The position numbers and the translations under genes were made by a program. A DNA stretch of 64,000 nt from Alkalidesulfovibrio alkalitolerans DSM 16529 (lineage in GTDB: Bacteria > Desulfobacterota > Desulfovibrionia > Desulfovibrionales > Desulfovibrionaceae): contig NZ_ATHI01000022.1 in the NCBI RefSeq assembly GCF_000422245.1, positions 1 through 64,000 on the forward strand. The letters run 5' to 3'. Under the pieces are notes generated by a model. It did not search any database and had not been told where the DNA came from. It saw only the letters and a list, made by a program, of their open reading frames with translations. This document shows positions 1 through 64,000 of the stretch, piece by piece; positions within the stretch are counted from its first letter, which is position 1, and each line of letters begins with the position of its first letter.

Positions 1-320
1 GGGTGACGGGTTTTCTTTTTCTCCTTGTTTATAAAGGGTTTGCGCCCGTTTCACATCTTTCCAAAGCACCTCTTCGCACCATCGATTCTCCCCATCCTCC
101 CGCCTTTTTTTCTCTGTTTGGCCCCTGATTCTCTGTTTTCTCCGGACCAAGTCCGAAGCTCGTCCGGAAAGCTACATCCTTGATTGATATGGGTTTGCGG
201 CTGGTTGCCGTTTTGGGCGGTTGTCTTAGGTCATCGCTCGATGCCGCAACCGGACGTTTTTTTCGAAATCACCCGCCTCGGCCATGAAAAGAAGCGTGGT
301 CAACTCCGGTTTCCTGCCCC

Positions 321-352
321 CGAAGAAGAAAAGCCGACGCTGATGGTCGGCT
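321..352 (-). terminator. Rho-independent terminator of the serine-recombinase module
   Basis: On the minus strand a 7-bp perfect stem (AGCCGAC / GTCGGCT, plus-strand 332-338 and 346-352) with a 7-nt loop is followed by a T-rich tract (TTTTCTTCTT). It lies 27 bp downstream of the last gene of the minus-strand module. The rest of 1-378 shows no credible gene; an attachment site could lie here but I cannot identify one. Confidence 0.6.
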
Positions 353-378
353 CTCTGGGGTGGTCTCCGGTCCGGTCG

Positions 379-801
379 TCAGTCGGTGGCGAAGCCGAAC
401 TGGCGGCGCTGCTCGGCCCAGTCCTCGGGGAAGGTCTGGGTCAGCTTGGCCAGCGAGAGCCCGTTGGGTTCCTCGCCGTTGATCAGGGCTTCGACGATGT
501 CGGGGGCCAGGGTCGTCAGCTTGAGGATGCGGGCCACATACGAGCCATCGACGTCGAGGGTACGGGCAAGCTCGCTGATGGACTTGATCTGGCCGGATTC
601 GAGGATGTCGGCCCAGGAAAAGGCCCTTGCCAGAGCCTGGAGGACGGCGGACTGTACCGGCTCCTGCGCCCCGGGGATATCTCCATCCAGGGCCTGGGGC
701 GCGATGACCGTCTTGCGGCCGCGCATGCGCCGGATCAGCATCGGGATGTGGATCTGCAGGTTGCCGTTGTCGGCAACGGTAATGGTCGGCTTCATTTTCA
801 T
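379..801 (-). CDS. Small HTH companion of the serine recombinase
   Basis: 140-aa protein, last gene of the minus-strand integration module. The ATG at 801 overlaps the recombinase stop codon (ATGA) and is preceded by GGAGG, so this start is preferred to the in-frame ATG at 831. The middle (SISELARTLDVDGSYVARILKL) reads as a helix-turn-helix of ParB/KorB style, with a C-terminal part rich in Leu and Trp. Proteins like this commonly sit directly after a large serine recombinase together with a DUF2924 gene (family knowledge). A role as DNA-binding accessory or directionality factor is inference; no catalytic motif is visible. Confidence 0.75.
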   Translation of the reverse strand: MKMKPTITVADNGNLQIHIPMLIRRMRGRKTVIAPQALDGDIPGAQEPVQSAVLQALARAFSWADILESGQIKSISELARTLDVDGSYVARILKLTTLAPDIVEALINGEEPNGLSLAKLTQTFPEDWAEQRRQFGFATD

Positions 802-2384
802 CGGCTTGGCCTCCGTTCGGTGACTTCGCATGCCAGACCGGCCAGCTCGGCGATGAGCGTTGTCAGCCCGTTGGTGCGCAGCTCCATGTCGATCCCGGTC
901 TCGCGGATCTCGACCTTATCCACCAGGAGGCGGATGAGCCGGTTTCGCTCCACCGGGAAAAGGTCTTCCCAGAAGCCTTCGACATTCTGGAAGGCCTCCG
1001 AGACGTCCTGTTCCGTGATGCTGTTCCCCCGGTAGGCTCTGCATCGCTCGCTCACGTGCGTCAGTTGTTTCGAGAGCTCGACCGCCTGGCGGTTGACGGT
1101 CGTCAGCATCTCTGCCTTGCCCGGCTGATCGCTGCCGGGCTTCATCAGTTCGAGTGCCTGCTCCCGCGCCTGCGACAGCTCCATCTCGAGTTGGGCTTTC
1201 TGCTTGAACAGCCGCTCCCGCTCCACCTGCTCGATGTCCCGGGCCGCGAAGTAGGTTTTGGCCACCAGCGTCGGTGTGCGGAACACCGCGCTCAACTGCT
1301 CGACCACGGCCTGCTCGATGTCCCCGGCGGGAATCCGTTTGAGCGGACACCGGCTCACGGTCCGCTTGCTGTCCTTCTGGCAGATGTAATAGGTGTAGTG
1401 GCGGCCGTTCTTGCGGGCGTAGGTCGGTCCCATCGCGCATCCGCAGTGGCCGCAGCGGATGACGCCTTTCAGTGGGGCGACCATTTTGGTTCTGGCCATC
1501 GAAACCTTGACCGGTTTGTTGTCCTCCAGGATGGCCTGAACCTTGTCCCAGGTCGCCCGGTCGATGATCCCTTCGTGCTCGCCGGGGTAGCTGCGATCCT
1601 TGTGGGCGATCTCGCCGATATAGATCCGGTTGTTGAGCAGCCGGTAGATATGGGCGGTGTTCCATTCGGAGCCCTCGCGCACTTTGCCTTTCTTGGTGGT
1701 CCAGGCCTTGGTGCGGTACCCCTGTTCGTTCAATTCCTGGCCCAGCTTCTTGGCCGAGCCGATCTGGATGAATCGGCGGAAGATGTACTGCACCGTCCTG
1801 GCTTCATCGGGATTGACCAGCAGCTTCTTGTTCTCCCGGTCGACGTCGTATCCGAGGATGGGTACGCCGCCGCAGTATTTCCCCCGGCGCTTGGCTGCCG
1901 CCACCTTGTCCCGGATACGTTCGGCTATGACCTCCCGCTCGTACTGGGCGAAGGTGATCAGGATGCCGAGAAACATTCGGCCGGTAGGGTCGGTGGTGCT
2001 GAAGTGCTGGGTGACCGAGACGAAGCTGACGCCCTTCTCGTTGAAGAGGTCGATCATCTTCATGAAGTCCAGCAGCGAGCGGGACAGCCGGTCGACCTTG
2101 TAGACCACGATCACATCAATCTTCCCGGCGTCGATGTCCGCCAGCAGTCGGCGCAGCCCCGGGCGCTCCATGTTCCCACCCGAGAAACCGCCGTCATCGT
2201 AGCGATCCGGCAGAGCCGTCCAGCCACGCATCCTCTGGGCTTCGATATAGTGTTCCGCCGACTCCCGTTGCGCATCCAACGAGTTGAATTCCTGTTCGAG
2301 CCCTTCCTCGTGGCTCTTGCGGGTGTAGATGGCACAGCGCAGGGTCTTGTTCTTGCCCGGCGCGACATTGCTGTTATCAAGCAT
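798..2384 (-). CDS. Large serine recombinase (site-specific integrase)
   Basis: 528 aa. The N-terminal resolvase domain (about residues 15-165) has the nucleophile in YTRKS (Ser24), the SLDAQ segment and the DRLSRS motif. A recombinase domain follows, then a zinc ribbon (CGHC near residue 311, second Cys pair about 30 residues on), then a long coiled coil at about 360-430. This is the architecture of large serine integrases, which join attP and attB through a Ser-DNA intermediate. The start overlaps the DUF2924 stop and the end overlaps the small HTH gene, so the three genes form an operon. It is the most plausible integrase of the element. The tyrosine recombinase at 20 kb looks secondary. 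Confidence 0.93.
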   Translation of the reverse strand: MLDNSNVAPGKNKTLRCAIYTRKSHEEGLEQEFNSLDAQRESAEHYIEAQRMRGWTALPDRYDDGGFSGGNMERPGLRRLLADIDAGKIDVIVVYKVDRLSRSLLDFMKMIDLFNEKGVSFVSVTQHFSTTDPTGRMFLGILITFAQYEREVIAERIRDKVAAAKRRGKYCGGVPILGYDVDRENKKLLVNPDEARTVQYIFRRFIQIGSAKKLGQELNEQGYRTKAWTTKKGKVREGSEWNTAHIYRLLNNRIYIGEIAHKDRSYPGEHEGIIDRATWDKVQAILEDNKPVKVSMARTKMVAPLKGVIRCGHCGCAMGPTYARKNGRHYTYYICQKDSKRTVSRCPLKRIPAGDIEQAVVEQLSAVFRTPTLVAKTYFAARDIEQVERERLFKQKAQLEMELSQAREQALELMKPGSDQPGKAEMLTTVNRQAVELSKQLTHVSERCRAYRGNSITEQDVSEAFQNVEGFWEDLFPVERNRLIRLLVDKVEIRETGIDMELRTNGLTTLIAELAGLACEVTERRPSR

Positions 2385-2901
2385 CCGAACCTCCCTCGGC
2401 TTTTCTGCCGTAAACCTTCTTCAGCCCGAAAAAGACTTTGCCGTTCCAGCGCGTCCCGGTGATCTCCCTGGCCACCGCGCTGAGCGACCGGAAGGTGCGA
2501 CCTTCGAATTCGTAGCCATCGGCAAGGACGATCACCTCATAGCGACGGTCGTTCCAGACCCGCACCAGTCTGGTCCCGGGCAGGATCGCCTCGTTTGATT
2601 TCCGCTCTTCTGGGATGCGTCGATTGACAGTGGCGACCGGGTCCTCCTTGGCGGCCTGCTGGAGATGGACCTTGGCCTGCTCGGACAGCCCGCCGTAGAA
2701 AAGCTCCTGGATGCGATAGGCTAGCCGCTTGATGAGGAATTGCTTCTTGTACTGGGGCGGCTCTTCACCGTTGAGGTCGAGCCATTTTTCCCGGAGCTGC
2801 TCCAGGGACATGGATTGCAGCAGGGCCATCTGCCGAAGAACCGAGTTTCGGGTTCGGTCCTGGTTCTTGCCGCCGGTGGCGTCGTTCTGTAACTCATTCA
2901 T
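2377..2901 (-). CDS. DUF2924 family protein
   Basis: 174 aa from the ATG at 2901, which has AAGGAG 7 nt upstream; longer in-frame extensions lack a ribosome site. The C-terminal half (LPGTRLVRVWNDRRYEVIVL ... EFEGRTFRSLSAVAREITGTRWNG) is the typical DUF2924 block with a G(T/S)RWNG(K)xFFG ending. DUF2924 genes are recurrently found immediately upstream of large serine recombinases in proteobacterial islands and prophages. The biochemical role is unknown; a function in recombination or target recognition is inferred from this linkage. The gene overlaps the recombinase start by 8 nt. Confidence 0.85.
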   Translation of the reverse strand: MNELQNDATGGKNQDRTRNSVLRQMALLQSMSLEQLREKWLDLNGEEPPQYKKQFLIKRLAYRIQELFYGGLSEQAKVHLQQAAKEDPVATVNRRIPEERKSNEAILPGTRLVRVWNDRRYEVIVLADGYEFEGRTFRSLSAVAREITGTRWNGKVFFGLKKVYGRKAEGGSDA

Positions 2902-2935
2902 TTTCAACTCCTTATTTTGGTTTCCGGACGAGTTG

Positions 2936-3178
2936 TCATGAATGAATGCTCTGTTCCGGCAATGAATCAAGTCCTTCTCCGAGCACAGGGGAAGAATCTT
3001 TGAAAACATCTAACTCATTGCCCACACATGCTTTTTTGGCCTTTCGGCGCAGGACCGCCGTGGCCAGAATCGAGGCGGCTGACTGGAGCCTCGCCTCACC
3101 CGACAGGCGGCCGGGTTTGCCGTTTTCGCCAAGGTCATCCGTCCCCGGCACATCATTCATTTCCTGTACATCCAACAT
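2936..3178 (-). CDS. Small hypothetical protein upstream of DUF2924
   Basis: 80-aa protein with a GGAGG-type site 6 nt before the ATG at 3178. It is acidic at the N-terminus, with a central LQSAASILATAVLRRKAKK segment that should form an amphipathic helix, and no recognisable domain. It is first in the minus-strand integration operon. Short proteins in this position are common in serine-recombinase/DUF2924 modules, which supports it as a real gene; function unknown. An in-frame upstream extension to 3265 exists but lacks a ribosome site. Confidence 0.6.
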   Translation of the reverse strand: MLDVQEMNDVPGTDDLGENGKPGRLSGEARLQSAASILATAVLRRKAKKACVGNELDVFKDSSPVLGEGLDSLPEQSIHS

Positions 3179-3315
3179 CGAACACCTCCGGTGGGACCGG
3201 GGGGGCTGGATGGTGTGGATGCCAGAAAACGGTGGCGGTCGGGATGCGCGTTCGATGGCACCCACAACCGCCTCAGCTCCGCCTCTGGTCGGTTATCTGG
3301 TTTCTAACTGTTCGT

Positions 3316-3330
3316 CCGGTTTCAAACCGG
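3316..3330. repeat. 15-bp inverted repeat in the divergent intergenic region
   Basis: CCGGTTT-C-AAACCGG, perfect 7-bp arms around one base, lies between the divergent small gene (2936-3178) and the LexA-type repressor. The 302-bp gap 3179-3480 holds this repeat, an isolated ATCAGGT half-site near 3378, and the repressor promoter. It could be an operator for the minus-strand integration operon; that is inference. Confidence 0.4.
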
Positions 3331-3396
3331 CTTTCTTCAGGCATTACCTACCGAGGGGCTCATGGAAGTGTCGGAAATCAGGTGTGAGATTATTTC

Positions 3397-3424
3397 TTGA
3401 CCTGATGTGCATCAGGTTTATATT
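3397..3424 (+). promoter_or_regulatory. Promoter of the LexA-type gene with an 18-bp palindromic operator
   Basis: TTGACC (3397-3402) and TATATT (3419-3424) are 16 bp apart. Between and overlapping them lies the palindrome ACCTGATG-TG-CATCAGGT (3400-3417), with perfect 8-bp arms. A further ATCAGGT half-site is at about 3378. A repressor dimer bound here would block RNA polymerase, so autoregulation by the downstream LexA-type protein is the natural reading. I did not find the full palindrome elsewhere in the window. Confidence 0.7.
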
Positions 3425-3480
3425 ATTAGGGTTTGTTGGCGCATTGCGCCTTTTTGTCTTTCAACAGAAATGGAGACTCC

Positions 3481-4104
3481 ATGGGCAAAGCGAAAACGGA
3501 TGAGATAACGCCGTTGCAGCGAAAAACGCTCGAAGAGATATGTCGTTTCGTCGATGCCAAGGGTTTTCCTCCAACGGTGAAAGAACTGAGTGAGATCTTT
3601 GAAATCAGCCCGGCCAGCGCCCACGACCGAATCAATCAACTGGTGCGCAAGGGATTCCTGAAGCGAGAGGACGGAAAGTCGCGAGGAATAGCTGTTGCCC
3701 GCCGCCCCAGTGAGATGGCTGCCTCTCTGGTTTCAGTCCCTGTTGTGGGTATGGTGGCCGCTGGTCACCCTATCTTGGCCGAAGAGAACATCACAGGCCA
3801 GGTGCTGGTCGAGTCGGACGTCGTTCGTTCCGGACAGCACTTCGCACTCCGTGCGGTGGGGGACAGCATGGTCGGTGCCGGTATCAACGATGGCGATTTG
3901 ATCATTGTGCGGCAGCAGCCCATCGCCGAGGACGGTGACATCGTTGTGGCGCTGCTCAACGACGAAGCGACCGTTAAGCGGTTGAGAATCAAAGACGAGC
4001 TCATCGAATTGGTGCCCGAGAACCCGGAAGTACGGAAGATCCGAATCAGGCCGGAGGATGACCTTCGCGTGTTGGGCAAGGTCGTTGGGTGGAAACGGAA
4101 TTGA
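3481..4104 (+). CDS. lexA: LexA-type self-cleaving repressor (S24 peptidase)
   Basis: 207 aa; the ATG at 3481 has GGAGA 5 nt upstream. The N-terminal winged helix-turn-helix (about residues 8-72: TPLQRKTLEEICRF ... GFPPTVKELSEIF) is LexA-like rather than CI-like. The autocleavage site is Ala94-Gly95 (VAAGHP), the catalytic Ser129 lies in GDSM, and the general base is Lys166 (TVKRL). Spacing matches chromosomal LexA. In this position, beside the integrase and controlling the following two genes, it may be the lysogeny or cargo repressor and would couple expression to RecA-dependent DNA damage. It could instead be a host-derived SOS repressor. Confidence 0.9.
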   Translation: MGKAKTDEITPLQRKTLEEICRFVDAKGFPPTVKELSEIFEISPASAHDRINQLVRKGFLKREDGKSRGIAVARRPSEMAASLVSVPVVGMVAAGHPILAEENITGQVLVESDVVRSGQHFALRAVGDSMVGAGINDGDLIIVRQQPIAEDGDIVVALLNDEATVKRLRIKDELIELVPENPEVRKIRIRPEDDLRVLGKVVGWKRN

Positions 4105-4150
4105 TCGAGACAGACATGGAAGAGTAACGACAAAACGACAGGAGTAATTG

Positions 4151-5317
4151 ATGGCAACTTTTAACCTACGCCGCTTTTCGAAGCCGGAGATGCTCCGGCG
4201 AATCGACAGGAAGCATCTCATTGCCTTTCTGGAACCTCATGCCGCTTATTTTTCAGCTCGCGGCGTAGAGTTGCCACCAGTCCAGCAGGAAGATGGCCTG
4301 GACTACAACGCCCTCAGCCACCTTTTGCTGACGCCGGACAGTACGACCCCGGATGATCTGGCCGAGGCGCTGTTTTATGTGAATGAGGTTTCGACCCCCG
4401 AGGGTTTTGACTCCATTCAGGATGAGATCGCTGGAACGGACATCGACGTGGAAATCGGGGAGAACGCCGCCCCTGCAGACTTGGCGATCCAGGTTTGGAT
4501 GGCTGACCGGGAAATCATCGAAAAGGTACACGCCGAGCAGTTCTTCATGAACGTCAGGTCCTTCGAGTATTTCAAGACCAAGAAAAACCCACTGCCGGAT
4601 TTCTTGCTGCCATCGCAGGAAACCCTCGCGGCCCTTGAGTCCGATCTCGACGAATGGTTTTCCAAGAAACGTCGAGGTAAGTATTCCAAGGTATTCGTCT
4701 ATCCCAAAGAGGGTCACACATGGTTCCTCGTGCGCCATGGCAAGCCCTATGCCCGTGAGGCGGTCATTGAGGCCGGTGAGTCCACCAGCCAGTATTTTCG
4801 TCCTGAAAAATTCGATGTGCTTGCATACAACCCCGTCATCGGGGAGATCCGTATGAACGCCGAAACCAAGGGTGAGAAGGAGCTCTACCGCAAGAAATTT
4901 GGATTTCATCTGTTCGGAGACGAAGAGTTCTTCAACGAACGCAGCCGATTTGACCTGGAACCTTTGCGGCAAATTGGTGAGGACGCGCTCCTATGTGACG
5001 ACGTCGATGGCATCGAGCATGTCAGGCTCAAGGAGGTTCAGGTCTTTTGGGGCGGCGCTCATAAGGACGTTGAGATTCGTCGGTCCGAGGATCTGTTTGC
5101 CTCCCTTCGTGATCGCGAAAAATCCCTTCCCGCAGGCGGAAAGATCGTGAAGGCAAGCTTCCAGATTAAATTCGACGGTTCGAAGACGCCCAGGTCGGTC
5201 ACCTTGAGTTCAGGTAACCGAGCGCAATTCAAGCGGGATGGTGATGCCGAGGTTATCGAGCGCTGGCTCGGACTCAGGGGCTTTATTGTCGGAGCCGGAG
5301 GGACATCGGATGAGTGA
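4151..5317 (+). CDS. Hypothetical protein, first gene of the LexA-linked pair
   Basis: 388 aa from the ATG at 4151 (GGAG 6 nt upstream; a TTG directly before is less likely). I do not recognise the family. The N-terminal third is acidic and helical (FNLRRFSKPEMLRRIDRKHL). A middle segment (YSKVFVYPKEGHTWFLVRHGKP, about residues 176-200) looks like beta strands. The end (KASFQIKFDG ... TLSSGNRAQFKRDGDAEVIERWL) resembles a DNA- or nucleotide-sensing beta module ending in a helix. It lies 46 bp after the repressor and overlaps the next gene by 8 nt, so all three are probably one transcript. A defence or superinfection-exclusion role is possible but only from position. Confidence 0.7.
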   Translation: MATFNLRRFSKPEMLRRIDRKHLIAFLEPHAAYFSARGVELPPVQQEDGLDYNALSHLLLTPDSTTPDDLAEALFYVNEVSTPEGFDSIQDEIAGTDIDVEIGENAAPADLAIQVWMADREIIEKVHAEQFFMNVRSFEYFKTKKNPLPDFLLPSQETLAALESDLDEWFSKKRRGKYSKVFVYPKEGHTWFLVRHGKPYAREAVIEAGESTSQYFRPEKFDVLAYNPVIGEIRMNAETKGEKELYRKKFGFHLFGDEEFFNERSRFDLEPLRQIGEDALLCDDVDGIEHVRLKEVQVFWGGAHKDVEIRRSEDLFASLRDREKSLPAGGKIVKASFQIKFDGSKTPRSVTLSSGNRAQFKRDGDAEVIERWLGLRGFIVGAGGTSDE

Positions 5318-6374
5318 TCCCTTCTGGGCATACCTGGAGAGATTGCCTGGAAAGTCGGCGGCGCTGTTCGATTGGGATAAGGCGCTCTCCGGTTGGGACC
5401 GATACCCGTTGTTTCGGGATCACTTCCTTCAACTGACCAAGAATCACGCGACCGCCGTGGATTGCCCAACGGAATGTGGCCTCGGATGCCCACGGAGTGT
5501 TGTCACCCATGTGAAGACCAACATCCGGGCCATCTGCAATGAAAAGGAATATCCAGCCGTCCAACTCACCACAAGGCAGACCCTGATCTACCGGCTCAAG
5601 CAGTCAGCCATCAATGGCGCTATCTGCGCGGCGTTGGGAATAGAACACCGAGAGTCGAAACTTGATGGACTGCCTCATACATGGAGACTGGGCGATTTCA
5701 TACCCACGGCGGGGATGGACTTCCCGGTTGTTCTGACGATGCAGGACAGCATGGATGCGCTGGCAGAGGTCGTTCGATCATTATGTCTCTCGATCCCCAA
5801 GCCCTTTGTCCTGATCGCGCCCACGCGCCTTCATCTGAGTCCTGCAGTTGAAACACTGCTGGCGCAGAGAAGCAGCCCCTTCATTGCGCTGAACGAAGAG
5901 CTGCACCTGGGAGATGCACCATGGTTTCTGACCCGTCGGGACAAGGCCGCGATATTCGCCCCCCTTATCGGCCAGGTGCCTGAGCCGGATTCTGGCGGCA
6001 CGGTGTTTTTTTCAACACCGCCGGGCACCACATGGGCGCAAATCAAGATTCAATTCCGTGATGGCCATACCGTCACAATATGGGCGGGAGATCAGAGCGG
6101 TCGATACACCTATACGCAAATGGGAATGGCGAGCAGGAAGAATGGCAATCCTACCGAGCAATGGAAATTGCTCGAGGGGTTTGCCAACTCCCGTGGCGAG
6201 ATCGACTGGCACAGCCGATACGCGTCGGACAAACTGAAAAAACAGAAGCAAGAGCTGTCGAGGCACCTGCGGGAATTCTTCCGGCTCGATGACGATCCCA
6301 TCGAATGGGTCAAGGACACCAAGACCTACCGGTGTAAGTTCAGCATCCTCCCGGAAGGTGCCGAGGTTTACTGA
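5310..6374 (+). CDS. Hypothetical protein, second gene of the LexA-linked pair
   Basis: 354 aa, starting at an ATG inside the end of the preceding gene (ATGAGTGA overlap), which implies translational coupling and a functional pair. Not recognised. A cysteine cluster near residues 52-60 (CPTECGLGC) plus a later Cys may bind a metal. A helical stretch (RLKQSAINGAICAALGI) could be a helix-turn-helix. The C-terminus is basic and helical (KLKKQKQELSRHLREFFRL). It is followed after 29 bp by a strong terminator, so it ends the repressor operon. Confidence 0.7.
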   Translation: MSDPFWAYLERLPGKSAALFDWDKALSGWDRYPLFRDHFLQLTKNHATAVDCPTECGLGCPRSVVTHVKTNIRAICNEKEYPAVQLTTRQTLIYRLKQSAINGAICAALGIEHRESKLDGLPHTWRLGDFIPTAGMDFPVVLTMQDSMDALAEVVRSLCLSIPKPFVLIAPTRLHLSPAVETLLAQRSSPFIALNEELHLGDAPWFLTRRDKAAIFAPLIGQVPEPDSGGTVFFSTPPGTTWAQIKIQFRDGHTVTIWAGDQSGRYTYTQMGMASRKNGNPTEQWKLLEGFANSRGEIDWHSRYASDKLKKQKQELSRHLREFFRLDDDPIEWVKDTKTYRCKFSILPEGAEVY

Positions 6375-6403
6375 CCACCCTTTATAGCGCCCGACAAATC
6401 TAT

Positions 6404-6438
6404 AGCCCCGATTCAGGATTCTGGATCGGGGCTTTTTG
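6404..6438 (+). terminator. Strong rho-independent terminator after the LexA operon
   Basis: A 13-bp stem (AGCCCCGATTCAG / CTGGATCGGGGCT, one T-G wobble) closes a GATT tetraloop and is followed directly by TTTTT. It separates the lysogeny/accessory operon from the early phage operon. Confidence 0.92.
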
Positions 6439-6596
6439 CGTCTTGGAGGCCCGCTCGGTGAAATTTCACTGGGGCCGGGCAAAAAAAGTTAAAAAAGTTT
6501 TCCTCTGTAAATCCAACACCAATCAGAGCCTTACGGGCTTTCCTCCTTCTTGAGCCAGGGCGTTTTTCGGGGTCGCAACGAAAATTCGCCAAAGCA

Positions 6597-6690
6597 GGGT
6601 GACAGGTCTGGTGAACACAAAAAGTTCACGACCGCCACCCGGGAAATTCATGCCGGACCTGTCTCCCGGTCGGTCCAGAAATGAAGGAGG
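6597..6690 (+). promoter_or_regulatory. Structured leader upstream of the first early gene
   Basis: The gap 6375-6696 holds the terminator above, an A-rich stretch (6482-6505) and several nested inverted repeats: GACAGGTC (6601-6608) with GACCTGTC (6656-6663), GTGAAC (6611-6616) with GTTCAC (6624-6629), and flanking GGTC/GACC. The GGAGG of the next gene follows at 6686. I cannot point to a good -35/-10 pair here, although an early host-dependent promoter is expected. The structure may be an RNA leader or a regulator-binding site. Confidence 0.35.
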
Positions 6691-6696
6691 TTCGGC

Positions 6697-7023
6697 ATGA
6701 ACCAGACAAGCAAAGCACACCTCACCCCACCGAAGCGGCGACTCATCGAGTTGATGCAGGACATCAACTTCGGCCGCATCACCAACATTCCGGTCCGCGA
6801 CGGCGAGCCGGAACTCACCCCTGACACGGTCATCGAGCGCGAGATCAAGCTGGGAGGACAGAGCGGTCCCCGGCCCGAGCGCGACCAGGATGACTTCATT
6901 CTCAAACAAGAGGTCGTGGCGCTGCTGGAGCACCTCGCGCAGATGGGCAGCGGAAAAGTCTGCCTGCTCGAGATCAAGCACGGTCTCCCGTTCCTGATGC
7001 GCATCGAGGAACGGGCAGCCTGA
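6697..7023 (+). CDS. Small early hypothetical protein
   Basis: 108 aa with a good GGAGG site 6 nt upstream. The sequence is polar and mixed charge (PPKRRLIELMQDINFGRITNIPVRDGEPEL), with a C-terminal helical part (ILKQEVVALLEHLAQMGSGKVCLLEI) and no known motif. It is the first gene after the terminator, upstream of the phage sigma factor, so it is probably an early gene. Similar small proteins open replication operons in related prophages, but I do not assign a function. Confidence 0.7.
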   Translation: MNQTSKAHLTPPKRRLIELMQDINFGRITNIPVRDGEPELTPDTVIEREIKLGGQSGPRPERDQDDFILKQEVVALLEHLAQMGSGKVCLLEIKHGLPFLMRIEERAA

Positions 7024-7075
7024 ACACGTAACGACCTGAACCCTTAGACACTGGACAACAAGCTGGACGCATGGC

Positions 7076-7213
7076 GGAGGCTGTTGTGGGTGTCGCCGAG
7101 CCGAATACGGCAATTGGCGGCGTACCTGCGACCCCTTCGCCCACGCGACAGCTTTGTCCTGTGATCTGGCCCGTGCCGACACCCACGCGGACCTCCTCCT
7201 CGCTCCGAGGAGG
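7076..7213 (+). promoter_or_regulatory. Structured 5' leader of the phage sigma-factor gene (candidate RNA switch)
   Basis: Two competing pairings are visible. A long-range stem joins GGAGG (7076-7080) plus GTGGGTGTCG (7086-7095) to CGACACCCAC (7177-7186) plus CCTCC (7192-7196), with a symmetric 5x5 internal loop. It encloses about 80 nt with smaller hairpins such as GCCG-AATA-CGGC. Next to it, CCTCCTCG (7195-7202) pairs perfectly with CGAGGAGG (7206-7213) across a 3-nt loop and hides the Shine-Dalgarno of the sigma gene. The arms share bases 7195-7196. This suggests control of sigma translation; the effector is unknown. Confidence 0.5.
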
Positions 7214-7218
7214 CCCCG

Positions 7219-7803
7219 ATGGTTTCACAAAATTCTTACGACGGCATCGACAAGTATGCCGCCGACCTCATTCGGCACAAAGCACGTCAACTCGTAGGCA
7301 AGGCCGGATTCACCGAGGACGACAGACCCGACCTCGAACAGGAACTGATGATCGATCTGCTGCAGCGGATGCGGCATTTCAATCCCGCCAAGGCCAAGAA
7401 GACCACCTTCATGGCCCGGATCGTCGAACGTCACATCTCCACCATCCTGGAGGCCCGGTTCGCCCAATGCCGGGACTGGCGGCTCTGCCAAACCTCACTC
7501 AACGAACCCCTCGACAACGGCGAAGGCGACACCACCGAGCGGATCGAGTTCCTGGACAGCGAAGGTTCTCTGGGAGGCGGCACCCGCGAGACAAGGGAGC
7601 GCCTCGCCCATGAGATCCGCATGGATCTCGGCCAGGCCATCGCCTCGCTGCCGGAAGAGCTCCGGGATCTGTGCGTGCGCCTGCACGACAGCACCATGGC
7701 CGAAGTCGCCCGGGAGATGGGCATTCCCAGAACCACCCTCTACGACCGGCTGAGCAAGCTCCGGGACGCGTTCCGCGAGGCCGGGCTCGAGGACTACCTG
7801 TGA
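7219..7803 (+). CDS. Phage-encoded sigma-70-family RNA polymerase sigma factor
   Basis: 194 aa, about the length of ECF-type factors. Residues 20-85 (DDRPDLEQELMIDLLQRMRHF ... TTFMARIVERHISTIL) match region 2, which binds the polymerase core and the -10 element. Residues 135-190 (GQAIASLPEELRDLCVRL ... STMAEVAREMGIPRTTLYDRLSKLRDAF) match region 4, a helix-turn-helix that reads the -35 element. There is no long region 1 or 3. GGAGG is 5 nt before the ATG. Directly downstream is the first of nine identical-spacing promoter-like boxes, so this is the best candidate for the factor that switches the polymerase to the phage's own operons. It could alternatively be a sigma-like regulator without promoter specificity. 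Confidence 0.85.
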   Translation: MVSQNSYDGIDKYAADLIRHKARQLVGKAGFTEDDRPDLEQELMIDLLQRMRHFNPAKAKKTTFMARIVERHISTILEARFAQCRDWRLCQTSLNEPLDNGEGDTTERIEFLDSEGSLGGGTRETRERLAHEIRMDLGQAIASLPEELRDLCVRLHDSTMAEVAREMGIPRTTLYDRLSKLRDAFREAGLEDYL

Positions 7804-7805
7804 TC

Positions 7806-7838
7806 TCCGACGCATCGGCTCCGCCTCCGGTAAGTAAG
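7806..7838 (+). promoter_or_regulatory. Phage promoter-like box 1 (replication operon)
   Basis: TCCGAC-N14-TCCGGTAAGTAAG. It begins 2 bp after the sigma-factor stop codon and ends 69 bp before the ATG at 7908, heading the replication operon. One of nine copies with the same 14-bp spacing. Confidence 0.75.
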
Positions 7839-7907
7839 CACCGTGCCGCATGGTGCGGCTATCCGGGGCCTCGGAAATCAGAACCTGAACAAAAGAGGAG
7901 TTCAACC

Positions 7908-8243
7908 ATGACTCACGACACCTACAAGTACCGTTTTGACGAGTCGGTCCCGGCCCAGGAACTGGAAGACACTTTCATGCTGGCGATGCTGGCCGTCGAA
8001 AGCCTGCATGGCCGTTCCCGTGTGCGGATGGAGAGCCGGTTCAATCTGGACAAGGCCCGACGCACCTGCGTGATCGACGCCTCCACCGATGTCGGCAGCG
8101 ACCTCGCCCGCATTTTCACCGGCTTCGCCACCAAGGAATACGGCGAACGCTCGGTCCTGATCGAACGTACCCAGCCGTCGGGTTGCGCCTGTGCCTCCAA
8201 GCATCGCGCAGCGCCCGCCGCCGAAGCGGGGGTGGCGGTATGA
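7908..8243 (+). CDS. Small hypothetical protein, replication operon
   Basis: 111 aa; AGGAG lies 7 nt before the ATG. The compact alpha/beta-looking sequence (DTFMLAMLAVESLHGRSRVRMESRF ... RRTCVIDASTDVGSDLARIFTGFATKEYGE) has a Cys-rich end (GCACASKH). It is the first gene downstream of box 1, and its stop overlaps the start of the nuclease gene (ATGA). Function unknown. Proteins of this size and position usually accompany phage recombination/replication genes. Confidence 0.7.
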   Translation: MTHDTYKYRFDESVPAQELEDTFMLAMLAVESLHGRSRVRMESRFNLDKARRTCVIDASTDVGSDLARIFTGFATKEYGERSVLIERTQPSGCACASKHRAAPAAEAGVAV

Positions 8244-9256
8244 GCGAGCTGATGACCACCACCTATTCCATGTGGCGGCTGTTCCGCAACTGCCGCATGG
8301 CCTGCAAGTGGCGCTACATCGACGAGCTGGTGCCGCTCGAGCGCGACCCCAATCTGGCCTTCGGCTCGGTCATCCACGACTGCCTGGAGTGCTGGCACGG
8401 CGAGCGGAATCTGGCCAAGGTCCTCGACCACATCGACCGGACCTATCCGAACCGGGCGCAGGACGACCATCAACAGGCCGACTGGCATCTCGCCCGGGCC
8501 ATGATGAGCGCCTATGCGGAACACTACCCCGCTGAAGAGTTCGAGGTCGTCGCGCTCGAGAAAACCTTCGAAGGTCCCATCGTCAACCCGGCGACCGGGG
8601 CGACCTCGCGCAGTTTCATTCTCGCCGGGAAGGTAGACGGCATCGTCCGTCAGGATGGCCAGTATTTTCTGCTGGAACACAAAACCGCCGCGCAGATCGA
8701 CGCCAGCTATCTGGAGCGGCTGTGGACTGATTTCCAGATCATCCTCTACGCCTGGTACCTGGAGCAGACCCTCGGCATCACGGTCAGCGGCATCATCTAT
8801 AACGTCCTGGTCAAAGCCCGGCTGCGCCAGGGCAAGGGTGAAACCGAAGCTGAATACGAAGCCCGCCGAGACGAACTGATCGCCAAGTCGAAAACCGGCA
8901 AGAGCAGCGCCAAGCGCAAGTTGCCCGAGGACGACGACACCTTCCAGCAGCGGCTCCAGGAGAAGTACCTCGAGCCGGGCATGTTCCACCGCGAGGTGCT
9001 CTACATCTCCCGCGACCAGTTCGAGGAACTGCGGGCGGAGCTGTGGGAACTCTCCAAGGCCATGCTCGACGCCCGTCGGCGCGACACCTTCTACCGCAAC
9101 ACCAGCTACTGCTTCCAGTACGGAAGGCCCTGCGCCTACTTCCAGCTCTGCCGCTCGGGCGGCAACCCCAACGTCATCGAAAACCATTTCCAACGGATCG
9201 CCCCGCACGAAGAGCTGCGGGACGGAGCCGGTGAAGACGCCGCTCCGGTGTTTTGA
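8240..9256 (+). CDS. PD-(D/E)XK exonuclease with a predicted Fe-S cluster (Cas4/AddB/RecB-like)
   Basis: 338 aa. The nuclease motif is visible as Asp133 (GKVDGI) and Glu146-x-Lys148 (LLEHKT). Four cysteines in the Cas4/AddB arrangement are present: one near the N-terminus (Cys18 or Cys22) and Cys291, Cys298, Cys304 at the C-terminus, which would hold a 4Fe-4S cluster. It should degrade or resect DNA ends. It starts within the previous gene (ATGA) and is followed by a Sak4-like ATPase and a DUF669 protein, so it fits a phage recombination-replication cassette. CRISPR adaptation is unlikely, as no cas genes are nearby. Confidence 0.88.
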   Translation: MSELMTTTYSMWRLFRNCRMACKWRYIDELVPLERDPNLAFGSVIHDCLECWHGERNLAKVLDHIDRTYPNRAQDDHQQADWHLARAMMSAYAEHYPAEEFEVVALEKTFEGPIVNPATGATSRSFILAGKVDGIVRQDGQYFLLEHKTAAQIDASYLERLWTDFQIILYAWYLEQTLGITVSGIIYNVLVKARLRQGKGETEAEYEARRDELIAKSKTGKSSAKRKLPEDDDTFQQRLQEKYLEPGMFHREVLYISRDQFEELRAELWELSKAMLDARRRDTFYRNTSYCFQYGRPCAYFQLCRSGGNPNVIENHFQRIAPHEELRDGAGEDAAPVF

Positions 9257-9282
9257 AATCCCAACCATAAGGAGACGAAGCC

Positions 9283-10053
9283 ATGCTTCCCAAGACCAAA
9301 AGCAAACCCAAACACACGCTCTCGGACCTCACCGCTCTGGTGTACGGCCCGAGCAAGATCGGCAAGAGCACCTGGTGCTCCAAGGCCGATGACGCACTGT
9401 TCCTGGCGACCGAGCCGGGCCTGAACGCCCTGGAGGTGTTTCAGACCCCGATCACCTGCTGGGACGATCTTCTGCAGGCCTGCGCGGAAATCGCCGAGGG
9501 CAAGCACGAGTTCAAGACCATCGTCGTCGACACGATGGATAACGCCTACAAGATGTGCTCGGACTACGTCTGCAAGAAATTCAAGATCGAGCACGAGTCC
9601 GACCTGGGCTACGGCAAGGGCTACGCGCTGATCAACAACGAGTTCCAGCGCGTCATCAACAAACTCGCCTTCCTGCCCTATGGGTTGATCCTGATCTCCC
9701 ACTCCCAGGAACGGGACATCGAGACCCGGACCGGCAAACACACCCGCATCGTGCCGACGCTGCCGGAAAAGGCGCGGAAGCTGGTTACCGGGCTGGTGGA
9801 CCTGATTCTGTTCTGCGATCTGGACATGAAAACCGGCGAGGACGGCAAGCCGGTCTGGCAGCGCGTGATGCGCACCAAGCCCAGTCCCAACTACGACGCC
9901 GGTGACCGCACCGGCCGACTCCCCGAAGTCATCCCCCTCGATTTTTCGAGCTTCATGAAAGCGTTCAACAACACGGCAGCCGGAGCTGCGGCGAGTGCCG
10001 CCCGGCCGAAGCCGGAGCCGACCGCGAGTGCGGCGGCGAAACCCCAACAGTAA
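9283..10053 (+). CDS. Sak4-like / phage nucleotide-binding RecA-fold ATPase
   Basis: 256 aa. Walker A is at residues 22-30 (GPSKIGKST) and Walker B near 80-88 (KTIVVDTMDN), followed by a RecA-type core (LILISHSQERDIETRTGKH). This family acts in phage single-strand annealing recombination, usually with a single-strand binding partner. The DUF669 gene follows 12 bp downstream and probably encodes that partner. The last 25 residues are Ala/Pro-rich and likely disordered. AAGGAG lies 8 nt before the ATG. Confidence 0.87.
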   Translation: MLPKTKSKPKHTLSDLTALVYGPSKIGKSTWCSKADDALFLATEPGLNALEVFQTPITCWDDLLQACAEIAEGKHEFKTIVVDTMDNAYKMCSDYVCKKFKIEHESDLGYGKGYALINNEFQRVINKLAFLPYGLILISHSQERDIETRTGKHTRIVPTLPEKARKLVTGLVDLILFCDLDMKTGEDGKPVWQRVMRTKPSPNYDAGDRTGRLPEVIPLDFSSFMKAFNNTAAGAAASAARPKPEPTASAAAKPQQ

Positions 10054-10065
10054 GGAGATCCGACC

Positions 10066-10539
10066 ATGGAACACTACGAAAACCAATCCAGCAGCAACCT
10101 CGACCTGGCGCAGTTCGACGACGCCTTTGAAACCGCCGAAGTCGAGGAACGCGAGTTCGAGGCCGTCCCCGACGGCAAGTACCAGGTCAACGTCGACCGG
10201 GTCGAACTGACCCGCGCCCAGACCTCGGGCAATCCCATGCTCAAGTGGACTCTGCGCATTCTCGCGCCGACCCACAAGGGTCGTCTGCTCTGGCGCAACA
10301 ACGTCATGGCCAGCAACGAGAACATCAAGTGGCTCAAGCAGGACCTCTACACCTGCGGGCTGCAGCTTCAGAAGCTCTCCGACCTGCCGGGCCACCTCGA
10401 GCAGCTTCTCAACATCAAGCTGGAGGTGACCAAGCGCACTCGCGGTGAAAACGAGAACATCTACTTCAACCGTCGCATTGTCATGGCCGACGATGCCGGG
10501 GCTCCCGGCGCGGCGATGGACGACATGATCCCGTTCTGA
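10066..10539 (+). CDS. DUF669 family protein, probable single-strand DNA-binding partner
   Basis: 157 aa. The core (EFEAVPDGKYQVNVDRVELTRAQTSGNPMLKWTLRI) is the characteristic start of DUF669, an OB-like fold. The acidic C-terminus (DDAGAPGAAMDDMIPF) with a terminal Phe resembles the protein-docking tail of SSB proteins. DUF669 genes typically sit beside Sak4/RecT-type genes in phages, as here. Its stop overlaps the next start (TGATG). Confidence 0.85.
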   Translation: MEHYENQSSSNLDLAQFDDAFETAEVEEREFEAVPDGKYQVNVDRVELTRAQTSGNPMLKWTLRILAPTHKGRLLWRNNVMASNENIKWLKQDLYTCGLQLQKLSDLPGHLEQLLNIKLEVTKRTRGENENIYFNRRIVMADDAGAPGAAMDDMIPF

Positions 10540-11021
10540 TGATGGACCGGATTACCGTTGTCGTCGACACCCGCGAACAGGAGCCTTACAGCTTCGATAC
10601 AGACAAGGTTTCGGCGGTTCGCAAGGCGCTGCCCGCCGGTGATTACTCGCTGGTTGGCCTCGAGGAACGGTTGGCGGTGGAGCGTAAATCCCTGACGGAT
10701 TTCGTCTCCACCGTCATCCGGGGGCGGAAGCGGTTCCACCGCGAACTGGAAAAACTCTCTGCCTACGAATCCGCCTGCGTGGTTGTCGAGTGCAACTTTC
10801 GCGATCTGGTCGATGGCCGCTACCGCAGCGATGCCCATCCGCACGCGCTGATCGGAACGGTCGCCTCCATCGTCGTCGACTTCGGTGTCCCCGTCTACTT
10901 CTGCTCGGACCGGCAGGCCGCCTGCCGTTTTGTCGAGGAGTACCTGACACGTTTTCACCGGAGGATCGCGAGATGCCAAAAAGAAATGAGAGTAACCCGG
11001 CGCGACTCCGGGGAAGAATAG
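10539..11021 (+). CDS. ERCC4 (XPF/Mus81-type) nuclease domain protein
   Basis: 160 aa, essentially a stand-alone ERCC4 domain. VVVDTREQEPYSF opens it, GDYSLVGLEERLAVERKSLTDF holds the VERK signature with its catalytic acidic residues, and IRGRKRFHRELEKL follows. Such nucleases cut branched DNA such as flaps and forks. Both ATG codons at 10539 and 10542 are usable; the first overlaps the preceding stop. It lacks a tandem HhH tail, so it may act as a dimer or with the helicase, whose gene overlaps it by 49 nt in another frame. Confidence 0.88.
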   Translation: MMDRITVVVDTREQEPYSFDTDKVSAVRKALPAGDYSLVGLEERLAVERKSLTDFVSTVIRGRKRFHRELEKLSAYESACVVVECNFRDLVDGRYRSDAHPHALIGTVASIVVDFGVPVYFCSDRQAACRFVEEYLTRFHRRIARCQKEMRVTRRDSGEE

Positions 11022-13201
11022 AGCGCGTTTACTATGCCGGACCCAAGTTCTCCGCAGGCCGACTGCTCACCCCGGCCGGTGAGGAAGTCCAGTTCGCGGG
11101 CAATTTGTTCGCCCGGGAAAATCAGCCTGTGGTCCTGCTCGGGTCGTGGTCCACCCATCCCAAATACGGCCGTCAGTTCAAGGTCGACGGGATGGAGCAC
11201 GACCTCGAACTCGATCCGGAAGGGCTGATCCACTATCTGGCCAACCATCCGGAGATCAAGGGCATTGGTCCGGCCAAGGCCAGATTGATCGTCGAGAGTT
11301 TCGGCGACGCCTTTGAAGAAACCCTTTTGAGTGACCCTGAGCGCATCGCCCTCAAAGCCCGGCTGCCCCTGGATGCAGCCAAGCGGCTGCATGACGAATG
11401 GTTGAAGAACCGCAGCGTCAACACCGTCATGGCCTGGCTTTCGGCATTCGGCCTGACCCATCATCAGGTCACCACCCTGGTCGAAAGACTCGGCGGCAAT
11501 TGCCTCGATATTCTGAAAGAAGACCCGTACATCCTCATTCGGGAGATCCGGGGATTCGGCTTCAAGAAGGTCGACAAGATCGCCCGCAAGCTGGGAACCC
11601 CAAAGGACCACGTTCCCCGTATCCGGGCCGGTCTGCTGTTTTGCGTCCGTGATGCCCTGGACAATGGCCACTGCTGGATCGAATACGAGGATCTGGTGGA
11701 TCAGGCCAATCTGCTGCTGGTCATGGATGCCCTGGACAGCCGGGTCCGCATCGAGAGCGCCCTCGACGCTCTCATCGAAGAACAGGCGCTTTCCTGCGAT
11801 TCCCACGGTGGACGTTTCGTGGTCGCTCTGCCGGAGATCGTCCGCATGGAGCGGGAGCTGGCCTTGTTGTTCGGCCAGGCCGAAACACCGAATCCTCATT
11901 TCCAGTCCGTCAAGAAACTCGATGCCCTGATTCGGCGCTGCGCATCAACGCTGAACGAGAAGCAGCTCGACGCGGTCCGCTCGGCCCTCCAATACAGCAT
12001 CAGCCTGATTTCGGGTGGAGCCGGTTCGGGGAAGAGCTACACCATTTCAGTCATCAACACCATCTGCGAGGAGAGCGATCTGGAGGTCGTGCTCGCCGCG
12101 CCGACCGGCAAGGCCGCCAAACGCCTGGAGGAAGTCAGCGGCCGTAGCGGCACCACCATCCACCGCCTGCTCGGCTATGACGGCAAGGGTTTCTCGCGCA
12201 GCAAGGAGAACCCCATCGATGCCGACGTCCTGGTGGTCGACGAGTTTTCGATGGTCGACGTGCCGCTGGCCTGGCACCTGTTCGAGGCGGTCGATTTGTC
12301 GCGGACCACGGTGCTGCTGGTCGGGGACCACAACCAGCTTCCGCCGGTGGGACCCGGAAACATCCTGCGCGATCTGATCCAGACACGCGCCATCCCCACG
12401 GTCATCCTCGACAAGGTCGTGCGCCAGGCTGGCGTCCTCAAGGAGAACTGCACCGCCGTTCTCAAGGGCGAGGTGCGCAAGACCAGCGAGGCGTCGGTGG
12501 CCGGATGCCGGGATTGGTACCTGGTGGATCAGTTCACAGATCCGATGGCTGCACGCTCGTTCCTGCTGGAGCTGTTTCAGGAGCGGCTCGACGCCCTGGG
12601 TTTCGACATCATCAAGGACGTGCAGGTGCTGACGCCGACCCACAAGGGGCCGCTCGGCACCAAGGAACTGAACGAGGAGCTGCAGCGGCTCATCCAGCGC
12701 AAGCTCTGGAACACCGAGGTGCCGCCGGTCGCCATGGGCCGCCGCGCCCCGTTTCTCAAGCACGACAAGGTCATCCAGACCCGGAACAACTACGACCTGA
12801 ACGTGATGAACGGTGCCATCGGCTATGTGGTCGATGTCCTCGCGAACGGCACCCTGGTCATCGACTTCGACGGCATGCCCGTGGAGATGGAAAAGGGTTC
12901 GCCCGACCTTCAGGACCTGCAGCTCGCCTATGCGCTCACCATCCACAAAACCCAGGGGTCCGAATTCCCCTGCGCCGTGGTGGTGGTCCACAAGGCGCAT
13001 TCCTTCATGCACCACCGTAATCTGCTCTACACCGGGGTGACCCGCGCCCGGCGCACCGCCATTGTCCTGGGCGACCATTGGGGCATCCAGAATTGCGCCA
13101 AGCGTTGCCAGGTGGATGACCGTCGGACCTTTCTGCCCCTGTTTCTGGACGCCGCCCAGCACGCGGAGGCCGATTTCGCCCGTGTCGCGGAGGCCGAATG
13201 A
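10973..13201 (+). CDS. RecD2-like superfamily 1 DNA helicase
   Basis: 742 aa from the ATG at 10973 (GGAGG 8 nt upstream). An N-terminal OB-like domain (residues 5-75) is followed by HhH-rich helices (HPEIKGIGPAKARLIVESFG, then IREIRGFGFKKVDKIA), as in RecD2/TraA-type helicases. Walker A is near residue 350 (GGAGSGKSY), Walker B near 420 (VVDEFSM), motif III is GDHNQLPPVG, and the C-terminal motifs include ALTIHKTQGSEF and YTGVTRAR. It should unwind DNA 5'-3' and is expected to work with the nucleases of this operon. The start lies inside the ERCC4 gene and the stop overlaps the primase start. Confidence 0.92.
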   Translation: MPKRNESNPARLRGRIERVYYAGPKFSAGRLLTPAGEEVQFAGNLFARENQPVVLLGSWSTHPKYGRQFKVDGMEHDLELDPEGLIHYLANHPEIKGIGPAKARLIVESFGDAFEETLLSDPERIALKARLPLDAAKRLHDEWLKNRSVNTVMAWLSAFGLTHHQVTTLVERLGGNCLDILKEDPYILIREIRGFGFKKVDKIARKLGTPKDHVPRIRAGLLFCVRDALDNGHCWIEYEDLVDQANLLLVMDALDSRVRIESALDALIEEQALSCDSHGGRFVVALPEIVRMERELALLFGQAETPNPHFQSVKKLDALIRRCASTLNEKQLDAVRSALQYSISLISGGAGSGKSYTISVINTICEESDLEVVLAAPTGKAAKRLEEVSGRSGTTIHRLLGYDGKGFSRSKENPIDADVLVVDEFSMVDVPLAWHLFEAVDLSRTTVLLVGDHNQLPPVGPGNILRDLIQTRAIPTVILDKVVRQAGVLKENCTAVLKGEVRKTSEASVAGCRDWYLVDQFTDPMAARSFLLELFQERLDALGFDIIKDVQVLTPTHKGPLGTKELNEELQRLIQRKLWNTEVPPVAMGRRAPFLKHDKVIQTRNNYDLNVMNGAIGYVVDVLANGTLVIDFDGMPVEMEKGSPDLQDLQLAYALTIHKTQGSEFPCAVVVVHKAHSFMHHRNLLYTGVTRARRTAIVLGDHWGIQNCAKRCQVDDRRTFLPLFLDAAQHAEADFARVAEAE

Positions 13202-16200
13202 GTATGGGCGGAACGGATAACGTCAGGGAGTATTACCGGCACGTCACCGAGATGGACATCGGTGACGTGGCCCGGGAACTCCTGCCGGGACGGATCACCC
13301 AGGAGACCGGCCAGCGCTTGATGTGCGACTGCCCCAACCATCAGAGCCAGTCGCGTCTGTCGCTGCACGTGATGCTCGACAAGCAGGGCTGGTACTGCTT
13401 CGGCTGCGGAGTCGGCGGTGATGTGCTGCAGCTCGTTGAGTTCATTCAGACGGGCTCGGTCACCGCCGGGCAATCCGGTCCGATGCCGGACAGCCACCGT
13501 CAGGCCCGGGACTATCTCGCCAAGAAGGCGGGCTTGCCGCCGCTGTCGCGCTATGGCCTCAGCCAGGAGCGTCTCGCCCAGACGGAGGCCGACCGCGCCT
13601 TCGAACTGCGGGTCAAGGACGCGCTGACCTCGCTGGCCAGGCTTTACCACGCCAGACTCAAAGAGTCGCCGGAGGTCCTCGACTGGCTGAAATCCAAATA
13701 CGCCCTGAGCGAGGAGACCATCGACGATCTCCTGATCGGCTACGCGGACAACGCGTCCGGCGCGGTCGCCCAACTGACCGGGGGTGAGGACGGTTTCTCC
13801 AAGCGGGAGCTCGCCGCCACCGGCGCTTTCCGTCCCACCAGCCAGGACGGCCTGACGCCATTTTTCGAGCGCCGCATCGTCTTTCCCTACTGGAGCCGTG
13901 GCCGGGTGGTGTTCATGATCGGCCGCAAGACGCCGTGGACCCCGGACGTTGGCTGGGAGCAAGGGAAATACAAGAAACTGCCGGTTCACGACGAACACCA
14001 ACGGCCTTACGTCGCCGACTTCATCAACAACGCGCTGCTGTTCAACGAGGACTGCCTGCTGGCGAGGCCCGGCAAGGTGATCATCACCGAGGGGGTGACC
14101 GATTGCTTGGCGCTGATGCAACTGGGCCTGCCCACCGTATCGCCGGTCACCGTCCGCATCCGGGCCGCCGATTGGGAGCGCCTGATCCCCAAACTGCGCG
14201 GCGTCGAAACCGTCTACATCTGCCAGGACAACGAACTCTCCCAGGCCGGTCTCAAAGGGGCGCTGCAAACCGCTCGTACCCTGGCCGAACACAAGATCGA
14301 CACCCGCCTGGTGACGCTGCCTTTGTCGGAAACACAGATCTCGGCCCGGCAGGAGCTGACCGAACGCTTCGGCCTGACGGCGAGCGTGGGGCCGAAGGAG
14401 CTGGCCAAGCTACTGGCGGGACGTCCCGCCGAGGAAATCCAGGCGGCCGAGGCGCTTCTCGCCATCGCCAAGATCGACGTCAACGATTACATTGCCGCCG
14501 GGCATACCCTGGAGGATTTCGAACGCCTGCTCGCCGAGGCCAGCACGCCCATCGAGTTCGGCGTGCGCTCGCTGCCCGAGGGCGCTGAAGAGGAAGAACG
14601 CAACCGCCTGCTCGAACCTATCCTGGGGGAGATTTCCGAGCAGTCTCCGCTGGAACAGGCCCGTCTGCTGAAGCTGGTGCAGGAGCGCATCGGCGGTGGT
14701 GTTTCGATGGCCACCCTCAAAGAGCAGATCCGCGCCATCCAGAAGGACCGTAAAGTCGAGTTCCGCAACGAAAAGAAGAAGGCCAAGCGGATGTCCGGCG
14801 CGATGCCCGGATCGTGCCGCGCCCGGGTCGACGAGGTGCTGATCGACACGGAACTGGAGAACGGTGCTCCCGACTACACCCTGGCCGCCGAGGCTGCCTA
14901 CGACTGGTTCAACGCCAACGGTGCCCAGTTCTTTCACACCCTGCAGGGCGAGCCGTTCATGTATTTCGACAACGCCATCTACTGGATGGATTCACCGGAC
15001 CGGGGCCGCAAGCGCCATTACGCGGCCATGCTCTACAAGCACACGGGTATGGTGCCGACCACGGGCGGCGGACGGACATTTTTCGAGGTGCTGCCCAGCC
15101 TGGCCATGATCCGTGGCCAGGTGCGCGACCATTTTTCCTGGCTGCACACCGATGTGGCCTCCTACACCGTCTATTTCAACCTGAACAATCCGGAGCACGA
15201 GATCGCCAAGATCACCCCGGACGAGATTCAGATCATGAAGAACGGCGGCAACGAGGACGGCATCATCCTGGACGGCTCGCGCAAGATGAAGCCGCTGAAA
15301 TTCCTGCCCGACGCCGACCTCGAAGAGGCGGACCGGCTCCTGGTCGATCTGCTGGTGGGCAATATGACCTGTCCGCAGGGGGATCGATTTCTCATCCTTT
15401 CCTGGCTCTCCTGTTTCCTGCTGATCGACTTCGCCGGGACGCGGCCCATGACCCGCTTCGAGGGTTCGGCCGGATCGGGCAAGACCACCGCCAGCAAGAT
15501 CACGTCGACGCTGCTTTACGGCGAGCCCCAGCACAAGAAAGCCACCGACGCGGCGAACTACACCGATGGCTCGCAGAACCCGCTCATCGTCCTCGACAAC
15601 ATCGAGGTCAAGCAGATGACCGAGGATCTGACCACCTTCATGCTGACCAGCATCACCGGCATCGCCAAGGAGAAACGCAAGAGCGGCACAGACAGCGAGA
15701 CCATCACCGAGCGGACCAAATGCCTGCTGAACACCACCGGCATCGAGCCGCTGTGCGGGGAGCTTTCGGAGATACTGTCGAGGTCCTTCGTCATCAACTT
15801 CGACCTCGCCAACCAGGCCAGCGACTGCTTTCTGGAATCGGAGGTCATCTCCGCCATCCAGCAGAACCGGGATCTGATCATCTCGGCCATCATGAAGCGG
15901 ACCAGCCATGTGCTGGCGATGATCCGGGACGGAGCCCAGAAACAGGTCATGCGCCTGCTGCACCGAACCATGCCGACCCATGGCAAGCGCCGGTGCAACG
16001 ATTATCTGAGCCTGATGTACCTGATGATGCTGGCCGGGTCCGAGGAACACGAAGTGACCACCGGACTCGAGGAGCTGAGCCCGCTGTTCATCGAGCAGAT
16101 TCATTCCATCAACGACACCAGTCAGGAGATGGCGCGGGAGTCGAACCCCATTGCCACGGCGCTGGCGTCGCTTTTCCATGCCTACCGGAACGCGGTGGAG

Positions 16201-16512
16201 CTGGACGAGAAGGCCCGCTACGGCGAGGACGACCGGGCAAACCACGTAGTGGGGTTCATCGAACGCTACCAGGTGAGGTTCGAGAACGAGAACACCATGG
16301 AGCCAGTGTCAGCGGGACGGCTGCTCGCGGCGCTGCGCAGGGTCGGCCGGGAATTCAACCTCGAGTTCGAATACAAGAAGCCCGCCCAGCTCGGTCGGCG
16401 CATCAGCAACGACCTGGACGTCATCCGGGACGCCGGTTTCGACATCGACCGGCAGCGCAACGCCCACACCAAGAACTTCGAGTATTGGATCAGCGCGAAC
16501 AGGGGGAAATGA
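13198..16512 (+). CDS. Primase-helicase: CHC2 zinc finger, TOPRIM and ATPase domains
   Basis: 1104 aa. The CHC2-type zinc finger (CDCPNH ... WYCFGCGVGGDV, about residues 43-72) is followed by a TOPRIM core (VIITEGVTDCLALMQLGLP, about 294-320) and a long linker. A C-terminal ATPase has Walker A GSAGSGKTT near residue 757 and LIVLDNIE as a probable Walker B. It should synthesise primers and drive fork unwinding at the phage origin, and is the main replication protein here. The start overlaps the helicase stop (ATGA). The gene ends 15 bp before the convergent toxin gene. Confidence 0.88.
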   Translation: MSMGGTDNVREYYRHVTEMDIGDVARELLPGRITQETGQRLMCDCPNHQSQSRLSLHVMLDKQGWYCFGCGVGGDVLQLVEFIQTGSVTAGQSGPMPDSHRQARDYLAKKAGLPPLSRYGLSQERLAQTEADRAFELRVKDALTSLARLYHARLKESPEVLDWLKSKYALSEETIDDLLIGYADNASGAVAQLTGGEDGFSKRELAATGAFRPTSQDGLTPFFERRIVFPYWSRGRVVFMIGRKTPWTPDVGWEQGKYKKLPVHDEHQRPYVADFINNALLFNEDCLLARPGKVIITEGVTDCLALMQLGLPTVSPVTVRIRAADWERLIPKLRGVETVYICQDNELSQAGLKGALQTARTLAEHKIDTRLVTLPLSETQISARQELTERFGLTASVGPKELAKLLAGRPAEEIQAAEALLAIAKIDVNDYIAAGHTLEDFERLLAEASTPIEFGVRSLPEGAEEEERNRLLEPILGEISEQSPLEQARLLKLVQERIGGGVSMATLKEQIRAIQKDRKVEFRNEKKKAKRMSGAMPGSCRARVDEVLIDTELENGAPDYTLAAEAAYDWFNANGAQFFHTLQGEPFMYFDNAIYWMDSPDRGRKRHYAAMLYKHTGMVPTTGGGRTFFEVLPSLAMIRGQVRDHFSWLHTDVASYTVYFNLNNPEHEIAKITPDEIQIMKNGGNEDGIILDGSRKMKPLKFLPDADLEEADRLLVDLLVGNMTCPQGDRFLILSWLSCFLLIDFAGTRPMTRFEGSAGSGKTTASKITSTLLYGEPQHKKATDAANYTDGSQNPLIVLDNIEVKQMTEDLTTFMLTSITGIAKEKRKSGTDSETITERTKCLLNTTGIEPLCGELSEILSRSFVINFDLANQASDCFLESEVISAIQQNRDLIISAIMKRTSHVLAMIRDGAQKQVMRLLHRTMPTHGKRRCNDYLSLMYLMMLAGSEEHEVTTGLEELSPLFIEQIHSINDTSQEMARESNPIATALASLFHAYRNAVELDEKARYGEDDRANHVVGFIERYQVRFENENTMEPVSAGRLLAALRRVGREFNLEFEYKKPAQLGRRISNDLDVIRDAGFDIDRQRNAHTKNFEYWISANRGK

Positions 16513-16527
16513 AGGAGAACTGGAGAG

Positions 16528-16854
16528 TTATGCCTGTAATAGACGACGTTGCAGCAAGGTCTGCATATCACGGCGGCCGTCGGCAATCACCATGACATAA
16601 ACATTTTCGGCCATGACGCGATAGATGATGCGGTAGGGTTTGAAAAATATCTCACGGTACTCGCGAAGCCCTATGGCCAGCAGTTCTTTTGGATAGGCTC
16701 CTCGCTCCGGGTTCTCGGAGAGGCTCGAAAAGGCCTTCTCTATTTCATCGAGAACGTAATCCGCTTTTCCCGGCGCGTCGTGGGATGCAATGTAGTCGTA
16801 CAACTCCTCCAAATCCCGCGACGCATCATCGGTCAGAAATATCTGGAAGGTCAT
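16528..16854 (-). CDS. RelE/ParE-family toxin
   Basis: 108 aa, typical ParE length. It begins FQIFLTDDASRDLEELYDYIAS, carries NPERG near residue 53, and has REIFFKPYRIIYRV leading to VYVMVIADGRRD, the conserved ParE/RelE core. ParE toxins poison gyrase; RelE toxins cut mRNA. The sequence looks closer to ParE, but I would not choose firmly. The start overlaps the antitoxin stop (TGATG). The pair faces the replication operon and probably stabilises the element. Confidence 0.88.
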   Translation of the reverse strand: MTFQIFLTDDASRDLEELYDYIASHDAPGKADYVLDEIEKAFSSLSENPERGAYPKELLAIGLREYREIFFKPYRIIYRVMAENVYVMVIADGRRDMQTLLQRRLLQA

Positions 16855-17129
16855 CAGCGACTCTTGCTCCGGTCGCGAAGCCGCTGGATGACATCACCGG
16901 CGGGCTGGACTTTGCCTTCCTCGATCTGACGCGAGCCGAGCGCGAGGATCTTCAGAAGGGCCATGGTCTCCTGGGTCTGCTCATAGCTTTCGATGTCCTG
17001 CATCACGACCTTGGCTTCGCCATTCTGAGTGATGACCAGGGGTTCACCTTGCCCGGACATGTTGCGCACGATTTCTGCGGCATGGGCTTTCAGGTAACTG
17101 ATCGGTTTGATTTGGCTCGATAGCTTCAT
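16854..17129 (-). CDS. Phd/YefM-family antitoxin
   Basis: 91 aa from the ATG at 17129, which has GGAGG 6 nt upstream. The N-terminal fold-and-bind region (IKPISYLKAHAAEIVRNMSGQGEPLVITQNGEAKVVMQDI) is the classic Phd/YefM DNA-binding domain. The Lys/Arg-rich C-terminus should wrap the toxin. It likely represses its own promoter, as is usual for the family. Confidence 0.9.
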   Translation of the reverse strand: MKLSSQIKPISYLKAHAAEIVRNMSGQGEPLVITQNGEAKVVMQDIESYEQTQETMALLKILALGSRQIEEGKVQPAGDVIQRLRDRSKSR

Positions 17130-17153
17130 ATCCATCCTCCTTTGTATGACCAA

Positions 17154-17182
17154 ATATAGTCCGAAAACAGGTCAACTGTCAA
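17154..17182 (-). promoter_or_regulatory. Toxin-antitoxin promoter
   Basis: On the minus strand TTGACA (plus 17177-17182) and CTATAT (plus 17154-17159) are 17 bp apart, 25 bp before the antitoxin start. The fit to a host sigma-70 promoter is good and contrasts with the phage box elements. Confidence 0.7.
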
Positions 17183-17255
17183 TCTGAAACGCTCCGAGTC
17201 GCCACCGTGGTGGCTTGGAAAATCATCCAGGACGCTCTCGGGCGTCCTTTTCTTT

Positions 17256-17608
17256 TGCGGTGGTGCGGTGATCACCGCTGTCTCTTGCGGTGGATGACCA
17301 CCGCACGCCAAACCCTTGCCAGACAAGGAGTTTATGGCCTTTGCGGTGGATGCGGTGGTAAATCCAGAGGTCTCACCCCCTATGGGCTGAAATATTTTTT
17401 CGACCCACCGATCCGGCATTCCTCGGCAGAGAAATTTCGGCCAAGCGTGAGAGACATTCCCCAAATACCACCGCAACCACCGCACTCTCTCTTCTCTTTC
17501 TTCATAACTATCTAAAAACAAATAACAAACAAAGAACTACCCCCCTGCGGTGGGACAAGAAAATCTTCCACCGCACGACCACCGCAGCCACCGCACATAT
17601 CCACCGCA
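17256..17608. other. Iteron cluster, candidate phage origin of replication
   Basis: The 8-mer TGCGGTGG or its complement CCACCGCA occurs 12 times exactly: 17256, 17286, 17342, 17351 and 17546 on plus; 17298, 17468, 17477, 17568, 17579, 17588 and 17601 on minus. There is also a near copy (17264) inside the palindrome GCGGTGATCACCGC (17265-17278). Two more exact copies lie in the next gene (17858, 17867). An AT-rich patch (17498-17540) sits between clusters, and A-rich direct repeats follow at 17643-17692. Placement right after the primase-helicase fits an origin. An operator array is the main alternative. The gap 17130-17779 holds no credible gene. Confidence 0.6.
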
Positions 17609-17707
17609 GAACCTGCCAGTTTCTCGAAAAACGTTTAGAGACCTCAAAAAACAGTTACAAAACGGCCTCTCGCTCAAAAAAACGATTACAAGCGAAGGCA
17701 TCGGTCC

Positions 17708-17740
17708 GCCGTCATCTGGCTTTGGGTTCCGGTAAGTAAC
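17708..17740 (+). promoter_or_regulatory. Phage promoter-like box 2
   Basis: GCCGTC-N14-TCCGGTAAGTAAC, ending 39 bp before the ATG at 17780. It keeps the 14-bp spacing of the other copies, with two changes in the upstream block. It lies at the downstream edge of the iteron region. Confidence 0.7.
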
Positions 17741-17779
17741 GGGAAAAGCGATTAACCCGTATTTCTGGAGCGTGAAGCC

Positions 17780-18550
17780 ATGAGCCTTCTGAAAACCATG
17801 ATCAAGCACACCGCCGGAGGGCAGGAAGCCTCGGACGGAGGTGAAACCCCATCACTACCACCGCAACCACCGCAGCCCGCCATCTATGTCTCCACCGGGC
17901 TCGACATCCACGACATCGAGGACGCCCGTGATTGGCCTGAAGACAGGGAGATCGACGGCACGCTGTGTCGCCGTCTGTCGCCTGAATACTTTGCCTGGCT
18001 ACGTTCCCGCATGGTCACCGCCCAAGCCGCGCACAAGGCCGGAAAACTCCCCGAGGATGCCTGGAATACGCTGCGGCAGCGATTCAACGCCCTGCAGGAG
18101 CTGGCCATCCGGGAATTCGGCAAGGAAAGCCTCCAGGAGGTCCTGCAGTCCTTTTCCCCGAAGAACTACCGGCCACCCGCGCTTCGTCCCGAGCCCCAGG
18201 AGAAACCCGTCGAAGCTCCCAGAAAGGACTGGATTTATCCCGGGAACCAAGCTTGGAAATGTAAGCAGCCGGTGACTTCCCAGGCTGTCGCCAAGGTCGA
18301 CGCCATCCGTGAGGAGGCCATGGCCAAGGGCTGGTCCGAGGCACGCCTCTATCAGAACCAGGGCCGGTTCCGGTTTCCCTGCGGCGAGGACTACGGCCTG
18401 CTCTGCTTCGTCGATGGCGATCAGGAGATTGGCGAGGTCACCGAGCGTTCTATCGAAATTATCCACGGGCCGAAGTCCGGGCGTCCCAGCACGCTGCGGT
18501 TCTACAACCCGGACGTGCCGCAGCCGTGGATGAAGAAAGTGGAGGATTGA
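17780..18550 (+). CDS. Hypothetical protein next to the candidate origin
   Basis: 256 aa; GGAG lies 9 nt before the ATG at 17780. A low-complexity N-terminus (TPSLPPQPPQP) is encoded by two iteron copies, so the origin repeats extend into the gene. The middle is helical (ARDWPEDREIDGTLCRRLSPEYFAWLRSRM). A Trp/Arg-rich C-terminal part (YQNQGRFRFPCGEDYGLLCFVDGDQEIGEVTERSIEII) follows. No recognised domain. Its position suggests a replication accessory or iteron-binding protein, on context alone. It is followed after 3 bp by an HTH gene. Confidence 0.6.
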   Translation: MSLLKTMIKHTAGGQEASDGGETPSLPPQPPQPAIYVSTGLDIHDIEDARDWPEDREIDGTLCRRLSPEYFAWLRSRMVTAQAAHKAGKLPEDAWNTLRQRFNALQELAIREFGKESLQEVLQSFSPKNYRPPALRPEPQEKPVEAPRKDWIYPGNQAWKCKQPVTSQAVAKVDAIREEAMAKGWSEARLYQNQGRFRFPCGEDYGLLCFVDGDQEIGEVTERSIEIIHGPKSGRPSTLRFYNPDVPQPWMKKVED

Positions 18551-18553
18551 GCC

Positions 18554-18832
18554 GTGAAGAAAAAGAAACGCTACGCCAACGCCAAGGATGTCCTGCCCGA
18601 GAAACTCTTCGAGCAGATCCAGAAGCACTACACCGGAATTCTCTGGGTCCCTGCACCGAGCCGCTTCTACCAGGAACGCCGTGACCTGGTGCTTGCCCTT
18701 CATCTGCAGGGGATCAGCAGCCAGGAGATCTCCAACCTCGCCGGAGTGACCACCCGCCGGGTCAATCAGATCATCGCCGCCGAACGAAAACAGGATCGGG
18801 ACCGACAGTTGGCCGCCGCTTCCGGTAAGTAA
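18554..18832 (+). CDS. Small helix-turn-helix protein (Mor/CD3324-like)
   Basis: 92 aa, GTG start at 18554 with GGAGG 8 nt upstream. The N-terminus (YANAKDVLPEKLFEQIQKHYTGILWVP) resembles the first segment of CD3324-type and Mor-type proteins. Residues 45-78 (RRDLVLALHLQGISSQEISNLAGVTTRRVNQII) are a clear helix-turn-helix. It probably regulates transcription. The gene's last codons and TAA stop lie within promoter-like box 3, so the gene and the following promoter are fused without spacer. Confidence 0.7.
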   Translation: MKKKKRYANAKDVLPEKLFEQIQKHYTGILWVPAPSRFYQERRDLVLALHLQGISSQEISNLAGVTTRRVNQIIAAERKQDRDRQLAAASGK

Positions 18833-18833
18833 C
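18801..18833 (+). promoter_or_regulatory. Phage promoter-like box 3 (terminase operon)
   Basis: ACCGAC-N14-TCCGGTAAGTAAC, overlapping the 3' end and stop codon of the HTH gene and ending 90 bp before the ATG at 18924. It would drive the packaging genes. No further copy precedes the large terminase at 22165. Confidence 0.72.
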
Positions 18834-18923
18834 CCCTGAACCGGCGGGAGCGCGTTTGGAGGCTAAATCGGCCTCCCGCCCCGCATCCCGGCTTGGGAAA
18901 ACAATATTCGGCAGGATTTCCAC

Positions 18924-19424
18924 GTGGCACTGAACAAACCGGACAAAGAGACGCTGGATCGTTGGCACCGCAACGAGGGCAAGACCGAACCGCCCCGGCG
19001 CGGGCCTGGTGCGCCCGAGGGCAACCAGAACCGGCTGCGTCACGGCATCTTCGCCGACCGCTGCCTGACGCCGGAAGAGAAGGTCATGTTCGACGCGATC
19101 ATCGACCGCCTCAACCAGGACTTCGAGTTCAACAAGTCCAGCGACTTCCTGCAGGTGGAGTTGGTGGGCGTCTACTCGGTGAAGCTGGTCCGCGCCCAGA
19201 TCGAGGGGAACACCGACGCCGCCGAAAAACTCGACCGGATGATCCGCTGTCATATGAAGGATCTCAAGACCACCAAGATCGCCCGTGAGGGTGATGAGCC
19301 GAAAGGCCCGCAGACCTCTCCGGCGGAATGGGCGGCGGCGCTGCTCGAGAAGGTGGCCGAGGCCGCCAACGCCCCGGCAACGAAAACCTCCGGCCGCAAG
19401 AAACGCGGAAAGAATTGCGGATAA
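18924..19424 (+). CDS. Probable terminase small subunit
   Basis: 166 aa. The segment RRGPGAPEGNQNRLRHGIFADR (about residues 27-48) is the G-A-P-x-G-N-x-N-x-x-x-H-G motif typical of small terminase subunits and related DNA-binding packaging proteins. A long helical region (DRLNQDFEFNKSSDFLQVELVGVY) follows. The C-terminus is Lys/Arg-rich. No clear ribosome site is visible before the ATG, so the start is provisional. The large subunit lies 2.7 kb downstream, separated by the tyrosine-recombinase insertion. Confidence 0.65.
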   Translation: MALNKPDKETLDRWHRNEGKTEPPRRGPGAPEGNQNRLRHGIFADRCLTPEEKVMFDAIIDRLNQDFEFNKSSDFLQVELVGVYSVKLVRAQIEGNTDAAEKLDRMIRCHMKDLKTTKIAREGDEPKGPQTSPAEWAAALLEKVAEAANAPATKTSGRKKRGKNCG

Positions 19425-19500
19425 CACCATGGAGGGCCTTTCCGATGACTCCGGCACACGGCGACTTGCGGCAGACAGCTTCACCAGGAATTGCGGATAA
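19412..19500 (+). repeat. 13-bp direct repeat at the end of the small terminase gene
   Basis: GAATTGCGGATAA occurs at 19412-19424, covering the last codons and stop of the small terminase gene, and again at 19488-19500, 76 bp apart. It could be a short target duplication or recombination scar at the left edge of the recombinase insertion; a chance repeat is possible. Confidence 0.45.
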
Positions 19501-19584
19501 GACGTGTTCCTTGCACTTTCGGAATCGGCATTCTCCAGCGGCCGATCATCATTTCCACTCCTCCATTTCTTCCTGCAGCTCTCG

Positions 19585-19778
19585 ATATCCGCTTGGCATG
19601 TGTGCGCATAAGCAGAGCCGCATAAGCCAAGCAGATATTGGCATGTCGAGGCCCAGGCAGAACCGGCCAAGCCCCGCAAACAGCCATTCCATCGGCAGCG
19701 GCCCTCGCACATGCCAAGCAGATATTGCCATGTGTGTTTTGCGCCAGGAGCGCACAAGCCAAGCAGTTATAGCCATGT
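19585..19778. repeat. Family of 26-bp repeats beside the tyrosine-recombinase module
   Basis: Three direct copies of CA(C/T)A(A/T)GCCAAGCAG(A/T)TAT-N2-(G/C)CATGT lie at 19621-19646, 19708-19733 and 19753-19778. A shorter inverted copy is at 19585-19602. Each unit is a near-palindrome (ACATGCCAA - 7 nt - TTGGCATGT type). Size and symmetry fit tyrosine-recombinase core sites, or binding sites for a regulator. The rest of 19425-19979 holds no credible gene. Confidence 0.6.
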
Positions 19779-19931
19779 GCGGCCGACAGACAGAAAAGGA
19801 GAAATTCCGGTCAATCGATATTTCCCGCTCCGCCCGGGAGGCTGAGAACCATCGTCATGATCATTCATCATCGGCTGATGTGTTCTTTTGCGGGCACTGT
19901 CATTCACTGTCTTCGACACTGTCTCGCCCAA

Positions 19932-19959
19932 CGAAAACAGGAGCAGCCGAGGCCGCTCC
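19932..19959 (-). terminator. Probable terminator of the tyrosine-recombinase module
   Basis: On the minus strand GGAGCGGCC and GGCTGCTCC form a stem with one G-U wobble and a very short loop, followed by TGTTTTCG. It lies just after the stop codon at 19980. Confidence 0.5.
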
Positions 19960-19979
19960 CATCATCGGGGCCGAAAGGA

Positions 19980-20894
19980 TCAGAGACGTTCGAGGGCTTC
20001 CTCGAGCTGGCCGTCCACGAGGTGGGTGTAGATCTGGGTGGTGGATACGTCCCGATGCCCCAAGGCCCGCTGCACCACGAGCAGGTCGTTGGTCGCGCCG
20101 TAGAGGTGGGTGGCGAAGGTATGCCGCAGCCCGTGCGGCGTCAGTTCCTTTTCGATCCCGGCTTTCCGCAGCCAGTGAGCGAGCCGGTTGGCAATCTGCC
20201 GCTGGCAGAGTCTGCCGTCCCGGTTCGACAGGAACAGAGCTTCCATTTCGGGACGGCCATGTCGACGGCGCTCGGCCAGGTAACGGCGCAGCAATGTGCG
20301 GAGGTCGGTCTTGATGAACTTGACCTGCGGCACATTCCCCTTGGCCCGCACCCGCAGATGCTTGGCGTCGAGGTCGATGTCATCCATGTCGAGCGCGGCC
20401 AGCTCGCCAAGCCTGATCCCGGTGCCCAGCAGCACCTCGATCATGGCGCGGTCGCGCAGCGCGGAGAAGTCGGTCCGTCCCTTGAGCTCCTTGAGGAGCC
20501 GTTTCTTTTCGGCGGCAGTCAGGAAGACCGGCAGCTTTCTCGGCAACCGATGCATGCGGATGGACCGGGCCGGATTGTCATTGACCACGCCCGCCTCGGC
20601 GGCCCAGGCGAAAAAGGCCCGCACCGCAGCCTTCATCCGATGGAGCGAAGCCGCCGAGCGTTGGCCTCGCTCACTCTCGATGACCGCCCCGGCGGAGAAC
20701 ACCTGGTCGAGGAGCCTGGCCGTGATCGCCCGGCAGACGATGCCCGGGGCCAGCTCCCCGGCCACACGGGCCACCAGGGCGAGGTCCCGGCGGTATGCGG
20801 CTATGGTCGCTGGGGAGCGTCCTTCGGCCGACAGGCGGGCACAGAACGCCTCTGTCGCGGCCGTCAGGTCGAGGTCAGCCGTTCGGTTGCTCAT
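19980..20894 (-). CDS. Tyrosine recombinase (XerC/D-like)
   Basis: 304 aa, complete. A SAM-like core-binding domain spans about residues 10-110. The catalytic domain shows Arg in GTGIRLGEL, His-x-x-Arg in HGLRHTFA, His in LGHRD and the nucleophile Tyr in TTQIYTHL, with a Lys in the beta-hairpin (RAKGNVPQVKFIK). The start overlaps the upstream SAM-like gene by 20 nt. It lies in a minus-strand module between the small and large terminase genes, against local transcription, so it looks inserted. The 26-bp repeats downstream are plausible substrates. Confidence 0.93.
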   Translation of the reverse strand: MSNRTADLDLTAATEAFCARLSAEGRSPATIAAYRRDLALVARVAGELAPGIVCRAITARLLDQVFSAGAVIESERGQRSAASLHRMKAAVRAFFAWAAEAGVVNDNPARSIRMHRLPRKLPVFLTAAEKKRLLKELKGRTDFSALRDRAMIEVLLGTGIRLGELAALDMDDIDLDAKHLRVRAKGNVPQVKFIKTDLRTLLRRYLAERRRHGRPEMEALFLSNRDGRLCQRQIANRLAHWLRKAGIEKELTPHGLRHTFATHLYGATNDLLVVQRALGHRDVSTTQIYTHLVDGQLEEALERL

Positions 20895-21249
20895 CGCTGG
20901 TCTCCTTCACCCGGCTGTGGCCCATGGGTGTGCTCTTGGGCAGCGGCAGCTCCTCGATACGCCCAGACTCTCTGGCCCAGACCATCATCATGCGGAACAC
21001 CCGAACGGTCTTGGCGACGGTGCGCTCGGCCCGCTCCTTGCCGTCGGGGAGTTTGAGCAGCAGATCGGATTTGTAGAATTTGCCGACCTGGGGAAGCCGG
21101 ATCTCGGCGAGCTGGCGATCCGCGCCGAAGAAGGACTCAACCACGTCGAGGTCCTTCCGGTAGGTGTAGAGGGTCCGCTCTTTCTTTCCGGATTCCCGCA
21201 GGTGGCCGATGAAAGCCTCGGCGGCTTGATGCACGGTGCATTCGGTCAT
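20875..21249 (-). CDS. Stand-alone SAM-like (integrase N-terminal) domain protein
   Basis: 124 aa. VHQAAEAFIGHLRESGKKERTLYTYRKDLDVVESFFG is the core-binding fold of tyrosine recombinases, but the protein ends where a catalytic domain would begin. No frameshift remnant of a catalytic domain follows, because the next gene starts a new complete recombinase. GGAG lies 9-10 nt before the ATG. It may be an accessory subunit that shapes the synapse, or the relic of a duplicated recombinase. Confidence 0.75.
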   Translation of the reverse strand: MTECTVHQAAEAFIGHLRESGKKERTLYTYRKDLDVVESFFGADRQLAEIRLPQVGKFYKSDLLLKLPDGKERAERTVAKTVRVFRMMMVWARESGRIEELPLPKSTPMGHSRVKETSDEQPNG

Positions 21250-21282
21250 GTCGATGTCTCCTTTGTCGGTGGCCCGGTGTGT

Positions 21283-21477
21283 TCAGGACAGGAACTCGTC
21301 CAGCTCCCGCAGCAGTTCCTCGACGTGGCCGAGGGAGCCGACGCTCGCCCAGGTGATGTCCGGCTGCTTCGCGTCCGCTTCGAGCTTGCCGCGAATGCCC
21401 TCGATCAGCCGGGTGATGTTCTCCTACTTTTCTCGGTACGCCTTGAGTGCCTGCTGGCGGTTTCTGTCGTAGGTCAT
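21283..21477 (-). pseudogene. Small gene interrupted by an in-frame TAG codon
   Basis: Reading from the ATG at 21477 (GGAGG 7 nt upstream) gives MTYDRNRQQALKAYREK, then TAG at 21424-21426. The same frame continues for 46 codons (ENITRLIEGIRGKL ... GSLGHVEELLRELDEFLS) to TGA at 21283. The continuation is helical and soluble, so the TAG looks like a single nonsense change of a 64-codon gene. It opens the recombinase operon, 33 bp before the SAM-like gene. Amber read-through is an alternative that the window does not test. Confidence 0.6.
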
Positions 21478-21617
21478 GGCCTGCCTCCGGTTCCGGTTTT
21501 CGTGGATGCGGGACCATCCCGCGTCACATCCAATGACGCTTCTATTTCGTTGGAAATCAAGTGTTTGCAGAGATCTTTCTGCATGTTCCCCAAACCCATA
21601 ACCCAAAGGAGATCAAC

Positions 21618-21890
21618 ATGTTGAAGAAGACCCTCGAATGGACCATCCCGCTGGTCCTGGCCGGGATCATGACCGGCTGCGCCACCTACCGGCCTCCGGC
21701 CCAGATCCAGTCGGCGGTGGCCACCATCAACCGCCACACACCCGAGTATGTGACCGAGGCCAACAAGGCGCTGCGCGAGGTCGGCCACCCGGACGCCGAG
21801 CGCCTGACCGGTGTCGGCCTGCGCCTGCAGACCGCCGTGGACGCCCTTGACCAGTGGGCCAATGGCTCGAACCAGGAGGCGGGCCAATGA
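21618..21890 (+). CDS. Small predicted lipoprotein
   Basis: 90 aa with AAGGAG 7 nt before the ATG. A signal peptide (KKTLEWTIPLVLAGIMTGCAT) ends in a Cys at about residue 21, consistent with lipobox processing. The mature part is short and helical. In this position before the terminase it could be an Rz1-like spanin or a membrane-exclusion lipoprotein. The next start overlaps its stop (ATGA). Confidence 0.65.
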   Translation: MLKKTLEWTIPLVLAGIMTGCATYRPPAQIQSAVATINRHTPEYVTEANKALREVGHPDAERLTGVGLRLQTAVDALDQWANGSNQEAGQ

Positions 21891-22165
21891 AAGAGATCCT
21901 TCAGGAAAACAGCGATGCCGTTCGCCAGGCCGGTGAGGCCCTGGTTGAAATCGGCACCGAACTGGCGGCGGGACGGATCGAGAACGCCCTCGGCCGTCTG
22001 GAAGCGGCTCAGCAGCAGTACCGGGCCTGGGCGGAGTTGGACCAGGCCATCATCGACATTCAGGAGGCTGTCCACGACCGGAAGAACACCCTGGCCGTGC
22101 AGCAGATTCTGACGGAACTGGTGGGCACCATCCTCGGCAGCTCCTTGAGGACGGGAATGCACTGA
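21887..22165 (+). CDS. Small helical hypothetical protein
   Basis: 92 aa, coupled to the lipoprotein (ATGA) and to the large terminase (TGATG). It is almost wholly helical (EILQENSDAVRQAGEALVEIGTELAAGRIENALGRLEAAQQQYRAW), with a more hydrophobic end. No recognised domain. The tight coupling to the terminase suggests a packaging or lysis accessory. Confidence 0.65.
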   Translation: MKEILQENSDAVRQAGEALVEIGTELAAGRIENALGRLEAAQQQYRAWAELDQAIIDIQEAVHDRKNTLAVQQILTELVGTILGSSLRTGMH

Positions 22166-23688
22166 TGGCGGTAACCGACAAGGAGCGCAAACTCGCGGCG
22201 ACCCTGAGCGATCCCGTGTTGTGGGGACAAGCCTACCTCTACAACCGGGATGGCTCGGGCCGCGACTACTGGCCGCACCAGGTGGAGGACCTGCGCTGCC
22301 CGGCCAAGAACATCATCCACCTCGACGGCCGGGACGTGGGCAAGTCCATCGTGCTCTCGACCGACGCGCTCCATTACGCCTTCACCACCCGAGGCGGCCA
22401 GGGCCTCATCGCGGCTCCGCACCAGGGGCACCTCGATACCATCATCGAGGAGATCGAGTTCCAGCTCGACACCAACCCGGATCTGATGAACAGCATCGCT
22501 CTGACCAAGTACGGCAAGCCCAAGATCCACCGCAAACCCTATTTCCGGCTGGAGTTCACCAACGGTTCGGTGCTCTATTTCCGCCCGGCCGGGGCCTATG
22601 GTGACGCCTTTCGGTCCCTGCATGTTGGCCGCGTCTGGGTCGATGAAGGAGCCTGGCTGACCGAACGGGCCTGGAAGGCGCTGCGCCAGTGCCTCAAAGC
22701 CGGGGGGACGCTACGCATCTACTCCACGCCCAACGGCCTGCGCGACACCACCTATTACCGGCTCACCTCGTCGGACCAGTTCCATGTGTTCCGCTGGCCG
22801 TCCTGGCTCAACCCTCTTTGGACCGAGGATCGCGAGGCCGAACTGCTGGAGTTCTACGGCGGCCGCGACAGTTCCGGCTGGCAGCACGAGGTGGCCGGTG
22901 AACACGGCAAGCCTTCCTATGGGGCCTTCAATGTCGAGCAGTTCAACCTCTGTCGGCAGGATCTGCTGGAGTATCAGAAGATCGTCATCACCGATTCCGA
23001 GCTACGCGATTGCGATACCGAGGAAGCGGCCCACGACCGGCTGGAGATGCTGCTCAACCTCACTCCCCGCAGCGGGCAGTTCTGGGTCGGCGGCGACCTG
23101 GGCTACACCAACGACCCCACCGAGATCGTCGTATTTCAGGAGATGGAGGTCGGCGAGCGGACGCTGCTGAAGATGATCCTGCGCGTGCATCTTGAACACG
23201 TTTCCTATCCGCACATCGCTCAGATCATTGCGCTGCTGGAGCGTTACTACACCCCGGCGGGCATCGGCGTGGATAACGGCGGCAACGGTCTGGCGGTGGT
23301 TCAGGAATTGCTCACTCTGGACAAATACAAAGGGCTGGAACTGGAAGGCAGGCTCAAGGGATACGACTTCGGCGGCATGACCCGGCTGGCGGTGCGGGAC
23401 GGCAAGGAAATCAAGAAGCGGACCAAGGAGCTGATGACCAGCCTCATCAACGGAGCCCTGCAGCGTAAGCAGCTCATTTTCCCCTCGGACGACCTGGAGG
23501 TGGAGGACCAGTTCACCACCCACACTTACACACTGCGGGACGGCAAGATCATCTATTCCAAGGGCAACGACCACATCATCGACGCGGTGCGCTGCGCCAT
23601 GCTGATCCGGGAGGAAGGCAACCTCGACCCGGTCGGCGAAGAGGTGGTCTCGCTCAAGCCGGTCCTCACCAATCCGGTCCTCATCTGA
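22165..23688 (+). CDS. terL: Terminase large subunit
   Basis: 507 aa. The ATPase domain has a Walker A-like DGRDVGKSIVLS near residue 54 and Walker B VWVDEGAW near 158. The C-terminal nuclease shows GGDLGYTNDP near 310, GVDNGGNGLAVVQEL near 369 and a late acidic NDHIIDAVRCAML. It pumps DNA into the prohead and cuts concatemers. The last 529 bp (from 23160) are repeated at 29175-29703. Confidence 0.92.
   Translation: MAVTDKERKLAATLSDPVLWGQAYLYNRDGSGRDYWPHQVEDLRCPAKNIIHLDGRDVGKSIVLSTDALHYAFTTRGGQGLIAAPHQGHLDTIIEEIEFQLDTNPDLMNSIALTKYGKPKIHRKPYFRLEFTNGSVLYFRPAGAYGDAFRSLHVGRVWVDEGAWLTERAWKALRQCLKAGGTLRIYSTPNGLRDTTYYRLTSSDQFHVFRWPSWLNPLWTEDREAELLEFYGGRDSSGWQHEVAGEHGKPSYGAFNVEQFNLCRQDLLEYQKIVITDSELRDCDTEEAAHDRLEMLLNLTPRSGQFWVGGDLGYTNDPTEIVVFQEMEVGERTLLKMILRVHLEHVSYPHIAQIIALLERYYTPAGIGVDNGGNGLAVVQELLTLDKYKGLELEGRLKGYDFGGMTRLAVRDGKEIKKRTKELMTSLINGALQRKQLIFPSDDLEVEDQFTTHTYTLRDGKIIYSKGNDHIIDAVRCAMLIREEGNLDPVGEEVVSLKPVLTNPVLI
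23160..23688 (+). repeat. Direct duplication, copy A (terminase 3' end)
   Basis: 529 bp, repeated at 29175-29703 with an offset of 6015 bp. I count 16 mismatches by eye. Nine fall in the first 180 bp and are all synonymous; about 310 bp are identical; seven fall in the last 40 bp. The two copies flank the ABC-transporter cargo. The short gap 23689-23873 beyond it holds an 11-bp direct repeat (ACCCCATCGGG at 23775 and 23847). Confidence 0.95.
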
Positions 23689-23873
23689 CCGCACCACCAT
23701 AACTTGCTGTATCTCAATAGTTTTAACCAAGTTAGGTAGACTCAATCATCCTCTTGGCAGATAAAAGGGGTATAACCCCATCGGGAGTTCGAATATAGAA
23801 AGCCAGTTTGAGAGGGCCGGCTGGCGGTGACAATCATGCCAGCCGGACCCCATCGGGTTAAAGAGTCAAATGG

Positions 23874-24872
23874 TTACTTCGATAAAGCCCCTTTTTTGGC
23901 TTTTTCGGCGATCTTTTTCGTCAGATTTTCGAGACTGGCGGATTCAATTAGCGGCTTGGCCTTGTAGCTGGCCAGCCTGAAGTACTCCGGTCTGTTGGAG
24001 ACCTTGAGAGTGTACTCTTCCTTATCCTTGGCCTTGCCCAGCTGGTAGGTCAGTTTCGCCCCTCCTTTTTGAGTCAGGGTGATCGTCAGAACGGGATCGT
24101 TCAGGCCATATTCCTCTTTTGCCTCTTGCCCCAGGACACGCTCGAAACGCAGCTCCGCCAACAGTCCCGCGAGTTTGTCCGCGGCTTCGACTTTAAGCGC
24201 TTTGCCTTCATCGATGCCCTCGGCCTTCCATGTTGGTTGCGGACTCGATTCATCAGTCGCTTTGTCCTGAACAGTTTCGGCTGAGCTTCGTTGGATACGC
24301 AAGCCACCCACATCGATGGCGGCAATGTCCGATTTCAATAAGGTTAAGATGGATTTATCTTCCCAATCCTCTGCTTTCATCGGGACATCGTAGGCGGCCA
24401 TCTTGACGGCATGGATGGCATCACTCGCTTCATTGCGGGCGTGGATCAGCCGCATGCCGGGCGAACTGCCCAGGTAGAGCCGGGCGAGCGTCTCATCGCC
24501 GCTGGACAAGGTGATACGGCGTTCAAATACCTCGTCACTGACCTTGAAGCGTTCACGGGCGCTACGGCTGGTGGCCACCGGCGCTCCGGAACGCAGGGCT
24601 TTGAGCCGGTCGAAAAGTTGCTTCACTTTGTCGCTGTTGACTGGGAAGTCGGCCACATCCGGCAGCACCCAAGTGCCACCTTCCTTCTCAAGCGTTACTT
24701 TCGCGTCGTCCGGTCCCTCCAGGGTGATGCGATTGACTTTTTCACCATCGAACTCCAGCAGAGAAACGGGTTCGTTGCCGGCGGAAATGCTCCGACCGGT
24801 CAGGCCGACCCCTGCCGCCAGCAGCAATTGTGCAGCGAGCAGAACGGCCAGTATCTTGACTGTTTTTTGCAT
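23874..24872 (-). CDS. DUF4340 protein of the Gld-type ABC system
   Basis: 332 aa. An N-terminal membrane anchor (KTVKILAVLLAAQLLLAAGVGL) is followed by repeated DUF4340-type units (VNRITLEGPDDAKVTLEKEGGTWVLPDVADFPVNSDKVKQLFDRL). DUF4340 proteins are usually the last gene of GldG-type ABC operons and sit in the periplasm beside the transporter. GGAGG lies 8 nt before the ATG. It is encoded against phage transcription as part of the inserted cargo. Confidence 0.88.
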   Translation of the reverse strand: MQKTVKILAVLLAAQLLLAAGVGLTGRSISAGNEPVSLLEFDGEKVNRITLEGPDDAKVTLEKEGGTWVLPDVADFPVNSDKVKQLFDRLKALRSGAPVATSRSARERFKVSDEVFERRITLSSGDETLARLYLGSSPGMRLIHARNEASDAIHAVKMAAYDVPMKAEDWEDKSILTLLKSDIAAIDVGGLRIQRSSAETVQDKATDESSPQPTWKAEGIDEGKALKVEAADKLAGLLAELRFERVLGQEAKEEYGLNDPVLTITLTQKGGAKLTYQLGKAKDKEEYTLKVSNRPEYFRLASYKAKPLIESASLENLTKKIAEKAKKGALSK

Positions 24873-24875
24873 GGT

Positions 24876-25988
24876 TTATACCTCCGCCAACACGGTGTCG
24901 TAATGCTGCTTGTCAGCGGCCGCTACCTTGCGGCGCCAGCCCCACACGGCCAGTAGTCCGAGGACGGCCAGGCCGTAGTTGACCCACTCCCAAATCCGTT
25001 GTTCGCCATCGGGCATGGGGTCGAGGGTGCGCGCCAGTTGCGTTCGTCCCCGCAAGGCCAACAATCCGCGGTCTTCCAGCGACCAGTCGATGGCGTTTTG
25101 CATGAAGGCCAGCGGTTTCGTATACAGGGTATTGAGACCCTGTGAGGCGAGGTCGATGGCGGCGTCAGAAGCGAAGGTGTTGCTCGACACCAGGATCAGC
25201 CGCGCCGATTCCGGCGAGCGCTCGATCACACCCGTGATGCGCTGCTCGGCCTCTTTCTCCTCTTTTTTATCCGCACTTTCACCGTCTGCCTCGCTGTCAT
25301 TGGATGCGTCGTCGCTCTCTTCAACCATGGCCAGGGGCGACTCCTTGTCTTTGTAGAACGAATCGAAGCGCCCTTCGATGGCCACGGCCAGGAGCTGTGA
25401 TTTGCGTTTGCCGCTGACGCTAAAGCCCGTATCCGGGTGGGCGCGGTAATCAGGCACCAGGTTCAGGCTGTCCGAGGTCCAGCTGTTCTCGGAGCTATGC
25501 AGCAGCTCGATCACCTTGCGCTCCTGATTTTTCTCTGTATCCACCTGAATCGGCGAGGCCCAATTCAGGGTGAGCTGACCCAGCGAGGCGGTGATGGGGT
25601 TATCCGGGTTCAGGCTGTCGCCGCGCAAATCCGGGAAGTGGGGATAGGGCAGCATGCGGATCTCCCGCAGGGCCAGGCCGCCGATGTAGCGCTCGGTCGG
25701 AACCGGCAGCGCCGCATTTTGCGGATCGAGCACCATGGTCTCGTGGATGCTGATGCCGTGATGTTCTAACCATTCTTTCAACCCGGAGTCCTGCTTGCTG
25801 GCGTTCAGGCTGCCACTGGTCTGCACGTCGAAGGGCGAGGTGGCGAGCACCACGCTGCCGCCCTGCATCAGGAACTGGTCGATGGCGAAGCGCTGATTTT
25901 CGTCCAGTTCACGCGGCGCCAGCACCAGCAGCAGGTCGGCATCCTCTGGCGCCTGACCGCTCTTCAGATCGCTTTCCTTGATACGCAC
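24876..25988 (-). CDS. GldG-type auxiliary protein, C-terminal part after a frameshift
   Basis: 370 aa in the frame starting at 25988. It holds the end of the GldG-like auxiliary domain (QAPEDADLLLVLAPRELDENQRFAIDQFLMQGGSVVLATSPFDVQTSG), an acidic low-complexity stretch (about residues 218-245) and a C-terminal membrane helix (WVNYGLAVLGLLAVWGW). There is no ribosome site for a separate start. The upstream protein reaches the same point in a frame one base off, so this is most simply the second half of one 960-aa protein. Confidence 0.75.
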   Translation of the reverse strand: MRIKESDLKSGQAPEDADLLLVLAPRELDENQRFAIDQFLMQGGSVVLATSPFDVQTSGSLNASKQDSGLKEWLEHHGISIHETMVLDPQNAALPVPTERYIGGLALREIRMLPYPHFPDLRGDSLNPDNPITASLGQLTLNWASPIQVDTEKNQERKVIELLHSSENSWTSDSLNLVPDYRAHPDTGFSVSGKRKSQLLAVAIEGRFDSFYKDKESPLAMVEESDDASNDSEADGESADKKEEKEAEQRITGVIERSPESARLILVSSNTFASDAAIDLASQGLNTLYTKPLAFMQNAIDWSLEDRGLLALRGRTQLARTLDPMPDGEQRIWEWVNYGLAVLGLLAVWGWRRKVAAADKQHYDTVLAEV

Positions 25989-27772
25989 GTTTCACCCAGC
26001 ACGTCTTCCAGAGCATCATAGCGATGCCCGCCCGGGCCGAAGGCCTGGGGCTTGACCAGGGCGACGGTCTTTAGCGCACCGGGGGTCAGGCGTTGCAGCG
26101 CTGCGTTCAGCGAGCGCTCCAGGGAGCCCTTGTCCAGGGTCTTCGGTAACGGCACCTGCAAGGCTTGGCCGTCGCCCTCCAGCACCATGTAGAACCAGAA
26201 GGGCTTGGGGTCGAACAGGCTGGCGATCTGTGGCCCGAAACCGTACTTCTGCTGGAGCTCGGCGGCGAGCTTGCCGCCGTCGGCATCCGGATCGGCGAAC
26301 TGCACGGTCAGCTTGTCGCCCGCCTGTTTTTTCAACTCGTCGAGCAAGTCCTTGAGATCGCCGCGCAGCTCGCGCAGGGTCTCCGGCAACTGCTCGTCGG
26401 GTGACATATAGCCCTTGAACGCCACCGGGTGTTGCAACGCCTCAAAGGGGTTGCCGCCGGCCCGGTAGCTGCCCGCCACCTTGCGGATGGCCCGGGTAAT
26501 GGCGTACTCTGGATTCTTCAGCGCCACGTCCAGATCCCGTTCGCCGCGCGCTTTCACCTCGATGAGCTCCCGGAATCCTAGGGTTTCATACTGGTCGCCA
26601 TAGGCGATCAACAGGTCGAAGTAGGAGCTGACCACGGCCGTCTGATAACGGTCCGCCGTCTGGAAGGGGACCGGCTTGATGCCATAGCGCGAGGCGGCCT
26701 CTTCTTCGGCCTCACGGTCGCGGGTGGGATCGACGAAATCGACCCGGATGCGGTCACCGCCGGCCACGGCATACTCGTCCAGCAGGTCCTTGATCCGAGG
26801 CACCAGCGGCGCCAGCAGGGGGTGAGTCTTGGCGGAGAAGTAGCCGCGGATCAGCAGGGGCTCCCGCAGGGCCGCGAGCTGGCTCTCGGTGGCCTCGGAG
26901 AGGGAGTACTGCTGGTCTGCGGTGATGTCCGCGCGGGCCCAGCCGATCGGGTTGAGCCAGAGATTGGCGGCTATGAAATTGGCTGCCGCCAGTCCCACGG
27001 CCCAGCCCCACAGCCGGTGTCTGGAGCTGATGGGATTGCCCGCCCAGCGCAGCCGCTCGAGTGAGAACAGATTGAGGGTCAGAAAGACGCCGACGATAGA
27101 GAGATAGTAGTAGAGGTCGCGCAGATCGAGCACGCCGCGGGTAATCGACTCGAAGCGGGTACCGGTGCCGAGCAAGGCGAGCAGACCACCGATCTCATGG
27201 CCGAAAAGAGTGGTCAGGGTGTTTGATCCGATCAGGTAGAAGAGCCCGCTGACCACGGCGGTCAGAATCAGGGCGACGATAGGGTTGTCGGTGCGCCCAC
27301 TCGTATAGAGCCCGATGGCCACGTAGGCCGCGGCCAGAAACAGGGTGGCGATGTAGCCGCCGACCACCGGGCCCCAGTCAAGCGGCCCGAGCAGGGAGAC
27401 CGTGACCGGCAGAGGCAACGTCAGCGCCAGTGCCAGGGCAACCAAGCCCAGGGCCGCAGTGAACTTGCCCAGGATCAGCTCCAGTGGTTTGACCGGTGCG
27501 GTCAGCAGGCTTTCTAGGGTGCCGCTGCGGCGCTCCTCGGACCAGGCGCGCATGGTCAGAGCCGCCACCAGGAAGATCAGCAGTATCGGCATCCACTGAA
27601 ACAGCGGTCGCACATCGGCGATATTGCGGGCGAAGAAGGTCTCCACCCAGAAAAAGACGAACAGCGTCACCGCGAGGAAACCACCGAGGAAGAGATAGGC
27701 GGCCGGTGTGGCGAAGAAGCCACGAAACTCCTTGCGCGCGATACTCGGTATGCTGGAAAAGCGCTCAGCCAT
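25964..27772 (-). CDS. ABC-2 type permease fused to GldG-like domain, truncated by a frameshift
   Basis: 602 aa. Residues 1-250 are an ABC-2 permease with about six membrane helices (AAYLFLGGFLAVTLFVFF, WMPILLIFLVAALTM and others). From about 290 a GldG-like periplasmic domain begins (DQQYSLSEATESQLAALREPLLIRGYFS). Known homologues continue past FGPGGHRYDALEDVLGE into the sequence of the next reading frame. Here a run of three A (plus-strand TTT at 25990-25992) appears where four would keep the frame. Either a real inactivating deletion or a sequencing error. It overlaps the ATPase gene by 8 nt. Confidence 0.85.
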   Translation of the reverse strand: MAERFSSIPSIARKEFRGFFATPAAYLFLGGFLAVTLFVFFWVETFFARNIADVRPLFQWMPILLIFLVAALTMRAWSEERRSGTLESLLTAPVKPLELILGKFTAALGLVALALALTLPLPVTVSLLGPLDWGPVVGGYIATLFLAAAYVAIGLYTSGRTDNPIVALILTAVVSGLFYLIGSNTLTTLFGHEIGGLLALLGTGTRFESITRGVLDLRDLYYYLSIVGVFLTLNLFSLERLRWAGNPISSRHRLWGWAVGLAAANFIAANLWLNPIGWARADITADQQYSLSEATESQLAALREPLLIRGYFSAKTHPLLAPLVPRIKDLLDEYAVAGGDRIRVDFVDPTRDREAEEEAASRYGIKPVPFQTADRYQTAVVSSYFDLLIAYGDQYETLGFRELIEVKARGERDLDVALKNPEYAITRAIRKVAGSYRAGGNPFEALQHPVAFKGYMSPDEQLPETLRELRGDLKDLLDELKKQAGDKLTVQFADPDADGGKLAAELQQKYGFGPQIASLFDPKPFWFYMVLEGDGQALQVPLPKTLDKGSLERSLNAALQRLTPGALKTVALVKPQAFGPGGHRYDALEDVLGETCVSRKAI

Positions 27773-28679
27773 GGCTCACCTCCTCGTTGACCCGGGCGAA
27801 TACCGTTTCCAGATCGTGGCGCTCCGGTGTGATTTCATGCAGAGCAAGTCCCGCATCCATGACAGCTTGAGCCACCCGGGGCGCGCTGCCCGGTTGCGCC
27901 TCCACCCGATAGCGCCTGCGGCCTGCGGCCGCATCCAGCTCGGCGACCTCGGCGACCCCCTCCACTGATTTGAGAGTGGTCTGTGCATCACCGTCGACGG
28001 CCACCAGCAGGGCGTCATCGCGTTGCAGCTCATCGATCCTGGAATCAACTACCAGGCGACCGGCGCGCAGGATAAGCACCCGCTCGCATACCGCCTGGAC
28101 CTCTTGCAGGATGTGGGTGGATACGATGACCGTGGCCGTTTGCGCCAGTTCGCGGATCAGGCCGCGCATCTGGCGGATTTGGGTGGGATCGAGCCCGTTG
28201 GTTGGCTCGTCGAGGATGACGATGTCGGGCTCGTGCAGGATGGCCTGAGCCACACCGACTCGCTGGCGGTAGCCCCGAGACAGGGTCTGAATCGTTGCAG
28301 TGGCCTTCTCCTTCAGTGCCGTGCGGCGGATTGCCCTGACGATAGCACCCTTACGCTGGCCCTCCGCTATGCCGTGCAGGCACGCCTGGTAATCGAGATA
28401 ATCGATGACGGTCATCTCCGGCCAGACCGGACAGTTCTCCGGCAGGTAGCCGATTCTTGACTGGATGGCCGTGGTATCCTGGCCGATACGCCGGCCGTCG
28501 ATGTCGATGGTCCCGGCGGTGGGTTCGAGAAAACCGGTCAGCATTTTCATGATGGTGGTTTTGCCGGCGCCATTGTGACCGAGCAGGCCGACGATTTCAC
28601 CGCGGCCAATACGGAAATTGACATCGTCCACGGCAGTGAAATCGCCATAACAGCGCGTCAGGTTTTCGACCTGAATCAT
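27765..28679 (-). CDS. ABC transporter ATP-binding protein (GldA-like)
   Basis: 304 aa from the ATG at 28679, which has AAGGAG 8 nt upstream. Walker A is GHNGAGKTT, the signature is LSRGYRQRVGVAQAIL, and Walker B is IVILDEPTNGLDP, followed by an H-loop (VSTHIL). The C-terminal regulatory tail is that of ABC-2 type exporters. First gene of the cargo operon with the permease/GldG and DUF4340 genes. In many proteobacteria this trio is chromosomal; its substrate there is unclear. Finding it in a phage late region is unusual. Confidence 0.92.
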   Translation of the reverse strand: MIQVENLTRCYGDFTAVDDVNFRIGRGEIVGLLGHNGAGKTTIMKMLTGFLEPTAGTIDIDGRRIGQDTTAIQSRIGYLPENCPVWPEMTVIDYLDYQACLHGIAEGQRKGAIVRAIRRTALKEKATATIQTLSRGYRQRVGVAQAILHEPDIVILDEPTNGLDPTQIRQMRGLIRELAQTATVIVSTHILQEVQAVCERVLILRAGRLVVDSRIDELQRDDALLVAVDGDAQTTLKSVEGVAEVAELDAAAGRRRYRVEAQPGSAPRVAQAVMDAGLALHEITPERHDLETVFARVNEEVSHG

Positions 28680-29014
28680 GGAAATTTCTCCTTGTTGATA
28701 ACGGATTAGAAAATTGAATGTGTCAGCATCGTCCCGGTGAATGCAATGCGTTCCGATCCGGCCAAGCAAGTGCGACAGCATCTTTGTTTAAAAGCAGGGA
28801 GCTATGGGGGGGGGCGGGCGGTTATACGTCTGGTGGAATTTTCTTTTTCTGCACAGATACATGGTTAATGAGGTTTTTTACATTGGTGTATTTTGGTTAT
28901 AATCCACTTTAATGACAATGTATGATTCGAAAGAATCTTTCCTATCTGAATCTCATAAAATAAAAATACAGAAATGCCTTGTCAACCCATTGTCCCCTGG
29001 GGTCTCCCCATTTT
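28680..29014. other. Gene-free AT-rich segment upstream of the ABC operon
   Basis: No credible gene. A G-run (28807-28817) is followed by the most AT-rich stretch of the region (28840-28975), with TATAAT-like hexamers (near 28898) and a small GATTC-GAAA-GAATC hairpin near 28924. Composition differs sharply from the phage genes on either side, which supports a foreign origin for this block. Confidence 0.5.
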
Positions 29015-29174
29015 TCAGAGACCGATGGGCAGAATTGGTAACCTGAGTTGGCTTTGGAGCCCAGGCGGTTTTCCGCTGCGCAATCGCTCGTAGAAGACGC
29101 TCCGGGCTTCGGCAAAAAGCCTCTGCCATCCCTTGAGCAGGCTGTAGAGTAGAAAACGTGGCCGCTTTCTGTCA
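29015..29174 (-). pseudogene. Truncated ORF fragment at the cargo/duplication junction
   Basis: On the minus strand an open frame of about 52 codons (RFLLYSLLKGWQRLFAEARS, then VFYERLRSGKPPGLQSQ) ends at a TGA (29015-29017). At its 5' end it stops making sense exactly where the terminase duplication begins (29175). It reads like the C-terminal remnant of a mobile-element or chromosomal gene cut by the rearrangement. I cannot name the family. Confidence 0.35.
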
Positions 29175-29703
29175 GACGCTGCTGAAGATGATCCTGCGCG
29201 TGCATCTTGAACACGTTTCCTATCCGCACATCGCCCAGATCATCGCGCTGCTGGAGCGTTACTATACCCCGGCTGGCATCGGCGTGGACAACGGCGGGAA
29301 CGGTCTGGCGGTGGTTCAGGAATTGCTCACCCTGGACAAGTACAAAGGGCTGGAGCTGGAAGGCAGGCTCAAGGGATACGACTTCGGCGGCATGACCCGG
29401 CTGGCGGTGCGGGACGGCAAGGAAATCAAGAAGCGGACCAAGGAGCTGATGACCAGCCTCATCAACGGAGCCCTGCAGCGTAAGCAGCTCATTTTCCCCT
29501 CGGACGACCTGGAGGTGGAGGACCAGTTCACCACCCACACTTACACACTGCGGGACGGCAAGATCATCTATTCCAAGGGCAACGACCACATCATCGACGC
29601 GGTGCGCTGCGCCATGCTGATCCGGGAGGAAGGCAACCTCGACCCGGTCGGCGAAGAGGTGGTCTCACTCAAGCCGGTGCTCACCAACCCGATTTTTATC
29701 TGA
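29175..29703 (+). pseudogene. Terminase large subunit 3' fragment (duplication copy B)
   Basis: Contains only the terminase nuclease C-terminus (from TLLKMILRVHLEHVSYPHI to the stop), without ATPase domain or a convincing start; a GTG at 29158 precedes it but lacks a ribosome site. It is 97 percent identical to 23160-23688. The coding differences are Val-Leu to Ile-Phe near the end, and all early differences are silent, so its source was a working terminase. It cannot work as a terminase on its own. Confidence 0.9.
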
Positions 29704-29787
29704 ACCAGACAAATCGTTACCAGTTTTGTGGAAGTGGCAACAATAGGTCTGATGCCCGAGGGCCAGGGAATGGCCGTGGCTTGGATG

Positions 29788-31098
29788 TCAGGCGCTTTCC
29801 GGCATGTTCAGCAGAAACCGCCAGGCGGGCACCACGTCAATTTTTCCGGAATCTACCTGTATCTGCTCTTCCTCGTTACGCGTCACGATAATGCCATGCG
29901 ACAGTTTCAGTTCGGTCATGGCTTCGGCAAGCGCGGTGGTTTCCCGCTTGCGGGTTTGCTGGTCGGCCATCGATTCACAAACCTGAACAAGCATGCGGGA
30001 CGGGCCTTGTCGTCCGGCGATGAAATCAACCTCCCGGCCCGCCTTGGTCTTGTAGTAAAAGATATCCGGCGTGACCCGACGCAGCGCGGTGAACACCAGG
30101 TTCTCCAGAAGATGGCCCGAGTTGACCAGAATGCCGGAGCTGATCGACGTCACCAGCGCGTGATCGACGCAGTAAATCTTCTTGGGGTTGGTGTTGGCCC
30201 GGGCCAGCGAGGCGTCAAAGATGCGCACCGTGAACAGAACGTAGGCATCCTCGAACCATTCGAGATAATCGGAGACGGCGGGTTTCGGCGCTTTGTGCCC
30301 CAGGGATTTCAGGTAGCCGGTCAGGTTGTTGATGGAATAGAGGGAACCCGTATTGTCCACCAGCCAATGCGCCAGATCCGTGACCGCCTTGGGGTGAGAG
30401 ATATCATGGCGTTCAACAAGGTCCCGGAACAGCATTGCGTTGAAATACTCTTGGTGGGTCTTGATTCGCAGCATACGGTTAAGGCCTGCAACCTCGGGGA
30501 AGCCACCGGTTTCCCAGTACTCCTCGAATGCCTTCTGGACAGTCAGACGTTTTTTGGTCGAGAGTGGACCGTCGCTCTCGATCCCCTTGTAGTCGAGAAA
30601 CTCCCGGAATGAAAACGGGAACATTTCCCAGGAGAGTGCCCGGCCGCGCATCTGGGTCGCTATCTCTCGTGAGAGCATCTGAGCCGACGACCCGGTAATG
30701 TACACCTCGCACTTTTCCATGCGCATCAAGCGGTCAACGAAGGGCTCCCAGCCAGGTACGACCTGGATCTCATCGAAAAAGCAATAAACCTTCTCGGCAT
30801 TCTTTTTTTCCGGACAGAGAGAAAAGTAGGCTTCCAGAATCACACCCAGATTGTCGTGTTGCAGACTATGCAGACGATCATCGAAAAAGTTCAGATAGAG
30901 GATGTTCTGACGGGCAACGCCAGTGTCCTGCAGCTTCTTCATAAGCTGGAACATGAAAGTCGATTTACCGCTGCGGCGCACACCGATGCAAACCGTGGCT
31001 TTTCCCGGCACTGGCGAAACAGCAACCCGCCTGGGCACACCCGTCGGAAGGTCAATCTCCTGAAAATCGAGGATTATTTCTTTAAGCATGTCAATCAT
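29788..31098 (-). CDS. AAA_14/DUF4143-family ATPase
   Basis: 436 aa. Walker A is GVRRSGKST near residue 39, Walker B YCFFDEIQ near 106 and sensor motif VYITGSSAQML. A helical middle (FPFSFREFLDYKG) and the C-terminal DUF4143 domain with a nuclease-like GREVDFI segment follow. These are widespread stand-alone ATPases of unknown role, often in accessory DNA. GGAGG lies 8 nt before the ATG at 31098. It runs against the phage late genes and is probably a second cargo gene. Confidence 0.9.
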   Translation of the reverse strand: MIDMLKEIILDFQEIDLPTGVPRRVAVSPVPGKATVCIGVRRSGKSTFMFQLMKKLQDTGVARQNILYLNFFDDRLHSLQHDNLGVILEAYFSLCPEKKNAEKVYCFFDEIQVVPGWEPFVDRLMRMEKCEVYITGSSAQMLSREIATQMRGRALSWEMFPFSFREFLDYKGIESDGPLSTKKRLTVQKAFEEYWETGGFPEVAGLNRMLRIKTHQEYFNAMLFRDLVERHDISHPKAVTDLAHWLVDNTGSLYSINNLTGYLKSLGHKAPKPAVSDYLEWFEDAYVLFTVRIFDASLARANTNPKKIYCVDHALVTSISSGILVNSGHLLENLVFTALRRVTPDIFYYKTKAGREVDFIAGRQGPSRMLVQVCESMADQQTRKRETTALAEAMTELKLSHGIIVTRNEEEQIQVDSGKIDVVPAWRFLLNMPESA

Positions 31099-31223
31099 CG
31101 CGAAAACCTCCGGCTATCAATTTTTCCGGTCAATATAACAACCGGAAATAATTATTGCCAGTTTAGGCTTGAAATGGCAAGGAAAATTTCTGGTTTCGAC
31201 CTCGGCCGCCTCAATGCAGTCTG

Positions 31224-31267
31224 ATGCAAAACCTCTTTACTTCTTCTCAAATGAAGAGGTTTTGCAT
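31224..31267. repeat. 14-bp perfect inverted repeat (hairpin) before promoter box 4
   Basis: ATGCAAAACCTCTT (31224-31237) and AAGAGGTTTTGCAT (31254-31267) with a 16-nt loop. It lies between the divergent ATPase gene and promoter box 4. It could be a terminator insulating the late operon or the end of an inserted element; there is no T-tract right after the stem. Confidence 0.6.
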
Positions 31268-31291
31268 ATTGACCACCCGCCAAACTCATCC

Positions 31292-31324
31292 TCCGACGCT
31301 TTCCACCCCGCTCCGGTAAGTAAC
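31292..31324 (+). promoter_or_regulatory. Phage promoter-like box 4 (portal/head operon)
   Basis: TCCGAC-N14-TCCGGTAAGTAAC, ending 73 bp before the portal start at 31398. It marks where phage sequence resumes after the cargo region. Confidence 0.75.
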
Positions 31325-31397
31325 GGGCATCGAGCCGGGTTCGGCCCACACGGGCCGGATGTGCGGCTGTCATGGCCGAAACTATCGAGAGGATCAC

Positions 31398-32906
31398 GTG
31401 GAAAGCACCGCCCATCAGGACGAACAACCCGAAAGCCTGGACACCACCGGCTTTGTCATCGCGCCGATGGCAGCAGCGGCCGCGCTCGACTCGGCCGCCT
31501 TCGCCAAGGTGAACGCCGCCGAAGCGATTCCGGCCACCTGGGAAGAACGCGCCCGCAAGGCCTGGGAATACTATGTCGAGGAGCCGCTGGTGAAGAACTG
31601 CGTCAACTCCTGGCGCACCTTCGCCGTGGGCGACGAGATCAAGATCACCAGCGATGACGAGACCCTCAAGGAACAGGCACTGGAGGCCGCCTGGCGGCTG
31701 AACGTCTCGCAATTCATCAAGGACATGGTTCTTCAGCTCCTGGTGAAAGGTGACGCCATCGGCTTCAAGCGCTTCACCAAGTCCGGCCAGGACATCGAGG
31801 AACTGGTCTGCGTCAACCCGGTTTCGGTCAAAGTCAAATACGCCCAGGGCGAGCTGATCGAGGCCCGGCAATTTCCCGAGGACACACCCGGCGGCGGGGA
31901 ATCCATCCCTCTGCCCGTCGAACAGGTGGTCCACCTCAAATGGGATGCTCCGGCCTTTTCGCCCCGGGGCAACTCCCTCGTGCTTCCAGCTTTCCAGGCC
32001 ATCGAACTGCTGCGCGACTACCGCCGGGCCGAACAGGCCATCGCCAAGCGCTGGGCCACGCCGTTCCGTCTGCTCAAGGTGGGCGGCGCGTTCGGCCAGA
32101 AGATGGTGATGCCGGACCAGCGGATGCTCGAACAGGTCCGCGACATGGTCAACAAGATGGACATGAAAAGCGGCCTGGTGGTCCCGTTCTACGTCAATGT
32201 CGAAACCCACGGCACCGACGGCCAGGTCCTCAACGTCGAGGACAAGGTCAAGGAGGTGAAGGAAGACATCGTGGTGGCCCTGGGTCTGTCACGCTCGCTG
32301 GTGACCGGCGACGGTCCGAATTTCGCCACCGCCTCGGTGAGCATGCAGAAGATGATGGTCATGATCCGCGAGATCAAACAGGCCGCACGCAAGCTCCTCG
32401 ACTGGGTGTTCGACGACTGGATGGAGCTGAACGGCCATGGCGACAAGAGCATCCAGTTCATCTTCAACGACCTCGACCCCAGCGACGCGGTCGATTTCAA
32501 GAAGCTCCTCATCGAACTCTACGACCGCAAACTCATCAGCCGCTCCAGCCTCCAGCTCAAGATGGACCTGGACCCGGACATCGAGGCCGCCAACCGCGAG
32601 ACAGAACGTAAGCAGATCGACCTGATGGACGAGAAACAGGTGAAGCCGGTGGTGGATATGGTCGTCTCCGGCATCCTGAGCGTGCCTCGCGCCCGGAAGA
32701 TGCTCGGGATTCCGGCCGAGGACGATGAACCCACGGCGGAGGCTGCATTGGTCTGGTCGGGCGACCTGGAGTCCACCGGCGATGCGGCCGTGTGCGACGA
32801 GTGCAGCCACTTCATTGCTGACACCAACCACTGCCGGGTCCACAACAGCGAGCGCACCTTCGACGCCCCGGCCTGTCGTTTCATCGACCGCCGGGAGCCC
32901 CGCTGA
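31398..32906 (+). CDS. Phage portal protein
   Basis: 502 aa from the GTG at 31398 (GAGAGG 5 nt upstream). It shows the portal order: an N-terminal clip region, VVHLKWDAPAFSPRGNSLVLPAF, RRAEQAIAKRWATPFRLLKVGG, and a helical stem (VKEVKEDIVVALGLSRSLVTGDGPNFATASVSMQ). The C-terminal region has a Cys-rich tail (CDECSHFIADTNHCRVH), perhaps zinc-binding. The portal forms the dodecameric DNA entry ring. Its stop overlaps the next ATG. Confidence 0.85.
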   Translation: MESTAHQDEQPESLDTTGFVIAPMAAAAALDSAAFAKVNAAEAIPATWEERARKAWEYYVEEPLVKNCVNSWRTFAVGDEIKITSDDETLKEQALEAAWRLNVSQFIKDMVLQLLVKGDAIGFKRFTKSGQDIEELVCVNPVSVKVKYAQGELIEARQFPEDTPGGGESIPLPVEQVVHLKWDAPAFSPRGNSLVLPAFQAIELLRDYRRAEQAIAKRWATPFRLLKVGGAFGQKMVMPDQRMLEQVRDMVNKMDMKSGLVVPFYVNVETHGTDGQVLNVEDKVKEVKEDIVVALGLSRSLVTGDGPNFATASVSMQKMMVMIREIKQAARKLLDWVFDDWMELNGHGDKSIQFIFNDLDPSDAVDFKKLLIELYDRKLISRSSLQLKMDLDPDIEAANRETERKQIDLMDEKQVKPVVDMVVSGILSVPRARKMLGIPAEDDEPTAEAALVWSGDLESTGDAAVCDECSHFIADTNHCRVHNSERTFDAPACRFIDRREPR

Positions 32907-35900
32907 TGCCATCGGACCTCAAGCAGCGCATCCAGGCGGCCACCCTGAAGAGTCTGACGGCCCGCAACCGCTACAACGACCAGATCACGGCCCAGCTCAC
33001 CCAGGCGCTGAAACAGGCCGAAGACGAGGTCGCCCGCGCCATCCTCCAGTACCGCTCCCTCGGCTCCCTGCCGGACAACAAGCTCGCCGCCCTCAAGGGG
33101 CTGGAAAAGCTCCAGCTCGAACTCGACGACACCATGAAGCGGCTCAAGCGGGAGCAGACACTGGTCTTTCGCAAGACGACCAAGGAATCCTTCAAGCTCG
33201 GTATCCAGCAGGGAATCGGAGAGCTCGCCGACGCGGCGCTGCCGTTCTACGCCGACCTCAAGCCCGAGGGCATCGACAAGCTGGCCACCAAGGTGTTCAC
33301 CATCGTCGACACCAATGCCCTCGACTTCATGGCCCAGTACAACCTCACGCTCGCCGGTGACGTCCACCGCGAACTCGCAGACGGAATCAAGCGCACCATC
33401 CTGAACGGCGTCGCCACGGGCAAGGGAGCCGACGACATCGTCCGGGACATGGGCAAGGTGATCGTCGACAAGGACTCCTTTCGCCAGGCCGGAAGCCGGG
33501 TGTTCAGCAAGGCCCAGTACCGCATGGAGATGATCGCCCGCACGGAGGTACTCCGAGCCCACAACATGGGCAGGCTCAAGTTCCACGAGCGGGTCGGCAT
33601 CCAGAAGCTGGAATGGCTGGCCATGGAGGACGAGCGCATGTGCCCGGTCTGCGGCGGCCTGGACGGCAAGACCTTTGCCCTCGACAAGTTCCCCCAGCAA
33701 CCCGCGCATCCGCACTGCCGCTGCACCAATATCGTGGCCTGGCCGATGACCGTCTGCGGTAGCGAGATGGCCGCCAAGGCCGCCGCCCAGGCATCGCAGG
33801 GGGACGCATGCATTCTCCCGCCCCATGTGCTGGAAGGTATGGCCGCCGCCCAGGCCAAGGAGAACGCCAAGCTCAAGAGCGCCTTTGAAAACGGCGACAT
33901 CGCCGACCTCGGTTCGCTGACGGTCAAACAACTCCAGACCCTGGCGAAACAGAACGGCGTGGCCATTGCCCGGACCAAGGCCGATTTCATCAAGCTGCTC
34001 GACCTGGCCGAACCCGGGATCGATCACGGTGACCTGGCCGGAGCGGCGCTCAGCGCCAAGCTCAAGGAACACAAGATCGGCCTGCTGCGGACCAAGGAAG
34101 AACTGGTCGAGCTGCTGGGACTGAAGCAGGCGGAACTCAAACAGGCCAAGCTGCTCGCCGCCCAGATGGCGAAGATCCCCCCCGCCGAGGGGCTGGAGGG
34201 CATGACCGCCCAGCAGCTCAAGGAGATGGCAAAGGAGAACGGCATCTCCCTCAACATAACCAAACAAGAGACCATCGAGCTGCTCGACAAGCTGGAGCCC
34301 GGCGTGGATCACAGCGGCCTGATGGGCAAGGAACTCGCGGCGGCCAAACAGAAGCACGGCATCGGCATCCTCAAGAACAAACAGCAGCTCGTCGAGGCGC
34401 TACAGAAGAAGGCCGGTGCCGACATGGCCGAGTCGGTCAAGAAAAAGGCGGTCGACGAGGCCAAGCAGAAGTTGATCCTGAAACAGAAAACGGCCCTCGA
34501 AGACGCCGCCAAGGCCGTGGTCGTTCCCGACACGCCGACCGGCTACAAGGATTTCCTCGACGCGATTGCCAAGGCGGAACAGGCGGTTTCCGGCGGCACC
34601 GATCTGCCCCAGGAACTGCTTGCGGCCCACAGCAAGGAAATCGCCCTCAAAAAACAGCTCTTCCAGGATCAGGTCGGCAAACTGAAATCGGCAGAGCTCA
34701 AGACGCTCGCCAAGGAGACCAAGGTCCAGTATTGGCAGTGGGCCAACAAAGACGAGCTGACCACGCTCTTCACCGAGACCGACCCGGCGAAAATCAAGGC
34801 GGTTCAGGCCAGCATCGACACCAAGCACGCCGCATGGGCCGAAAAGCATGGCGGCAAGAAGAAAACCGCTCCTGCCAAGCCCGCCACGCCGAAGAAAGAT
34901 CCGCCGAAACCGGCTCCACAGCCGAGCCCGGTCAAGCCGCCCGAGGCCAAGATCGGCAAGAAAGGCGCGGAGTTCGCCACAGTCGATTCAGCGTGGCAGC
35001 AGAAAGGTCTGCCGTCAAAATTCAAGAAAACCGGCAAGGCCGCTGTCGGCGGCGCACATGAAAAGGAGTTCTGGACCGACGAAAACGGCGACAAATGGCT
35101 GTTCAAGCCCATTGGCCGCAAGGATGATGAGTTCATCGCCTTCGGAGAGGAAGCCGCCTACAAGATCGGTCGCCTGATCGACCCCCATTCCATCGAGGTG
35201 CGTACCATCCAATTGAACGGCCGCACCGGCTCTATCCAGAAATGGCGCACCGATCTGCGGGACGACTTCGATTTTCGCAACATCCTGCCCCAGGATCTGA
35301 CCACCATCGAACTGGAGCAGATCCAGCGCGAGCATGTGGTCGACTGGCTGATCGCCAACCACGACGGACATTCCAAGCAGTTCATCCGCGCCCGGGACGG
35401 TCGCGTTTACGGCATCGACAAAGGCCAGGCCTTCAAGTTTCTGGGGCAGGACAAGCTCTCGCTCGACTATCACCCCAACGGCGTCTGCGGCGAGGAAGAG
35501 CCGTTTTACAACAAGGTCTTCCGGGCGGCCAAGGAAGGGAAGGTACGGGTCGATCCGAACGCGACCCTTCGCTACATCCAGGAGGTCGAAAAGATCGCCG
35601 ACGAGGATTACCTCGATCTGCTGCGGCCCTACGCCGAGGGACGGTTTTCCAAGGACCCGGCCGGGCTGCGGCATTTCTACGATCTGGCCTTGGAGCGGAA
35701 ACACAATCTCCGGCTGGACTTCGAAGGCTATTACGCCGATGTGCTGGGGGATCGTGGCTTCCGTTTCGACAAGCTGAGCGCCGCCACCGGCAAGAAAAAG
35801 CTGCTCTCCTCCGCCGAAGAGACCCTGGTCGAGGAGGCCCGCAAACTCGGCTGGCAAGGCAAGACGTTGCCCTTCGACAGCGGCGACGTGGAGGACCAGA

Positions 35901-37495
35901 ATGCGCTGATCTTCACTGAGAGCTTCAAGGGGAAGAAGCGCACCGTGGTGAAGATGAAGATCCGGCCGGACACCGACCGCCGCATCGACGAGGTGCTGCG
36001 CAGGTATGTGCAGACGGCTGCCGGGGAAAAGGGACAACCGCTGGTCGAAGACAGCTTCTTTCCGACGATTCTGGACGCCGTCAAAAACGTCAATTTCCAC
36101 GTGGGCGACGGCAAGTACAACCGGACCAAGATCGACAAGGCCCTGCGTCTGCGCAAGAAACTGGAGACCCTACAAAAGAGCGCCGACCCCAAGGTCAAGG
36201 AGATGGCGGACCATTATTTGAAATGGGTCAAGGAGATCGAAGAATCCGTCGACTGGGACCGGGCCACCAACGGCGTTTTTGAGCAGTATCTGCCCAAGCT
36301 CGACGCGCAGAAACCCAAGGAGAAACCGCCGTTCAAGGTGGAACGCGGCAAGGTGACCCACACCAAGCGCAGGATCGGTTCCGGCACCATCACCGTCGAG
36401 GCCGACGACATCGACAACCGGACGCTGTTCAATCACAACTCCTGCATGCAGGACGGGCACCAGTACACCGTCACCTTCGAGGACGGCACCCGGGTCCGCT
36501 ATCGCCCCTGGTCGGACACCAACCTTTATGCCCAGCGCGGAGAGCTGGAAATGATCCTGGATGGCGATGCCACCCCCGGACGGGTCGAAGCGATGCTGGA
36601 AAAGCTCGAACAGCTCGGCATCGACACCCGGGTGGCCACGGCGGAAAACGCGGAGCAGATGTATCTCGAAAAGCTCGCCTACATCCGCAAGACCGACAAA
36701 AGCGCCGACTTCAAACGACTGCAGAAATCCCTTGATGACCGCAACGCCACCACCACCGAGCGGGTACAGGCCCTGCGCGGCTATTGGCAAAAGGAGCTGG
36801 GCGTCCAGGACATCACCCAGCTTTCCGGGTACAACCCGCTGGGCGAATACCAGGCGGGCTTTCTGGACCGAGACGCCAAGGGCGGATACCGGCACCAGTT
36901 CCGGTTCGACATCACCGAGGAGGACCTGGAAAAACAGATGAAGGGCTATTCGCTGGTCCATGATCTGACCAACGGCGAGAGTATGTCCGGCTTCATCGAC
37001 TTGATCATGGAGAACAACGGAGCCATGGTCAGCACGGTCGAGAAGATGCGCATGGGCGTGGCTCCGGGCGGAATGTCCCCGGTGGCTGACATGCAGACCG
37101 GCGGCGCGAGCTATTTCTTCACCCGGATCAAGAAGCAACCGGCCAGCGACGCCTCACCGGCCCTCTATTTCAAGAAACAGATGCTGCGGCGCATGGACGC
37201 TATCAGTTATGACCATGACGCCTACGGCAAGGTGATTGATGACTACGTGCAGCGCAACCGGGGGGCCAGCATCGACGACTGGAAGCGGTTCTCGCAGCGC
37301 CATGGTAACGAGACCATCTTCAAATACTCGGTGACGCTGCTGGACAACATCGAATTCATCGTCGCCAGAAGCGACAACGAACGCCGGGAGATCATCCAGA
37401 GTTTCACCCGGCGCGGCATCAAGAAACTACCCGACGGGCGCAAGGTGGAGGACATCGTCCATACTCCTCAAAGCTGGAGCAAACGCAAACAATGA
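32906..37495 (+). CDS. Giant head-morphogenesis protein fused to a kinase-like domain
   Basis: 1529 aa, far longer than the 300-500 aa of Mu F/SPP1 gp7 proteins. Residues 1-290 are the head-morphogenesis domain (IARTEVLRAHNMGRL; CPVCGG; HPHCRC). Residues 310-520 hold three SAP/HeH-like repeats (LGSLTVKQLQTLAKQNGVAI). A Pro/Lys linker spans about 655-680. Residues 715-900 resemble a HipA/PI4-kinase-like domain: LFKPIGRKDDEF (Lys), VVDWLIANHDGHSKQFI (catalytic loop) and YGIDKGQAFKF (metal Asp). The remaining 600 residues are unassigned. The protein may enter the head and be ejected with DNA; that is inference. Confidence 0.8.
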   Translation: MPSDLKQRIQAATLKSLTARNRYNDQITAQLTQALKQAEDEVARAILQYRSLGSLPDNKLAALKGLEKLQLELDDTMKRLKREQTLVFRKTTKESFKLGIQQGIGELADAALPFYADLKPEGIDKLATKVFTIVDTNALDFMAQYNLTLAGDVHRELADGIKRTILNGVATGKGADDIVRDMGKVIVDKDSFRQAGSRVFSKAQYRMEMIARTEVLRAHNMGRLKFHERVGIQKLEWLAMEDERMCPVCGGLDGKTFALDKFPQQPAHPHCRCTNIVAWPMTVCGSEMAAKAAAQASQGDACILPPHVLEGMAAAQAKENAKLKSAFENGDIADLGSLTVKQLQTLAKQNGVAIARTKADFIKLLDLAEPGIDHGDLAGAALSAKLKEHKIGLLRTKEELVELLGLKQAELKQAKLLAAQMAKIPPAEGLEGMTAQQLKEMAKENGISLNITKQETIELLDKLEPGVDHSGLMGKELAAAKQKHGIGILKNKQQLVEALQKKAGADMAESVKKKAVDEAKQKLILKQKTALEDAAKAVVVPDTPTGYKDFLDAIAKAEQAVSGGTDLPQELLAAHSKEIALKKQLFQDQVGKLKSAELKTLAKETKVQYWQWANKDELTTLFTETDPAKIKAVQASIDTKHAAWAEKHGGKKKTAPAKPATPKKDPPKPAPQPSPVKPPEAKIGKKGAEFATVDSAWQQKGLPSKFKKTGKAAVGGAHEKEFWTDENGDKWLFKPIGRKDDEFIAFGEEAAYKIGRLIDPHSIEVRTIQLNGRTGSIQKWRTDLRDDFDFRNILPQDLTTIELEQIQREHVVDWLIANHDGHSKQFIRARDGRVYGIDKGQAFKFLGQDKLSLDYHPNGVCGEEEPFYNKVFRAAKEGKVRVDPNATLRYIQEVEKIADEDYLDLLRPYAEGRFSKDPAGLRHFYDLALERKHNLRLDFEGYYADVLGDRGFRFDKLSAATGKKKLLSSAEETLVEEARKLGWQGKTLPFDSGDVEDQNALIFTESFKGKKRTVVKMKIRPDTDRRIDEVLRRYVQTAAGEKGQPLVEDSFFPTILDAVKNVNFHVGDGKYNRTKIDKALRLRKKLETLQKSADPKVKEMADHYLKWVKEIEESVDWDRATNGVFEQYLPKLDAQKPKEKPPFKVERGKVTHTKRRIGSGTITVEADDIDNRTLFNHNSCMQDGHQYTVTFEDGTRVRYRPWSDTNLYAQRGELEMILDGDATPGRVEAMLEKLEQLGIDTRVATAENAEQMYLEKLAYIRKTDKSADFKRLQKSLDDRNATTTERVQALRGYWQKELGVQDITQLSGYNPLGEYQAGFLDRDAKGGYRHQFRFDITEEDLEKQMKGYSLVHDLTNGESMSGFIDLIMENNGAMVSTVEKMRMGVAPGGMSPVADMQTGGASYFFTRIKKQPASDASPALYFKKQMLRRMDAISYDHDAYGKVIDDYVQRNRGASIDDWKRFSQRHGNETIFKYSVTLLDNIEFIVARSDNERREIIQSFTRRGIKKLPDGRKVEDIVHTPQSWSKRKQ

Positions 37496-38004
37496 CCATG
37501 AAAAACTTTATCGAACAAGAGAAACAGCGGCTGCAGGAAGCGCTGCACTGGTTCAACAACCGGGGCAGCCGCATGACCGTAAGGGAATCCGGGGATCTCT
37601 TTCTGGATACCCTGGTGGACAGCTTCACCGTCACCCGGATCGCACCCCATTTCGACACCGCTGGCAACCATCTGCGCACCGATTTCTGGCTGTTGTGGAA
37701 GGCACTCGGTTATGACGAGGGTTTTCAGCACGCCCACACCATCAAAGTGGTCGATGTCCGGGTCGAAGATACCCTGATGGCCGAACATGACGGCAAGGAG
37801 GTCGAAGGCTGGCTGATTGTCGAGCTGACCGACGATCTGGGCCGCATTCACCATGTCGAAATGATCGAGCCGGTCTCGGAGCCCGAGCTCGCGGCGGACT
37901 GGCAACGCTGGATCGCCTACCGACAAAAAAACGCCGAAAGATTCCACCGGATCGACGCCCAGCTTCTGGAAGAGCATCTCCAGATCGCGGAGGACTGGTC
38001 ATGA
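37492..38004 (+). CDS. Hypothetical protein, possible partner of the giant head protein
   Basis: 170 aa; its ATG overlaps the stop of the giant gene (ATGA). A compact acidic protein (WFNNRGSRMTVRESGDLFLDTLVDSFTVTRIAPHFDTAG) rich in Trp and His, with no known domain. Tight coupling to the giant fusion suggests a chaperone, inhibitor or co-packaged factor. It is unlike standard phage head proteins. Confidence 0.65.
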   Translation: MTMKNFIEQEKQRLQEALHWFNNRGSRMTVRESGDLFLDTLVDSFTVTRIAPHFDTAGNHLRTDFWLLWKALGYDEGFQHAHTIKVVDVRVEDTLMAEHDGKEVEGWLIVELTDDLGRIHHVEMIEPVSEPELAADWQRWIAYRQKNAERFHRIDAQLLEEHLQIAEDWS

Positions 38005-38354
38005 AACTGCGCTATATGATCGACTCGATAATGGCCGACCGGCAAGCCACCGTCCCGGAATACGTGCCCGTGGGCGTCTGGGTTCAGGGGCCGGGTCCCG
38101 GTCTGGATGTGGAGATGTACTACCTCGACCGGGGGCCGAACGGGCTTGCCGACCGCAAGGACGAGGCCGCCTGGGTGGTCAACCGTCTGGTCGAGGCCGA
38201 GGCCACCTCGCTTCCGGCGAATTTTCTCGAATATCACCGGCTGTCCCGCTCCCCCTATGACGGGGTCTTTTCCGAGATCACCGAGAGCGACGAAGACCCC
38301 TCCCTCGACGCCTGCGGCAAGGCCGTTCTGGGCCGGCTGAACTCCGCCCGCTGA
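38001..38354 (+). CDS. Hypothetical protein
   Basis: 117 aa, overlapping the previous stop by 4 nt (ATGA). Pro/Gly-rich first half (VPEYVPVGVWVQGPGPGLDVEMYYLDRGPNGLADRKDEAAW), helical second half. Not recognised. Third gene of the coupled set that ends just before promoter box 5. Confidence 0.65.
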   Translation: MKLRYMIDSIMADRQATVPEYVPVGVWVQGPGPGLDVEMYYLDRGPNGLADRKDEAAWVVNRLVEAEATSLPANFLEYHRLSRSPYDGVFSEITESDEDPSLDACGKAVLGRLNSAR

Positions 38355-38369
38355 AATTCGCCGTCACCC

Positions 38370-38402
38370 TCCGACACATCGCCGACGCTTCCGGTAAGTA
38401 AC
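38370..38402 (+). promoter_or_regulatory. Phage promoter-like box 5 (protease/capsid operon)
   Basis: TCCGAC-N14-TCCGGTAAGTAAC, ending 55 bp before the ATG at 38458. With boxes 6 and 8 it shares extra identity after the first block (ACATC). Confidence 0.77.
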
Positions 38403-38457
38403 CGCTGAACGCTCCCCGCAGGTCGCGGAGAGCACAGCAAACTGACCGGAGACGTTG

Positions 38458-40854
38458 ATGGAACTGTTCGCCACAGACCTGGAAAGGCTGGCGTTTCTAC
38501 TGGAGGCCGATGCGGCGCTGACTCTCGATCCCGATGCGCTCGGGTCCGAGGCCGCCGAACAGTCAGCTCCTGAAGAGCTCCCTCCCGAGAAGCGCCCCAA
38601 GTACATCACCAACTACATCGGCAGTAAGCAGAAGCTCGTCGACTGGATCTGGAAGCATACCCCGGAAGGCACTGGCACGGTGCTGGATGCCTTTTCGGGG
38701 TCTGCGGTCGTGGCCTACATGTACAAGACCAAGGGCCTCCAGGTCATCGCCAACGACCGGCTCCGCTACTGCCACCATGCCGCCAAGGCGATCATCGAGA
38801 ACAACTCGGTTCGCCTGAGCGAGGACGAGATCGAGGCACTCCTGGCCGACAACGCCAAGGCGGGCAGCTTCGTTCAGGACAACTTCAAGGGCATCTTCTT
38901 CGCCAAGGGCGTCCATGCGCTGATCGACACCATCCGCGCCAACTGCGACAAGCTCTCCGGCTTCAAGAAAGACATCGCCCTGTTCGGCCTCGGCAAGACC
39001 TGCATGAGCGGCAAGGGCGGCTTCGGCCACTTCTCGTCGTCCACCGACTATGGCCGCCGCCAGGACACCCCAGACGAATTCAAGGATCGTCTGCGCAAGA
39101 ACCTGCAGCGCATCAACGCCCTGGTCTTCGACAACGACAAGGAGAACAAGGCCCACCGGCAGGACATCAACGACCTGCTGCCGAAAGCCAAGGCGGATCT
39201 GGCCTACTTCGATCCGCCCTACGCCACCGAGTTTTCGACTACCAACTACGAGCGGGCCTACCACTTCGTGGAAGGGCTCATGACCTATTGGGAAGGGCTC
39301 GAAATCAAGGCCGACACCAAGGTCAAGTATTACGAGACCGACCACAAGACCGTCACCAAGGCCAACGCCAGCGAGTTCTTCCAGACCTTTCTCGGCAATG
39401 CCAAGCACATTCCGCACTGGCTGATTTCCTACCGCGATCACGCCTATCCCAACGAGCAGGAGATGAAGCGGATCATCGGCTCATTCGGCAAACAGAGCCG
39501 GATGAAGTCCAAGGATCACCACTACGCCATCACCTCCAAGCACGGCGAGGCTTCCAACGCCAAAGAACGTCTGTTCGTCTGCGCTCCCGGGGCCAAGGCC
39601 AGCGCCGAACGGGAGGAGAAACCCGTTCCGATGGCCGCCGCCGCGAACTTCCACACCAGCATCCCCGTGGACATCCGGCTGGGCGATGGTGAACGCCTCG
39701 CGACCGAGGCCATGGATGTCGGTTCGGCGGGCGACCCCCAGTTCAGCTTCGTGCTCTGCCGAACCGGGACCAACAAGAACGGCGACCACTTCACCGCCGA
39801 GGAGTTGTCCGGTCGGCACATGACGGCCGTGAACAAGAAGGTCGATCTGCAGCATTCGCAGGAGTTCAACGACATCGTGGGTGGCATCGTCGCCGCCGAC
39901 TACCTGGAGGACGACAACGGCGGCCGCGTGGAATGCGTCGGCGAGCTGTATGTCCACGACACCCCGGCCGCCCGGCTGGCCTACAAGCTGATGAAGCGCG
40001 GGATCATCTCCCAGGTCTCCATGGAGTGCGACTACCAGGAAGGCGAATGCTCGGTCTGCCACAAGCGCTTCCAGAACAAGGCCGACTACTGCACCCACCT
40101 GCGCAAATTCAAGGGCCGTGATGTGGGCGGCCAACCCGTTTTCGAGATTCTGCACGGCGTCACTTTCACCGGACTGGGACTGCTCGACCGCAAAGGCGCG
40201 GACGAGAACGCCAGGATTCTGCAGGTGGCGTCCCTTCAGAGCCAGCCCGACCAATCCCAACCCGAAGGAGATTCCACGATGGAAGACAAAACCAAACCTA
40301 CAGATGAACCGGCCGTCGAAGCGGCCAAGAAGAAACCGTCCCAGCAGGAAGGCGATCCTGCCCGCGTTACCGACCTGGAAAAGGAAAACCGGCAGCTCAA
40401 GGCCCAGGTGGCCGAGCTGCAGAAACGAGTCCAGGAACTGGAAGCCGAACAAAAGGCGGCCGCCTGCCGCTCCCGGGCCAAGAAGCTGCTCACCCGTCTG
40501 GAGAAGCAGGGGCTCTCCTTCGCTTCCGAGGAGGACCGGGAAGCCGAGCTGAAACGCCTGGCCGAACTGTCCGACGAAACCTTCGCCGCCACCGAGGCCG
40601 CTTACGAACGCCTGCCCAAATCGGCCAAGGCGGACAAGGACAAGGAAGAGAAACCCGCCGACAGCGACCAGGGCGGCAAGCCCGCCGCCAAGGCATCGAC
40701 GGAAACCCCGCTACGCAGCGACGCCGGTGTCCGGCCCCACGATGTGGACGACCGCAAGGTGTCGCTCGAGGACCGTCTGCGCGACGGGTTCATGGCCGCT
40801 TACCGCAACCGTGTCGGCGAGGACTTTCCCGAACACTCGCAAATCAACGCATAA
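38458..40854 (+). CDS. D12-class DNA adenine methylase fused to prohead protease and scaffold
   Basis: 798 aa from the ATG at 38458 (GGAG 7-8 nt upstream). Residues 50-385 are a D12 methylase: YITNYIGSKQKLVDWI, LDAFSGSAVVAYM and DPPY at about 252. Residues 415-600 look like a prohead protease (FSFVLCRTGTNKNGDHFTAEEL; VDLQHSQEF; ISQVSMECDY), with a CxxC...H insertion (CSVCHKRF). From about 608 a coiled-coil scaffold follows (LEKENRQLKAQVAELQKRVQELEAEQ). No stop or frameshift separates the parts. Linking DNA methylation to the capsid protease in one chain is unusual. Confidence 0.85.
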   Translation: MELFATDLERLAFLLEADAALTLDPDALGSEAAEQSAPEELPPEKRPKYITNYIGSKQKLVDWIWKHTPEGTGTVLDAFSGSAVVAYMYKTKGLQVIANDRLRYCHHAAKAIIENNSVRLSEDEIEALLADNAKAGSFVQDNFKGIFFAKGVHALIDTIRANCDKLSGFKKDIALFGLGKTCMSGKGGFGHFSSSTDYGRRQDTPDEFKDRLRKNLQRINALVFDNDKENKAHRQDINDLLPKAKADLAYFDPPYATEFSTTNYERAYHFVEGLMTYWEGLEIKADTKVKYYETDHKTVTKANASEFFQTFLGNAKHIPHWLISYRDHAYPNEQEMKRIIGSFGKQSRMKSKDHHYAITSKHGEASNAKERLFVCAPGAKASAEREEKPVPMAAAANFHTSIPVDIRLGDGERLATEAMDVGSAGDPQFSFVLCRTGTNKNGDHFTAEELSGRHMTAVNKKVDLQHSQEFNDIVGGIVAADYLEDDNGGRVECVGELYVHDTPAARLAYKLMKRGIISQVSMECDYQEGECSVCHKRFQNKADYCTHLRKFKGRDVGGQPVFEILHGVTFTGLGLLDRKGADENARILQVASLQSQPDQSQPEGDSTMEDKTKPTDEPAVEAAKKKPSQQEGDPARVTDLEKENRQLKAQVAELQKRVQELEAEQKAAACRSRAKKLLTRLEKQGLSFASEEDREAELKRLAELSDETFAATEAAYERLPKSAKADKDKEEKPADSDQGGKPAAKASTETPLRSDAGVRPHDVDDRKVSLEDRLRDGFMAAYRNRVGEDFPEHSQINA
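40279..40854 (+). CDS. Nested scaffold protein by internal translation start
   Basis: Inside the fusion gene, AAGGAG (40265-40270) lies 8 nt before an in-frame ATG at 40279. Translation from here gives a 191-aa protein consisting only of the charged, coiled-coil scaffold part. The arrangement copies lambda C/Nu3, where scaffold is made from a start nested in the protease gene. Excess scaffold over protease is needed for assembly, which supports real use of this start. Confidence 0.65.
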   Translation: MEDKTKPTDEPAVEAAKKKPSQQEGDPARVTDLEKENRQLKAQVAELQKRVQELEAEQKAAACRSRAKKLLTRLEKQGLSFASEEDREAELKRLAELSDETFAATEAAYERLPKSAKADKDKEEKPADSDQGGKPAAKASTETPLRSDAGVRPHDVDDRKVSLEDRLRDGFMAAYRNRVGEDFPEHSQINA

Positions 40855-40866
40855 GGAGGAAACACC

Positions 40867-41229
40867 ATGTCATTCATCAATCCGTGTCACCGCAGCCTCG
40901 CCTATGGCGACGGCCACATCCAGGGCGACGGCCAACTCGGCCAGGTGGTCCGCGTGGTCGGCGACGACCTGTTCGCCGTCAACACCGATCCCACCAAGCG
41001 CTCCTTCGGCATCCTGATCAAGGATTACGCCGGTGGCGAAATGCCCGGCATCTACTGCGACGGCGGCGTTTACGAGACTGACGCCTTCGAAGGGACCGTC
41101 GTCGCCGGAGACGACCTGAAAGTTTCGGCGAGCGGTCGGCTGACCAACGGCATCGCGGCCGGAGAGCACGTCGTCGCCCACGCCATTTCCGTACAGAGCG
41201 GCGTCCTCAAATTCCGCCTGCTCGTCTAA
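40867..41229 (+). CDS. Head decoration protein
   Basis: 120 aa, AAGGAGG before the ATG. Small beta-rich protein (RSLAYGDGHIQGDGQLGQVVRVVGDDLFAVNTDP ... GVLKFRLLV), placed between scaffold and major capsid gene as decoration proteins are. It would trimerise on the capsid surface. The assignment is from length, composition and order. Confidence 0.7.
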   Translation: MSFINPCHRSLAYGDGHIQGDGQLGQVVRVVGDDLFAVNTDPTKRSFGILIKDYAGGEMPGIYCDGGVYETDAFEGTVVAGDDLKVSASGRLTNGIAAGEHVVAHAISVQSGVLKFRLLV

Positions 41230-41247
41230 CCCAAGGAGCCAACGCAC

Positions 41248-42111
41248 ATGAAAACCAATCAGTTGAAGATCCATTCCCAGGAATACATGGAAACCATGGC
41301 GCGGCTCATGAGCGAGGCTCTCGAGTCGCCCGAAGGCATGCGGGCGCTTGCCGCCGCCATTGCCGCGCCCATCGAACAGGAGATCAAGCGCAAGGAGATC
41401 TCCTCGCTGCTGCTCACCAAGCACACGCTGCCAAAGGGCGAACGTCCGGTTTACCAGAAGAAACCGACCGTCAAGGCCCACTGGATCAGCAAGGACGGCG
41501 ACGCCCAGGAGCAGGAGGTGGGCAAGGACGAAGTCGAGTTCCCCACCAACCGCATCCACTCCAATCCGATGGTGGACGTGTCCGTCCTCAAGAACGGCAA
41601 CATCGGCACGCTGATGGACATCCAGACCAGCGCCGCCGACGCCATCCGCAAGGAGATGGACCGCCGCACCATCTCGGTGCTCTCCTCGGCCATCCCGGCG
41701 ACCAACACCATCGAGGTCACCGGCGACCTGCTCACCGAAGAGGCGCTGAACGAAGCCATCTCGATCATCGAGGACCTGGAGCTGTCGGTGAAGTACATCG
41801 TCATGCGCGGCCGCCGGTTCAACGACATGCGCGGCTGGAACCTCGATCCCCAGACCAAGCTTGAGCTGCGCCAGAAGGGCGTCATCAAGAACTACGGAAC
41901 CGGCGGCATTCTGCTGACCGCCTCCATGCCGCTGGACGAGATCATCATCGTCCCGGATGAAGAGGTCGGAAAGATGCCGGTGCGCGAAAACCTGAAGACG
42001 GAGTCCATCGATCAGAAGACCCGCTTCAAGACCGGCTGGCTGGTGTGGTCCGAAATCGGCCAGGGCATTACCCGCCCTGACATCATGGCCAAGGTCAAAC
42101 TGATTCCGTAA
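41248..42111 (+). CDS. Major capsid protein
   Basis: 287 aa, AAGGAG 9 nt before the ATG. Order (protease/scaffold, decoration, capsid, connectors) and size fit an HK97-fold shell protein. Visible parts are an N-terminal helix (MKTNQLKIHSQEYMETMARLM), a KHTLPKGERPVYQKKPTVKAHW strand region and a long helix (TEEALNEAISIIEDLELSVKYIVM). The C-terminus (WSEIGQGITRPDIMAKVKLIP) is typical of the shorter capsid class. Confidence 0.82.
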   Translation: MKTNQLKIHSQEYMETMARLMSEALESPEGMRALAAAIAAPIEQEIKRKEISSLLLTKHTLPKGERPVYQKKPTVKAHWISKDGDAQEQEVGKDEVEFPTNRIHSNPMVDVSVLKNGNIGTLMDIQTSAADAIRKEMDRRTISVLSSAIPATNTIEVTGDLLTEEALNEAISIIEDLELSVKYIVMRGRRFNDMRGWNLDPQTKLELRQKGVIKNYGTGGILLTASMPLDEIIIVPDEEVGKMPVRENLKTESIDQKTRFKTGWLVWSEIGQGITRPDIMAKVKLIP

Positions 42112-42129
42112 TCCGGGAGGTGACGTGAG

Positions 42130-42489
42130 ATGAATCGAATCAAGAACATCCGTCCCGGCGTTCTGGTGATCCCCGACGCCGGGCTGAAACTCAAGCCCGG
42201 CCAGGTAGTCGAGGTGGAACGCCTCACCAAGCAGATCCAGGCGGCGCTCAAGAACGGCCGCCTGGCCATGGCCGACAAACCGAAGCAGGAACCGCTCGCC
42301 CCTCCAGAGCCAGACCAGGACGCGGAACCGGTGGACCTGAGCAAGCTCTCCGCCACCGACGCGATTTCCAAGGTCAACGAGGAGGCCAATCCGGAGACCC
42401 TCAAGGGCTACATGGAAACCGAAAAACGCCGCACGGTGATCGACGCGCTCAAGAGCCGTCTGGAGGGCCTGCAAGGTGCTACTGAGTGA
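42130..42489 (+). CDS. Head-associated small protein
   Basis: 119 aa, with GGAGG 8-9 nt before the ATG. It has a KNIRPGVLVIPDAGLKLKPGQVVEVERL beta segment, a Pro/Glu linker and a C-terminal helical part (SATDAISKVNEEANPETLKGY). Similar small proteins follow the capsid gene in many myophages. It overlaps the connector gene by 14 nt. Confidence 0.65.
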   Translation: MNRIKNIRPGVLVIPDAGLKLKPGQVVEVERLTKQIQAALKNGRLAMADKPKQEPLAPPEPDQDAEPVDLSKLSATDAISKVNEEANPETLKGYMETEKRRTVIDALKSRLEGLQGATE

Positions 42490-42940
42490 CCTGATCGCCG
42501 ACCTGCGGCTCGACCTGTCCGATCCGGGCGCATCTCTCTTCGAGGACCAGACTCTGGAGAGATGCGTCCGGAAAGCCGTTTTCCGGGTCGGCCGTGACCT
42601 CGACCAATCGCTGACGGTAACGGCCGGAGAGATCACCCCCGATCCCACCGGCGAGGTCCGCGAGCTCCTGGTGATCGTGGCGCAGATCCACGCCTGCCAG
42701 GTCATGCGTTCGGCCACCGCCAACGCCTTCTCCTTTTCCAGCGGCGACAAGCGGGTGGACAAAACCGGACAGCCCGGCCACTGGGCCAAGCTTGAAGCCG
42801 ATCTGCTCGCCGACTACCGGCAGCGGCTCACCGAGCTGCGTCCGGCCACCCAGCTCGATCAGGAAGCCTACATCCTGACCCCGAGCGGCCTTACGCCGGT
42901 CATCTACGAACAAGGGATCGATCTCGATGTTGTTGAATGA
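42476..42940 (+). CDS. Head-tail adaptor (connector) protein
   Basis: 154 aa, GTG start at 42476 within the previous gene. Helical (LLSDLIADLRLDLSDPGASLFEDQTLERCVRKAVFRVGRDL), as in HK97 gp6/SPP1 gp15-like adaptors that bind the portal. The start of the next gene overlaps its end by 14 nt. Assigned from fold-like pattern and order. Confidence 0.7.
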   Translation: MLLSDLIADLRLDLSDPGASLFEDQTLERCVRKAVFRVGRDLDQSLTVTAGEITPDPTGEVRELLVIVAQIHACQVMRSATANAFSFSSGDKRVDKTGQPGHWAKLEADLLADYRQRLTELRPATQLDQEAYILTPSGLTPVIYEQGIDLDVVE

Positions 42941-43286
42941 GCGGGAACGCGTCGAAGCCGTGGCCGACGTCGCCCGGCTGATCCTCTCCTCCGGCCAGAC
43001 CGCACGCATCCTGCGCGTGGTTCCCGGCGAGCGGCTCTACGGCACCGACGATGCCGAATACACGGAAATCTCCGTCATCCCCCTAGAACTGAACGAAACC
43101 CCGCCGGAGGAGCTGAGCGGCAAGATCGACGCGCTTGCCTGTGTCCTTCCGGATGCCGATGTCCGGGGTGAAGACCGCCTGGCCACCGACAGGGAAACCT
43201 ATCGCATACAGAGTGTGGAAGAAGAACACTTCTTCGGCACCGTCACTCACAAGAACCTGCAACTGGTGAAGCTCAATGGGCGTTAG
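42927..43286 (+). CDS. Probable head-closure/neck protein
   Basis: 119 aa. The N-terminal helix (NERERVEAVADVARLILSSGQTARILRVV) is followed by a beta-rich part (YTEISVIPLEL ... TYRIQSVEEEHFFGTVTHKNLQLVKLN), the pattern of head-tail stoppers. Overlaps both neighbours. Confidence 0.65.
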   Translation: MLLNERERVEAVADVARLILSSGQTARILRVVPGERLYGTDDAEYTEISVIPLELNETPPEELSGKIDALACVLPDADVRGEDRLATDRETYRIQSVEEEHFFGTVTHKNLQLVKLNGR

Positions 43287-43761
43287 GCGGACCGGTGACT
43301 GGGATAAGGCCCGCGCCAAGCTGACCACCGGCACGGGGCCACGCTTGGCCACGGCCCTGCGTCAGGCCACGATCCGCAACGCCCTTTTTTTGGTGCGCGA
43401 GATCCAGCGGGGGATTCGCTCCCAGGCCCCGGGCGGACAGGCCTTCGTGAAACTCGCCGAGAGCACCATCGAGCGCAAAGGCTCAAGCAAGGCGCTCATC
43501 GACACCGGCTTTCTCGTCAACGCCATCACCCAGAAGATCATGGCCGACAAGGCGTTCGTCGGCCTGCTGCGCGGCACCGTCAACAAGGACGGGGAAGACA
43601 TGGTGAACATCGGTGCCGTCATGGAGTACGGGGCCACCATCAAACATCCGAACGGCGCGACCATCATCATCCCCGCCAGACCCTTTCTGCATCCGGTGAT
43701 GGATAAGTACCGCGAGCAAATCCTCCAGAACTATCGCGAGGCGATCCGCTCCGCGCTTTGA
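43276..43761 (+). CDS. HK97 gp10-like tail completion protein
   Basis: 161 aa. RNALFLVREIQRGIRSQAPGGQAFVKLAEST, then LIDTGFLVNAITQKI and PARPFLHPVMDKYREQI give the pattern of HK97 gp10/minor tail proteins at the head-tail junction. It ends 3 bp before promoter box 6. Confidence 0.75.
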   Translation: MGVRRTGDWDKARAKLTTGTGPRLATALRQATIRNALFLVREIQRGIRSQAPGGQAFVKLAESTIERKGSSKALIDTGFLVNAITQKIMADKAFVGLLRGTVNKDGEDMVNIGAVMEYGATIKHPNGATIIIPARPFLHPVMDKYREQILQNYREAIRSAL

Positions 43762-43764
43762 GCC

Positions 43765-43797
43765 TCCGACACATCGACAGCGCTTCCGGTAAGTAAC
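43765..43797 (+). promoter_or_regulatory. Phage promoter-like box 6 (tail operon)
   Basis: TCCGAC-N14-TCCGGTAAGTAAC, starting 3 bp after the tail-completion gene and ending 23 bp before the TTG start at 43821. The spacing to the start is short but still leaves room for GGAGG. Confidence 0.77.
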
Positions 43798-43820
43798 CAG
43801 GCAGAAAACGGAGGCGTCCC

Positions 43821-44369
43821 TTGAGCACGATACAGACCGTCACAGAAACCCTGATCCGCCTGGCCAAGCAGGCCATCCACCCGGACACTGTGTTGGTGTT
43901 CCCGGATGACCTGTTCGAGGTCCAGCGCACCCCCAGCGTCATCCTCCAGGGGCCGAAGCTGACGGAAGACCGTTTCCGCCGCAGCCAGAGCCGCCTATTC
44001 GAGAAGAATATCGCGGAGCTGAGTTTCGAGGAGTGCCGGTTTCCCCGGCTCTATCACCTCGATTTCGACCTGGTGGTAACCGTGGATCGGGAGGCCGAAC
44101 TGCTCGGTTTTCACGAGTCGGTATCGCGGTTCCTTCAGCTTTACCCGGAGATCGCCATCGCCGACCAGGGCAGCCTGAACCTCACTGAACTGGTTCCTCT
44201 GGGTGGCCTGGCCCGGGTGAACCTCTCCAATCTCCGGCAGAGCTCCGGACGCATCCGCATCGAATCCTGCCCGGTGTACGACGGCGACCTGCGCGACGGT
44301 CGGCTGATCCGGGACCGGACCTTCCAGTTTCACGGCGACGTGACAGAGCAACGAACCATTCAACCGTAA
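43821..44369 (+). CDS. Tail terminator-like protein
   Basis: 182 aa with a TTG start, supported by GGAGG 6 nt upstream; no ATG is available near. Alpha/beta pattern (VTETLIRLAKQAIHPDTVLVFPDDLFEVQRTPSVILQGPKL) and position before sheath and tube fit a tail terminator or gp-U-like neck protein. First gene under promoter box 6. Confidence 0.65.
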   Translation: MSTIQTVTETLIRLAKQAIHPDTVLVFPDDLFEVQRTPSVILQGPKLTEDRFRRSQSRLFEKNIAELSFEECRFPRLYHLDFDLVVTVDREAELLGFHESVSRFLQLYPEIAIADQGSLNLTELVPLGGLARVNLSNLRQSSGRIRIESCPVYDGDLRDGRLIRDRTFQFHGDVTEQRTIQP

Positions 44370-44381
44370 AGGAGAACAACC

Positions 44382-44639
44382 GTGATCGAGATCAGAAACC
44401 TGCAGTTCCAACCCCTGACGTTCAACCTCTCCGGCCAGGGAACCCTCCACCTCGGGCCGCGAGAACGCAAGAGCATCGCCCGCAAGGACCTCTCAGCCGA
44501 GATCAAGACCGCCGGAAAACGCGGCCTGGTGCGCATCACCGATCTGACCGGCGGCGCGGAACCGGAGCCGGAAAAGCCCACGGCGACCGAGGACGCCGGA
44601 ACCGATGAGGCCAAGACCACCAGCAAGCGGAGGAAATAA
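44382..44639 (+). CDS. Small structural-operon protein
   Basis: 85 aa, GTG start, AAGGAG 8 nt upstream. A short beta module (FQPLTFNLSGQGTLHLGPRERKSIARKDLS) is followed by an acidic/basic disordered tail (EPEPEKPTATEDAGTDEAKTTSKRRK). Short genes like this commonly precede the sheath in contractile phages; function unknown. Confidence 0.65.
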   Translation: MIEIRNLQFQPLTFNLSGQGTLHLGPRERKSIARKDLSAEIKTAGKRGLVRITDLTGGAEPEPEKPTATEDAGTDEAKTTSKRRK

Positions 44640-44641
44640 CC

Positions 44642-46171
44642 ATGCCAACCTATCTATCGCCCGGGATTTACACCCGGGAAACGGACTTCAGTTTCTATGT
44701 GAAGCAGATCTCGACCTCGTCGGCCGCCATGGTCGGGGTGGCCGAGAAAGGCCCGATCAACAAGCCTGTGCTGGTGACGAGCTGGGAACAGTTCATCAAC
44801 CGTTTCGGTTCCTACATCAACGAGAGCTATCTGGCCTACGCCGCCCGGGCGTTTTTCGACAACGGCGGCTCAGTCCTCTATGTCACCCGCATCGCCCATC
44901 TCACCGATCCCACCGACCGGGACACCCTGACGGCGCTCAAGTCTTCCATCGTGCTGCAAAACCGGGAGGCGACGCCCGCCGACGCCCTGCGGATCGAGGC
45001 CGTGAACGAAGGCGTCTGGGGCGACCGACTCTCAGTCTCCATCGAGGACGGCTCCCTTGACCCGGCCAACCATTTCAACCTGGTGGTCCGGCATAAAGGC
45101 GATGTGGTCGAGGTGTTCAAGGATCTGAGCATGGACGAGACGCTGCCCAACCATGTGGAGCTGGCGATCAACGACCGTTCGGATTTCATCCTGGTCCAGG
45201 ATCTGGCAGCCGCGTCGGGAACGCCCGGCGACCGTCCGGCATTGGGCGTGTTCACGCTCGGCGGCGGCGACAACGGACTGACCGATCTGGCCGATGCGGA
45301 TTTCATCGGCGATCCCTCGCAGCATACCGGCCTCTATGGCTTTGACGAGATCGACGCCCTGAACCTGCTGATGGTTCCCGGTGTCACCACGGTGCCGGTG
45401 ATCAACGCCGGAATCGCCTATGCCGAGGGGCGCAAGGACCTGCTGTTCATCGCCGACACGCCCATACACCTGGAGCCGCTCGAAGCGGTCGACTTCCGCA
45501 AGGGACAAGGGATGTACAGCCACGCGGCATTCAACTCCTCCTACGCGGCGCTCTACTACCCCTGGCTGGAGATCAGCGATCCGGTCAACTCGCGCAAGAA
45601 GCTGGTGCCGCCCTGCGGCGCGGTGGCGGGCTGCATCGCCCGCAGCGACCAGAAGACCAACGTCTGGAACGCGCCCGCCGGTATCGACCGTGGCCGCATC
45701 TTCAACACGCTCTCCCTGGCCTACAAGACCAGCCGTGGCGAGCGCGATGTGCTCTATCCGGAGGGGATCAACGTCATCGCCGTGTTCCCCGACACCGGCA
45801 TCAACATCTGGGGCCAGAAGACACTGCAAAGCCAGCCCTCGGCCGTGGACCGCATCAACGTGCGCCGCCTGATGATGTTCATGGAGGAAGCCATCTCGGA
45901 ATCCTCCCGCTTCGTGGTGTTCGAGCCGAACCATCCCCAGACCTGGCGTGCCCTCGGTCGCCTGATCAATCCCTTCCTGCAGGACATCAAGGACAAGGGC
46001 GGCCTCTACGACTTCGCCTTCCAGTGCGACGAGGAGACCAACACCCCGGCGGTCATCGACCGCAACGAAATGGTGGCCCGCGTGTTCGTCAAGCCGACCA
46101 AGACGGCGGAGTTCATCGAGCTGAACTTCATCCTGACCGCTACCTCTGCGGACTTCAAAGAAATCATCTAA
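44642..46171 (+). CDS. Contractile tail sheath protein
   Basis: 509 aa. PTYLSPGIYTRETDFS at the start, INRFGSYINESYLAYAARAFFDNGGSVLYVTRI and the conserved C-terminal domain (NVRRLMMFMEEAISESSRFVVFEPNHPQTWRALGRLINPFLQDI) are classic sheath features. It shows that the phage is a myovirus. The tube gene follows after 15 bp. Confidence 0.95.
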   Translation: MPTYLSPGIYTRETDFSFYVKQISTSSAAMVGVAEKGPINKPVLVTSWEQFINRFGSYINESYLAYAARAFFDNGGSVLYVTRIAHLTDPTDRDTLTALKSSIVLQNREATPADALRIEAVNEGVWGDRLSVSIEDGSLDPANHFNLVVRHKGDVVEVFKDLSMDETLPNHVELAINDRSDFILVQDLAAASGTPGDRPALGVFTLGGGDNGLTDLADADFIGDPSQHTGLYGFDEIDALNLLMVPGVTTVPVINAGIAYAEGRKDLLFIADTPIHLEPLEAVDFRKGQGMYSHAAFNSSYAALYYPWLEISDPVNSRKKLVPPCGAVAGCIARSDQKTNVWNAPAGIDRGRIFNTLSLAYKTSRGERDVLYPEGINVIAVFPDTGINIWGQKTLQSQPSAVDRINVRRLMMFMEEAISESSRFVVFEPNHPQTWRALGRLINPFLQDIKDKGGLYDFAFQCDEETNTPAVIDRNEMVARVFVKPTKTAEFIELNFILTATSADFKEII

Positions 46172-46186
46172 CGGGAGAACACGGCT

Positions 46187-46648
46187 ATGAGAAGCGGAAA
46201 CATGCCCAAGAGCCTTTACCAGAACTGGCAGTTCGCCATCGAGGTAAACGGCTTCGACGTGGCCCTGTTCCACAAGGGACAGGAGCCCAAAACCGAATTC
46301 GAGGAAGTGGCCTTTGCCCCGGCCGGTTCGATGTTCGACCAAAAGGTGGCGGGGCGGGTCAAGTTCGAGGACATCACCCTCGAGAAAGGCACCCTGCAGG
46401 ACGGCTCCGACGAGGCGGCCCGTGAATGGATCAAGAAACAGGTGGACGTGAACGCCGTCACCGGCGGCCTTCCGGCCGACTACATGCGCGACATCGACGT
46501 TGTCCGCTACGACCGCACCGGCAACGAGACCCGCCGCTGGACCCTGCACGGGGCCTGGGTGAAGGCGCTCGAATACGACGAGCTCGAAGGCGGCAACACC
46601 GAGAACACCATCGAGAAGCTCACCATCTGCTTCCAATACTGGACCTAA
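46187..46648 (+). CDS. Tail tube protein
   Basis: 153 aa. T4 gp19-like: YQNWQFAIEVNGFDVALFHKGQEPKTEFEEVAFAPAGS, the closing WTLHGAWVKALEYDELEGG and a final CFQYWT. Directly after the sheath, as expected. Confidence 0.92.
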   Translation: MRSGNMPKSLYQNWQFAIEVNGFDVALFHKGQEPKTEFEEVAFAPAGSMFDQKVAGRVKFEDITLEKGTLQDGSDEAAREWIKKQVDVNAVTGGLPADYMRDIDVVRYDRTGNETRRWTLHGAWVKALEYDELEGGNTENTIEKLTICFQYWT

Positions 46649-46663
46649 ACCGGAGGATCGACC

Positions 46664-47341
46664 ATGTACAGCTTTGAACTGCCAAGCGGCACTGAACTCG
46701 AGCTTCGGGAAATGACCGGGACCGAGGAAGAACTGCTCACCAACCAGCGCCTGATCCGTTCCGGAGAGGCGATCAACCAGGTGCTCCGCAACTGTTTCGT
46801 CCGGCTGGGCGAGAAGACCGATCCCGATCTCGCCGAGGTGATGAACCTGCTCTCGGGTGACCGGCTGTTCGCCCTGGTCCGCCTGCGCCAGATTTCCCTG
46901 GGGGACGAGGTGGAGCTGGAGCTGAGCTGCCCGAACAGCGCCTGCCGCATGACCAACTTTGTGACCATCAATCTCGAGGATCTCAAGGTCACCCCCTACG
47001 GCGAGGAGCGGGAGTTCTCCTTCAAGCTGCCCGGCTCGAAGAAAACCGTGCGCTTCGGATATCTCGATGGCCACAAGGAAAAGCGACTGGCCAGCCTGCG
47101 CGAGCCCAATATCAGCTCGGCCATGCTCATACGTATCCTCGACATCGACGGCAAGGCTCCCTCCAAGAAGAGCCTGGCGGAGATGTCGATGCGCGACCGC
47201 AACGCGCTGCGGCAGGAGATGTCGCGGGTCGACGCGGGAATCGACACCTCGGTCGAAACCGAATGCGATGGCTGCGGCACCAAGATCCGCACCCGCCTGG
47301 AGGCCGAACCGGCTTTTTTGTTCCCCGGAGTTCGCTTGTAA
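46664..47341 (+). CDS. Tail assembly chaperone / baseplate hub subunit-like protein
   Basis: 225 aa, beginning YSFELPSGTELELREMTGTEEELLTNQRLI. It contains two Cys pairs (CPNSAC and CDGCGTK) about 100 residues apart that may bind zinc, resembling T4 gp26-like baseplate-hub proteins used before the tape measure. A slippery heptamer T TTT TTG (47314-47320) lies 5 codons before its stop, in the correct frame for a -1 shift into the following short frame. Confidence 0.78.
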   Translation: MYSFELPSGTELELREMTGTEEELLTNQRLIRSGEAINQVLRNCFVRLGEKTDPDLAEVMNLLSGDRLFALVRLRQISLGDEVELELSCPNSACRMTNFVTINLEDLKVTPYGEEREFSFKLPGSKKTVRFGYLDGHKEKRLASLREPNISSAMLIRILDIDGKAPSKKSLAEMSMRDRNALRQEMSRVDAGIDTSVETECDGCGTKIRTRLEAEPAFLFPGVRL

Positions 47342-47484
47342 GCGACGCATTTTTTCTCGCTTACGGCGGACTGCACTGGGGCTGGTCGGAAACCCGCTCG
47401 CTGCCGCTCAGGGTCCGGCGTCAGTTCGTCGAGGCCCTCGAGCGGCAGCTTGATTTTGAACGTGAGCAAACGGAACGGCGATAG
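47320..47484 (+). CDS. -1 frameshift extension of the tail assembly chaperone
   Basis: Shifting -1 at T TTT TTG (47314-47320) adds 54 codons (VPRSSLVSDAFFLAYGGLHWGWSETRSLPLRVRRQFVEAL ...) up to TAG at 47484. That is the base directly before the tape-measure ATG. The added part resembles the small DUF6760-type domain that follows such proteins. The long product would be 273 aa. The arrangement mirrors the lambda G/GT chaperone pair. The short frame has no start site of its own, which supports shifting. Confidence 0.7.
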   Translation, partial: VPRSSLVSDAFFLAYGGLHWGWSETRSLPLRVRRQFVEALERQLDFEREQTERR

Positions 47485-50400
47485 ATGAACGGCGATCTCG
47501 GACTGGGCATAGTGGTATCGATGAAGGATGCGTTCTCGCAGAACGCGCAGCGCATCCGTGGCTCCATGATGGACCTCGATTCCACCGTGGCGGATGCCAG
47601 TGAGCGAATGACCCGCAACCTGGACCGCATCCAGCAAGGCACCATGATGCTGGGGGCGGGGCTGGCCCTGATGGCAGTGCCCGCCGCCTTGGTCGCCTCC
47701 ACCGCCGCGACCCAGAAGGCCCTGGGAGAGCTGGCGTCCTTGGGCGTGCAGGATCTCCGTGCCATCGAGGACGCCGCCGAATCCTTCACCAACCAGTGGT
47801 CCGGTGCTGACAAGGCGGCGTTCATCACCGCCACCTACGACGTGAAATCGGCCCTGTCCAACCTCAGCGACGAGGCGGTGGGCGTCTTCACCTCCATGGC
47901 CGCCATGACCGCCAAGGCGACCAAGGCCACCACCCAGGAGATGGTCGGCACCTTCACCACGGCCTACGGGATCTTCAAGCCCATCATGGCCGACATGAAC
48001 GACATGGAATGGGCGACCGCCTTTTCCGGAGCCATGGCGCAGACCGTGGCCTCGTTCAAGACCAACGGCACCCAGATGGCCGACGCCATCAAGAACATCG
48101 GCGCGGTGGCGGCCGCGAGCAATATTCCGCTGAACGAGCAGCTCGCCGTACTCGGCCAGCTCCAGACCACCATGCCCGGCTCCGAGGCGGGCACGCTGTA
48201 CAAGGCGTTCATCATGAAGGCGGCCGAGGCCGGTGGCGAGCTTGGCCTGTCCTTCACCGACACCAGCGGCCGCCTCAAGGGCGTGGTTCCTATCCTGCAA
48301 GAGATCAAGCGCCAGTTCCCCGACCTCTCCAACGCCGCCGCCCAGGTGAAGCTGAAGAAGGCCTTCGGCTCCGACGAGGCGGTCAAGTTCCTGCTGCAGA
48401 TGTCGGCGGGCATGGAGAGCCTCGAAGGCAATATCCAGTCGGTAGGCCGGGCCATGAAGACAGGCACGGCGGTCACCGAACAGATGGCCGACGCCATGAA
48501 CCAGGACATCGGAGCCCGGTTCCTGCTTCTGCGCCAGCAGATGGCCAACCTCAGCGAAATCCTGGGCCGCACTCTGCTGCCGGTGGTCACGTCGGTGATC
48601 AACGGCGTCTCCCGCTTCATTCTATTCCTGCAACGCATGGCCAAATCGATGCCGGGCGTGACCCGGGTGGTCCTGGGACTGTCCATGGCCCTCGGCACCA
48701 TTCTGGTCGTGGCCGGAGCCGTCACCGCCGCCGTGGGCATGGTGGGACTCATGCTTCCCGCCATCAAGGCCGGGTTCGTGGCCATCAGCGCCGCGCTGGC
48801 CGGAGTGGGTTCGGCGGTCGCGACCTATATTCTGCCCGTCACCGCGATTATCGCTGGCGTGATCCTCTCGGTGTATCTGCTCAAACGCGCCTGGGAAACC
48901 AACTTCGGCGGCATTCAGGAGATCATCACCGGGGCCTGGAACAAGGTCTCGCTGGTCTTCCAGGGGATCAGAGAGCTGGTGGGTTCGCTCAGCGGCGGCG
49001 TCGGGCAGATGTCGTCCGAACTGGCCCAGAAGCTCGAATCCGCCGGACTGCTGGGCTTCGTGGTCACCGTCTTCAAAGCCTATTACCGCGTTCGTGAGGC
49101 CCTGGCCGGATTGTGGGGCGCGTTTTCCCATGCCTTTGGCCGCATCCGCGCCATCCTCGAACCGACCGTCCGCACCCTGATGAGCGCATACGCGGCGCTG
49201 GCCAGCGCGGTCTTTTCGGTGGTGGAGATCTTCGGCGTGGCCGCCAGCGCCACCGACGGGTCGTCCTGGCGCACCTTCGGCACGGTTATCGGCACCGTCG
49301 CCGGTGTGCTTCTTCAGGGGTTGGCGTTCGCGCTGAAGATCGTGGCCTGGAACCTGTCGCTCATCGTCCGAGCCCTGGCGGTGGTGGTGCGCAGCGTGGT
49401 CTGGGTCGGCAAGGCCATCGTCGGGTCCCTGGTCGGAGCGACCAAGTTCATCTATAAGTTCCTGTTGCCCGTGCGCATGATCGGCGAGGCCTTCGTGGCC
49501 GCCGGGAAGATCGTCTATGCGGTCTGGCAAGTGCTGACCGGCGACATTTCCCTGCTGGACGGTCTCAAGGCCATCGGCGGCGCGGTCTACGATTTTCTCG
49601 CCACCCCGTTCCGCTGGGCGCGGGATGTGGTGGTCGGTGTCTGGAATTTCATTTCCGGGATCTTCACCTCCATCGGCCGCCTGGTGGCCGACGCCGCCGG
49701 ACAGATCGGCCAGGCGATTCTGAATCTGCCGATCATCAGCACCCTGCGGGATCTGTTTGCCACCGTGCGCTCCTTCTTCGCCGGGGATACCACCTTTTTC
49801 GAGGCGGGCAAGAAGCTACTGATCACCCTTGGCGAAGGGATCTGGTCGGCGGTGACCTATCCCTTCACCATGCTTAAGAACGCCCTCGGCAAGCTGCGCA
49901 ATCTGCTGCCGTTCTCCGATGCCCGCGAGGGACCACTCGCCAGCCTGACCGCCTCCGGTTCCGCGCTGCTCAAGACCCTCGCCGACGGCATGAGCCTTAC
50001 CCAGTCGCTGCCCGCGAAAGTTTTCGGCTTCGCCGCTCGCGGGATTCTCTCGGACGCTGCGGGAGCCTGGCAGCAGATCAAATCGGCGGGCGGCAACCTC
50101 ATGGAAGCCGCCTCGGCTCCCTTCCGGATGGCTGGAAAACTCTGGGATGGGCTGACCACCGGGGCTCAATCCGTCGCGGCCAAGGCCGGTGCCATCTTCG
50201 GCGGTCTCAAACAATCCCTGTTTGGCGACACGCCCGAACTGGCGCTCACGCCGCCCCAGGTCAATACCTGGGACGCGCTGGCCACAGGAGCCGTCAATCT
50301 CCGCGACCGGATCGTTGCCACGCTGTCTGCCGTCCCCGGGGCTGTGGGTCGAATCTTTGCCAGCGCCGGTACCGAGGGGCAAACCCTCTGGCAAAGGCTT

Positions 50401-51120
50401 TCCAGCGGCGCGAGCGCGGGCATCCAGGCACTCAAGAATCGCAGCACCGGGATCGCCAACGGTTTGCTCTCCTCCGCTCGCGCCATGCTGGGAGTCCAGA
50501 CCCCGATTCCGCAGGTGGCCGAGCAGAAACAACCGCTCGGAGCTACGCCGCCCGCCGAATCGATTGGGCAACGCATCATCGAAAGCGTGCTGAGTCTCGT
50601 ACCGCGTCTGGACGAGCGCCTGGTGCCCAAGGCTCTGAGCGCCATGCTGATGCTCCAGCCGGTCATGGCCACGGCCGCGCCGCATCCGCAACAGATGAAC
50701 GGCACCGTGCAGACCGTCGCGGCAGCCGTTGAGCCGGTAAGTAAGAGCTATATCCAGCCGTTCGCGGTGGAACCGGCACTGGAAAAGGGAGACGCCTTTC
50801 TGGCTCCGGCCGGGATCGAGCGGCCCATAACGGCCGCTCCGACTCCGATAGCGAAGCCCCTGCAATCCGGACTCGCCGAGACGGTGCCTTCCGAGCGGTT
50901 GATCGCTCCGGCTCGCACCGCTCCCGCGACACCCATGCGCGGAGAGGAAGCCGGTCCGGGGCTGCGCGAACTGCTGGAATCGCTACTCTCGCGCCTCGAT
51001 GGCCTGGCCGACCGCCCGGTGGAACTGAGCGTGACCACCAACATCGATGGCCGGAAGGTGGCCGAGGCCGTCTACAAGGACCTACGGGAGCGGAAGATCA
51101 GAAACTACGAAACCCTTTGA
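47485..51120 (+). CDS. Tail tape measure protein
   Basis: 1211 aa, the tail gene with the largest helical content. The N-terminal TP901-type core (SMMDLDSTVADASERMTRNL; GELASLGVQDLRAIEDAAESFTNQWSG) is followed by membrane-like hydrophobic blocks (VLGLSMALGTILVVAGAVTAAVGMVGLM and others) and a C-terminal disordered Pro/Ala segment. It sets tail length. Promoter box 9 lies in its coding sequence at 50713. TAG of the chaperone frame abuts the ATG. Confidence 0.92.
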   Translation: MNGDLGLGIVVSMKDAFSQNAQRIRGSMMDLDSTVADASERMTRNLDRIQQGTMMLGAGLALMAVPAALVASTAATQKALGELASLGVQDLRAIEDAAESFTNQWSGADKAAFITATYDVKSALSNLSDEAVGVFTSMAAMTAKATKATTQEMVGTFTTAYGIFKPIMADMNDMEWATAFSGAMAQTVASFKTNGTQMADAIKNIGAVAAASNIPLNEQLAVLGQLQTTMPGSEAGTLYKAFIMKAAEAGGELGLSFTDTSGRLKGVVPILQEIKRQFPDLSNAAAQVKLKKAFGSDEAVKFLLQMSAGMESLEGNIQSVGRAMKTGTAVTEQMADAMNQDIGARFLLLRQQMANLSEILGRTLLPVVTSVINGVSRFILFLQRMAKSMPGVTRVVLGLSMALGTILVVAGAVTAAVGMVGLMLPAIKAGFVAISAALAGVGSAVATYILPVTAIIAGVILSVYLLKRAWETNFGGIQEIITGAWNKVSLVFQGIRELVGSLSGGVGQMSSELAQKLESAGLLGFVVTVFKAYYRVREALAGLWGAFSHAFGRIRAILEPTVRTLMSAYAALASAVFSVVEIFGVAASATDGSSWRTFGTVIGTVAGVLLQGLAFALKIVAWNLSLIVRALAVVVRSVVWVGKAIVGSLVGATKFIYKFLLPVRMIGEAFVAAGKIVYAVWQVLTGDISLLDGLKAIGGAVYDFLATPFRWARDVVVGVWNFISGIFTSIGRLVADAAGQIGQAILNLPIISTLRDLFATVRSFFAGDTTFFEAGKKLLITLGEGIWSAVTYPFTMLKNALGKLRNLLPFSDAREGPLASLTASGSALLKTLADGMSLTQSLPAKVFGFAARGILSDAAGAWQQIKSAGGNLMEAASAPFRMAGKLWDGLTTGAQSVAAKAGAIFGGLKQSLFGDTPELALTPPQVNTWDALATGAVNLRDRIVATLSAVPGAVGRIFASAGTEGQTLWQRLSSGASAGIQALKNRSTGIANGLLSSARAMLGVQTPIPQVAEQKQPLGATPPAESIGQRIIESVLSLVPRLDERLVPKALSAMLMLQPVMATAAPHPQQMNGTVQTVAAAVEPVSKSYIQPFAVEPALEKGDAFLAPAGIERPITAAPTPIAKPLQSGLAETVPSERLIAPARTAPATPMRGEEAGPGLRELLESLLSRLDGLADRPVELSVTTNIDGRKVAEAVYKDLRERKIRNYETL
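50713..50745 (+). promoter_or_regulatory. Phage promoter-like box 9, inside the tape-measure gene
   Basis: ACCGTC-N14-GCCGGTAAGTAAG, with the same spacing as the intergenic copies, inside codons for the low-complexity C-terminal part. The nearest downstream start not already driven is the DUF4406 gene at 51129. The match is weaker at three positions, so chance is possible but unlikely given the 14-bp spacing. Confidence 0.5.
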
Positions 51121-51128
51121 GAGAACCG

Positions 51129-51440
51129 ATGAAACGCATCTTTGTCTGCAGCCCGTTCGCGGGCGACATAGCCCGAAACGTCAGGGTCGCCGAGGCGCTT
51201 TGCCGCCAGGTCATGAGAAGCGGTCACGCGCCGTTCGCGCCGCACCTGTTGTATCCAACCTTCACCGACGACAGCGTTCCAGAGCAGCGGGAGACGGGCA
51301 TCGCCTGCGGCCTGGCCTACATGGAATGTTGCGACGAGGTGTGGGCGTTCACCGGCAACGGCATTTCCAGCGGCATGCGGCTGGAACTCGACCGGGCCGG
51401 ACAACTGGGCAAGCCGATCCTCGAGATCGCCGAGGTGTAA
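51129..51440 (+). CDS. DUF4406 / nucleoside 2-deoxyribosyltransferase-like protein
   Basis: 103 aa. IFVCSPFAGDIARNVRVAEALCRQVMRSGHAPFAPHLLYP is the DUF4406 pattern, related to the deoxyribosyltransferase fold; GISSGMRLELDRAGQLGKPI closes it. A metabolic or modification enzyme is unexpected between tape measure and baseplate genes and looks like a moron. Possible roles are nucleotide metabolism or counter-defence; neither is shown. Confidence 0.85.
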   Translation: MKRIFVCSPFAGDIARNVRVAEALCRQVMRSGHAPFAPHLLYPTFTDDSVPEQRETGIACGLAYMECCDEVWAFTGNGISSGMRLELDRAGQLGKPILEIAEV

Positions 51441-51443
51441 GCA

Positions 51444-51914
51444 ATGGCCTGGGATCAACAGCCCATCAAGGGATATCTGGTGGACGCCGACACGGGGGAG
51501 CGGCTCGAATTCCAGTACAACCCCAACTCCATCAGCGACGAGAAGTCGACCGACTACGCGACGATCAAGATCCCCGGCATGAGCCACCCGCGCTACCAGT
51601 ATGTCGCCGGGGAACCGCGCCGGATCGCCTTCAAGGTCGAGCTGTTCAAGGGACCGGTTAAACAGAAGGTCGACTGGCTTCGCTCGCTGCAATATCCGGA
51701 ACACGCCGGAACCATGCTCAAGAACGCGCCGCACCGCGTGCTGCTTATCTTCGGCGATCTCTACCCGGGCGTGACCTGCATCGTCCGGCAGGTGAAGGCG
51801 CGGTTCTTCGGCCTGTTCGACCGGGACAACCTGCTGCCGCAACGGGCCGAGGTGGACATCGTCCTCGAGGAATATGTGGACCGTTCCATCAACTGGTCGG
51901 AGGTGCGCTCATGA
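51444..51914 (+). CDS. Baseplate/tail protein before the LysM-type tail protein
   Basis: 156 aa. PIKGYLVDADTGERLEFQYNPNSISDEKSTDYATIKIPGMSHPRYQY is the start of the contractile-injection LysM/gp53-like tail proteins that link tube and baseplate. The stop overlaps the next start (ATGA). Confidence 0.78.
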   Translation: MAWDQQPIKGYLVDADTGERLEFQYNPNSISDEKSTDYATIKIPGMSHPRYQYVAGEPRRIAFKVELFKGPVKQKVDWLRSLQYPEHAGTMLKNAPHRVLLIFGDLYPGVTCIVRQVKARFFGLFDRDNLLPQRAEVDIVLEEYVDRSINWSEVRS

Positions 51915-52201
51915 TCGGCCGCGATTCCCGATACGCCCGCTGCGTTCTCTACCGGGACAGCGACGGTACCTCCCTCGGTATGCGCCAGCGCATCGACACC
52001 ACCCCCAGACACGACGACCGCCTACACACCTTGGTCGAGGGCGAGCGTCTGGATCTGCTCGCGCACCGCTATCTGGGTGACGCCAGGCTCTGGTGGATCA
52101 TCTGTGATTACAACGACATCTTTTTCCCGTTGGCGCTCGAGCCGGGTCTGGCGCTGCGCATTCCCTCCCGCGAACACGTCCAGATGCGCCTGCTCGACTG
52201 A
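51911..52201 (+). CDS. LysM-domain tail protein (gpX-like)
   Basis: 96 aa. RLHTLVEGERLDLLAHRYLGDARLWWIICDYNDIFFPLALEPGLALRIPS is a LysM fold as in P2 gpX. It ends 4 bp before promoter box 7. Confidence 0.85.
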   Translation: MIGRDSRYARCVLYRDSDGTSLGMRQRIDTTPRHDDRLHTLVEGERLDLLAHRYLGDARLWWIICDYNDIFFPLALEPGLALRIPSREHVQMRLLD

Positions 52202-52205
52202 AGCG

Positions 52206-52238
52206 TCCGACACCTCGCCATGCCTTCCGGTAAGTAAG
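52206..52238 (+). promoter_or_regulatory. Phage promoter-like box 7 (baseplate hub operon)
   Basis: TCCGAC-N14-TCCGGTAAGTAAG, ending 29 bp before the ATG at 52268 and following the LysM gene by 4 bp. Confidence 0.76.
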
Positions 52239-52267
52239 CAGGGAACTGCGAACCGCCGGAGAGACGC

Positions 52268-53551
52268 ATGGATCTGGATACCTTCAAGCCGACATTTCTG
52301 ATTCAGATCGAGGGGCAAGACCTCTCGAAGGACATCACCCAGGAGATCACTTCGTTCGTCTTCACCGACAATGAGGAGGAGCTGGATGTCCTCGAGCTGT
52401 CGGTGACCGACCGCAACCTGCAGTTCGTCGACGATCCCCTGTTCCAGGAAGGCAATGAGATCGTCGCTCGCTTCGGCTACGTGGGTAACCTCTCTCCACG
52501 CAAGAAGGCGGTCATCAAGGACATCGATTACGACTTCCCGGAAAACGGCGATCCAACTATCCGCATCAAGGCCTACGACAAGGGCTTCAAACTCGCTGGC
52601 AAGGAGAACCAGAAGGTCTGGCAGAAACCCGCTCCTGGCATCCTCTATTCGGAAATCGCCGAACAGATCGCCGCCGCCAACGGCCTCACGCCGGTGGTCA
52701 CGGCCACCAAGGGAACCCATCTCCGCGTTACCCAGAGCAACATTTCGGACGCCCAGTTCCTCAAGGAGCTGGCGGAAAAGGCTCGCGACCGCGATGGCGA
52801 CGGTGTGAGCGGCTATGTCTTCTACATCCAGGACGACGAACTCCATTTCCATCCTCGCGAGCTCGACCAGACGCCGCTTCTGACCCTCGAATATTTCACC
52901 GACACCAAGGGCCTGCTGCGCTCGTTCCGCCCCAGCACCCAATCCCAGGGGGCCAAGGGCGCGGGTGTCGAGACCAAGACGGTCGGTGTCGACCCGCGCA
53001 AGAAGGACGTGGTCGAGCACAAGGCCAACAACGCCACCACCCCCGAGCGGACCGCCCTGGGCAAGCAGACTTATCTGGTCGACGGCAACACCGGCGAAGG
53101 CAGCTTCAAGGAACGGGAGACGGGGCAGATCGTACCCAGCTTCGACCGTTCCGAAGGCTTTCACGAAGAGCCGCGCCAGGAGCCCGCCCAGGACAGCGCC
53201 GAAGGCAAATTCCGCGAGGCCGAGCTGCGCCAGGTCGAGGCGGATGCCGCCACCATCGGCATTCCCCAGCTACGCGCCAAGAAGAACGTCGAGATCAAGG
53301 GCGTGGGACGAAAGTTTTCCGGCATCTATTACTGCCACTCGGTGCGCCACAGCATCAGCGGCGCTGGCTATCTCTGCGAACTCAAACTCAAGAAGAACGC
53401 CCTCGGCAAGGGCGCGGGCGACAAGTCCGCCGAGTCCCAGGGCAAACCCAACGACAAGGAGGCCCCGCCCACGCCGCAAAACGAGCCACCAGCCATGGTG
53501 ACCATCGACGCGGATTCCGGCGCGGTCACACAAGGAGGCGGCAATGGGTGA
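52268..53551 (+). CDS. Baseplate hub protein (phage late control gpD / gp27-like)
   Basis: 427 aa. TFLIQIEGQDLSKDITQEITSFVFTDNEEELDVLELSVTDRNL, IRIKAYDKGFKLAGKENQKVW and the LysM-like later segment are the gpD/VgrG hub pattern. A long charged linker spans about residues 235-330. The C-terminus is a Pro/Glu-rich disordered tail. It would trimerise and carry the spike encoded at 54327. Confidence 0.9.
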   Translation: MDLDTFKPTFLIQIEGQDLSKDITQEITSFVFTDNEEELDVLELSVTDRNLQFVDDPLFQEGNEIVARFGYVGNLSPRKKAVIKDIDYDFPENGDPTIRIKAYDKGFKLAGKENQKVWQKPAPGILYSEIAEQIAAANGLTPVVTATKGTHLRVTQSNISDAQFLKELAEKARDRDGDGVSGYVFYIQDDELHFHPRELDQTPLLTLEYFTDTKGLLRSFRPSTQSQGAKGAGVETKTVGVDPRKKDVVEHKANNATTPERTALGKQTYLVDGNTGEGSFKERETGQIVPSFDRSEGFHEEPRQEPAQDSAEGKFREAELRQVEADAATIGIPQLRAKKNVEIKGVGRKFSGIYYCHSVRHSISGAGYLCELKLKKNALGKGAGDKSAESQGKPNDKEAPPTPQNEPPAMVTIDADSGAVTQGGGNG

Positions 53552-53918
53552 TCTCAGCAAGAATTTCAACCGTTCGGAATTCGCCTGCAAGGGCAAGAAC
53601 TGCTGCGGCCATTCGGCTGCGGTCCATCCCGACCTGGTCGACGCCCTGCAGGCGTTGCGCGACCGCATCGGCAAACCGCTGTCCATCACCAGCGGCTTCC
53701 GATGTAACCGGCACAATAAGGCGGTGGGCGGCGCGGAGCAGAGTTTCCACACGTTGGGCATGGCGGCCGACGTGAGCTGTCCCGCAGGCGTTTCGCCCGA
53801 GGAACTGGCGGTCATCGCCGAGGAAATTCCGCTCTTCCGCGAGGGCGGCATCGGTGTCTATGCCTCCTGGGTCCATCTCGATGTACGCCAGTCGGGCAAG
53901 GCGAGGTGGCGGTCATGA
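53544..53918 (+). CDS. Peptidase M15-family cell-wall hydrolase
   Basis: 124 aa. FACKGKNCCGHSAAVHPDLVDALQALRDRIGKPLSITSGFRCNRHNKAVGGAEQSFHTLGMAADVS holds the zinc ligands (His in SFHT and the Asp of AADVS), and VHLDVR carries the last His. It may act as tail lysin or as endolysin. It overlaps both neighbours. Confidence 0.88.
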   Translation: MGDLSKNFNRSEFACKGKNCCGHSAAVHPDLVDALQALRDRIGKPLSITSGFRCNRHNKAVGGAEQSFHTLGMAADVSCPAGVSPEELAVIAEEIPLFREGGIGVYASWVHLDVRQSGKARWRS

Positions 53919-54334
53919 GCGCCGAAACCAAGACCCTGTTTTCGGGCACCGCGCTGGGACTGTCCGGGCCTCTTCGGGTGGAGATCCTGCCCAATGGAAT
54001 GACCGCGAGGCTGACCCAGCCGTTCCGTATCCGCACCGGCGCTGGCCGCATCATCGAAGTGCCCGCTGGGTTCGAGACCGACTTCGCCTCGGTGCCGCGC
54101 CTGTTCTGGCGCGTGGTGCCGCCCTGGGGGAGATATTCCCCGGCGGCCGTCGTTCACGACTACCTCTACCACACCGGCAAGGTCTCGCGGCTTGCTGCCG
54201 ACCGCGTCTTTCTCGAACTGATGGCGGCCCTGGGGGTGCCTCTGTGGAAAAGGCAGGTCATGTATTGGGCGGTTCGCCTGGGTGGCTGGCTGGCCTGGGA
54301 CACCAGTCGAAAACGGGAGACGGAGCATGCTTGA
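53915..54334 (+). CDS. DUF1353 family protein
   Basis: 139 aa from the ATG at 53915, overlapping the peptidase stop (ATGA). IEVPAGFETDFASVPRLFWRVVPPWGRYSPAAVVHDYLYHTG is the DUF1353 signature, with conserved HDYLY. A membrane-like helix is near the end. DUF1353 is common beside phage lysis and tail-tip genes; function unknown. Confidence 0.88.
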   Translation: MSAETKTLFSGTALGLSGPLRVEILPNGMTARLTQPFRIRTGAGRIIEVPAGFETDFASVPRLFWRVVPPWGRYSPAAVVHDYLYHTGKVSRLAADRVFLELMAALGVPLWKRQVMYWAVRLGGWLAWDTSRKRETEHA

Positions 54335-55376
54335 AACCCGCGACCGTCAATCCGAGGAGCGCTACCGCAACCGCTGGTACGGCAAGTACCGGGCCTTCGT
54401 GCGCGACAACAACGACCCCGAACGCCTTGGCCGGGTCCGGCTGGAGATCCCCGCCGTGCTCGGCAGCGGGCGGGAGAACTGGTCCGAATGGGCCGCGCCC
54501 TGTTTCCCCTACGGCGGCAACGACGACACCGGCATGTTCCTGGTCCCCGAGGAAGGGGCCTCGGTCTGGGCCGAGTTCGAGGGTGGCGTCGTCCAGTATC
54601 CGATCTGGACCGGGGTCTGGCTGGCCAAGAGCAATCCCGGCGAGCAGCCCGAGGAATCCAAGCGCACCTGCGCGAATGCCTTCTGCCATGACTGCGAGGA
54701 CAAGGTCGAGCATCAGGCCAACCGGCACGACGATCTCGAACACAAGAAGTACCACGGCCATCCGCCGTATTACTGCCCGCGCCTCAAGGTCCTGCTCAAG
54801 ACCGAAACCGGCCACACCATTCTGGCCGATGACCGCGACGGCGACGAGCTGCTGCGGATCATCGACCGCGCCGGACAAATTCTCACCATGGAAGGGAAGG
54901 TGAAGCCGGAGATGCAGAGCGGCAACGCCCTGCGGCGCGGTACGAAGGACGCCGAGAAAGGCGACCAGCTCGACATCGCCTCGCAGATCGTCGGCTCCCG
55001 CGCCCGCATCCAGCTCACCGACCTCTGCCGCCAGCAGGTGATCCTCGAAGCCTGGCAGGACAAGGAGAAGGTCCACATCCTCTCGTGCGACAAGGGCCGC
55101 TCCCGCTGGCAGAAGATCCTCATCGACACCACCAAGGGCCGGGAGAAGGTTCACATCTGGGGACTCAACGGCACTCAGGAAATCCTCGTCGATTCCACCG
55201 CCGCCGCCGAACAGATCCGGCTCACCGACAAGGCCGGTCAGGTTGTGCGCATGAACGCCGCGCCCGGCCAGGAGAGCATCGGCGCCACCGACAAGTCTGG
55301 CAGCCTCGTGTTCATGGATGGGGTGGCCGGAAACATCATCATTCGCTCGACGAACACCGTCTTGATCAACACCTGA
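54327..55376 (+). CDS. Baseplate spike protein (gpV/gp5-like)
   Basis: 349 aa. An OB-fold N-terminus (YRNRWYGKYRAFVRDNNDPERLGRVRLEIPAVLG) is followed by Asn/Asp-rich beta-helix-like repeats (VHIWGLNGTQEILVDSTAAAEQIRLTDKAGQVVRMN). This is the needle of the contractile tail. PAAR follows two genes later and should cap it. Confidence 0.9.
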   Translation: MLETRDRQSEERYRNRWYGKYRAFVRDNNDPERLGRVRLEIPAVLGSGRENWSEWAAPCFPYGGNDDTGMFLVPEEGASVWAEFEGGVVQYPIWTGVWLAKSNPGEQPEESKRTCANAFCHDCEDKVEHQANRHDDLEHKKYHGHPPYYCPRLKVLLKTETGHTILADDRDGDELLRIIDRAGQILTMEGKVKPEMQSGNALRRGTKDAEKGDQLDIASQIVGSRARIQLTDLCRQQVILEAWQDKEKVHILSCDKGRSRWQKILIDTTKGREKVHIWGLNGTQEILVDSTAAAEQIRLTDKAGQVVRMNAAPGQESIGATDKSGSLVFMDGVAGNIIIRSTNTVLINT

Positions 55377-55388
55377 AGGAAGCATCGC

Positions 55389-55763
55389 ATGGGAGAAAGA
55401 ACAACAACGCCCTCCGGACTTTCGGCTAGCGAGGAATTGCTGGCCCGGACCTTCGAGCATTGGCGGGAGGAATTCCGCAGCATCCTCGAAAACCACCGCC
55501 GGGAAATCCAGGATCGCCTCGAAAAGATCGAGCGCGAAATCGAGAAGAAATCGGACAAGGAAAACGTCGAGGTGCTGGTCCGCTCGATCTATTCCGATCT
55601 GCACCGGCACGCCGAGGAGATTGACCGGCTGCATGCCCGGGTCGGCTCCAAGATGGGGACCGAGACCATGTGGAAGATCGTCGGCCTGGTGTTGACCATC
55701 GGCAGCACCATCGGCGGACTCATCGGCTTTCTGATCCATCTGTTGCTGAAGGTGAACCCATGA
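55389..55763 (+). CDS. XhlA-like small membrane protein (probable holin component)
   Basis: 124 aa. A long coiled coil (RTFEHWREEFRSILENHRREIQDRLEKIEREIEKKSDKENVEVLV) is followed by a single C-terminal membrane helix (MWKIVGLVLTIGSTIGGLIGFLIHLLL), the XhlA/hemolysin pattern. With the M15 peptidase it could provide lysis. It may instead anchor baseplate proteins. Confidence 0.7.
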   Translation: MGERTTTPSGLSASEELLARTFEHWREEFRSILENHRREIQDRLEKIEREIEKKSDKENVEVLVRSIYSDLHRHAEEIDRLHARVGSKMGTETMWKIVGLVLTIGSTIGGLIGFLIHLLLKVNP

Positions 55764-56023
55764 GCTCCCAGGCGCGACTCGGCGACATCAGCAGCCACGG
55801 CGGCGTCATCATCACCGGGGCCAGTCGGACGCTGGACAACGGCATGCCGGTGGCCCGCATGGGGGACCTTCACGTCTGTCCTATTCCGGGGCATGGCGTG
55901 ACGCCCATCGTGACCGGCAGCTTCGACACCATCACCGAAGGATTGCCCAACGCCCGCATCGGCGACATCACCGCCTGCGGAGCCATCATCGTCACCGGCA
56001 GTCCCGACACCATCGACAACTGA
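55760..56023 (+). CDS. PAAR-motif spike tip protein
   Basis: 87 aa. ARLGDISSHGGVII ... ARMGDLHVCPIPGHG ... ARIGDITACGAII shows the repeated PAAR-like units that fold into a sharp cone with a metal site. It caps the gpV spike. The start overlaps the previous stop. Confidence 0.93.
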   Translation: MSSQARLGDISSHGGVIITGASRTLDNGMPVARMGDLHVCPIPGHGVTPIVTGSFDTITEGLPNARIGDITACGAIIVTGSPDTIDN

Positions 56024-56033
56024 GGGGGATGCC

Positions 56034-56342
56034 ATGAACAATCTCGAACAACCGCAGGAACCGCACTACTGGGATGTCTTCCCGAAGCTGATCCGGGTCT
56101 CGCGATCCCCATTCGTTCAGCGCATTCCGCTCTCGATCCGGGGTCTACCAGAAGCGCCAGTGTTCGAATCGTCCAATCCCGACGTGGCCAGTGTCGATGA
56201 GGACGGCAATGTCGAGTGCGGCTTCGTTCCTGGGGCAGCCATGATCCTGGTCTGGGATTCGCCCGAGCGGCTCAGCCTGCGTCACGTCCAAGTCGAGGTC
56301 TATGGCGGCGGCGTCTCCGCACCGGTGGAGGTCCCTTCATGA
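56034..56342 (+). CDS. Small Ig-like (Big2-type) domain protein
   Basis: 102 aa. FPKLIRVSRSPFVQRIPLSIRGLPEAPVFESSNPDVASVDEDGNVECGFVPGAAMILVW is a Big2-like beta sandwich (SSNPDVASVDEDGNV). The same module starts the next gene, so the two are paralogous by domain duplication. Probably a tail surface decoration. Confidence 0.75.
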   Translation: MNNLEQPQEPHYWDVFPKLIRVSRSPFVQRIPLSIRGLPEAPVFESSNPDVASVDEDGNVECGFVPGAAMILVWDSPERLSLRHVQVEVYGGGVSAPVEVPS

Positions 56343-57349
56343 CGGATACCGCGCCAGCCTATAGCCACTGGGAGGTACAGCCTCACTCCATCCGCCTCTC
56401 CGCTGGCGAGTTCGAGCAATGGGTTCCGCTCTCCCTGCGCGGCAACGTGGACGCCCCGGTCTTTGCCTCCAGCAACCCGGAGGTCGCGGAGATCGGGCCG
56501 GACGGTGTCGTTCGCTGCGGCTGGACCATCGGCAATGCCGTGCTCATGGTTTGGAGATCCTCGGTCCGGGACAGCCTCCGCCATGTACTGGTGGAGGTTC
56601 GCGATCCGTCCTGGTTTGCCGACCACCCGGACTTTGCCAGCGGAGCCACAGTCTTCCTCAGCGGCACGGTAGTCAACGCCCTCAACACCAGCGGTGTCGG
56701 CAACGCGCTGATCGAATTCCGCCGCTCGGAAACCGGCCCCGCTGCGTACCAGACCTTCGCCAACGCCTATGGCGGGTTCGAGCTGTCCGTACCCGAGGGG
56801 TTCTATTACGTGGAGGTCACCGCGCCGGGATACATCGCCTGGCATGGCTGGGTGAACGCCGACCCCAACACCTCCGGCGACATCCAGATCGTTCTCTCGC
56901 CCGAGCTCGACGGCCAGGTCGCCCGCATCGTGTTGCAGTGGGGGCTGACTCCCCGGGACCTCGATTCCCATCTCACCGGACCGACGCCATCCGGCGGCAG
57001 GTTCCATGTGTTCTATTCCCACACCATCGAAAACGAGGCGGCGGAATTGGACGTGGACGACACCAGTTCCTACGGGCCGGAGACCATCACCATCCATCGG
57101 CTCATTCCCGGCGTCTACCGTTACGCGGTCCACGACTACACCAACCGCAACGCCAATCCGAGTACCGGCCTGGCGCAGTCCGGAGCCACGGTGAAAGTGT
57201 TCCTGAGCGATGGCCGTGAGCAGACCTTCACCGTTCCCAACGCCCCGGGCACGGTCTGGACCGTGTTCGAAATAGACGGCGCGACCGGAACAGTGACGCC
57301 GGTCAACGCCATGAGCTATCAGTCCCAACCCGCCAATGTCGGCATGTAA
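56339..57349 (+). CDS. Multi-domain tail surface protein (Big2-like and carboxypeptidase-regulatory-like)
   Basis: 336 aa; the ATG overlaps the previous stop. N-terminal Big2-like domain (HSIRLSAGEFEQWVPLSLRGNVDAPVFASSNPEVAEIGPDGVV) then a carboxypeptidase-regulatory-like sandwich (TVFLSGTVVNALNTSGVGNALIEFRRSE). The C-terminal DUF2135-like part is RIVLQWGLTPRDLDSHLTGPTPSGGRFHVFY. It could bind host surface polysaccharide, or be a structural spoke of the baseplate. Confidence 0.75.
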   Translation: MTDTAPAYSHWEVQPHSIRLSAGEFEQWVPLSLRGNVDAPVFASSNPEVAEIGPDGVVRCGWTIGNAVLMVWRSSVRDSLRHVLVEVRDPSWFADHPDFASGATVFLSGTVVNALNTSGVGNALIEFRRSETGPAAYQTFANAYGGFELSVPEGFYYVEVTAPGYIAWHGWVNADPNTSGDIQIVLSPELDGQVARIVLQWGLTPRDLDSHLTGPTPSGGRFHVFYSHTIENEAAELDVDDTSSYGPETITIHRLIPGVYRYAVHDYTNRNANPSTGLAQSGATVKVFLSDGREQTFTVPNAPGTVWTVFEIDGATGTVTPVNAMSYQSQPANVGM

Positions 57350-57361
57350 TGGAGGTTGTCC

Positions 57362-58252
57362 ATGATTTCCGAAGAACCCGCCGACTTGCAGGCCACCATC
57401 GAACAGACCGATTCCGGCGAGCAACAGTATGTGCTGCGGGTGCTCTGCGATCACCTGTCTGGCATTCGTGAGGAGCTTTCCGGCATCCGCACGTTGCTGG
57501 AGGCAGGTCACGCCGCCTCGGAGGCGATGCGCGGCCAGGCCCAGGCCTATCTGGAGGCGCAACAGGCCAAGACCCAGGAGTACCTGGAGCAGGTACAGAT
57601 CGAGCCGGAATCCGATTTCTATCCCTTCGTCGAACTGCCTGCGGGCACCGAACCCCGGGATCTGCCGGACGGCAACCGGCTCTTCACCTTGCCCGACGGC
57701 ATGATCCTGCGAACCACGGACGACCATCGAATCTGCGTCATCGACGCCGGGGAACAGCAGGTCATCACCCCCGGTCCCGGTACGGCCGTCGAGGTCGCCC
57801 CGGGACGCCTTTACACCCTGGTCGAGTCCTATCTGCGTGCGACCCAGGAGGCGGCCGGTATCAGCGGACTGCCTGCAGGGATCGAGCCGACCGCCATGGG
57901 CGCGGAACGCTTCGCGGTGGTTCTGCCCGAGGGCATCCGTCTCGACGTCGATCACCGGGAGCGGTTCATCACCCTGATCAATCCGGCCGGACCTATCGAC
58001 ATCATCGGCATCGGCCGTATCGAGGGCATCGGCGAAACCATCGCTGTCCGTCTGCTCTCCGGCGGAGCCAGGGGATTCCAGTGCGGCCAGTCCGGCCACG
58101 GCGGGCTGATCGAGACGGACGGAACCATCCACCTGGGACTAAAAAGCGGACTGGATCTGGTGGTTCGATTCCAGGGGGAAGCCGTCGACGACGGCGCACC
58201 GGAAAATGGCTGCTCAGGTCAATGCGGCATCCACTGCGAGGAGCGTACCTGA
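57362..58252 (+). CDS. Hypothetical baseplate-region protein
   Basis: 296 aa from the ATG at 57362 (GGAGG 6 nt upstream). The N-terminal coiled coil spans about residues 25-80. A Gly/Pro-rich beta region contains two similar blocks (ELPAGTEPRDLPDGNRLFTLPDGMIL and GLPAGIEPTAMGAERFAVVLPEGIRL), a possible internal duplication. The Cys-rich C-terminus is CSGQCGIHCEERT. Not recognised. Confidence 0.65.
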   Translation: MISEEPADLQATIEQTDSGEQQYVLRVLCDHLSGIREELSGIRTLLEAGHAASEAMRGQAQAYLEAQQAKTQEYLEQVQIEPESDFYPFVELPAGTEPRDLPDGNRLFTLPDGMILRTTDDHRICVIDAGEQQVITPGPGTAVEVAPGRLYTLVESYLRATQEAAGISGLPAGIEPTAMGAERFAVVLPEGIRLDVDHRERFITLINPAGPIDIIGIGRIEGIGETIAVRLLSGGARGFQCGQSGHGGLIETDGTIHLGLKSGLDLVVRFQGEAVDDGAPENGCSGQCGIHCEERT

Positions 58253-59169
58253 TGAGCTACGACTTTCTCGGCAAGGGGCTGCGTTACCCGTTCCGGTTTC
58301 AGTCGGTATCCGGCGGCACCCAGGTCTCGACCGCCACCTCGCGGGAGCACGAGCATATCCGCGAAAGCATCCTGCAGATCCTCGGCACCCGGATCGGCGA
58401 ACGGTTCATGAATCCGGAGTTCGGCTCCCGGCTGAAGGATCTGGTGTTCGAACAGAACGACGAGGTGCTCAAGGGCCTGCTGCGCCATTACGTGATCGAC
58501 GCCATCAAGCGCTGGGAAAAGCGGGTGATCATCACGGAGGTACACTTCGACGACCGGCCGCTGAACATCGACGGCAACCTGCTGCTGGTGCATATCGCCT
58601 ACCGGGTGATCCAGAGCCAGGTGGACGGCAACCTGGTCTATCCCTTCTACAGAGAAGACCCGAACAATCCCGCGCCCAGCTATCCCCAGCCGGAGCCCGA
58701 GCCAGAGCCGCCGCCGGTGCGCAGCGTGCGCCTGTCGCCGGACGTGCGCACGCTGTTCAATCTGCTCTGGTTCGACGCGGCCGAGATGAGCCCCGATCCG
58801 GACGACTCCTTGATCTGGCCAGCCGGGGAATACGAAGTCGCCTACATCGAGGGAGCCTTTCAGGACCGCAACGGCAAGTGGATCGTCAGCGATCCGGGTG
58901 ACAACCACGGCCATTACCTGACGTTCGAGGGAGCGCCAGAAACAGAAGCGCCCCAGGCCGAGCACGCCCTCTATCTGGCCGCTAGCGGTCTGGGCTTCGA
59001 CACCCAGAGTCAGGCGGAAGACAACGCCGCTGGCACCGTTCACCGGATCACCACGTCGCAGCCGGGCCGCATCGGCCTGTTCTATTTCGAGGGCAAGAAG
59101 GAATCCCACTACCTCAACAACACCTCTGGGCAGCCCAATCCCGTCTGGCAACTGCGCGGCCCGCTCTGA
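58252..59169 (+). CDS. Baseplate wedge protein gp25/gpW-like with a C-terminal extension
   Basis: 305 aa. Residues 1-130 are a gp25/gpW wedge domain (SREHEHIRESILQILGTRIGERFMNPEFGSRLKDLVFEQND). A Pro/Glu linker (SYPQPEPEPEPPP) leads to an extra beta-rich domain (LSPDVRTLFNLLWFDAAEMSPDPDDSLIWPAGEYEVAYIEG). The wedge proteins of this family are usually near 130 aa, so the extension is extra. It ends 11 bp before promoter box 8. Confidence 0.88.
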   Translation: MSYDFLGKGLRYPFRFQSVSGGTQVSTATSREHEHIRESILQILGTRIGERFMNPEFGSRLKDLVFEQNDEVLKGLLRHYVIDAIKRWEKRVIITEVHFDDRPLNIDGNLLLVHIAYRVIQSQVDGNLVYPFYREDPNNPAPSYPQPEPEPEPPPVRSVRLSPDVRTLFNLLWFDAAEMSPDPDDSLIWPAGEYEVAYIEGAFQDRNGKWIVSDPGDNHGHYLTFEGAPETEAPQAEHALYLAASGLGFDTQSQAEDNAAGTVHRITTSQPGRIGLFYFEGKKESHYLNNTSGQPNPVWQLRGPL

Positions 59170-59180
59170 GGCATCCCGCC

Positions 59181-59213
59181 TCCGACACATCCAGGCCCCT
59201 TCCGGTAAGTAAC
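59181..59213 (+). promoter_or_regulatory. Phage promoter-like box 8 (wedge/fibre operon)
   Basis: TCCGAC-N14-TCCGGTAAGTAAC, ending 55 bp before the ATG at 59269. It opens the last set of tail genes in the window. Confidence 0.77.
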
Positions 59214-59268
59214 CGGCGTGGCGAGAGCATCAGGCGCTCTCGCATAACTGCCGAAAACCGGAGAGACC

Positions 59269-60678
59269 ATGGGCCGCGCAAGCATCGGATATATCAACAA
59301 GGATTACGAATCGATCCGCCAGGAACTGCTGGCGAAGATCCCGCAGCTCACCGACCGCTGGACCGATTTCAACCACTCCGATCTCGGTGTCGTCCTGCTC
59401 GATCTGTTCTGCGGCGTGGGCGACATGCTGGCCTACTACCTGGACGTCCAGGCGGCGGAGGCTTTCCTGCCCACGGCCCGCCAGCGGCAGAACGTCATCA
59501 ACCTCTGCAAGCTCATCGGTTACCGGCTGGATTCGCCGGTGGCCTCCACCACCACGCTGCGTTTTCGGCTCTCCGCTCCGCTCGGCAAGGACCTGACCAT
59601 TCCGGCGGGGACGGCCTGCCGCGCCTTGCTGAATGACGGCGAGGCGGATTTCGAGACAGTCGAGGACGGCCTGATCCCGCGAGGCGTGCTCTCGGTAGAC
59701 ATCCCGGCCCGTCAAGGCGTGCGCCGCACCGAGACCTTCACATCGACGGGGCTGCCATTCCAGCGCATCCGCCTGACCGGCGACGCCATCGCCCAGGGCA
59801 CCATCACCGTTACGGTGGGGGACGACGCCTGGAGCGAGGTCGATCATTTCCAGGACAGCCTGGCCGACAGCCGCCATTTCATGGCCGACCTGGATGCGCT
59901 CGACATCTCTACCCTGATTTTCGGCGACGGGCAAAGTGGCGCTGTACCCGCTCAGGGAAGCGCCATCACCGTCAGCTATCTGCAGACCATCGGAGACCAG
60001 GGCAATCTCGGTCCGAATCGGATCACCCAACTGCTGAGCCCGGTCTACCTCGACGGCGGCCAGGTCTCCCTGACCGTCACCAATCCTGTTCCCGCCACTG
60101 GCGGCGCTTCGCGGGAAGCCCTCGAGCACGCCCGCCGACAGGCACCGGCGGAGCTGCGCAGTCTCTGGAAGACCGTCACCCTGGAGGATTACCAGGCGCT
60201 CGCCGAAGGTTACCCCGGCGTCGCCAAGGCCAAGGTGCTCGACACCAATGCCTGCCAGAACATCCGCTATTACAACGTCCAACTGGCCATCGCTCCCAAC
60301 GGCGGCGGAATGCCCTCGGCGCTGCTCAAGCGGGACCTCGCCGAGTTTCTCGAACGCCGCAAGGTCATCACGGTCGAGATCAATCTGTTCGATCCGATCT
60401 ACCGGCCCGTTTCCATCGACGCCGAGGTTTACGTCTGGCCCGGTGAACCGCTGGAAAACGTGCGCAGCCGCATTGAAGCTGCGCTCACCGATTTCTTTTC
60501 CTTCGACCGGGTCTCCTTCGGCCAGACCATTCACTTCTCCGACCTGGTGGCCCTGATCGACGGCGTGCGCGGCGTCAGCCACATGCACATCTACGCGCCG
60601 CAGCAGGATATCGAGCTGCGCCACGGCGAAATCCCGGTTCTCGGCACCGTCAACCTCGATCTGCGGAGGGCCGGTTGA
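59269..60678 (+). CDS. Baseplate J-like protein
   Basis: 469 aa. FNHSDLGVVLLDLFCGVGDMLAYYLDVQAAEAFLPTARQRQNVINLCKLIGYRLDSP is the gpJ signature. The middle domain (EALEHARRQAPAELRSLWKTVTLEDYQALAEGYPGVAKAKV) and the C-terminal PVSIDAEVYVWPG ... VRSRIEAAL fit. Connects wedge to hub. Confidence 0.93.
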   Translation: MGRASIGYINKDYESIRQELLAKIPQLTDRWTDFNHSDLGVVLLDLFCGVGDMLAYYLDVQAAEAFLPTARQRQNVINLCKLIGYRLDSPVASTTTLRFRLSAPLGKDLTIPAGTACRALLNDGEADFETVEDGLIPRGVLSVDIPARQGVRRTETFTSTGLPFQRIRLTGDAIAQGTITVTVGDDAWSEVDHFQDSLADSRHFMADLDALDISTLIFGDGQSGAVPAQGSAITVSYLQTIGDQGNLGPNRITQLLSPVYLDGGQVSLTVTNPVPATGGASREALEHARRQAPAELRSLWKTVTLEDYQALAEGYPGVAKAKVLDTNACQNIRYYNVQLAIAPNGGGMPSALLKRDLAEFLERRKVITVEINLFDPIYRPVSIDAEVYVWPGEPLENVRSRIEAALTDFFSFDRVSFGQTIHFSDLVALIDGVRGVSHMHIYAPQQDIELRHGEIPVLGTVNLDLRRAG

Positions 60679-62252
60679 TGTCGGATTGGTTCAAGGACAA
60701 TCTGCTCGGCCTGCTGCCGCCGCTTTACGAGCACAACGACGAGGCCGGTGACCTGCGTACCTTTCTGAGCCTTCCCGCCGGAACGCTCGACGAGCTCAAG
60801 CAGGCTATCGACGACTTCCCGACCATCTTCGATGTGGATCACTGCGACGAACGCTTTCTGCCGCTGCTGGCGAGACTGGTCGGCCTCGAAGTGGACGGCA
60901 CCTGTTCGCCGGACTGCCAGCGCCGCCGTGTGCGGGAGGCGGTCGAAATCTATCGCCGCAAGGGCACCATCCCGGCTATCGAGCGGGACTTTGACGCGCT
61001 CGGTTGGCAGGGGGAACTGCAGGAGACCTTCCGCTCGGCTCTTCGTCTCAATGCCCGTTCCAGACTCGGCAACGCCAAGCTGCCCGGGCTGGTGTTCAGC
61101 CTCGGCGTGTTTCGCGTGCTGTGCCTCAACCAGACTGAAGGGCTGCGCGACGCCCTAGTGTTTCACCACCCGGCTGGCACCCGCTGTTTCTGGCTCCAGT
61201 TCCTCCTGGAATGGATCGAAGGCGGCGCGATGCTCGACTTCGGGCATGCCAATTCCGTGCGCCGGATCGTGCTGGCGTTTCTCGACGAGACCTTCGTCCT
61301 TGGCCGTTCCTCGCTCGGTTCCTGCCGTCATCTGACCAACAAGCAAAGGGTCTGGGAGCTGCTGCAGCTCACCAGTACCACGGAGATGCTCCCGGAGATC
61401 GACCGGGCCGCCGTGAAGGTCTCCCGTTTTCACGGCCGCCAGAACCAGATGCGCCTGAACCACAAGGCTCTCAACGACTGGCGGCTTCCTTACACCCGCG
61501 TCGGCGAGGACCGGGTTTCCTTCTGCACGCCCATTTACACCGGCCGCGACTTCGAAGGGGATGTGCTGGAGAGCGGCTTCGGGCTGGGCGAGAACCATCT
61601 CAACCGCAAGCCGCTGACCCATGGTGAGGCCGAGCTGCGCTACTGCTTCCGGCAGAAGGATTTCTTCTTCGATACGCAGGCGGAACCGGTCGAACGAGCG
61701 GAAGCCAAGTACGACCTGCGCCTGCCCCTGGAATCCAGGCACCGACTCTGCTTCCAGCTTGGCCGCGCCAGGCTCAACGAAGGTCTCGATCTCACCGCCA
61801 ACCAGGGCGGCATCAGCAATCTGCTGCTCGCCTCCACCGCTGGCTGCGACGCGGACGTCACCCTGGCCGTCGACCGGATCGACCGATGGCGGCGGAGAGG
61901 GCCTGTGTTCCGGCTCAACGCGAACACCCTGAACACCCGGTATCTGAGCAATGCGAATCTGACCGGCGAACGGGCCTCGCTTGAAGTCTACGTGGACACG
62001 GGCTCTCTCCAGCGCCATCGGGTCGAGACTATGAAGCTGGGCGCGAGCCCGCTCAACACCACCGGCCTGCGCCTCTCCGTTGATCGGACCCGCCCGATGC
62101 GCGTCAGCCGCATGCGCCTCAACCAGGCCGGATTCCGCTGGTCGCGGCCGTCCTACCGTTGGCTGTTCCGTCAGCAGGATCTGCACGCGCCCACGCAGGC
62201 CGGGTTCGAGGCCGCCACCAATAACTATCGCGCCACCCAGTGGCCCACCTGA
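60678..62252 (+). CDS. Tail protein gpI-like with a long C-terminal extension
   Basis: 524 aa from the ATG at 60678, overlapping the gpJ stop (TGATG). Residues 1-180 resemble P2 gpI/phage tail protein (LLPPLYEHNDEAGDLRTFLSLPAGTLDELKQAIDDFPTIFDVDHCDERFLPLLARLVGLEVDG). The rest (about 340 aa) is a set of Leu-Asn-rich repeats (RLNQAGFRWS, RLNHKALNDW, KLGASPLNTTGLRLS) not typical of gpI. These may be a repeat solenoid binding the fibre. Confidence 0.8.
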   Translation: MSDWFKDNLLGLLPPLYEHNDEAGDLRTFLSLPAGTLDELKQAIDDFPTIFDVDHCDERFLPLLARLVGLEVDGTCSPDCQRRRVREAVEIYRRKGTIPAIERDFDALGWQGELQETFRSALRLNARSRLGNAKLPGLVFSLGVFRVLCLNQTEGLRDALVFHHPAGTRCFWLQFLLEWIEGGAMLDFGHANSVRRIVLAFLDETFVLGRSSLGSCRHLTNKQRVWELLQLTSTTEMLPEIDRAAVKVSRFHGRQNQMRLNHKALNDWRLPYTRVGEDRVSFCTPIYTGRDFEGDVLESGFGLGENHLNRKPLTHGEAELRYCFRQKDFFFDTQAEPVERAEAKYDLRLPLESRHRLCFQLGRARLNEGLDLTANQGGISNLLLASTAGCDADVTLAVDRIDRWRRRGPVFRLNANTLNTRYLSNANLTGERASLEVYVDTGSLQRHRVETMKLGASPLNTTGLRLSVDRTRPMRVSRMRLNQAGFRWSRPSYRWLFRQQDLHAPTQAGFEAATNNYRATQWPT

Positions 62253-62262
62253 AGGAGAACCC

Positions 62263-62856
62263 ATGGCGATTCACCTCTATCTTGACGAAGCGCTGACCCA
62301 GCAGATTTCCGAGGGGGATTTCAGCCGCCCCGAGGCCGAGAGCTACAACGGCACCGACGGCGACATCAAGGATCGGCAACTCTACGTCGCCAACGAGCAG
62401 ACGAGCCTCCCCTCGGCCATCGACGCGGCGCAGACCTCCATCGTCCTGGCCGAACCGCGCTTTGCCGACGGCGAACTCATCATTATCGACGGCGAGCAGA
62501 TGCTGATCGAAAGCGGTGGGGGGACCGCTAATCTCACCGTGCAGCGGGGCGTGGCCAACACCGCTGCGACCGCGCACGACGCTGGGACGACCGTCTATTC
62601 CGGCTACGACTACACCGGGCTGGTGCTCGATCCCATCGACGAAACCGGCACCGACGAATCGGTCTGGTACCGCCTGGCTCTGACCCAGGCGGAACTCGAC
62701 ACCGCCACCCAGGGCGCACCGCTGAATCTCGGCGACAAGGCCTTCCAGCAGACGCTGTCCTTCTGGCGGCGCTGCACCGTGCTCCCGGGCACCCCGGTGC
62801 AAAACAAACTCGACATCAAGCTGCGCCTGACCGGCACGGAAAACCCGATTCTCTAA
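62263..62856 (+). CDS. Hypothetical tail protein
   Basis: 197 aa, AAGGAG before the ATG. Beta-rich (DAAQTSIVLAEPRFADGELIIIDGEQMLIES). A receptor-binding or fibre-adaptor role is likely from its place after gpI; no family recognised. Confidence 0.7.
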   Translation: MAIHLYLDEALTQQISEGDFSRPEAESYNGTDGDIKDRQLYVANEQTSLPSAIDAAQTSIVLAEPRFADGELIIIDGEQMLIESGGGTANLTVQRGVANTAATAHDAGTTVYSGYDYTGLVLDPIDETGTDESVWYRLALTQAELDTATQGAPLNLGDKAFQQTLSFWRRCTVLPGTPVQNKLDIKLRLTGTENPIL

Positions 62857-62866
62857 GGAGGCCGCC

Positions 62867-63856
62867 ATGGCATACCACAGCATTCAAGGACTCGCCCACG
62901 GTCGGCTCGACCTGCTCAATCAACTGCGGACCTTTCTGGTGACCACCACCGGATGGACCCTGCACGACGACCAGTCGGCCGACCCACAGCCGTATTTCGT
63001 CTTCAAGTCTCACGGGGAATCCGGGGCCGAGGACGTCTATCTGCAGTTCCGTATCAGCACCACCTCCGGGCGGATTCACGTCGCTGCATTCCAGTATTGG
63101 ATTGCTGCCACCCACACCGGCGTCAACGAGGCTTCGCACACCAGTTACACCTACCTGCGGGTGGAGGACAGCGCCGACTTCATCTTCTGGCTGTTCGCCG
63201 ACCTGGATCACGTTTTCGTGGTCACCAAGCTCGTCTCCACCTACTACGGCCATTACAGCGGATTGCTGAAACGCTTCTGGTCCGGGGCCGTCGCGCTTAC
63301 GCAGGCGGCGGTTACTGCTGGAAGCGGCGTGGTGCTTCAGGTCAACGACGCCACCGTGGTCACGCCCGGACAGGACTATGTGATCAAGGACGACGCGGGC
63401 ATCGAACGCGTGCGGGTGAGCGCCATCGACACCGCTGCCACGCCGAACACCATCACCGTCGAGACCCTCGTTCGGGATTACGCCTCGGGAGCCAAGATCG
63501 GCGAGGACCCGCAGCCGGTCGTCAACAGCTACTACAACGCGCCGGGCACCTTCTACGCCGTGAACAAGTTCGACGGCTGGACCTCCGCTTCCGGTCAGCA
63601 GGGCCGCTGCGGCGCGGCCCACGGTGGGCTCCAGGGCGAAACCGATCCGGAGATGCGCTACGGCACCACCATCCTTTTTCCCTGGCTCGCCTCGATGTCC
63701 GGCTCCGCCGCCTACCAGGAACTGCGCGGCGAACTCATCGAGATCTTCTCCGTGGGCGGCGGCAACGTCGCCTCGGAAGACACCATCCAGATCGGAACGG
63801 ACAGCTACCGCGTGTTCAACCTGACCACCGGCGGCTGGTGCGCAGTGAAGGAGTAA
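62867..63856 (+). CDS. Hypothetical tail fibre-region protein
   Basis: 329 aa, AAGGAGG before the ATG. Alternating beta segments (YLQFRISTTSGRIHVAAFQYWI; VHLQVNDATVV-like stretch at about 158-170). The C-terminal part repeats Gly-rich turns (WTSASGQQGRCGAAHGGLQ). Probably a baseplate or fibre component. Confidence 0.7.
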   Translation: MAYHSIQGLAHGRLDLLNQLRTFLVTTTGWTLHDDQSADPQPYFVFKSHGESGAEDVYLQFRISTTSGRIHVAAFQYWIAATHTGVNEASHTSYTYLRVEDSADFIFWLFADLDHVFVVTKLVSTYYGHYSGLLKRFWSGAVALTQAAVTAGSGVVLQVNDATVVTPGQDYVIKDDAGIERVRVSAIDTAATPNTITVETLVRDYASGAKIGEDPQPVVNSYYNAPGTFYAVNKFDGWTSASGQQGRCGAAHGGLQGETDPEMRYGTTILFPWLASMSGSAAYQELRGELIEIFSVGGGNVASEDTIQIGTDSYRVFNLTTGGWCAVKE

Positions 63857-63860
63857 CGCC

Positions 63861-63992
63861 GTGGCAACGCATAGCGGAAAGCTCAAACCCATCACCACGA
63901 TCACCGGCCAGCGTCGTCCGGAAACGCTTGTGTCCATGAACCGTGGCCAGGCGCTCAAGCTCAGCGGGAGGATTCGCCGTGGCCGTGCATAA
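63861..63992 (+). CDS. Short basic protein in the tail operon
   Basis: 43 aa, GTG start with GGAG 8 nt upstream, sequence MATHSGKLKPITTITGQRR then basic to the end (SGRIRRGRA). It fits tight packing with its neighbours. Too short to assign; the next gene starts inside it. Confidence 0.45.
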   Translation: MATHSGKLKPITTITGQRRPETLVSMNRGQALKLSGRIRRGRA

Positions 63993-64000
63993 GGGACAAC
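63979..64000 (+). CDS. Start of the next tail gene, cut by the window edge
   Basis: GTG at 63979 with GGGAGG 8 nt upstream; only the first seven codons (MAVHKGQ) are in the window. Another reading frame inside the short basic gene, as usual for this tightly packed operon. Confidence 0.4.

What the first reader, a model, noticed from the sequence alone, without database searches (positions are those of the whole stretch)
17256..17874. Fourteen-copy 8-mer iteron array, probable replication origin
TGCGGTGG/CCACCGCA occurs 12 times in 353 bp in both orientations and twice more in the next gene. There is a 14-bp palindrome, an AT-rich gap and A-rich direct repeats at 17643-17692. It follows the primase-helicase gene. 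A 19-bp stretch (TACCACCGCAACCACCGCA) is duplicated at 17467 and 17857. The neighbouring 256-aa protein is a candidate initiator.
Basis: partly seen in the sequence, partly recalled or inferred. Interest (0 to 1): 0.7.

Follow-up and report, generated by a model that had tools for sequence, protein, structure and literature searches.

The report
Prophage replication origin with swappable recognition
The repeated 8-letter word is very probably where this prophage starts copying its DNA; related phages use different 8-letter words, always matched by a change in the tip of one phage protein, so nature has laid out a readable protein-to-DNA recognition code.

Summary
The array is real: 14 of the 16 exact TGCGGTGG/CCACCGCA copies in the 64-kb window lie in 17256-17874, and shuffled sequence gives nothing comparable. 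It is best explained as the replication origin of a contractile-tailed prophage. The likely reader is the C-terminal winged helix of the adjacent primase-helicase (13198-16512), not the 256-aa neighbour.

The deciding evidence comes from relatives. Wherever enough sequence follows the primase gene there is an octamer array of the same layout (two inverted iteron sets around a ~100-125 bp centre), but the octamer differs by lineage. Phages ~95% identical on both sides have swapped only a ~2.2-kb cassette (primase C-terminal 250 aa, cargo, array, start of the neighbour gene), and the octamer changed with it. In closer pairs the consistent difference is the primase wing: N-H-R versus K-R-Y goes with CTTTCGGC versus CTTTCTAC. 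Distant relatives with another C-terminal half show the same pattern.

The layout is that described for SaPI/PICI origins; initiation resembles phage P4 alpha. New here are its occurrence in this myophage family (no close relative in 50,697 phage records) and the apparent recognition code. Binding and origin activity are untested. The A-rich repeats and the 14-bp palindrome are not part of the conserved origin.

The parts
13198..16512 (+). Primase-helicase (1104 aa; CHC2 zinc finger, DnaG-type N-terminal core, Toprim, P-loop GSAGSGKTT, C-terminal winged helix); proposed self-loading initiator
   Evidence: Pfam and PHROG matches incl. full-length phrog_47; translation
15775..16509 (+). C-terminal 245 aa of the primase-helicase, the part replaced when the iteron class changes
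   Evidence: about 92-100% identity per 50-aa block before about aa 850, falling to 36-80% after it, against L012/L013/L014
16381..16410 (+). Predicted recognition helix (aa 1062-1071), within PAQLGRRISND; SxxQFAQR in the YTTY iteron classes
   Evidence: AlphaFold2 model of aa 983-1104, mean pLDDT 90; class table
16438..16497 (+). Predicted wing beta-hairpin (aa 1081-1100); its variable residues track the 3' half of the iteron
16528..17153 (-). ParE-type toxin (16528-16854) and Phd/YefM-type antitoxin (16854-17153): cargo between primase gene and origin
   Evidence: Pfam; other genes or none at this place in relatives
17256..17358 (.). Left iteron set: 5 exact copies (orientations + + - + +), inner pair 17342-17358
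17359..17467 (.). Central 109-bp spacer with ATATTTTTTCG tract and imperfect inverted repeat; candidate melting region
   Evidence: 98-128 bp spacer between inner iteron pairs in the listed relatives
17468..17608 (.). Right iteron set: 7 exact copies (- - + - - - -), inner pair 17468-17484, with the AT-rich stretch 17500-17540
17626..17690 (+). Three A-rich 14-mers (AAAAAACGATTACA type) in an optional segment; not part of the conserved origin
17724..17775 (+). Conserved GGTAAGTAA-containing hairpin just upstream of the 256-aa gene; role unknown
17858..17874 (-). Two further iterons inside the start of the 256-aa gene, inside the swapped cassette; present in the CCACCGCA clade
17780..18550 (+).
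   Evidence: no Pfam or PHROG match; aa 59-256 conserved across iteron classes

Best explanation
17256-17608, perhaps extending to 17874, is the replication origin of a temperate contractile-tailed phage integrated here. The primase-helicase made just upstream binds each octamer through a C-terminal winged helix: the recognition helix reads the 5' half and the wing hairpin reads the 3' half. Assembly on the two inverted iteron sets would melt the centre or the flanking AT-rich stretch, load the helicase ring and prime synthesis without a host initiator. Shown by sequence: the array, its conserved architecture, and iteron classes that follow the primase wing and not the neighbour protein. Inferred: binding, melting, loading and direction of replication.
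For: Every relative with enough downstream sequence has an array 30-3000 bp after the primase gene; only L037 is degenerate. Positions and orientations are shared while the octamer changes in nearly all copies at once: CCACCGCA, CTTTCTAC, CTTTCGGC, CTTTCGGT, CTTTCACC, CCTTCGCA, CCTTCTCA, CCTTCCCA, CCTCCGCA, CACCCGCC. Natural swaps: window against L012/L182/L013 is ~95% identical up to 15.8 kb and again at 17.95-23.69 kb, and replaced only between. Minimal switch: in a tight clade, fixed differences between CTTTCGGC and CTTTCTAC primases are wing residues 1087-1089 (NHR/KRY) and the last three residues; over all 6 against 16 proteins the only columns sharing no residue are 1087, 1089 and 1099. 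L019/L029: 97% identical primases, differences concentrated at the wing and tail, iterons CTTTCACC against CCTTCTCA. Partial correlation with iteron difference peaks at aa 1075-1102 (0.715; median over the protein -0.17). Iteron class changes 15 times on the core tree, 9 on the C-terminal tree, 8 being the minimum. A second group with a different C-terminal half repeats it.
Against: No binding, depth or replication data. GC skew does not switch sign here. Foldseek found no significant PDB match to the C-terminal model and sequence search none, so the winged helix rests on predicted secondary structure. The region is inherited as one cassette, so linkage could contribute to the association; the small-difference pairs L012/L013 and L019/L029 argue against this. 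The extreme C-terminal tail also differs between classes.
Confidence: 0.86

Rival explanations
1. The array is the binding site of the 256-aa neighbour protein acting as initiator.
For: The gene follows the array in all complete loci and its first 58 codons lie inside the swapped cassette.
Against: aa 59-256 are 91-94% identical across iteron classes; in L019/L029 aa 1-58 are 97% identical although the iterons differ; no known domain.
Confidence: 0.04
2. The array is the packaging (pac) site read by the small terminase, since the large terminase gene follows at 22165.
For: A 92-aa helix-turn-helix protein (18554-18832) and the large terminase (22165-23688) lie downstream.
Against: Flanking DNA from 17.95 to 23.69 kb is about 95% identical between phages with different octamers, so no downstream gene changes with the octamer.
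Confidence: 0.04
3. The array is an operator or silencer by which the primase C-terminus, or another cassette protein, regulates transcription, with replication starting elsewhere.
For: A conserved leader hairpin follows, and two iterons lie inside the next gene.
Against: Two inverted sets around a spacer, 3' of a primase-helicase, is the published PICI origin layout (PMC6092414); dual use is not excluded.
Confidence: 0.05

Closest known systems
SaPI / PICI pri-rep-ori replication modules
   Same: Origin immediately 3' of the primase/initiator gene; [quoted passage not shown] the Rep C-terminal domain recognises the iterons (PMC7581432, citing Ubeda 2007).
   Different: Here it sits in a full phage with terminase, portal, sheath, tape measure and baseplate genes, not a satellite; cargo genes lie between initiator and origin; the initiator has CHC2 zinc-finger, DnaG-type and Toprim domains, whereas SaPIbov1 and SaPI5 primases are of the archaeo-eukaryotic type (PMC7581432).
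Phage P4 alpha protein and its origin
   Same: One protein with a Toprim primase and helicase binds origin repeats through a winged helix (PMC4234260, citing Ziegelin & Lanka 1995 and Yeo 2002).
   Different: No sequence or significant fold match to a solved structure was found for the binding domain, and no second iteron cluster like P4 crr exists in the window.
PLE RepA / Odn origin modules (Vibrio cholerae satellites)
   Same: Origin and initiator DNA-binding domain are exchanged together as a module (PMC8263062).
   Different: RepA_N initiator with ~30-bp semi-palindromic iterons; selection there comes from an origin-directed nuclease, not tested here.
Geminivirus iterons and Rep
   Same: Iteron position and pattern conserved while sequence diversifies between close relatives (PMC12548392).
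   Different: Single-stranded DNA plant viruses with rolling-circle replication; unrelated protein.

Membership tests
SaPI/PICI-type pri-rep-ori origin | Origin directly downstream of the initiator gene | tested here: met
   30-3000 bp downstream in all loci with enough sequence; the longer distances are due to inserted cargo
[quoted passage not shown]
   Left and right sets around a 98-128 bp centre with A/T tracts in the iteron classes examined; melting itself untested
SaPI/PICI-type pri-rep-ori origin | Initiator C-terminal domain determines iteron specificity | tested here: inconclusive
   Strong covariation and natural swaps; no binding assay
SaPI/PICI (the element) | Satellite without its own full set of virion genes | tested here: not met
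   Terminase, portal, sheath, tape measure and baseplate genes present
P4 alpha-type replicon | Toprim primase + helicase + C-terminal winged-helix origin-binding domain | tested here: inconclusive
   Toprim/DnaG domains found (Toprim below its curated cut-off); P-loop by eye; winged helix from the AF2 model only, no significant Foldseek match
P4 alpha-type replicon | Second cis element (crr) with further iterons | tested here: not met
   Only two isolated octamers elsewhere in the window
Rep_3-type iteron plasmid origin | Long direct repeats in one orientation with a Rep_3 initiator | tested here: not met
   Octamers in both orientations; no Rep_3 match among the genes scanned next to the array

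The most novel reading that the evidence does not exclude
A modular two-part recognition code: the recognition helix sets the 5' half of the iteron and a few wing residues set the 3' half, allowing concerted replacement of nearly all ten or so origin copies whenever the domain changes. The same logic appears in two primase groups with different C-terminal halves, and origin specificity moves between phages as a 2-kb cassette in otherwise ~95% identical genomes.
Probability: 0.6. Interest if true: 0.75.

Novelty: new variant of a known kind. Interest (0 to 1): 0.62.

Why it matters
How an initiator and a dozen dispersed binding sites change specificity together without losing replication is an open question. 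Here nature supplies near-isogenic pairs: three residues of one protein against two bases repeated around ten times. That makes it testable with short proteins and oligonucleotides, would allow origin sequences to be predicted from initiator wings in uncultured phages, and could yield orthogonal origins. It also points to a self-contained replication module in a phage family found in bacteria of different phyla.

Tried and rejected
Foldseek of two C-terminal models against PDB: nothing significant. PDB sequence search with the C-terminus: only chance-level hits. blastn of the array region in phage records: none; tblastn of the primase there: N-terminal matches only, about 25% identity. A viral scan with L037 found nothing. 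Rfam: no match. A-rich repeats as origin element: rejected, optional and movable. Iteron divergence driven by prophage incompatibility: seven genomes or contigs carry two such elements; five pairs differ in iteron (one judged from the C-terminal sequence alone) and two share it, about what random pairing gives, so not supported. GC skew: uninformative.

Full report
OBSERVATION. The window holds 16 exact copies of TGCGGTGG/CCACCGCA, 12 in 17256-17608 and 2 at 17858-17874; shuffles of the window gave mean 3.9 and maximum 10. Shuffles of the local region never gave more than 3 clustered copies of any 8-mer, and no other place in the window has 6. The genome has 100 copies in 3.2 Mb, otherwise scattered, and paired copies only here.

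CONTEXT. The neighbourhood is a phage replication/recombination module: exonuclease, Sak4-like annealing protein, DUF669 single-strand binding protein, ERCC4 nuclease, RecD2-like helicase and an 1104-aa primase-helicase matching phrog_47 end to end, followed by terminase, portal, head, sheath, tape measure and baseplate genes. It is therefore a contractile-tailed phage genome. A ParE/Phd toxin-antitoxin pair sits between the primase gene and the array.

RELATIVES. Primases up to 99% identical occur in Desulfobacterota, Gammaproteobacteria and others, including isolates and a complete chromosome, in viral contigs and in genomes of the window's family, order and phylum. Among 69 distinct primases read through the C-terminus, 61 have an array in the DNA at hand; five of the other eight have it once a longer flank is read, two lack downstream sequence, and L037 shows a degenerate array by eye. 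No cultured phage record has a close relative: the best matches cover the N-terminal third at about 25% identity.

ARCHITECTURE. The octamer differs by lineage, but layout does not: outer copies, an inner pair pointing one way, a spacer of about 100-125 bp, an inner pair pointing the other way, then outer copies. In the window's clade most positions are shared to within a few bases. The spacer contains A/T tracts and often an imperfect inverted repeat of varying sequence. The A-rich 14-mers are in an optional segment of roughly 90 bp, present right of the array in some CCACCGCA phages and left of it in many CTTTCTAC phages.

WHAT READS THE OCTAMER. (i) Window against L012, L182, L013 and L166: about 95% nucleotide identity up to about 15.8 kb and from 17.95 to 23.69 kb, with only the segment between replaced. 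It holds the last 250 aa of the primase-helicase, cargo, the array and the first ~58 codons of the next gene; the iteron changes from CCACCGCA to CTTTCGGC or CTTTCTAC. (ii) Within that swapped type, L012/L014/L182 (GGC) and L013/L166/L045/L046 (TAC) differ consistently only at 1087-1089 and in the last three residues; extended to all 6 GGC and 16 TAC proteins, only columns 1087, 1089 and 1099 share no residue. (iii) L019 and L029 have 97% identical primases, with differences concentrated in the wing and tail including a 3-aa insertion, and their iterons are CTTTCACC and CCTTCTCA. (iv) Across 57 proteins and nine iteron classes, local divergence best explains iteron difference at aa 1075-1102, partial r 0.715 against a median of -0.17. 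(v) Iteron class changes 15 times on a tree of aa 1-850 but 9 times on a C-terminal tree, the minimum being 8; the core tree is poorly resolved among the 95-99% identical members, so 15 is approximate. L164 shows the same on a longer branch: a core from the CCTTCGCA group, a C-terminus and iteron of the CTTTCGGC group. (vi) Distant relatives (L071-L119), sharing mainly the N-terminal primase half, also carry arrays; in the WTQ...REWRYR group the wing motif again tracks the iteron (FNAG with ACTGGAACAC, FNAR with ACTGGAACC, FKCG with ACTGGGACAC, YKAR with CGTGGACC, FYAR with CGTGCACC).

THE DOMAIN. AlphaFold2 on 28 C-terminal sequences gives mean pLDDT 90 and a helix-helix-hairpin order typical of a winged helix: helices 1039-1052 and 1062-1071, strands 1081-1087 and 1094-1100. 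The class-defining residues fall in the hairpin turn. SxxQFAQR helices go with YTTY-type 5' halves (CCTCCGCA in L023 is a partial exception), PAQLG(R/K)R helices with CCACC or CACCC. Foldseek gave no significant match, so the winged helix is a prediction.

THE NEIGHBOUR. The 256-aa protein follows the array in all complete loci, but aa 59-256 are 91-94% identical between the window and the swapped phages with different iterons, and its variable first 58 aa are 97% identical in L019/L029. It is not the likely reader.

MECHANISM. Most likely the primase-helicase binds iterons by its C-terminus, assembles on the two inverted sets, opens the centre or adjacent AT-rich DNA, and loads and primes. 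Binding and assembly are inferred by analogy with SaPI Rep and SCCmec Cch2 (PMC7581432) and P4 alpha (PMC4234260). Two iteron sets flanking an AT-rich region 3' of the initiator gene is the published PICI origin organisation, which its authors found in no other known bacterial replicon (PMC6092414); finding it in a complete myophage widens that. Exchange of origin and initiator binding domain together is known in PLE satellites (PMC8263062). The literature searches run here found no description of this wing-iteron correspondence, but the library holds open-licence papers only.

LIMITS. Everything is comparative. The correlation statistics do not fully remove phylogeny, and cassette inheritance links the wing to nearby sequence; the near-identical pairs are the strongest evidence. 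GC skew gave no support.

Noticed in passing
window 16513-17255, L006-L059 between primase gene and array: Cargo site next to the origin: ParE/Phd here, AbiLi/AbiLii-like pair in L007 (similar proteins in L008, L043, L049), and proteins that by eye look Fic-like (L013, L045), AbiEii-like (L029), ABC-F-like (L006) and GNAT-like (L057); empty in L011, L021 and others.
   Followed up: partly
window 23694-31286: About 7.6 kb absent from relatives (L012, L182, L166, L011), holding an ABC transport operon and an AAA/DUF4143 gene, with a ~529-bp second copy of the terminase 3' end at 29175-29703.
   Followed up: partly
L007, L010, L011 versus window: Phage DNA ~95-97% identical to the window over long stretches in Desulfobacterota (Desulfocarbo, L007; Desulfosarcina complete chromosome, L011), and a 99% identical primase in Ectothiorhodospira (L010): recent spread across phyla.
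   Followed up: no
window 17724-17775: Conserved hairpin with GGTAAGTAA upstream of the 256-aa gene in many iteron classes; stem sequences differ between relatives; no Rfam match.
   Followed up: partly
window 17626-17690; L012, L015, L049: A-rich 14-mer repeats (AAAAAACGATTACA type) in an optional segment that lies on either side of the array depending on lineage; function unknown.
   Followed up: partly
L076, L077, L083, L094, L101-L107, L110, L111: In these distant relatives the octamer array overlaps the 3' part of the primase open frame and is read as VPT/IPT-like repeats, i.e. an array inside coding sequence if the frame is used.
   Followed up: no

What the first reader, a model, noticed from the sequence alone, without database searches (positions are those of the whole stretch)
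19585..19778. 26-bp near-palindromic repeats next to the recombinase
Three direct units and one inverted partial unit have arms about 9 bp around a 7-bp centre, as in tyrosine-recombinase core sites. They lie at the downstream end of the recombinase module. In both strands the repeats look protein-coding by chance (repeated short peptide motifs), which may mislead gene finders.
Basis: partly seen in the sequence, partly recalled or inferred. Interest (0 to 1): 0.5.

Follow-up and report, generated by a model that had tools for sequence, protein, structure and literature searches.

The report
Repeat array beside phage Xer-type recombinase
The repeats are real and occur in a group of closely related phages of environmental bacteria, but they are probably a helper array next to the true recombination site of a phage enzyme resembling the one bacteria use to separate joined chromosomes.

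Summary
Observation confirmed: three direct 29-bp near-palindromes (11-bp arms, 7-bp centre) and one inverted partial unit on a 45-bp register, found only here in the 3.2-Mb genome. They lie in a temperate phage between a terS-like gene and an intact XerC/D-like recombinase. All 22 non-redundant loci (window included) with a recombinase at least 87% identical carry 1-4 units; the number changes by whole units. A serine integrase, present in all 7 genomes given, is the likely integrase. Beside recombinases 38-81% identical the units are missing (46 regions). What persists at 54% identity and above is a dif-like dyad with a 6-bp centre plus a same-sequence half-site 75-76 bp away, here 19490-19517 and 19414-19424; in the one clear mosaic locus it follows the recombinase, not the terminase. 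A conserved partner has only the core-binding fold. Best reading: a phage Xer module for circularising or monomerising phage DNA, with the repeats as a lineage-specific accessory array. No activity was tested, and the window's own core dyad is weak.

The parts
19575..19603 (-). inverted partial unit A of the repeat array (one arm plus centre match; the other arm is degenerate)
   Evidence: the repeat finder I2; 45 bp before the first direct unit in 21 of 22 loci, missing in L059; coordinates
19620..19648 (+). direct unit B; left flank like the first unit (S1) and right flank like the second unit (S2) of full arrays, so a hybrid left by loss of one 45-bp step
19665..19690 (+). degenerate unit-like stretch (GCCAAGC...GCCAT, 10-bp centre) between B and C
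   Evidence: sequence; that it explains the 87-bp step as two steps is inference
19707..19735 (+). direct unit C
19752..19780 (+). direct unit D
19414..19424 (+). accessory half-site ATTGCGGATAA, ending on the terS stop codon
   Evidence: second motif 75 or 76 bp further on in 47 of 47 non-redundant loci where two motifs were seen
19490..19517 (+). candidate core recombination site (site I): ATTGCGGATAA / GACGTG / TTCCTTGCACT, 11-6-11; right arm weak in this phage (6 of 11)
   Evidence: near-perfect dyads in relatives
19799..19826 (+). second palindrome P (GAGAAATTCCGGTCAATCGATATTTCCC); by eye also in several array-less families but not in L156-L159; role unknown
19980..20894 (-). XerC/D-like tyrosine recombinase, 304 aa, with R161 K185 H254 R257 H280 Y289
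   Evidence: Pfam Phage_integrase 9e-43; XerD 1a0p E 2.4e-36; these six residues invariant in 22 of 22 aligned
20875..21249 (-). 124-aa protein with only the core-binding (SAM-like) domain of tyrosine recombinases
   Evidence: PHROG integrase 4.6e-7; AF2 mean pLDDT 87.5; best folds are recombinase N-terminal domains; 23 sequences, 14 invariant columns
18924..19424 (+). terminase small subunit-like gene
   Evidence: PHROG terS 1e-4
22165..23688 (+). terminase large subunit
   Evidence: Pfam Terminase_6C/6N, PHROG terL 1e-29
798..2384 (-). large serine integrase of the prophage
   Evidence: 98-99% identical copy in 6 of 6 other genomes given (those)

Best explanation
The repeats belong to a phage-encoded Xer-type site-specific recombination module in the packaging region, in the order terS > [half-site, core site, repeats] < recombinase < core-binding-only protein, then terL. 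Inferred: the recombinase crosses over at the core site (19490-19517) between two copies of the phage genome or its two redundant ends, so circularising incoming DNA or resolving multimers, as Cre-lox does for P1. The core-binding-only protein and the half-site make this selective. The repeats are double-stranded protein-binding units that assist or tether this complex, and they gain and lose whole units by unequal exchange or slippage at the locus. Integration itself is done by the separate serine integrase.
For: Recombinase within 2 kb upstream of terL and antiparallel to it in 49 of the 50 terL loci (of 79 fetched, not de-replicated) with more than 2.4 kb upstream; core-binding-only ORF between them in 42 of those 49; its fold matches recombinase N-terminal domains. 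Two GATAA-type motifs are 75 or 76 bp apart in 47 of 55 non-redundant loci, with no spacing imposed; of the other 8, three have an endonuclease-like insertion there and five hold no terS. With the arm anchored, a 6-bp centre is best or tied in 18 of 19 loci, mean arm match 7.95 of 11 against 3.84 or less for each of 14 other centre lengths (in 3 of the 19 I could choose between two pairs). The gap is 66 in L230, L232, L247 and 65 in L228, L229, one helical turn shorter. Near-perfect dyads: L230 and L235 11/11, L218, L225, L061, L209 and L157 10/11, each reached by 0 of 200 shuffles. Mosaic locus L240: terS 54% and terL 77% identical to the window but 49% and 68% to L228; recombinase 40% to the window but 54% to L228; its arms are L228's. 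Serine integrase at the prophage edge where inspected. In the repeat units one inner pair (6-24) is A.A in 31 of 33 distinct units and no two-sided change occurs in the inner seven pairs, so protein-binding DNA rather than a hairpin.
Against: No cleavage, binding or recombination was tested. In the window the core site's right arm is weak (6 of 11), and symmetry alone is not significant there: 132 of 200 shuffles reach the region's best 6-bp-centre dyad. Seven of the 18 regions tested by shuffling, besides the window, are reached by 11 or more of 200. The site is identified in the window by homology. L035 does not show the 6-bp optimum. Packaging type (pac or cos) is unknown, so the need for circularisation is inferred. 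The case against a terminase site rests mainly on one mosaic locus with a modest difference in terS identity. Seven recombinase loci had no detectable core-binding-only ORF, and L238 has terL without the recombinase. L240 showed no half-site by the pattern used. Two outer pairs of the repeat unit (1 and 4) each have one unit with a two-sided change. Nothing shows what binds the repeats.
Confidence: 0.5

Rival explanations
1. One reading: the repeat units are themselves the crossover sites of the recombinase, and their unit-number changes are its products.
For: Unit geometry 11-7-11 with inverted arms and an asymmetric centre, all direct units co-oriented. Unit number changes in register in several lineages; L114 looks like L130 with one unit gone and the junction inside positions 5-15 of the unit. 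Strict co-occurrence with recombinases 87% or more identical.
Against: No unit in 46 regions beside recombinases 38-81% identical, most of which keep the gene order. The conserved site has a 6-bp centre and other arms. Neighbouring units are only 45 bp apart, short for intramolecular synapsis (recalled for Cre/Flp). Replication slippage gives the same products.
Confidence: 0.2
2. Half-site and core are the packaging start (cos or pac) bound by the small terminase, and the repeats are further terminase-binding units; the recombinase is only a neighbour.
For: They start at the stop codon of the terS-like gene and lie in the packaging cluster; direct same-sequence motifs about 76 bp apart resemble cosB-type arrays (recalled). 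An endonuclease-like ORF is inserted at the site in L019, L031 and L059, as known near cos sites (recalled).
Against: In mosaic L240 the arms follow the recombinase, not terS or terL. L230 and L232, with terS only 38% but recombinase 54-55% identical, keep a window-type arm. 11-6-11 is the published Xer geometry (passages of PMC5357621).
Confidence: 0.15
3. The units act as RNA or single-stranded hairpins (bidirectional terminator, mRNA end, or attC-like fold) between two convergent genes.
For: Two of three units of the different array in the 70-72% group fold strongly (z -6.0 and -4.1; the third 0.2). One window unit has z -2.8. The location is between convergent genes. Single two-sided changes at pairs 1 and 4.
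Against: The other two window units fold weakly (z -1.1, -0.3) and the whole array as DNA has z -1.7. No terminator-like site in 19300-20050. Uncompensated changes at pairs 7 and 8, and A.A at pair 6 in 31 of 33 units. Two Rfam matches below the gathering scores, none above.
Confidence: 0.07
4. The array is a tandem duplication kept by slippage, without a function.
For: Unit number is labile (1 to 4) and single-unit phages exist.
Against: 12 of 29 positions are invariant in 33 distinct units (units were picked by similarity to a consensus, which helps this number). At least one unit is kept in 22 of 22 loci and the inverted unit in 21 of 22. A differently built array occurs in the 70-72% group.
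Confidence: 0.1

Closest known systems
Xer/dif single-recombinase modules (XerS/difSL, XerH/difH)
   Same: XerC/D-like enzyme with the full catalytic set; core of inverted arms of about 11 bp around a 6-bp centre; gene next to its site, as for xerS-difSL (passages of PMC5357621).
   Different: Phage-borne in a packaging cluster; a same-sequence half-site 65-76 bp away; a core-binding-only partner; the repeat array. Binding and FtsK dependence untested.
P1 Cre-loxP
   Same: Phage tyrosine recombinase encoded near its likely site in a temperate phage; Cre keeps P1 monomeric (abstract and passages of PMC2409434). Nearness of lox to P1's packaging start is recalled.
   Different: The enzyme resembles XerC/D, and Cre is not among the 15 solved-structure matches; these phages carry a serine integrase; circularisation is inferred only.
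Phage tyrosine recombinases that are not integrases (phiCbK gp143; Xer genes of plasmid prophages)
   Same: Authors proposed resolution of intermediates or multimers for phiCbK gp143 (passages of PMC3556154); Xer genes are listed in plasmid prophages (passages of PMC8026635).
   Different: No site, half-site or core-binding-only partner appears in the passages seen.
Lambda-type attP and integron attC arrays
   Same: Tyrosine recombinase next to an array of short inverted-arm sites.
   Different: No prophage edge at this locus in the genomes inspected; no genes between units; the partner's fold resembles core-binding domains, not an arm-binding domain.

Membership tests
Xer/dif-type module | XerC/D-like sequence and full catalytic set R-K-H-R-H-Y | tested here: met
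   XerC model E 3.9e-67, but 226.7 bits is below its equivalog cut-off of 335, so not XerC itself; six residues invariant in 22 of 22
Xer/dif-type module | 28-bp core: two inverted arms of about 11 bp and a 6-bp centre | tested here: met
   Family level: 6-bp centre best or tied in 18 of 19 anchored loci. In the window alone the right arm matches 6 of 11 and is not significant
Xer/dif-type module | enzyme recombines the site and resolves dimers | not testable with these tools
   needs an assay
   present at 87% identity or more (22 of 22), not found in 46 regions at 38-81%
   in-register unit losses fit exchange or slippage alike
P1 Cre-lox-like circularisation | terminally redundant (headful) genome with the site near the packaging start | not testable with these tools
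   no virion-end data; only nearness to terS is shown
Lambda-type integration module | prophage edge at the recombinase's site | tested here: not met
   recombinase lies about 20 kb inside; the edge carries a serine integrase and abuts a tmRNA (two genomes) or tRNA-Arg (one) 3' end in the three genomes inspected
Integron | gene cassettes between attC sites | tested here: not met
   intervals of 16 and 58 bp between units; no sign of coding

The most novel reading that the evidence does not exclude
These phages carry a three-part Xer system: a catalytic XerC/D-like subunit, a catalytic-domain-less subunit consisting only of the DNA clamp, and a composite site of a dif-like core plus a half-site held at helically phased distance (75-76 or 65-66 bp). 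The dead subunit would occupy one arm or the half-site and so decide when, and between which copies, exchange happens, next to where packaging starts. The 45-bp repeat array would be an extra scaffold evolved in one lineage.
Probability: 0.35. Interest if true: 0.65.

Novelty: new variant of a known kind. Interest (0 to 1): 0.45.

Why it matters
If right, a large set of phages (terL relatives down to 39% identity; by record title, hosts from several Desulfo- genera to Ectothiorhodospira and Kiritimatiellales) carries a Xer-type recombination module locked to the packaging genes and separate from integration, with a clamp-only partner that offers a natural test of how a tyrosine recombinase is made directional. 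The 28-bp sites with 6-bp centres could also serve as orthogonal recombination tools. It corrects the obvious guess that the eye-catching repeats are the crossover sites.

Tried and rejected
Considered and set aside: DNA inversion between the inverted unit A and a direct unit (A has the same orientation in all 21 loci that keep it). Host dif origin of the array (the dif-like pattern gave one 3-mismatch hit elsewhere in the own genome and 2 in the reversed control). REP-like genomic repeats (only 3 hits in the genome, all here). Protein-coding repeat. RNA element. Circular contig: the contig's last 143 bp are 93% identical to its first 143 bp, with no exact overlap, so a second att copy is more likely than a phage-plasmid.

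Led nowhere or done badly: the class-wide site pattern was badly chosen and missed known copies (the window's own among them), so its tally (9 of 297) is not used as a prevalence; L118, L120, L121 and L125 from it had no recombinase in 3 kb. My first anchored scan missed most doublets because of a faulty expression and was redone. In one search the spacing was limited to 74-77 bp, so the spacing claim rests on the unrestricted listing. Literature: five searches; the rows listed named no such terS-recombinase-clamp module, and only passages of four papers were seen. Subscription journals are mostly not held, so novelty in print is not established.

Rows dropped: from the 22-locus array count, L046 (terS and intergenic region deleted), L060 (81% identical, other neighbour genes) and L116 (contig ends inside the array; it shows 2 units); identical regions were merged. 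L252-L256 (4, 4, 4, 4 and 3 units at 22 or more of 29) were found later and are not in the 22. In one search, L230 and L247 lacked a 74-77 bp doublet and are reported with gap 66. One search kept the best 80 of 89 terL relatives.

Full report
What is there. The window is the start of a 95.6-kb contig. Its phage part is colinear with prophages in three other genomes, mostly at 94-97% DNA identity with some variable stretches. The repeats lie between a terS-like gene (18924-19424, +) and a 304-aa tyrosine recombinase (19980-20894, -). Behind the recombinase come a 124-aa ORF (20875-21249, -) and terL (22165-23688, +). Three direct units and one inverted partial unit are confirmed; shuffles and the genome search make chance very unlikely.

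Not the integrase. A 528-aa large serine integrase lies near the left edge (798-2384), and 98-99% identical copies are in all six other genomes given, those that one search found to carry the recombinase. In the three genomes inspected the prophage edge abuts the CCACCA end of a tmRNA gene (two) or a tRNA-Arg gene (one). The tyrosine recombinase sits about 20 kb inside.

The array in relatives. Of 31 viral loci with related recombinases, 9 have direct units at up to 3 mismatches, exactly those with recombinases of 88-92% identity, and 22 have none. Among genome loci with a recombinase 95% or more identical over at least 200 residues only L046, where terS and the intergenic DNA are deleted, lacks units; two short contig-end fragments (L068, L079) have none either. 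In 22 non-redundant loci, window included, 72 units (33 distinct) sit on a 45-bp register with one 87-bp step; counts are 4 units in 15, 3 in the window, 2 in three, 1 in three. The left flank of the first unit and the right flank of the last unit stay nearly the same, so shorter arrays look like hybrids: the window's first unit has the left side of S1 and the right side of S2; L009, L109 and L130 have S1/S3; L008, L055 and L114 have S1/S4. L114 is close to L130 with one unit gone, the junction lying inside the unit. The distance from the terS motif to the recombinase shrinks by 45, 87 and 45 bp. Both exchange at the units and replication slippage predict this. A different array, with steps of about 43 and 47 bp counted by eye, occurs in the 70-72% group, where L027 is 45 bp shorter. 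In 46 regions beside recombinases 38-81% identical the best score against the 29-base unit is 18, against 26-29 in the close group.

The site that persists. Recombinases of 54-72% identity keep the gene order but not these units. What stays is two direct motifs ending in GATAA; the second is the left arm of a dyad with a 6-bp centre. Without any limit on spacing, two such motifs were seen in 47 of 55 non-redundant loci, 75 or 76 bp apart in all 47; of the other eight, L019, L031 and L059 have an endonuclease-like insertion there (the 76-bp pair is visible in L198 and L186, the same contigs, and by eye in L059) and five hold no terS. Of 21 representative loci given to, 19 had the doublet within 74-77 bp; in 18 of these 19 a 6-bp centre was the best or tied-best of 15 centre lengths (exception L035). 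The loci are related, so this is perhaps ten independent lineages (my estimate). L230, L232 and L247 have the pair at 66 bp, L228 and L229 at 65 bp, about one helical turn less. Dyads of 10-11 of 11 occur in L230, L235, L218, L225, L061, L209 and L157 (0 of 200 shuffles each), L247 (1 of 200), L229 (3) and L240 (9); others are weaker and the window's is not significant by itself. The published dif of E. coli and of B. subtilis is 11-6-11, and xerS lies next to its site (passages of PMC5357621).

Whose site. If it were the terminase's it should follow terS. Locus L240 is a mosaic: terS is 54% identical to the window and 49% to L228, terL 77% and 68%, recombinase 40% and 54%. Its arms, GTCGCATTT/AAATGCGAC around 6 bp, are those of L228 and L229. 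Conversely L230 and L232, with terS 38% but recombinase 54-55% identical to the window, keep the window-type arm (ATTGCGGAGAA). This favours the recombinase but rests on few loci.

The clamp-only partner. The 124-aa protein aligns over 23 loci with 14 invariant positions, is predicted with mean pLDDT 87.5, and its best solved-structure matches are N-terminal or core-binding domains of tyrosine recombinases, lambda Int and XerD among them (best E 7e-3, probability 1.00; no match at E 0.001 or less). By sequence alone it has no significant solved relative. It is found between recombinase and terL in 42 of 49 loci.

What the repeats do. Arms of the repeat units (GCAYAWGCCAA) differ from the core arm (ATTGCGGATAA), and the centre is 7 not 6 bp. 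Changes at pairs 7 and 8 are uncompensated and pair 6 is A.A in 31 of 33 distinct units, though one unit each has a two-sided change at pairs 1 and 4; on balance they behave like a protein-binding double strand, not a hairpin. I take them as a lineage-specific accessory array; what binds them is unknown. That they are core sites themselves stays possible (0.2).

Likely working. By analogy with Cre-lox of P1, which keeps the plasmid prophage monomeric (PMC2409434), and with the resolution role proposed for phiCbK gp143 (PMC3556154), I propose that the module circularises or monomerises the phage genome at a site beside the packaging genes. Shown: parts, conservation, geometry. Inferred: binding, exchange, purpose.

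Noticed in passing
7827, 17729, 18822, 31313, 38391, 43786, 50734, 52227, 59202 (+): Nine copies of CCGGTAAGTAAC/G, all on the + strand (largest number in 100 shuffles 6); 6 of 9 have TCCGACRC about 20 bp upstream. The frame ending in the motif is mostly short, so it is not a shared protein end. Candidate promoter motif, perhaps for the phage's sigma-like factor at 7219-7803.
   Followed up: partly
23694-31286: Relative to colinear prophages in three genomes the window has an extra 7.6 kb right after terL, holding ABC-transporter/Gld-like ORFs (named by eye) and a partial terL copy (29158-29703; 300 bp at 97%).
   Followed up: partly
contig C22 left end (window 1-143) and 95430-95572: Prophage edges at CCACCA ends of tmRNA (two genomes) or tRNA-Arg (one); a 93% identical copy of the left-end sequence at the far contig end and a doubled copy in G015 suggest tandem elements at such ends.
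   Followed up: partly
L019, L031, L059 (at site I): An endonuclease-like ORF (MTES_1575/DUF2726/DUF559 matches) is inserted at or just after the centre of site I in two lineages, perhaps a homing endonuclease aimed at this site; by eye L059 and L060 also have Doc-like genes beside the recombinase.
   Followed up: partly
L048-L057 versus window: By record titles the recombinase is 95-97% identical across several Desulfo- genera and Ectothiorhodospira, and 69-72% in Kiritimatiellales/Pontiellaceae: an unusually wide host spread.
   Followed up: no
L045/L123 and L054: A 75-bp GC-rich palindromic insertion at the edge of palindrome P in two phages, probably a small mobile palindromic element.
   Followed up: no
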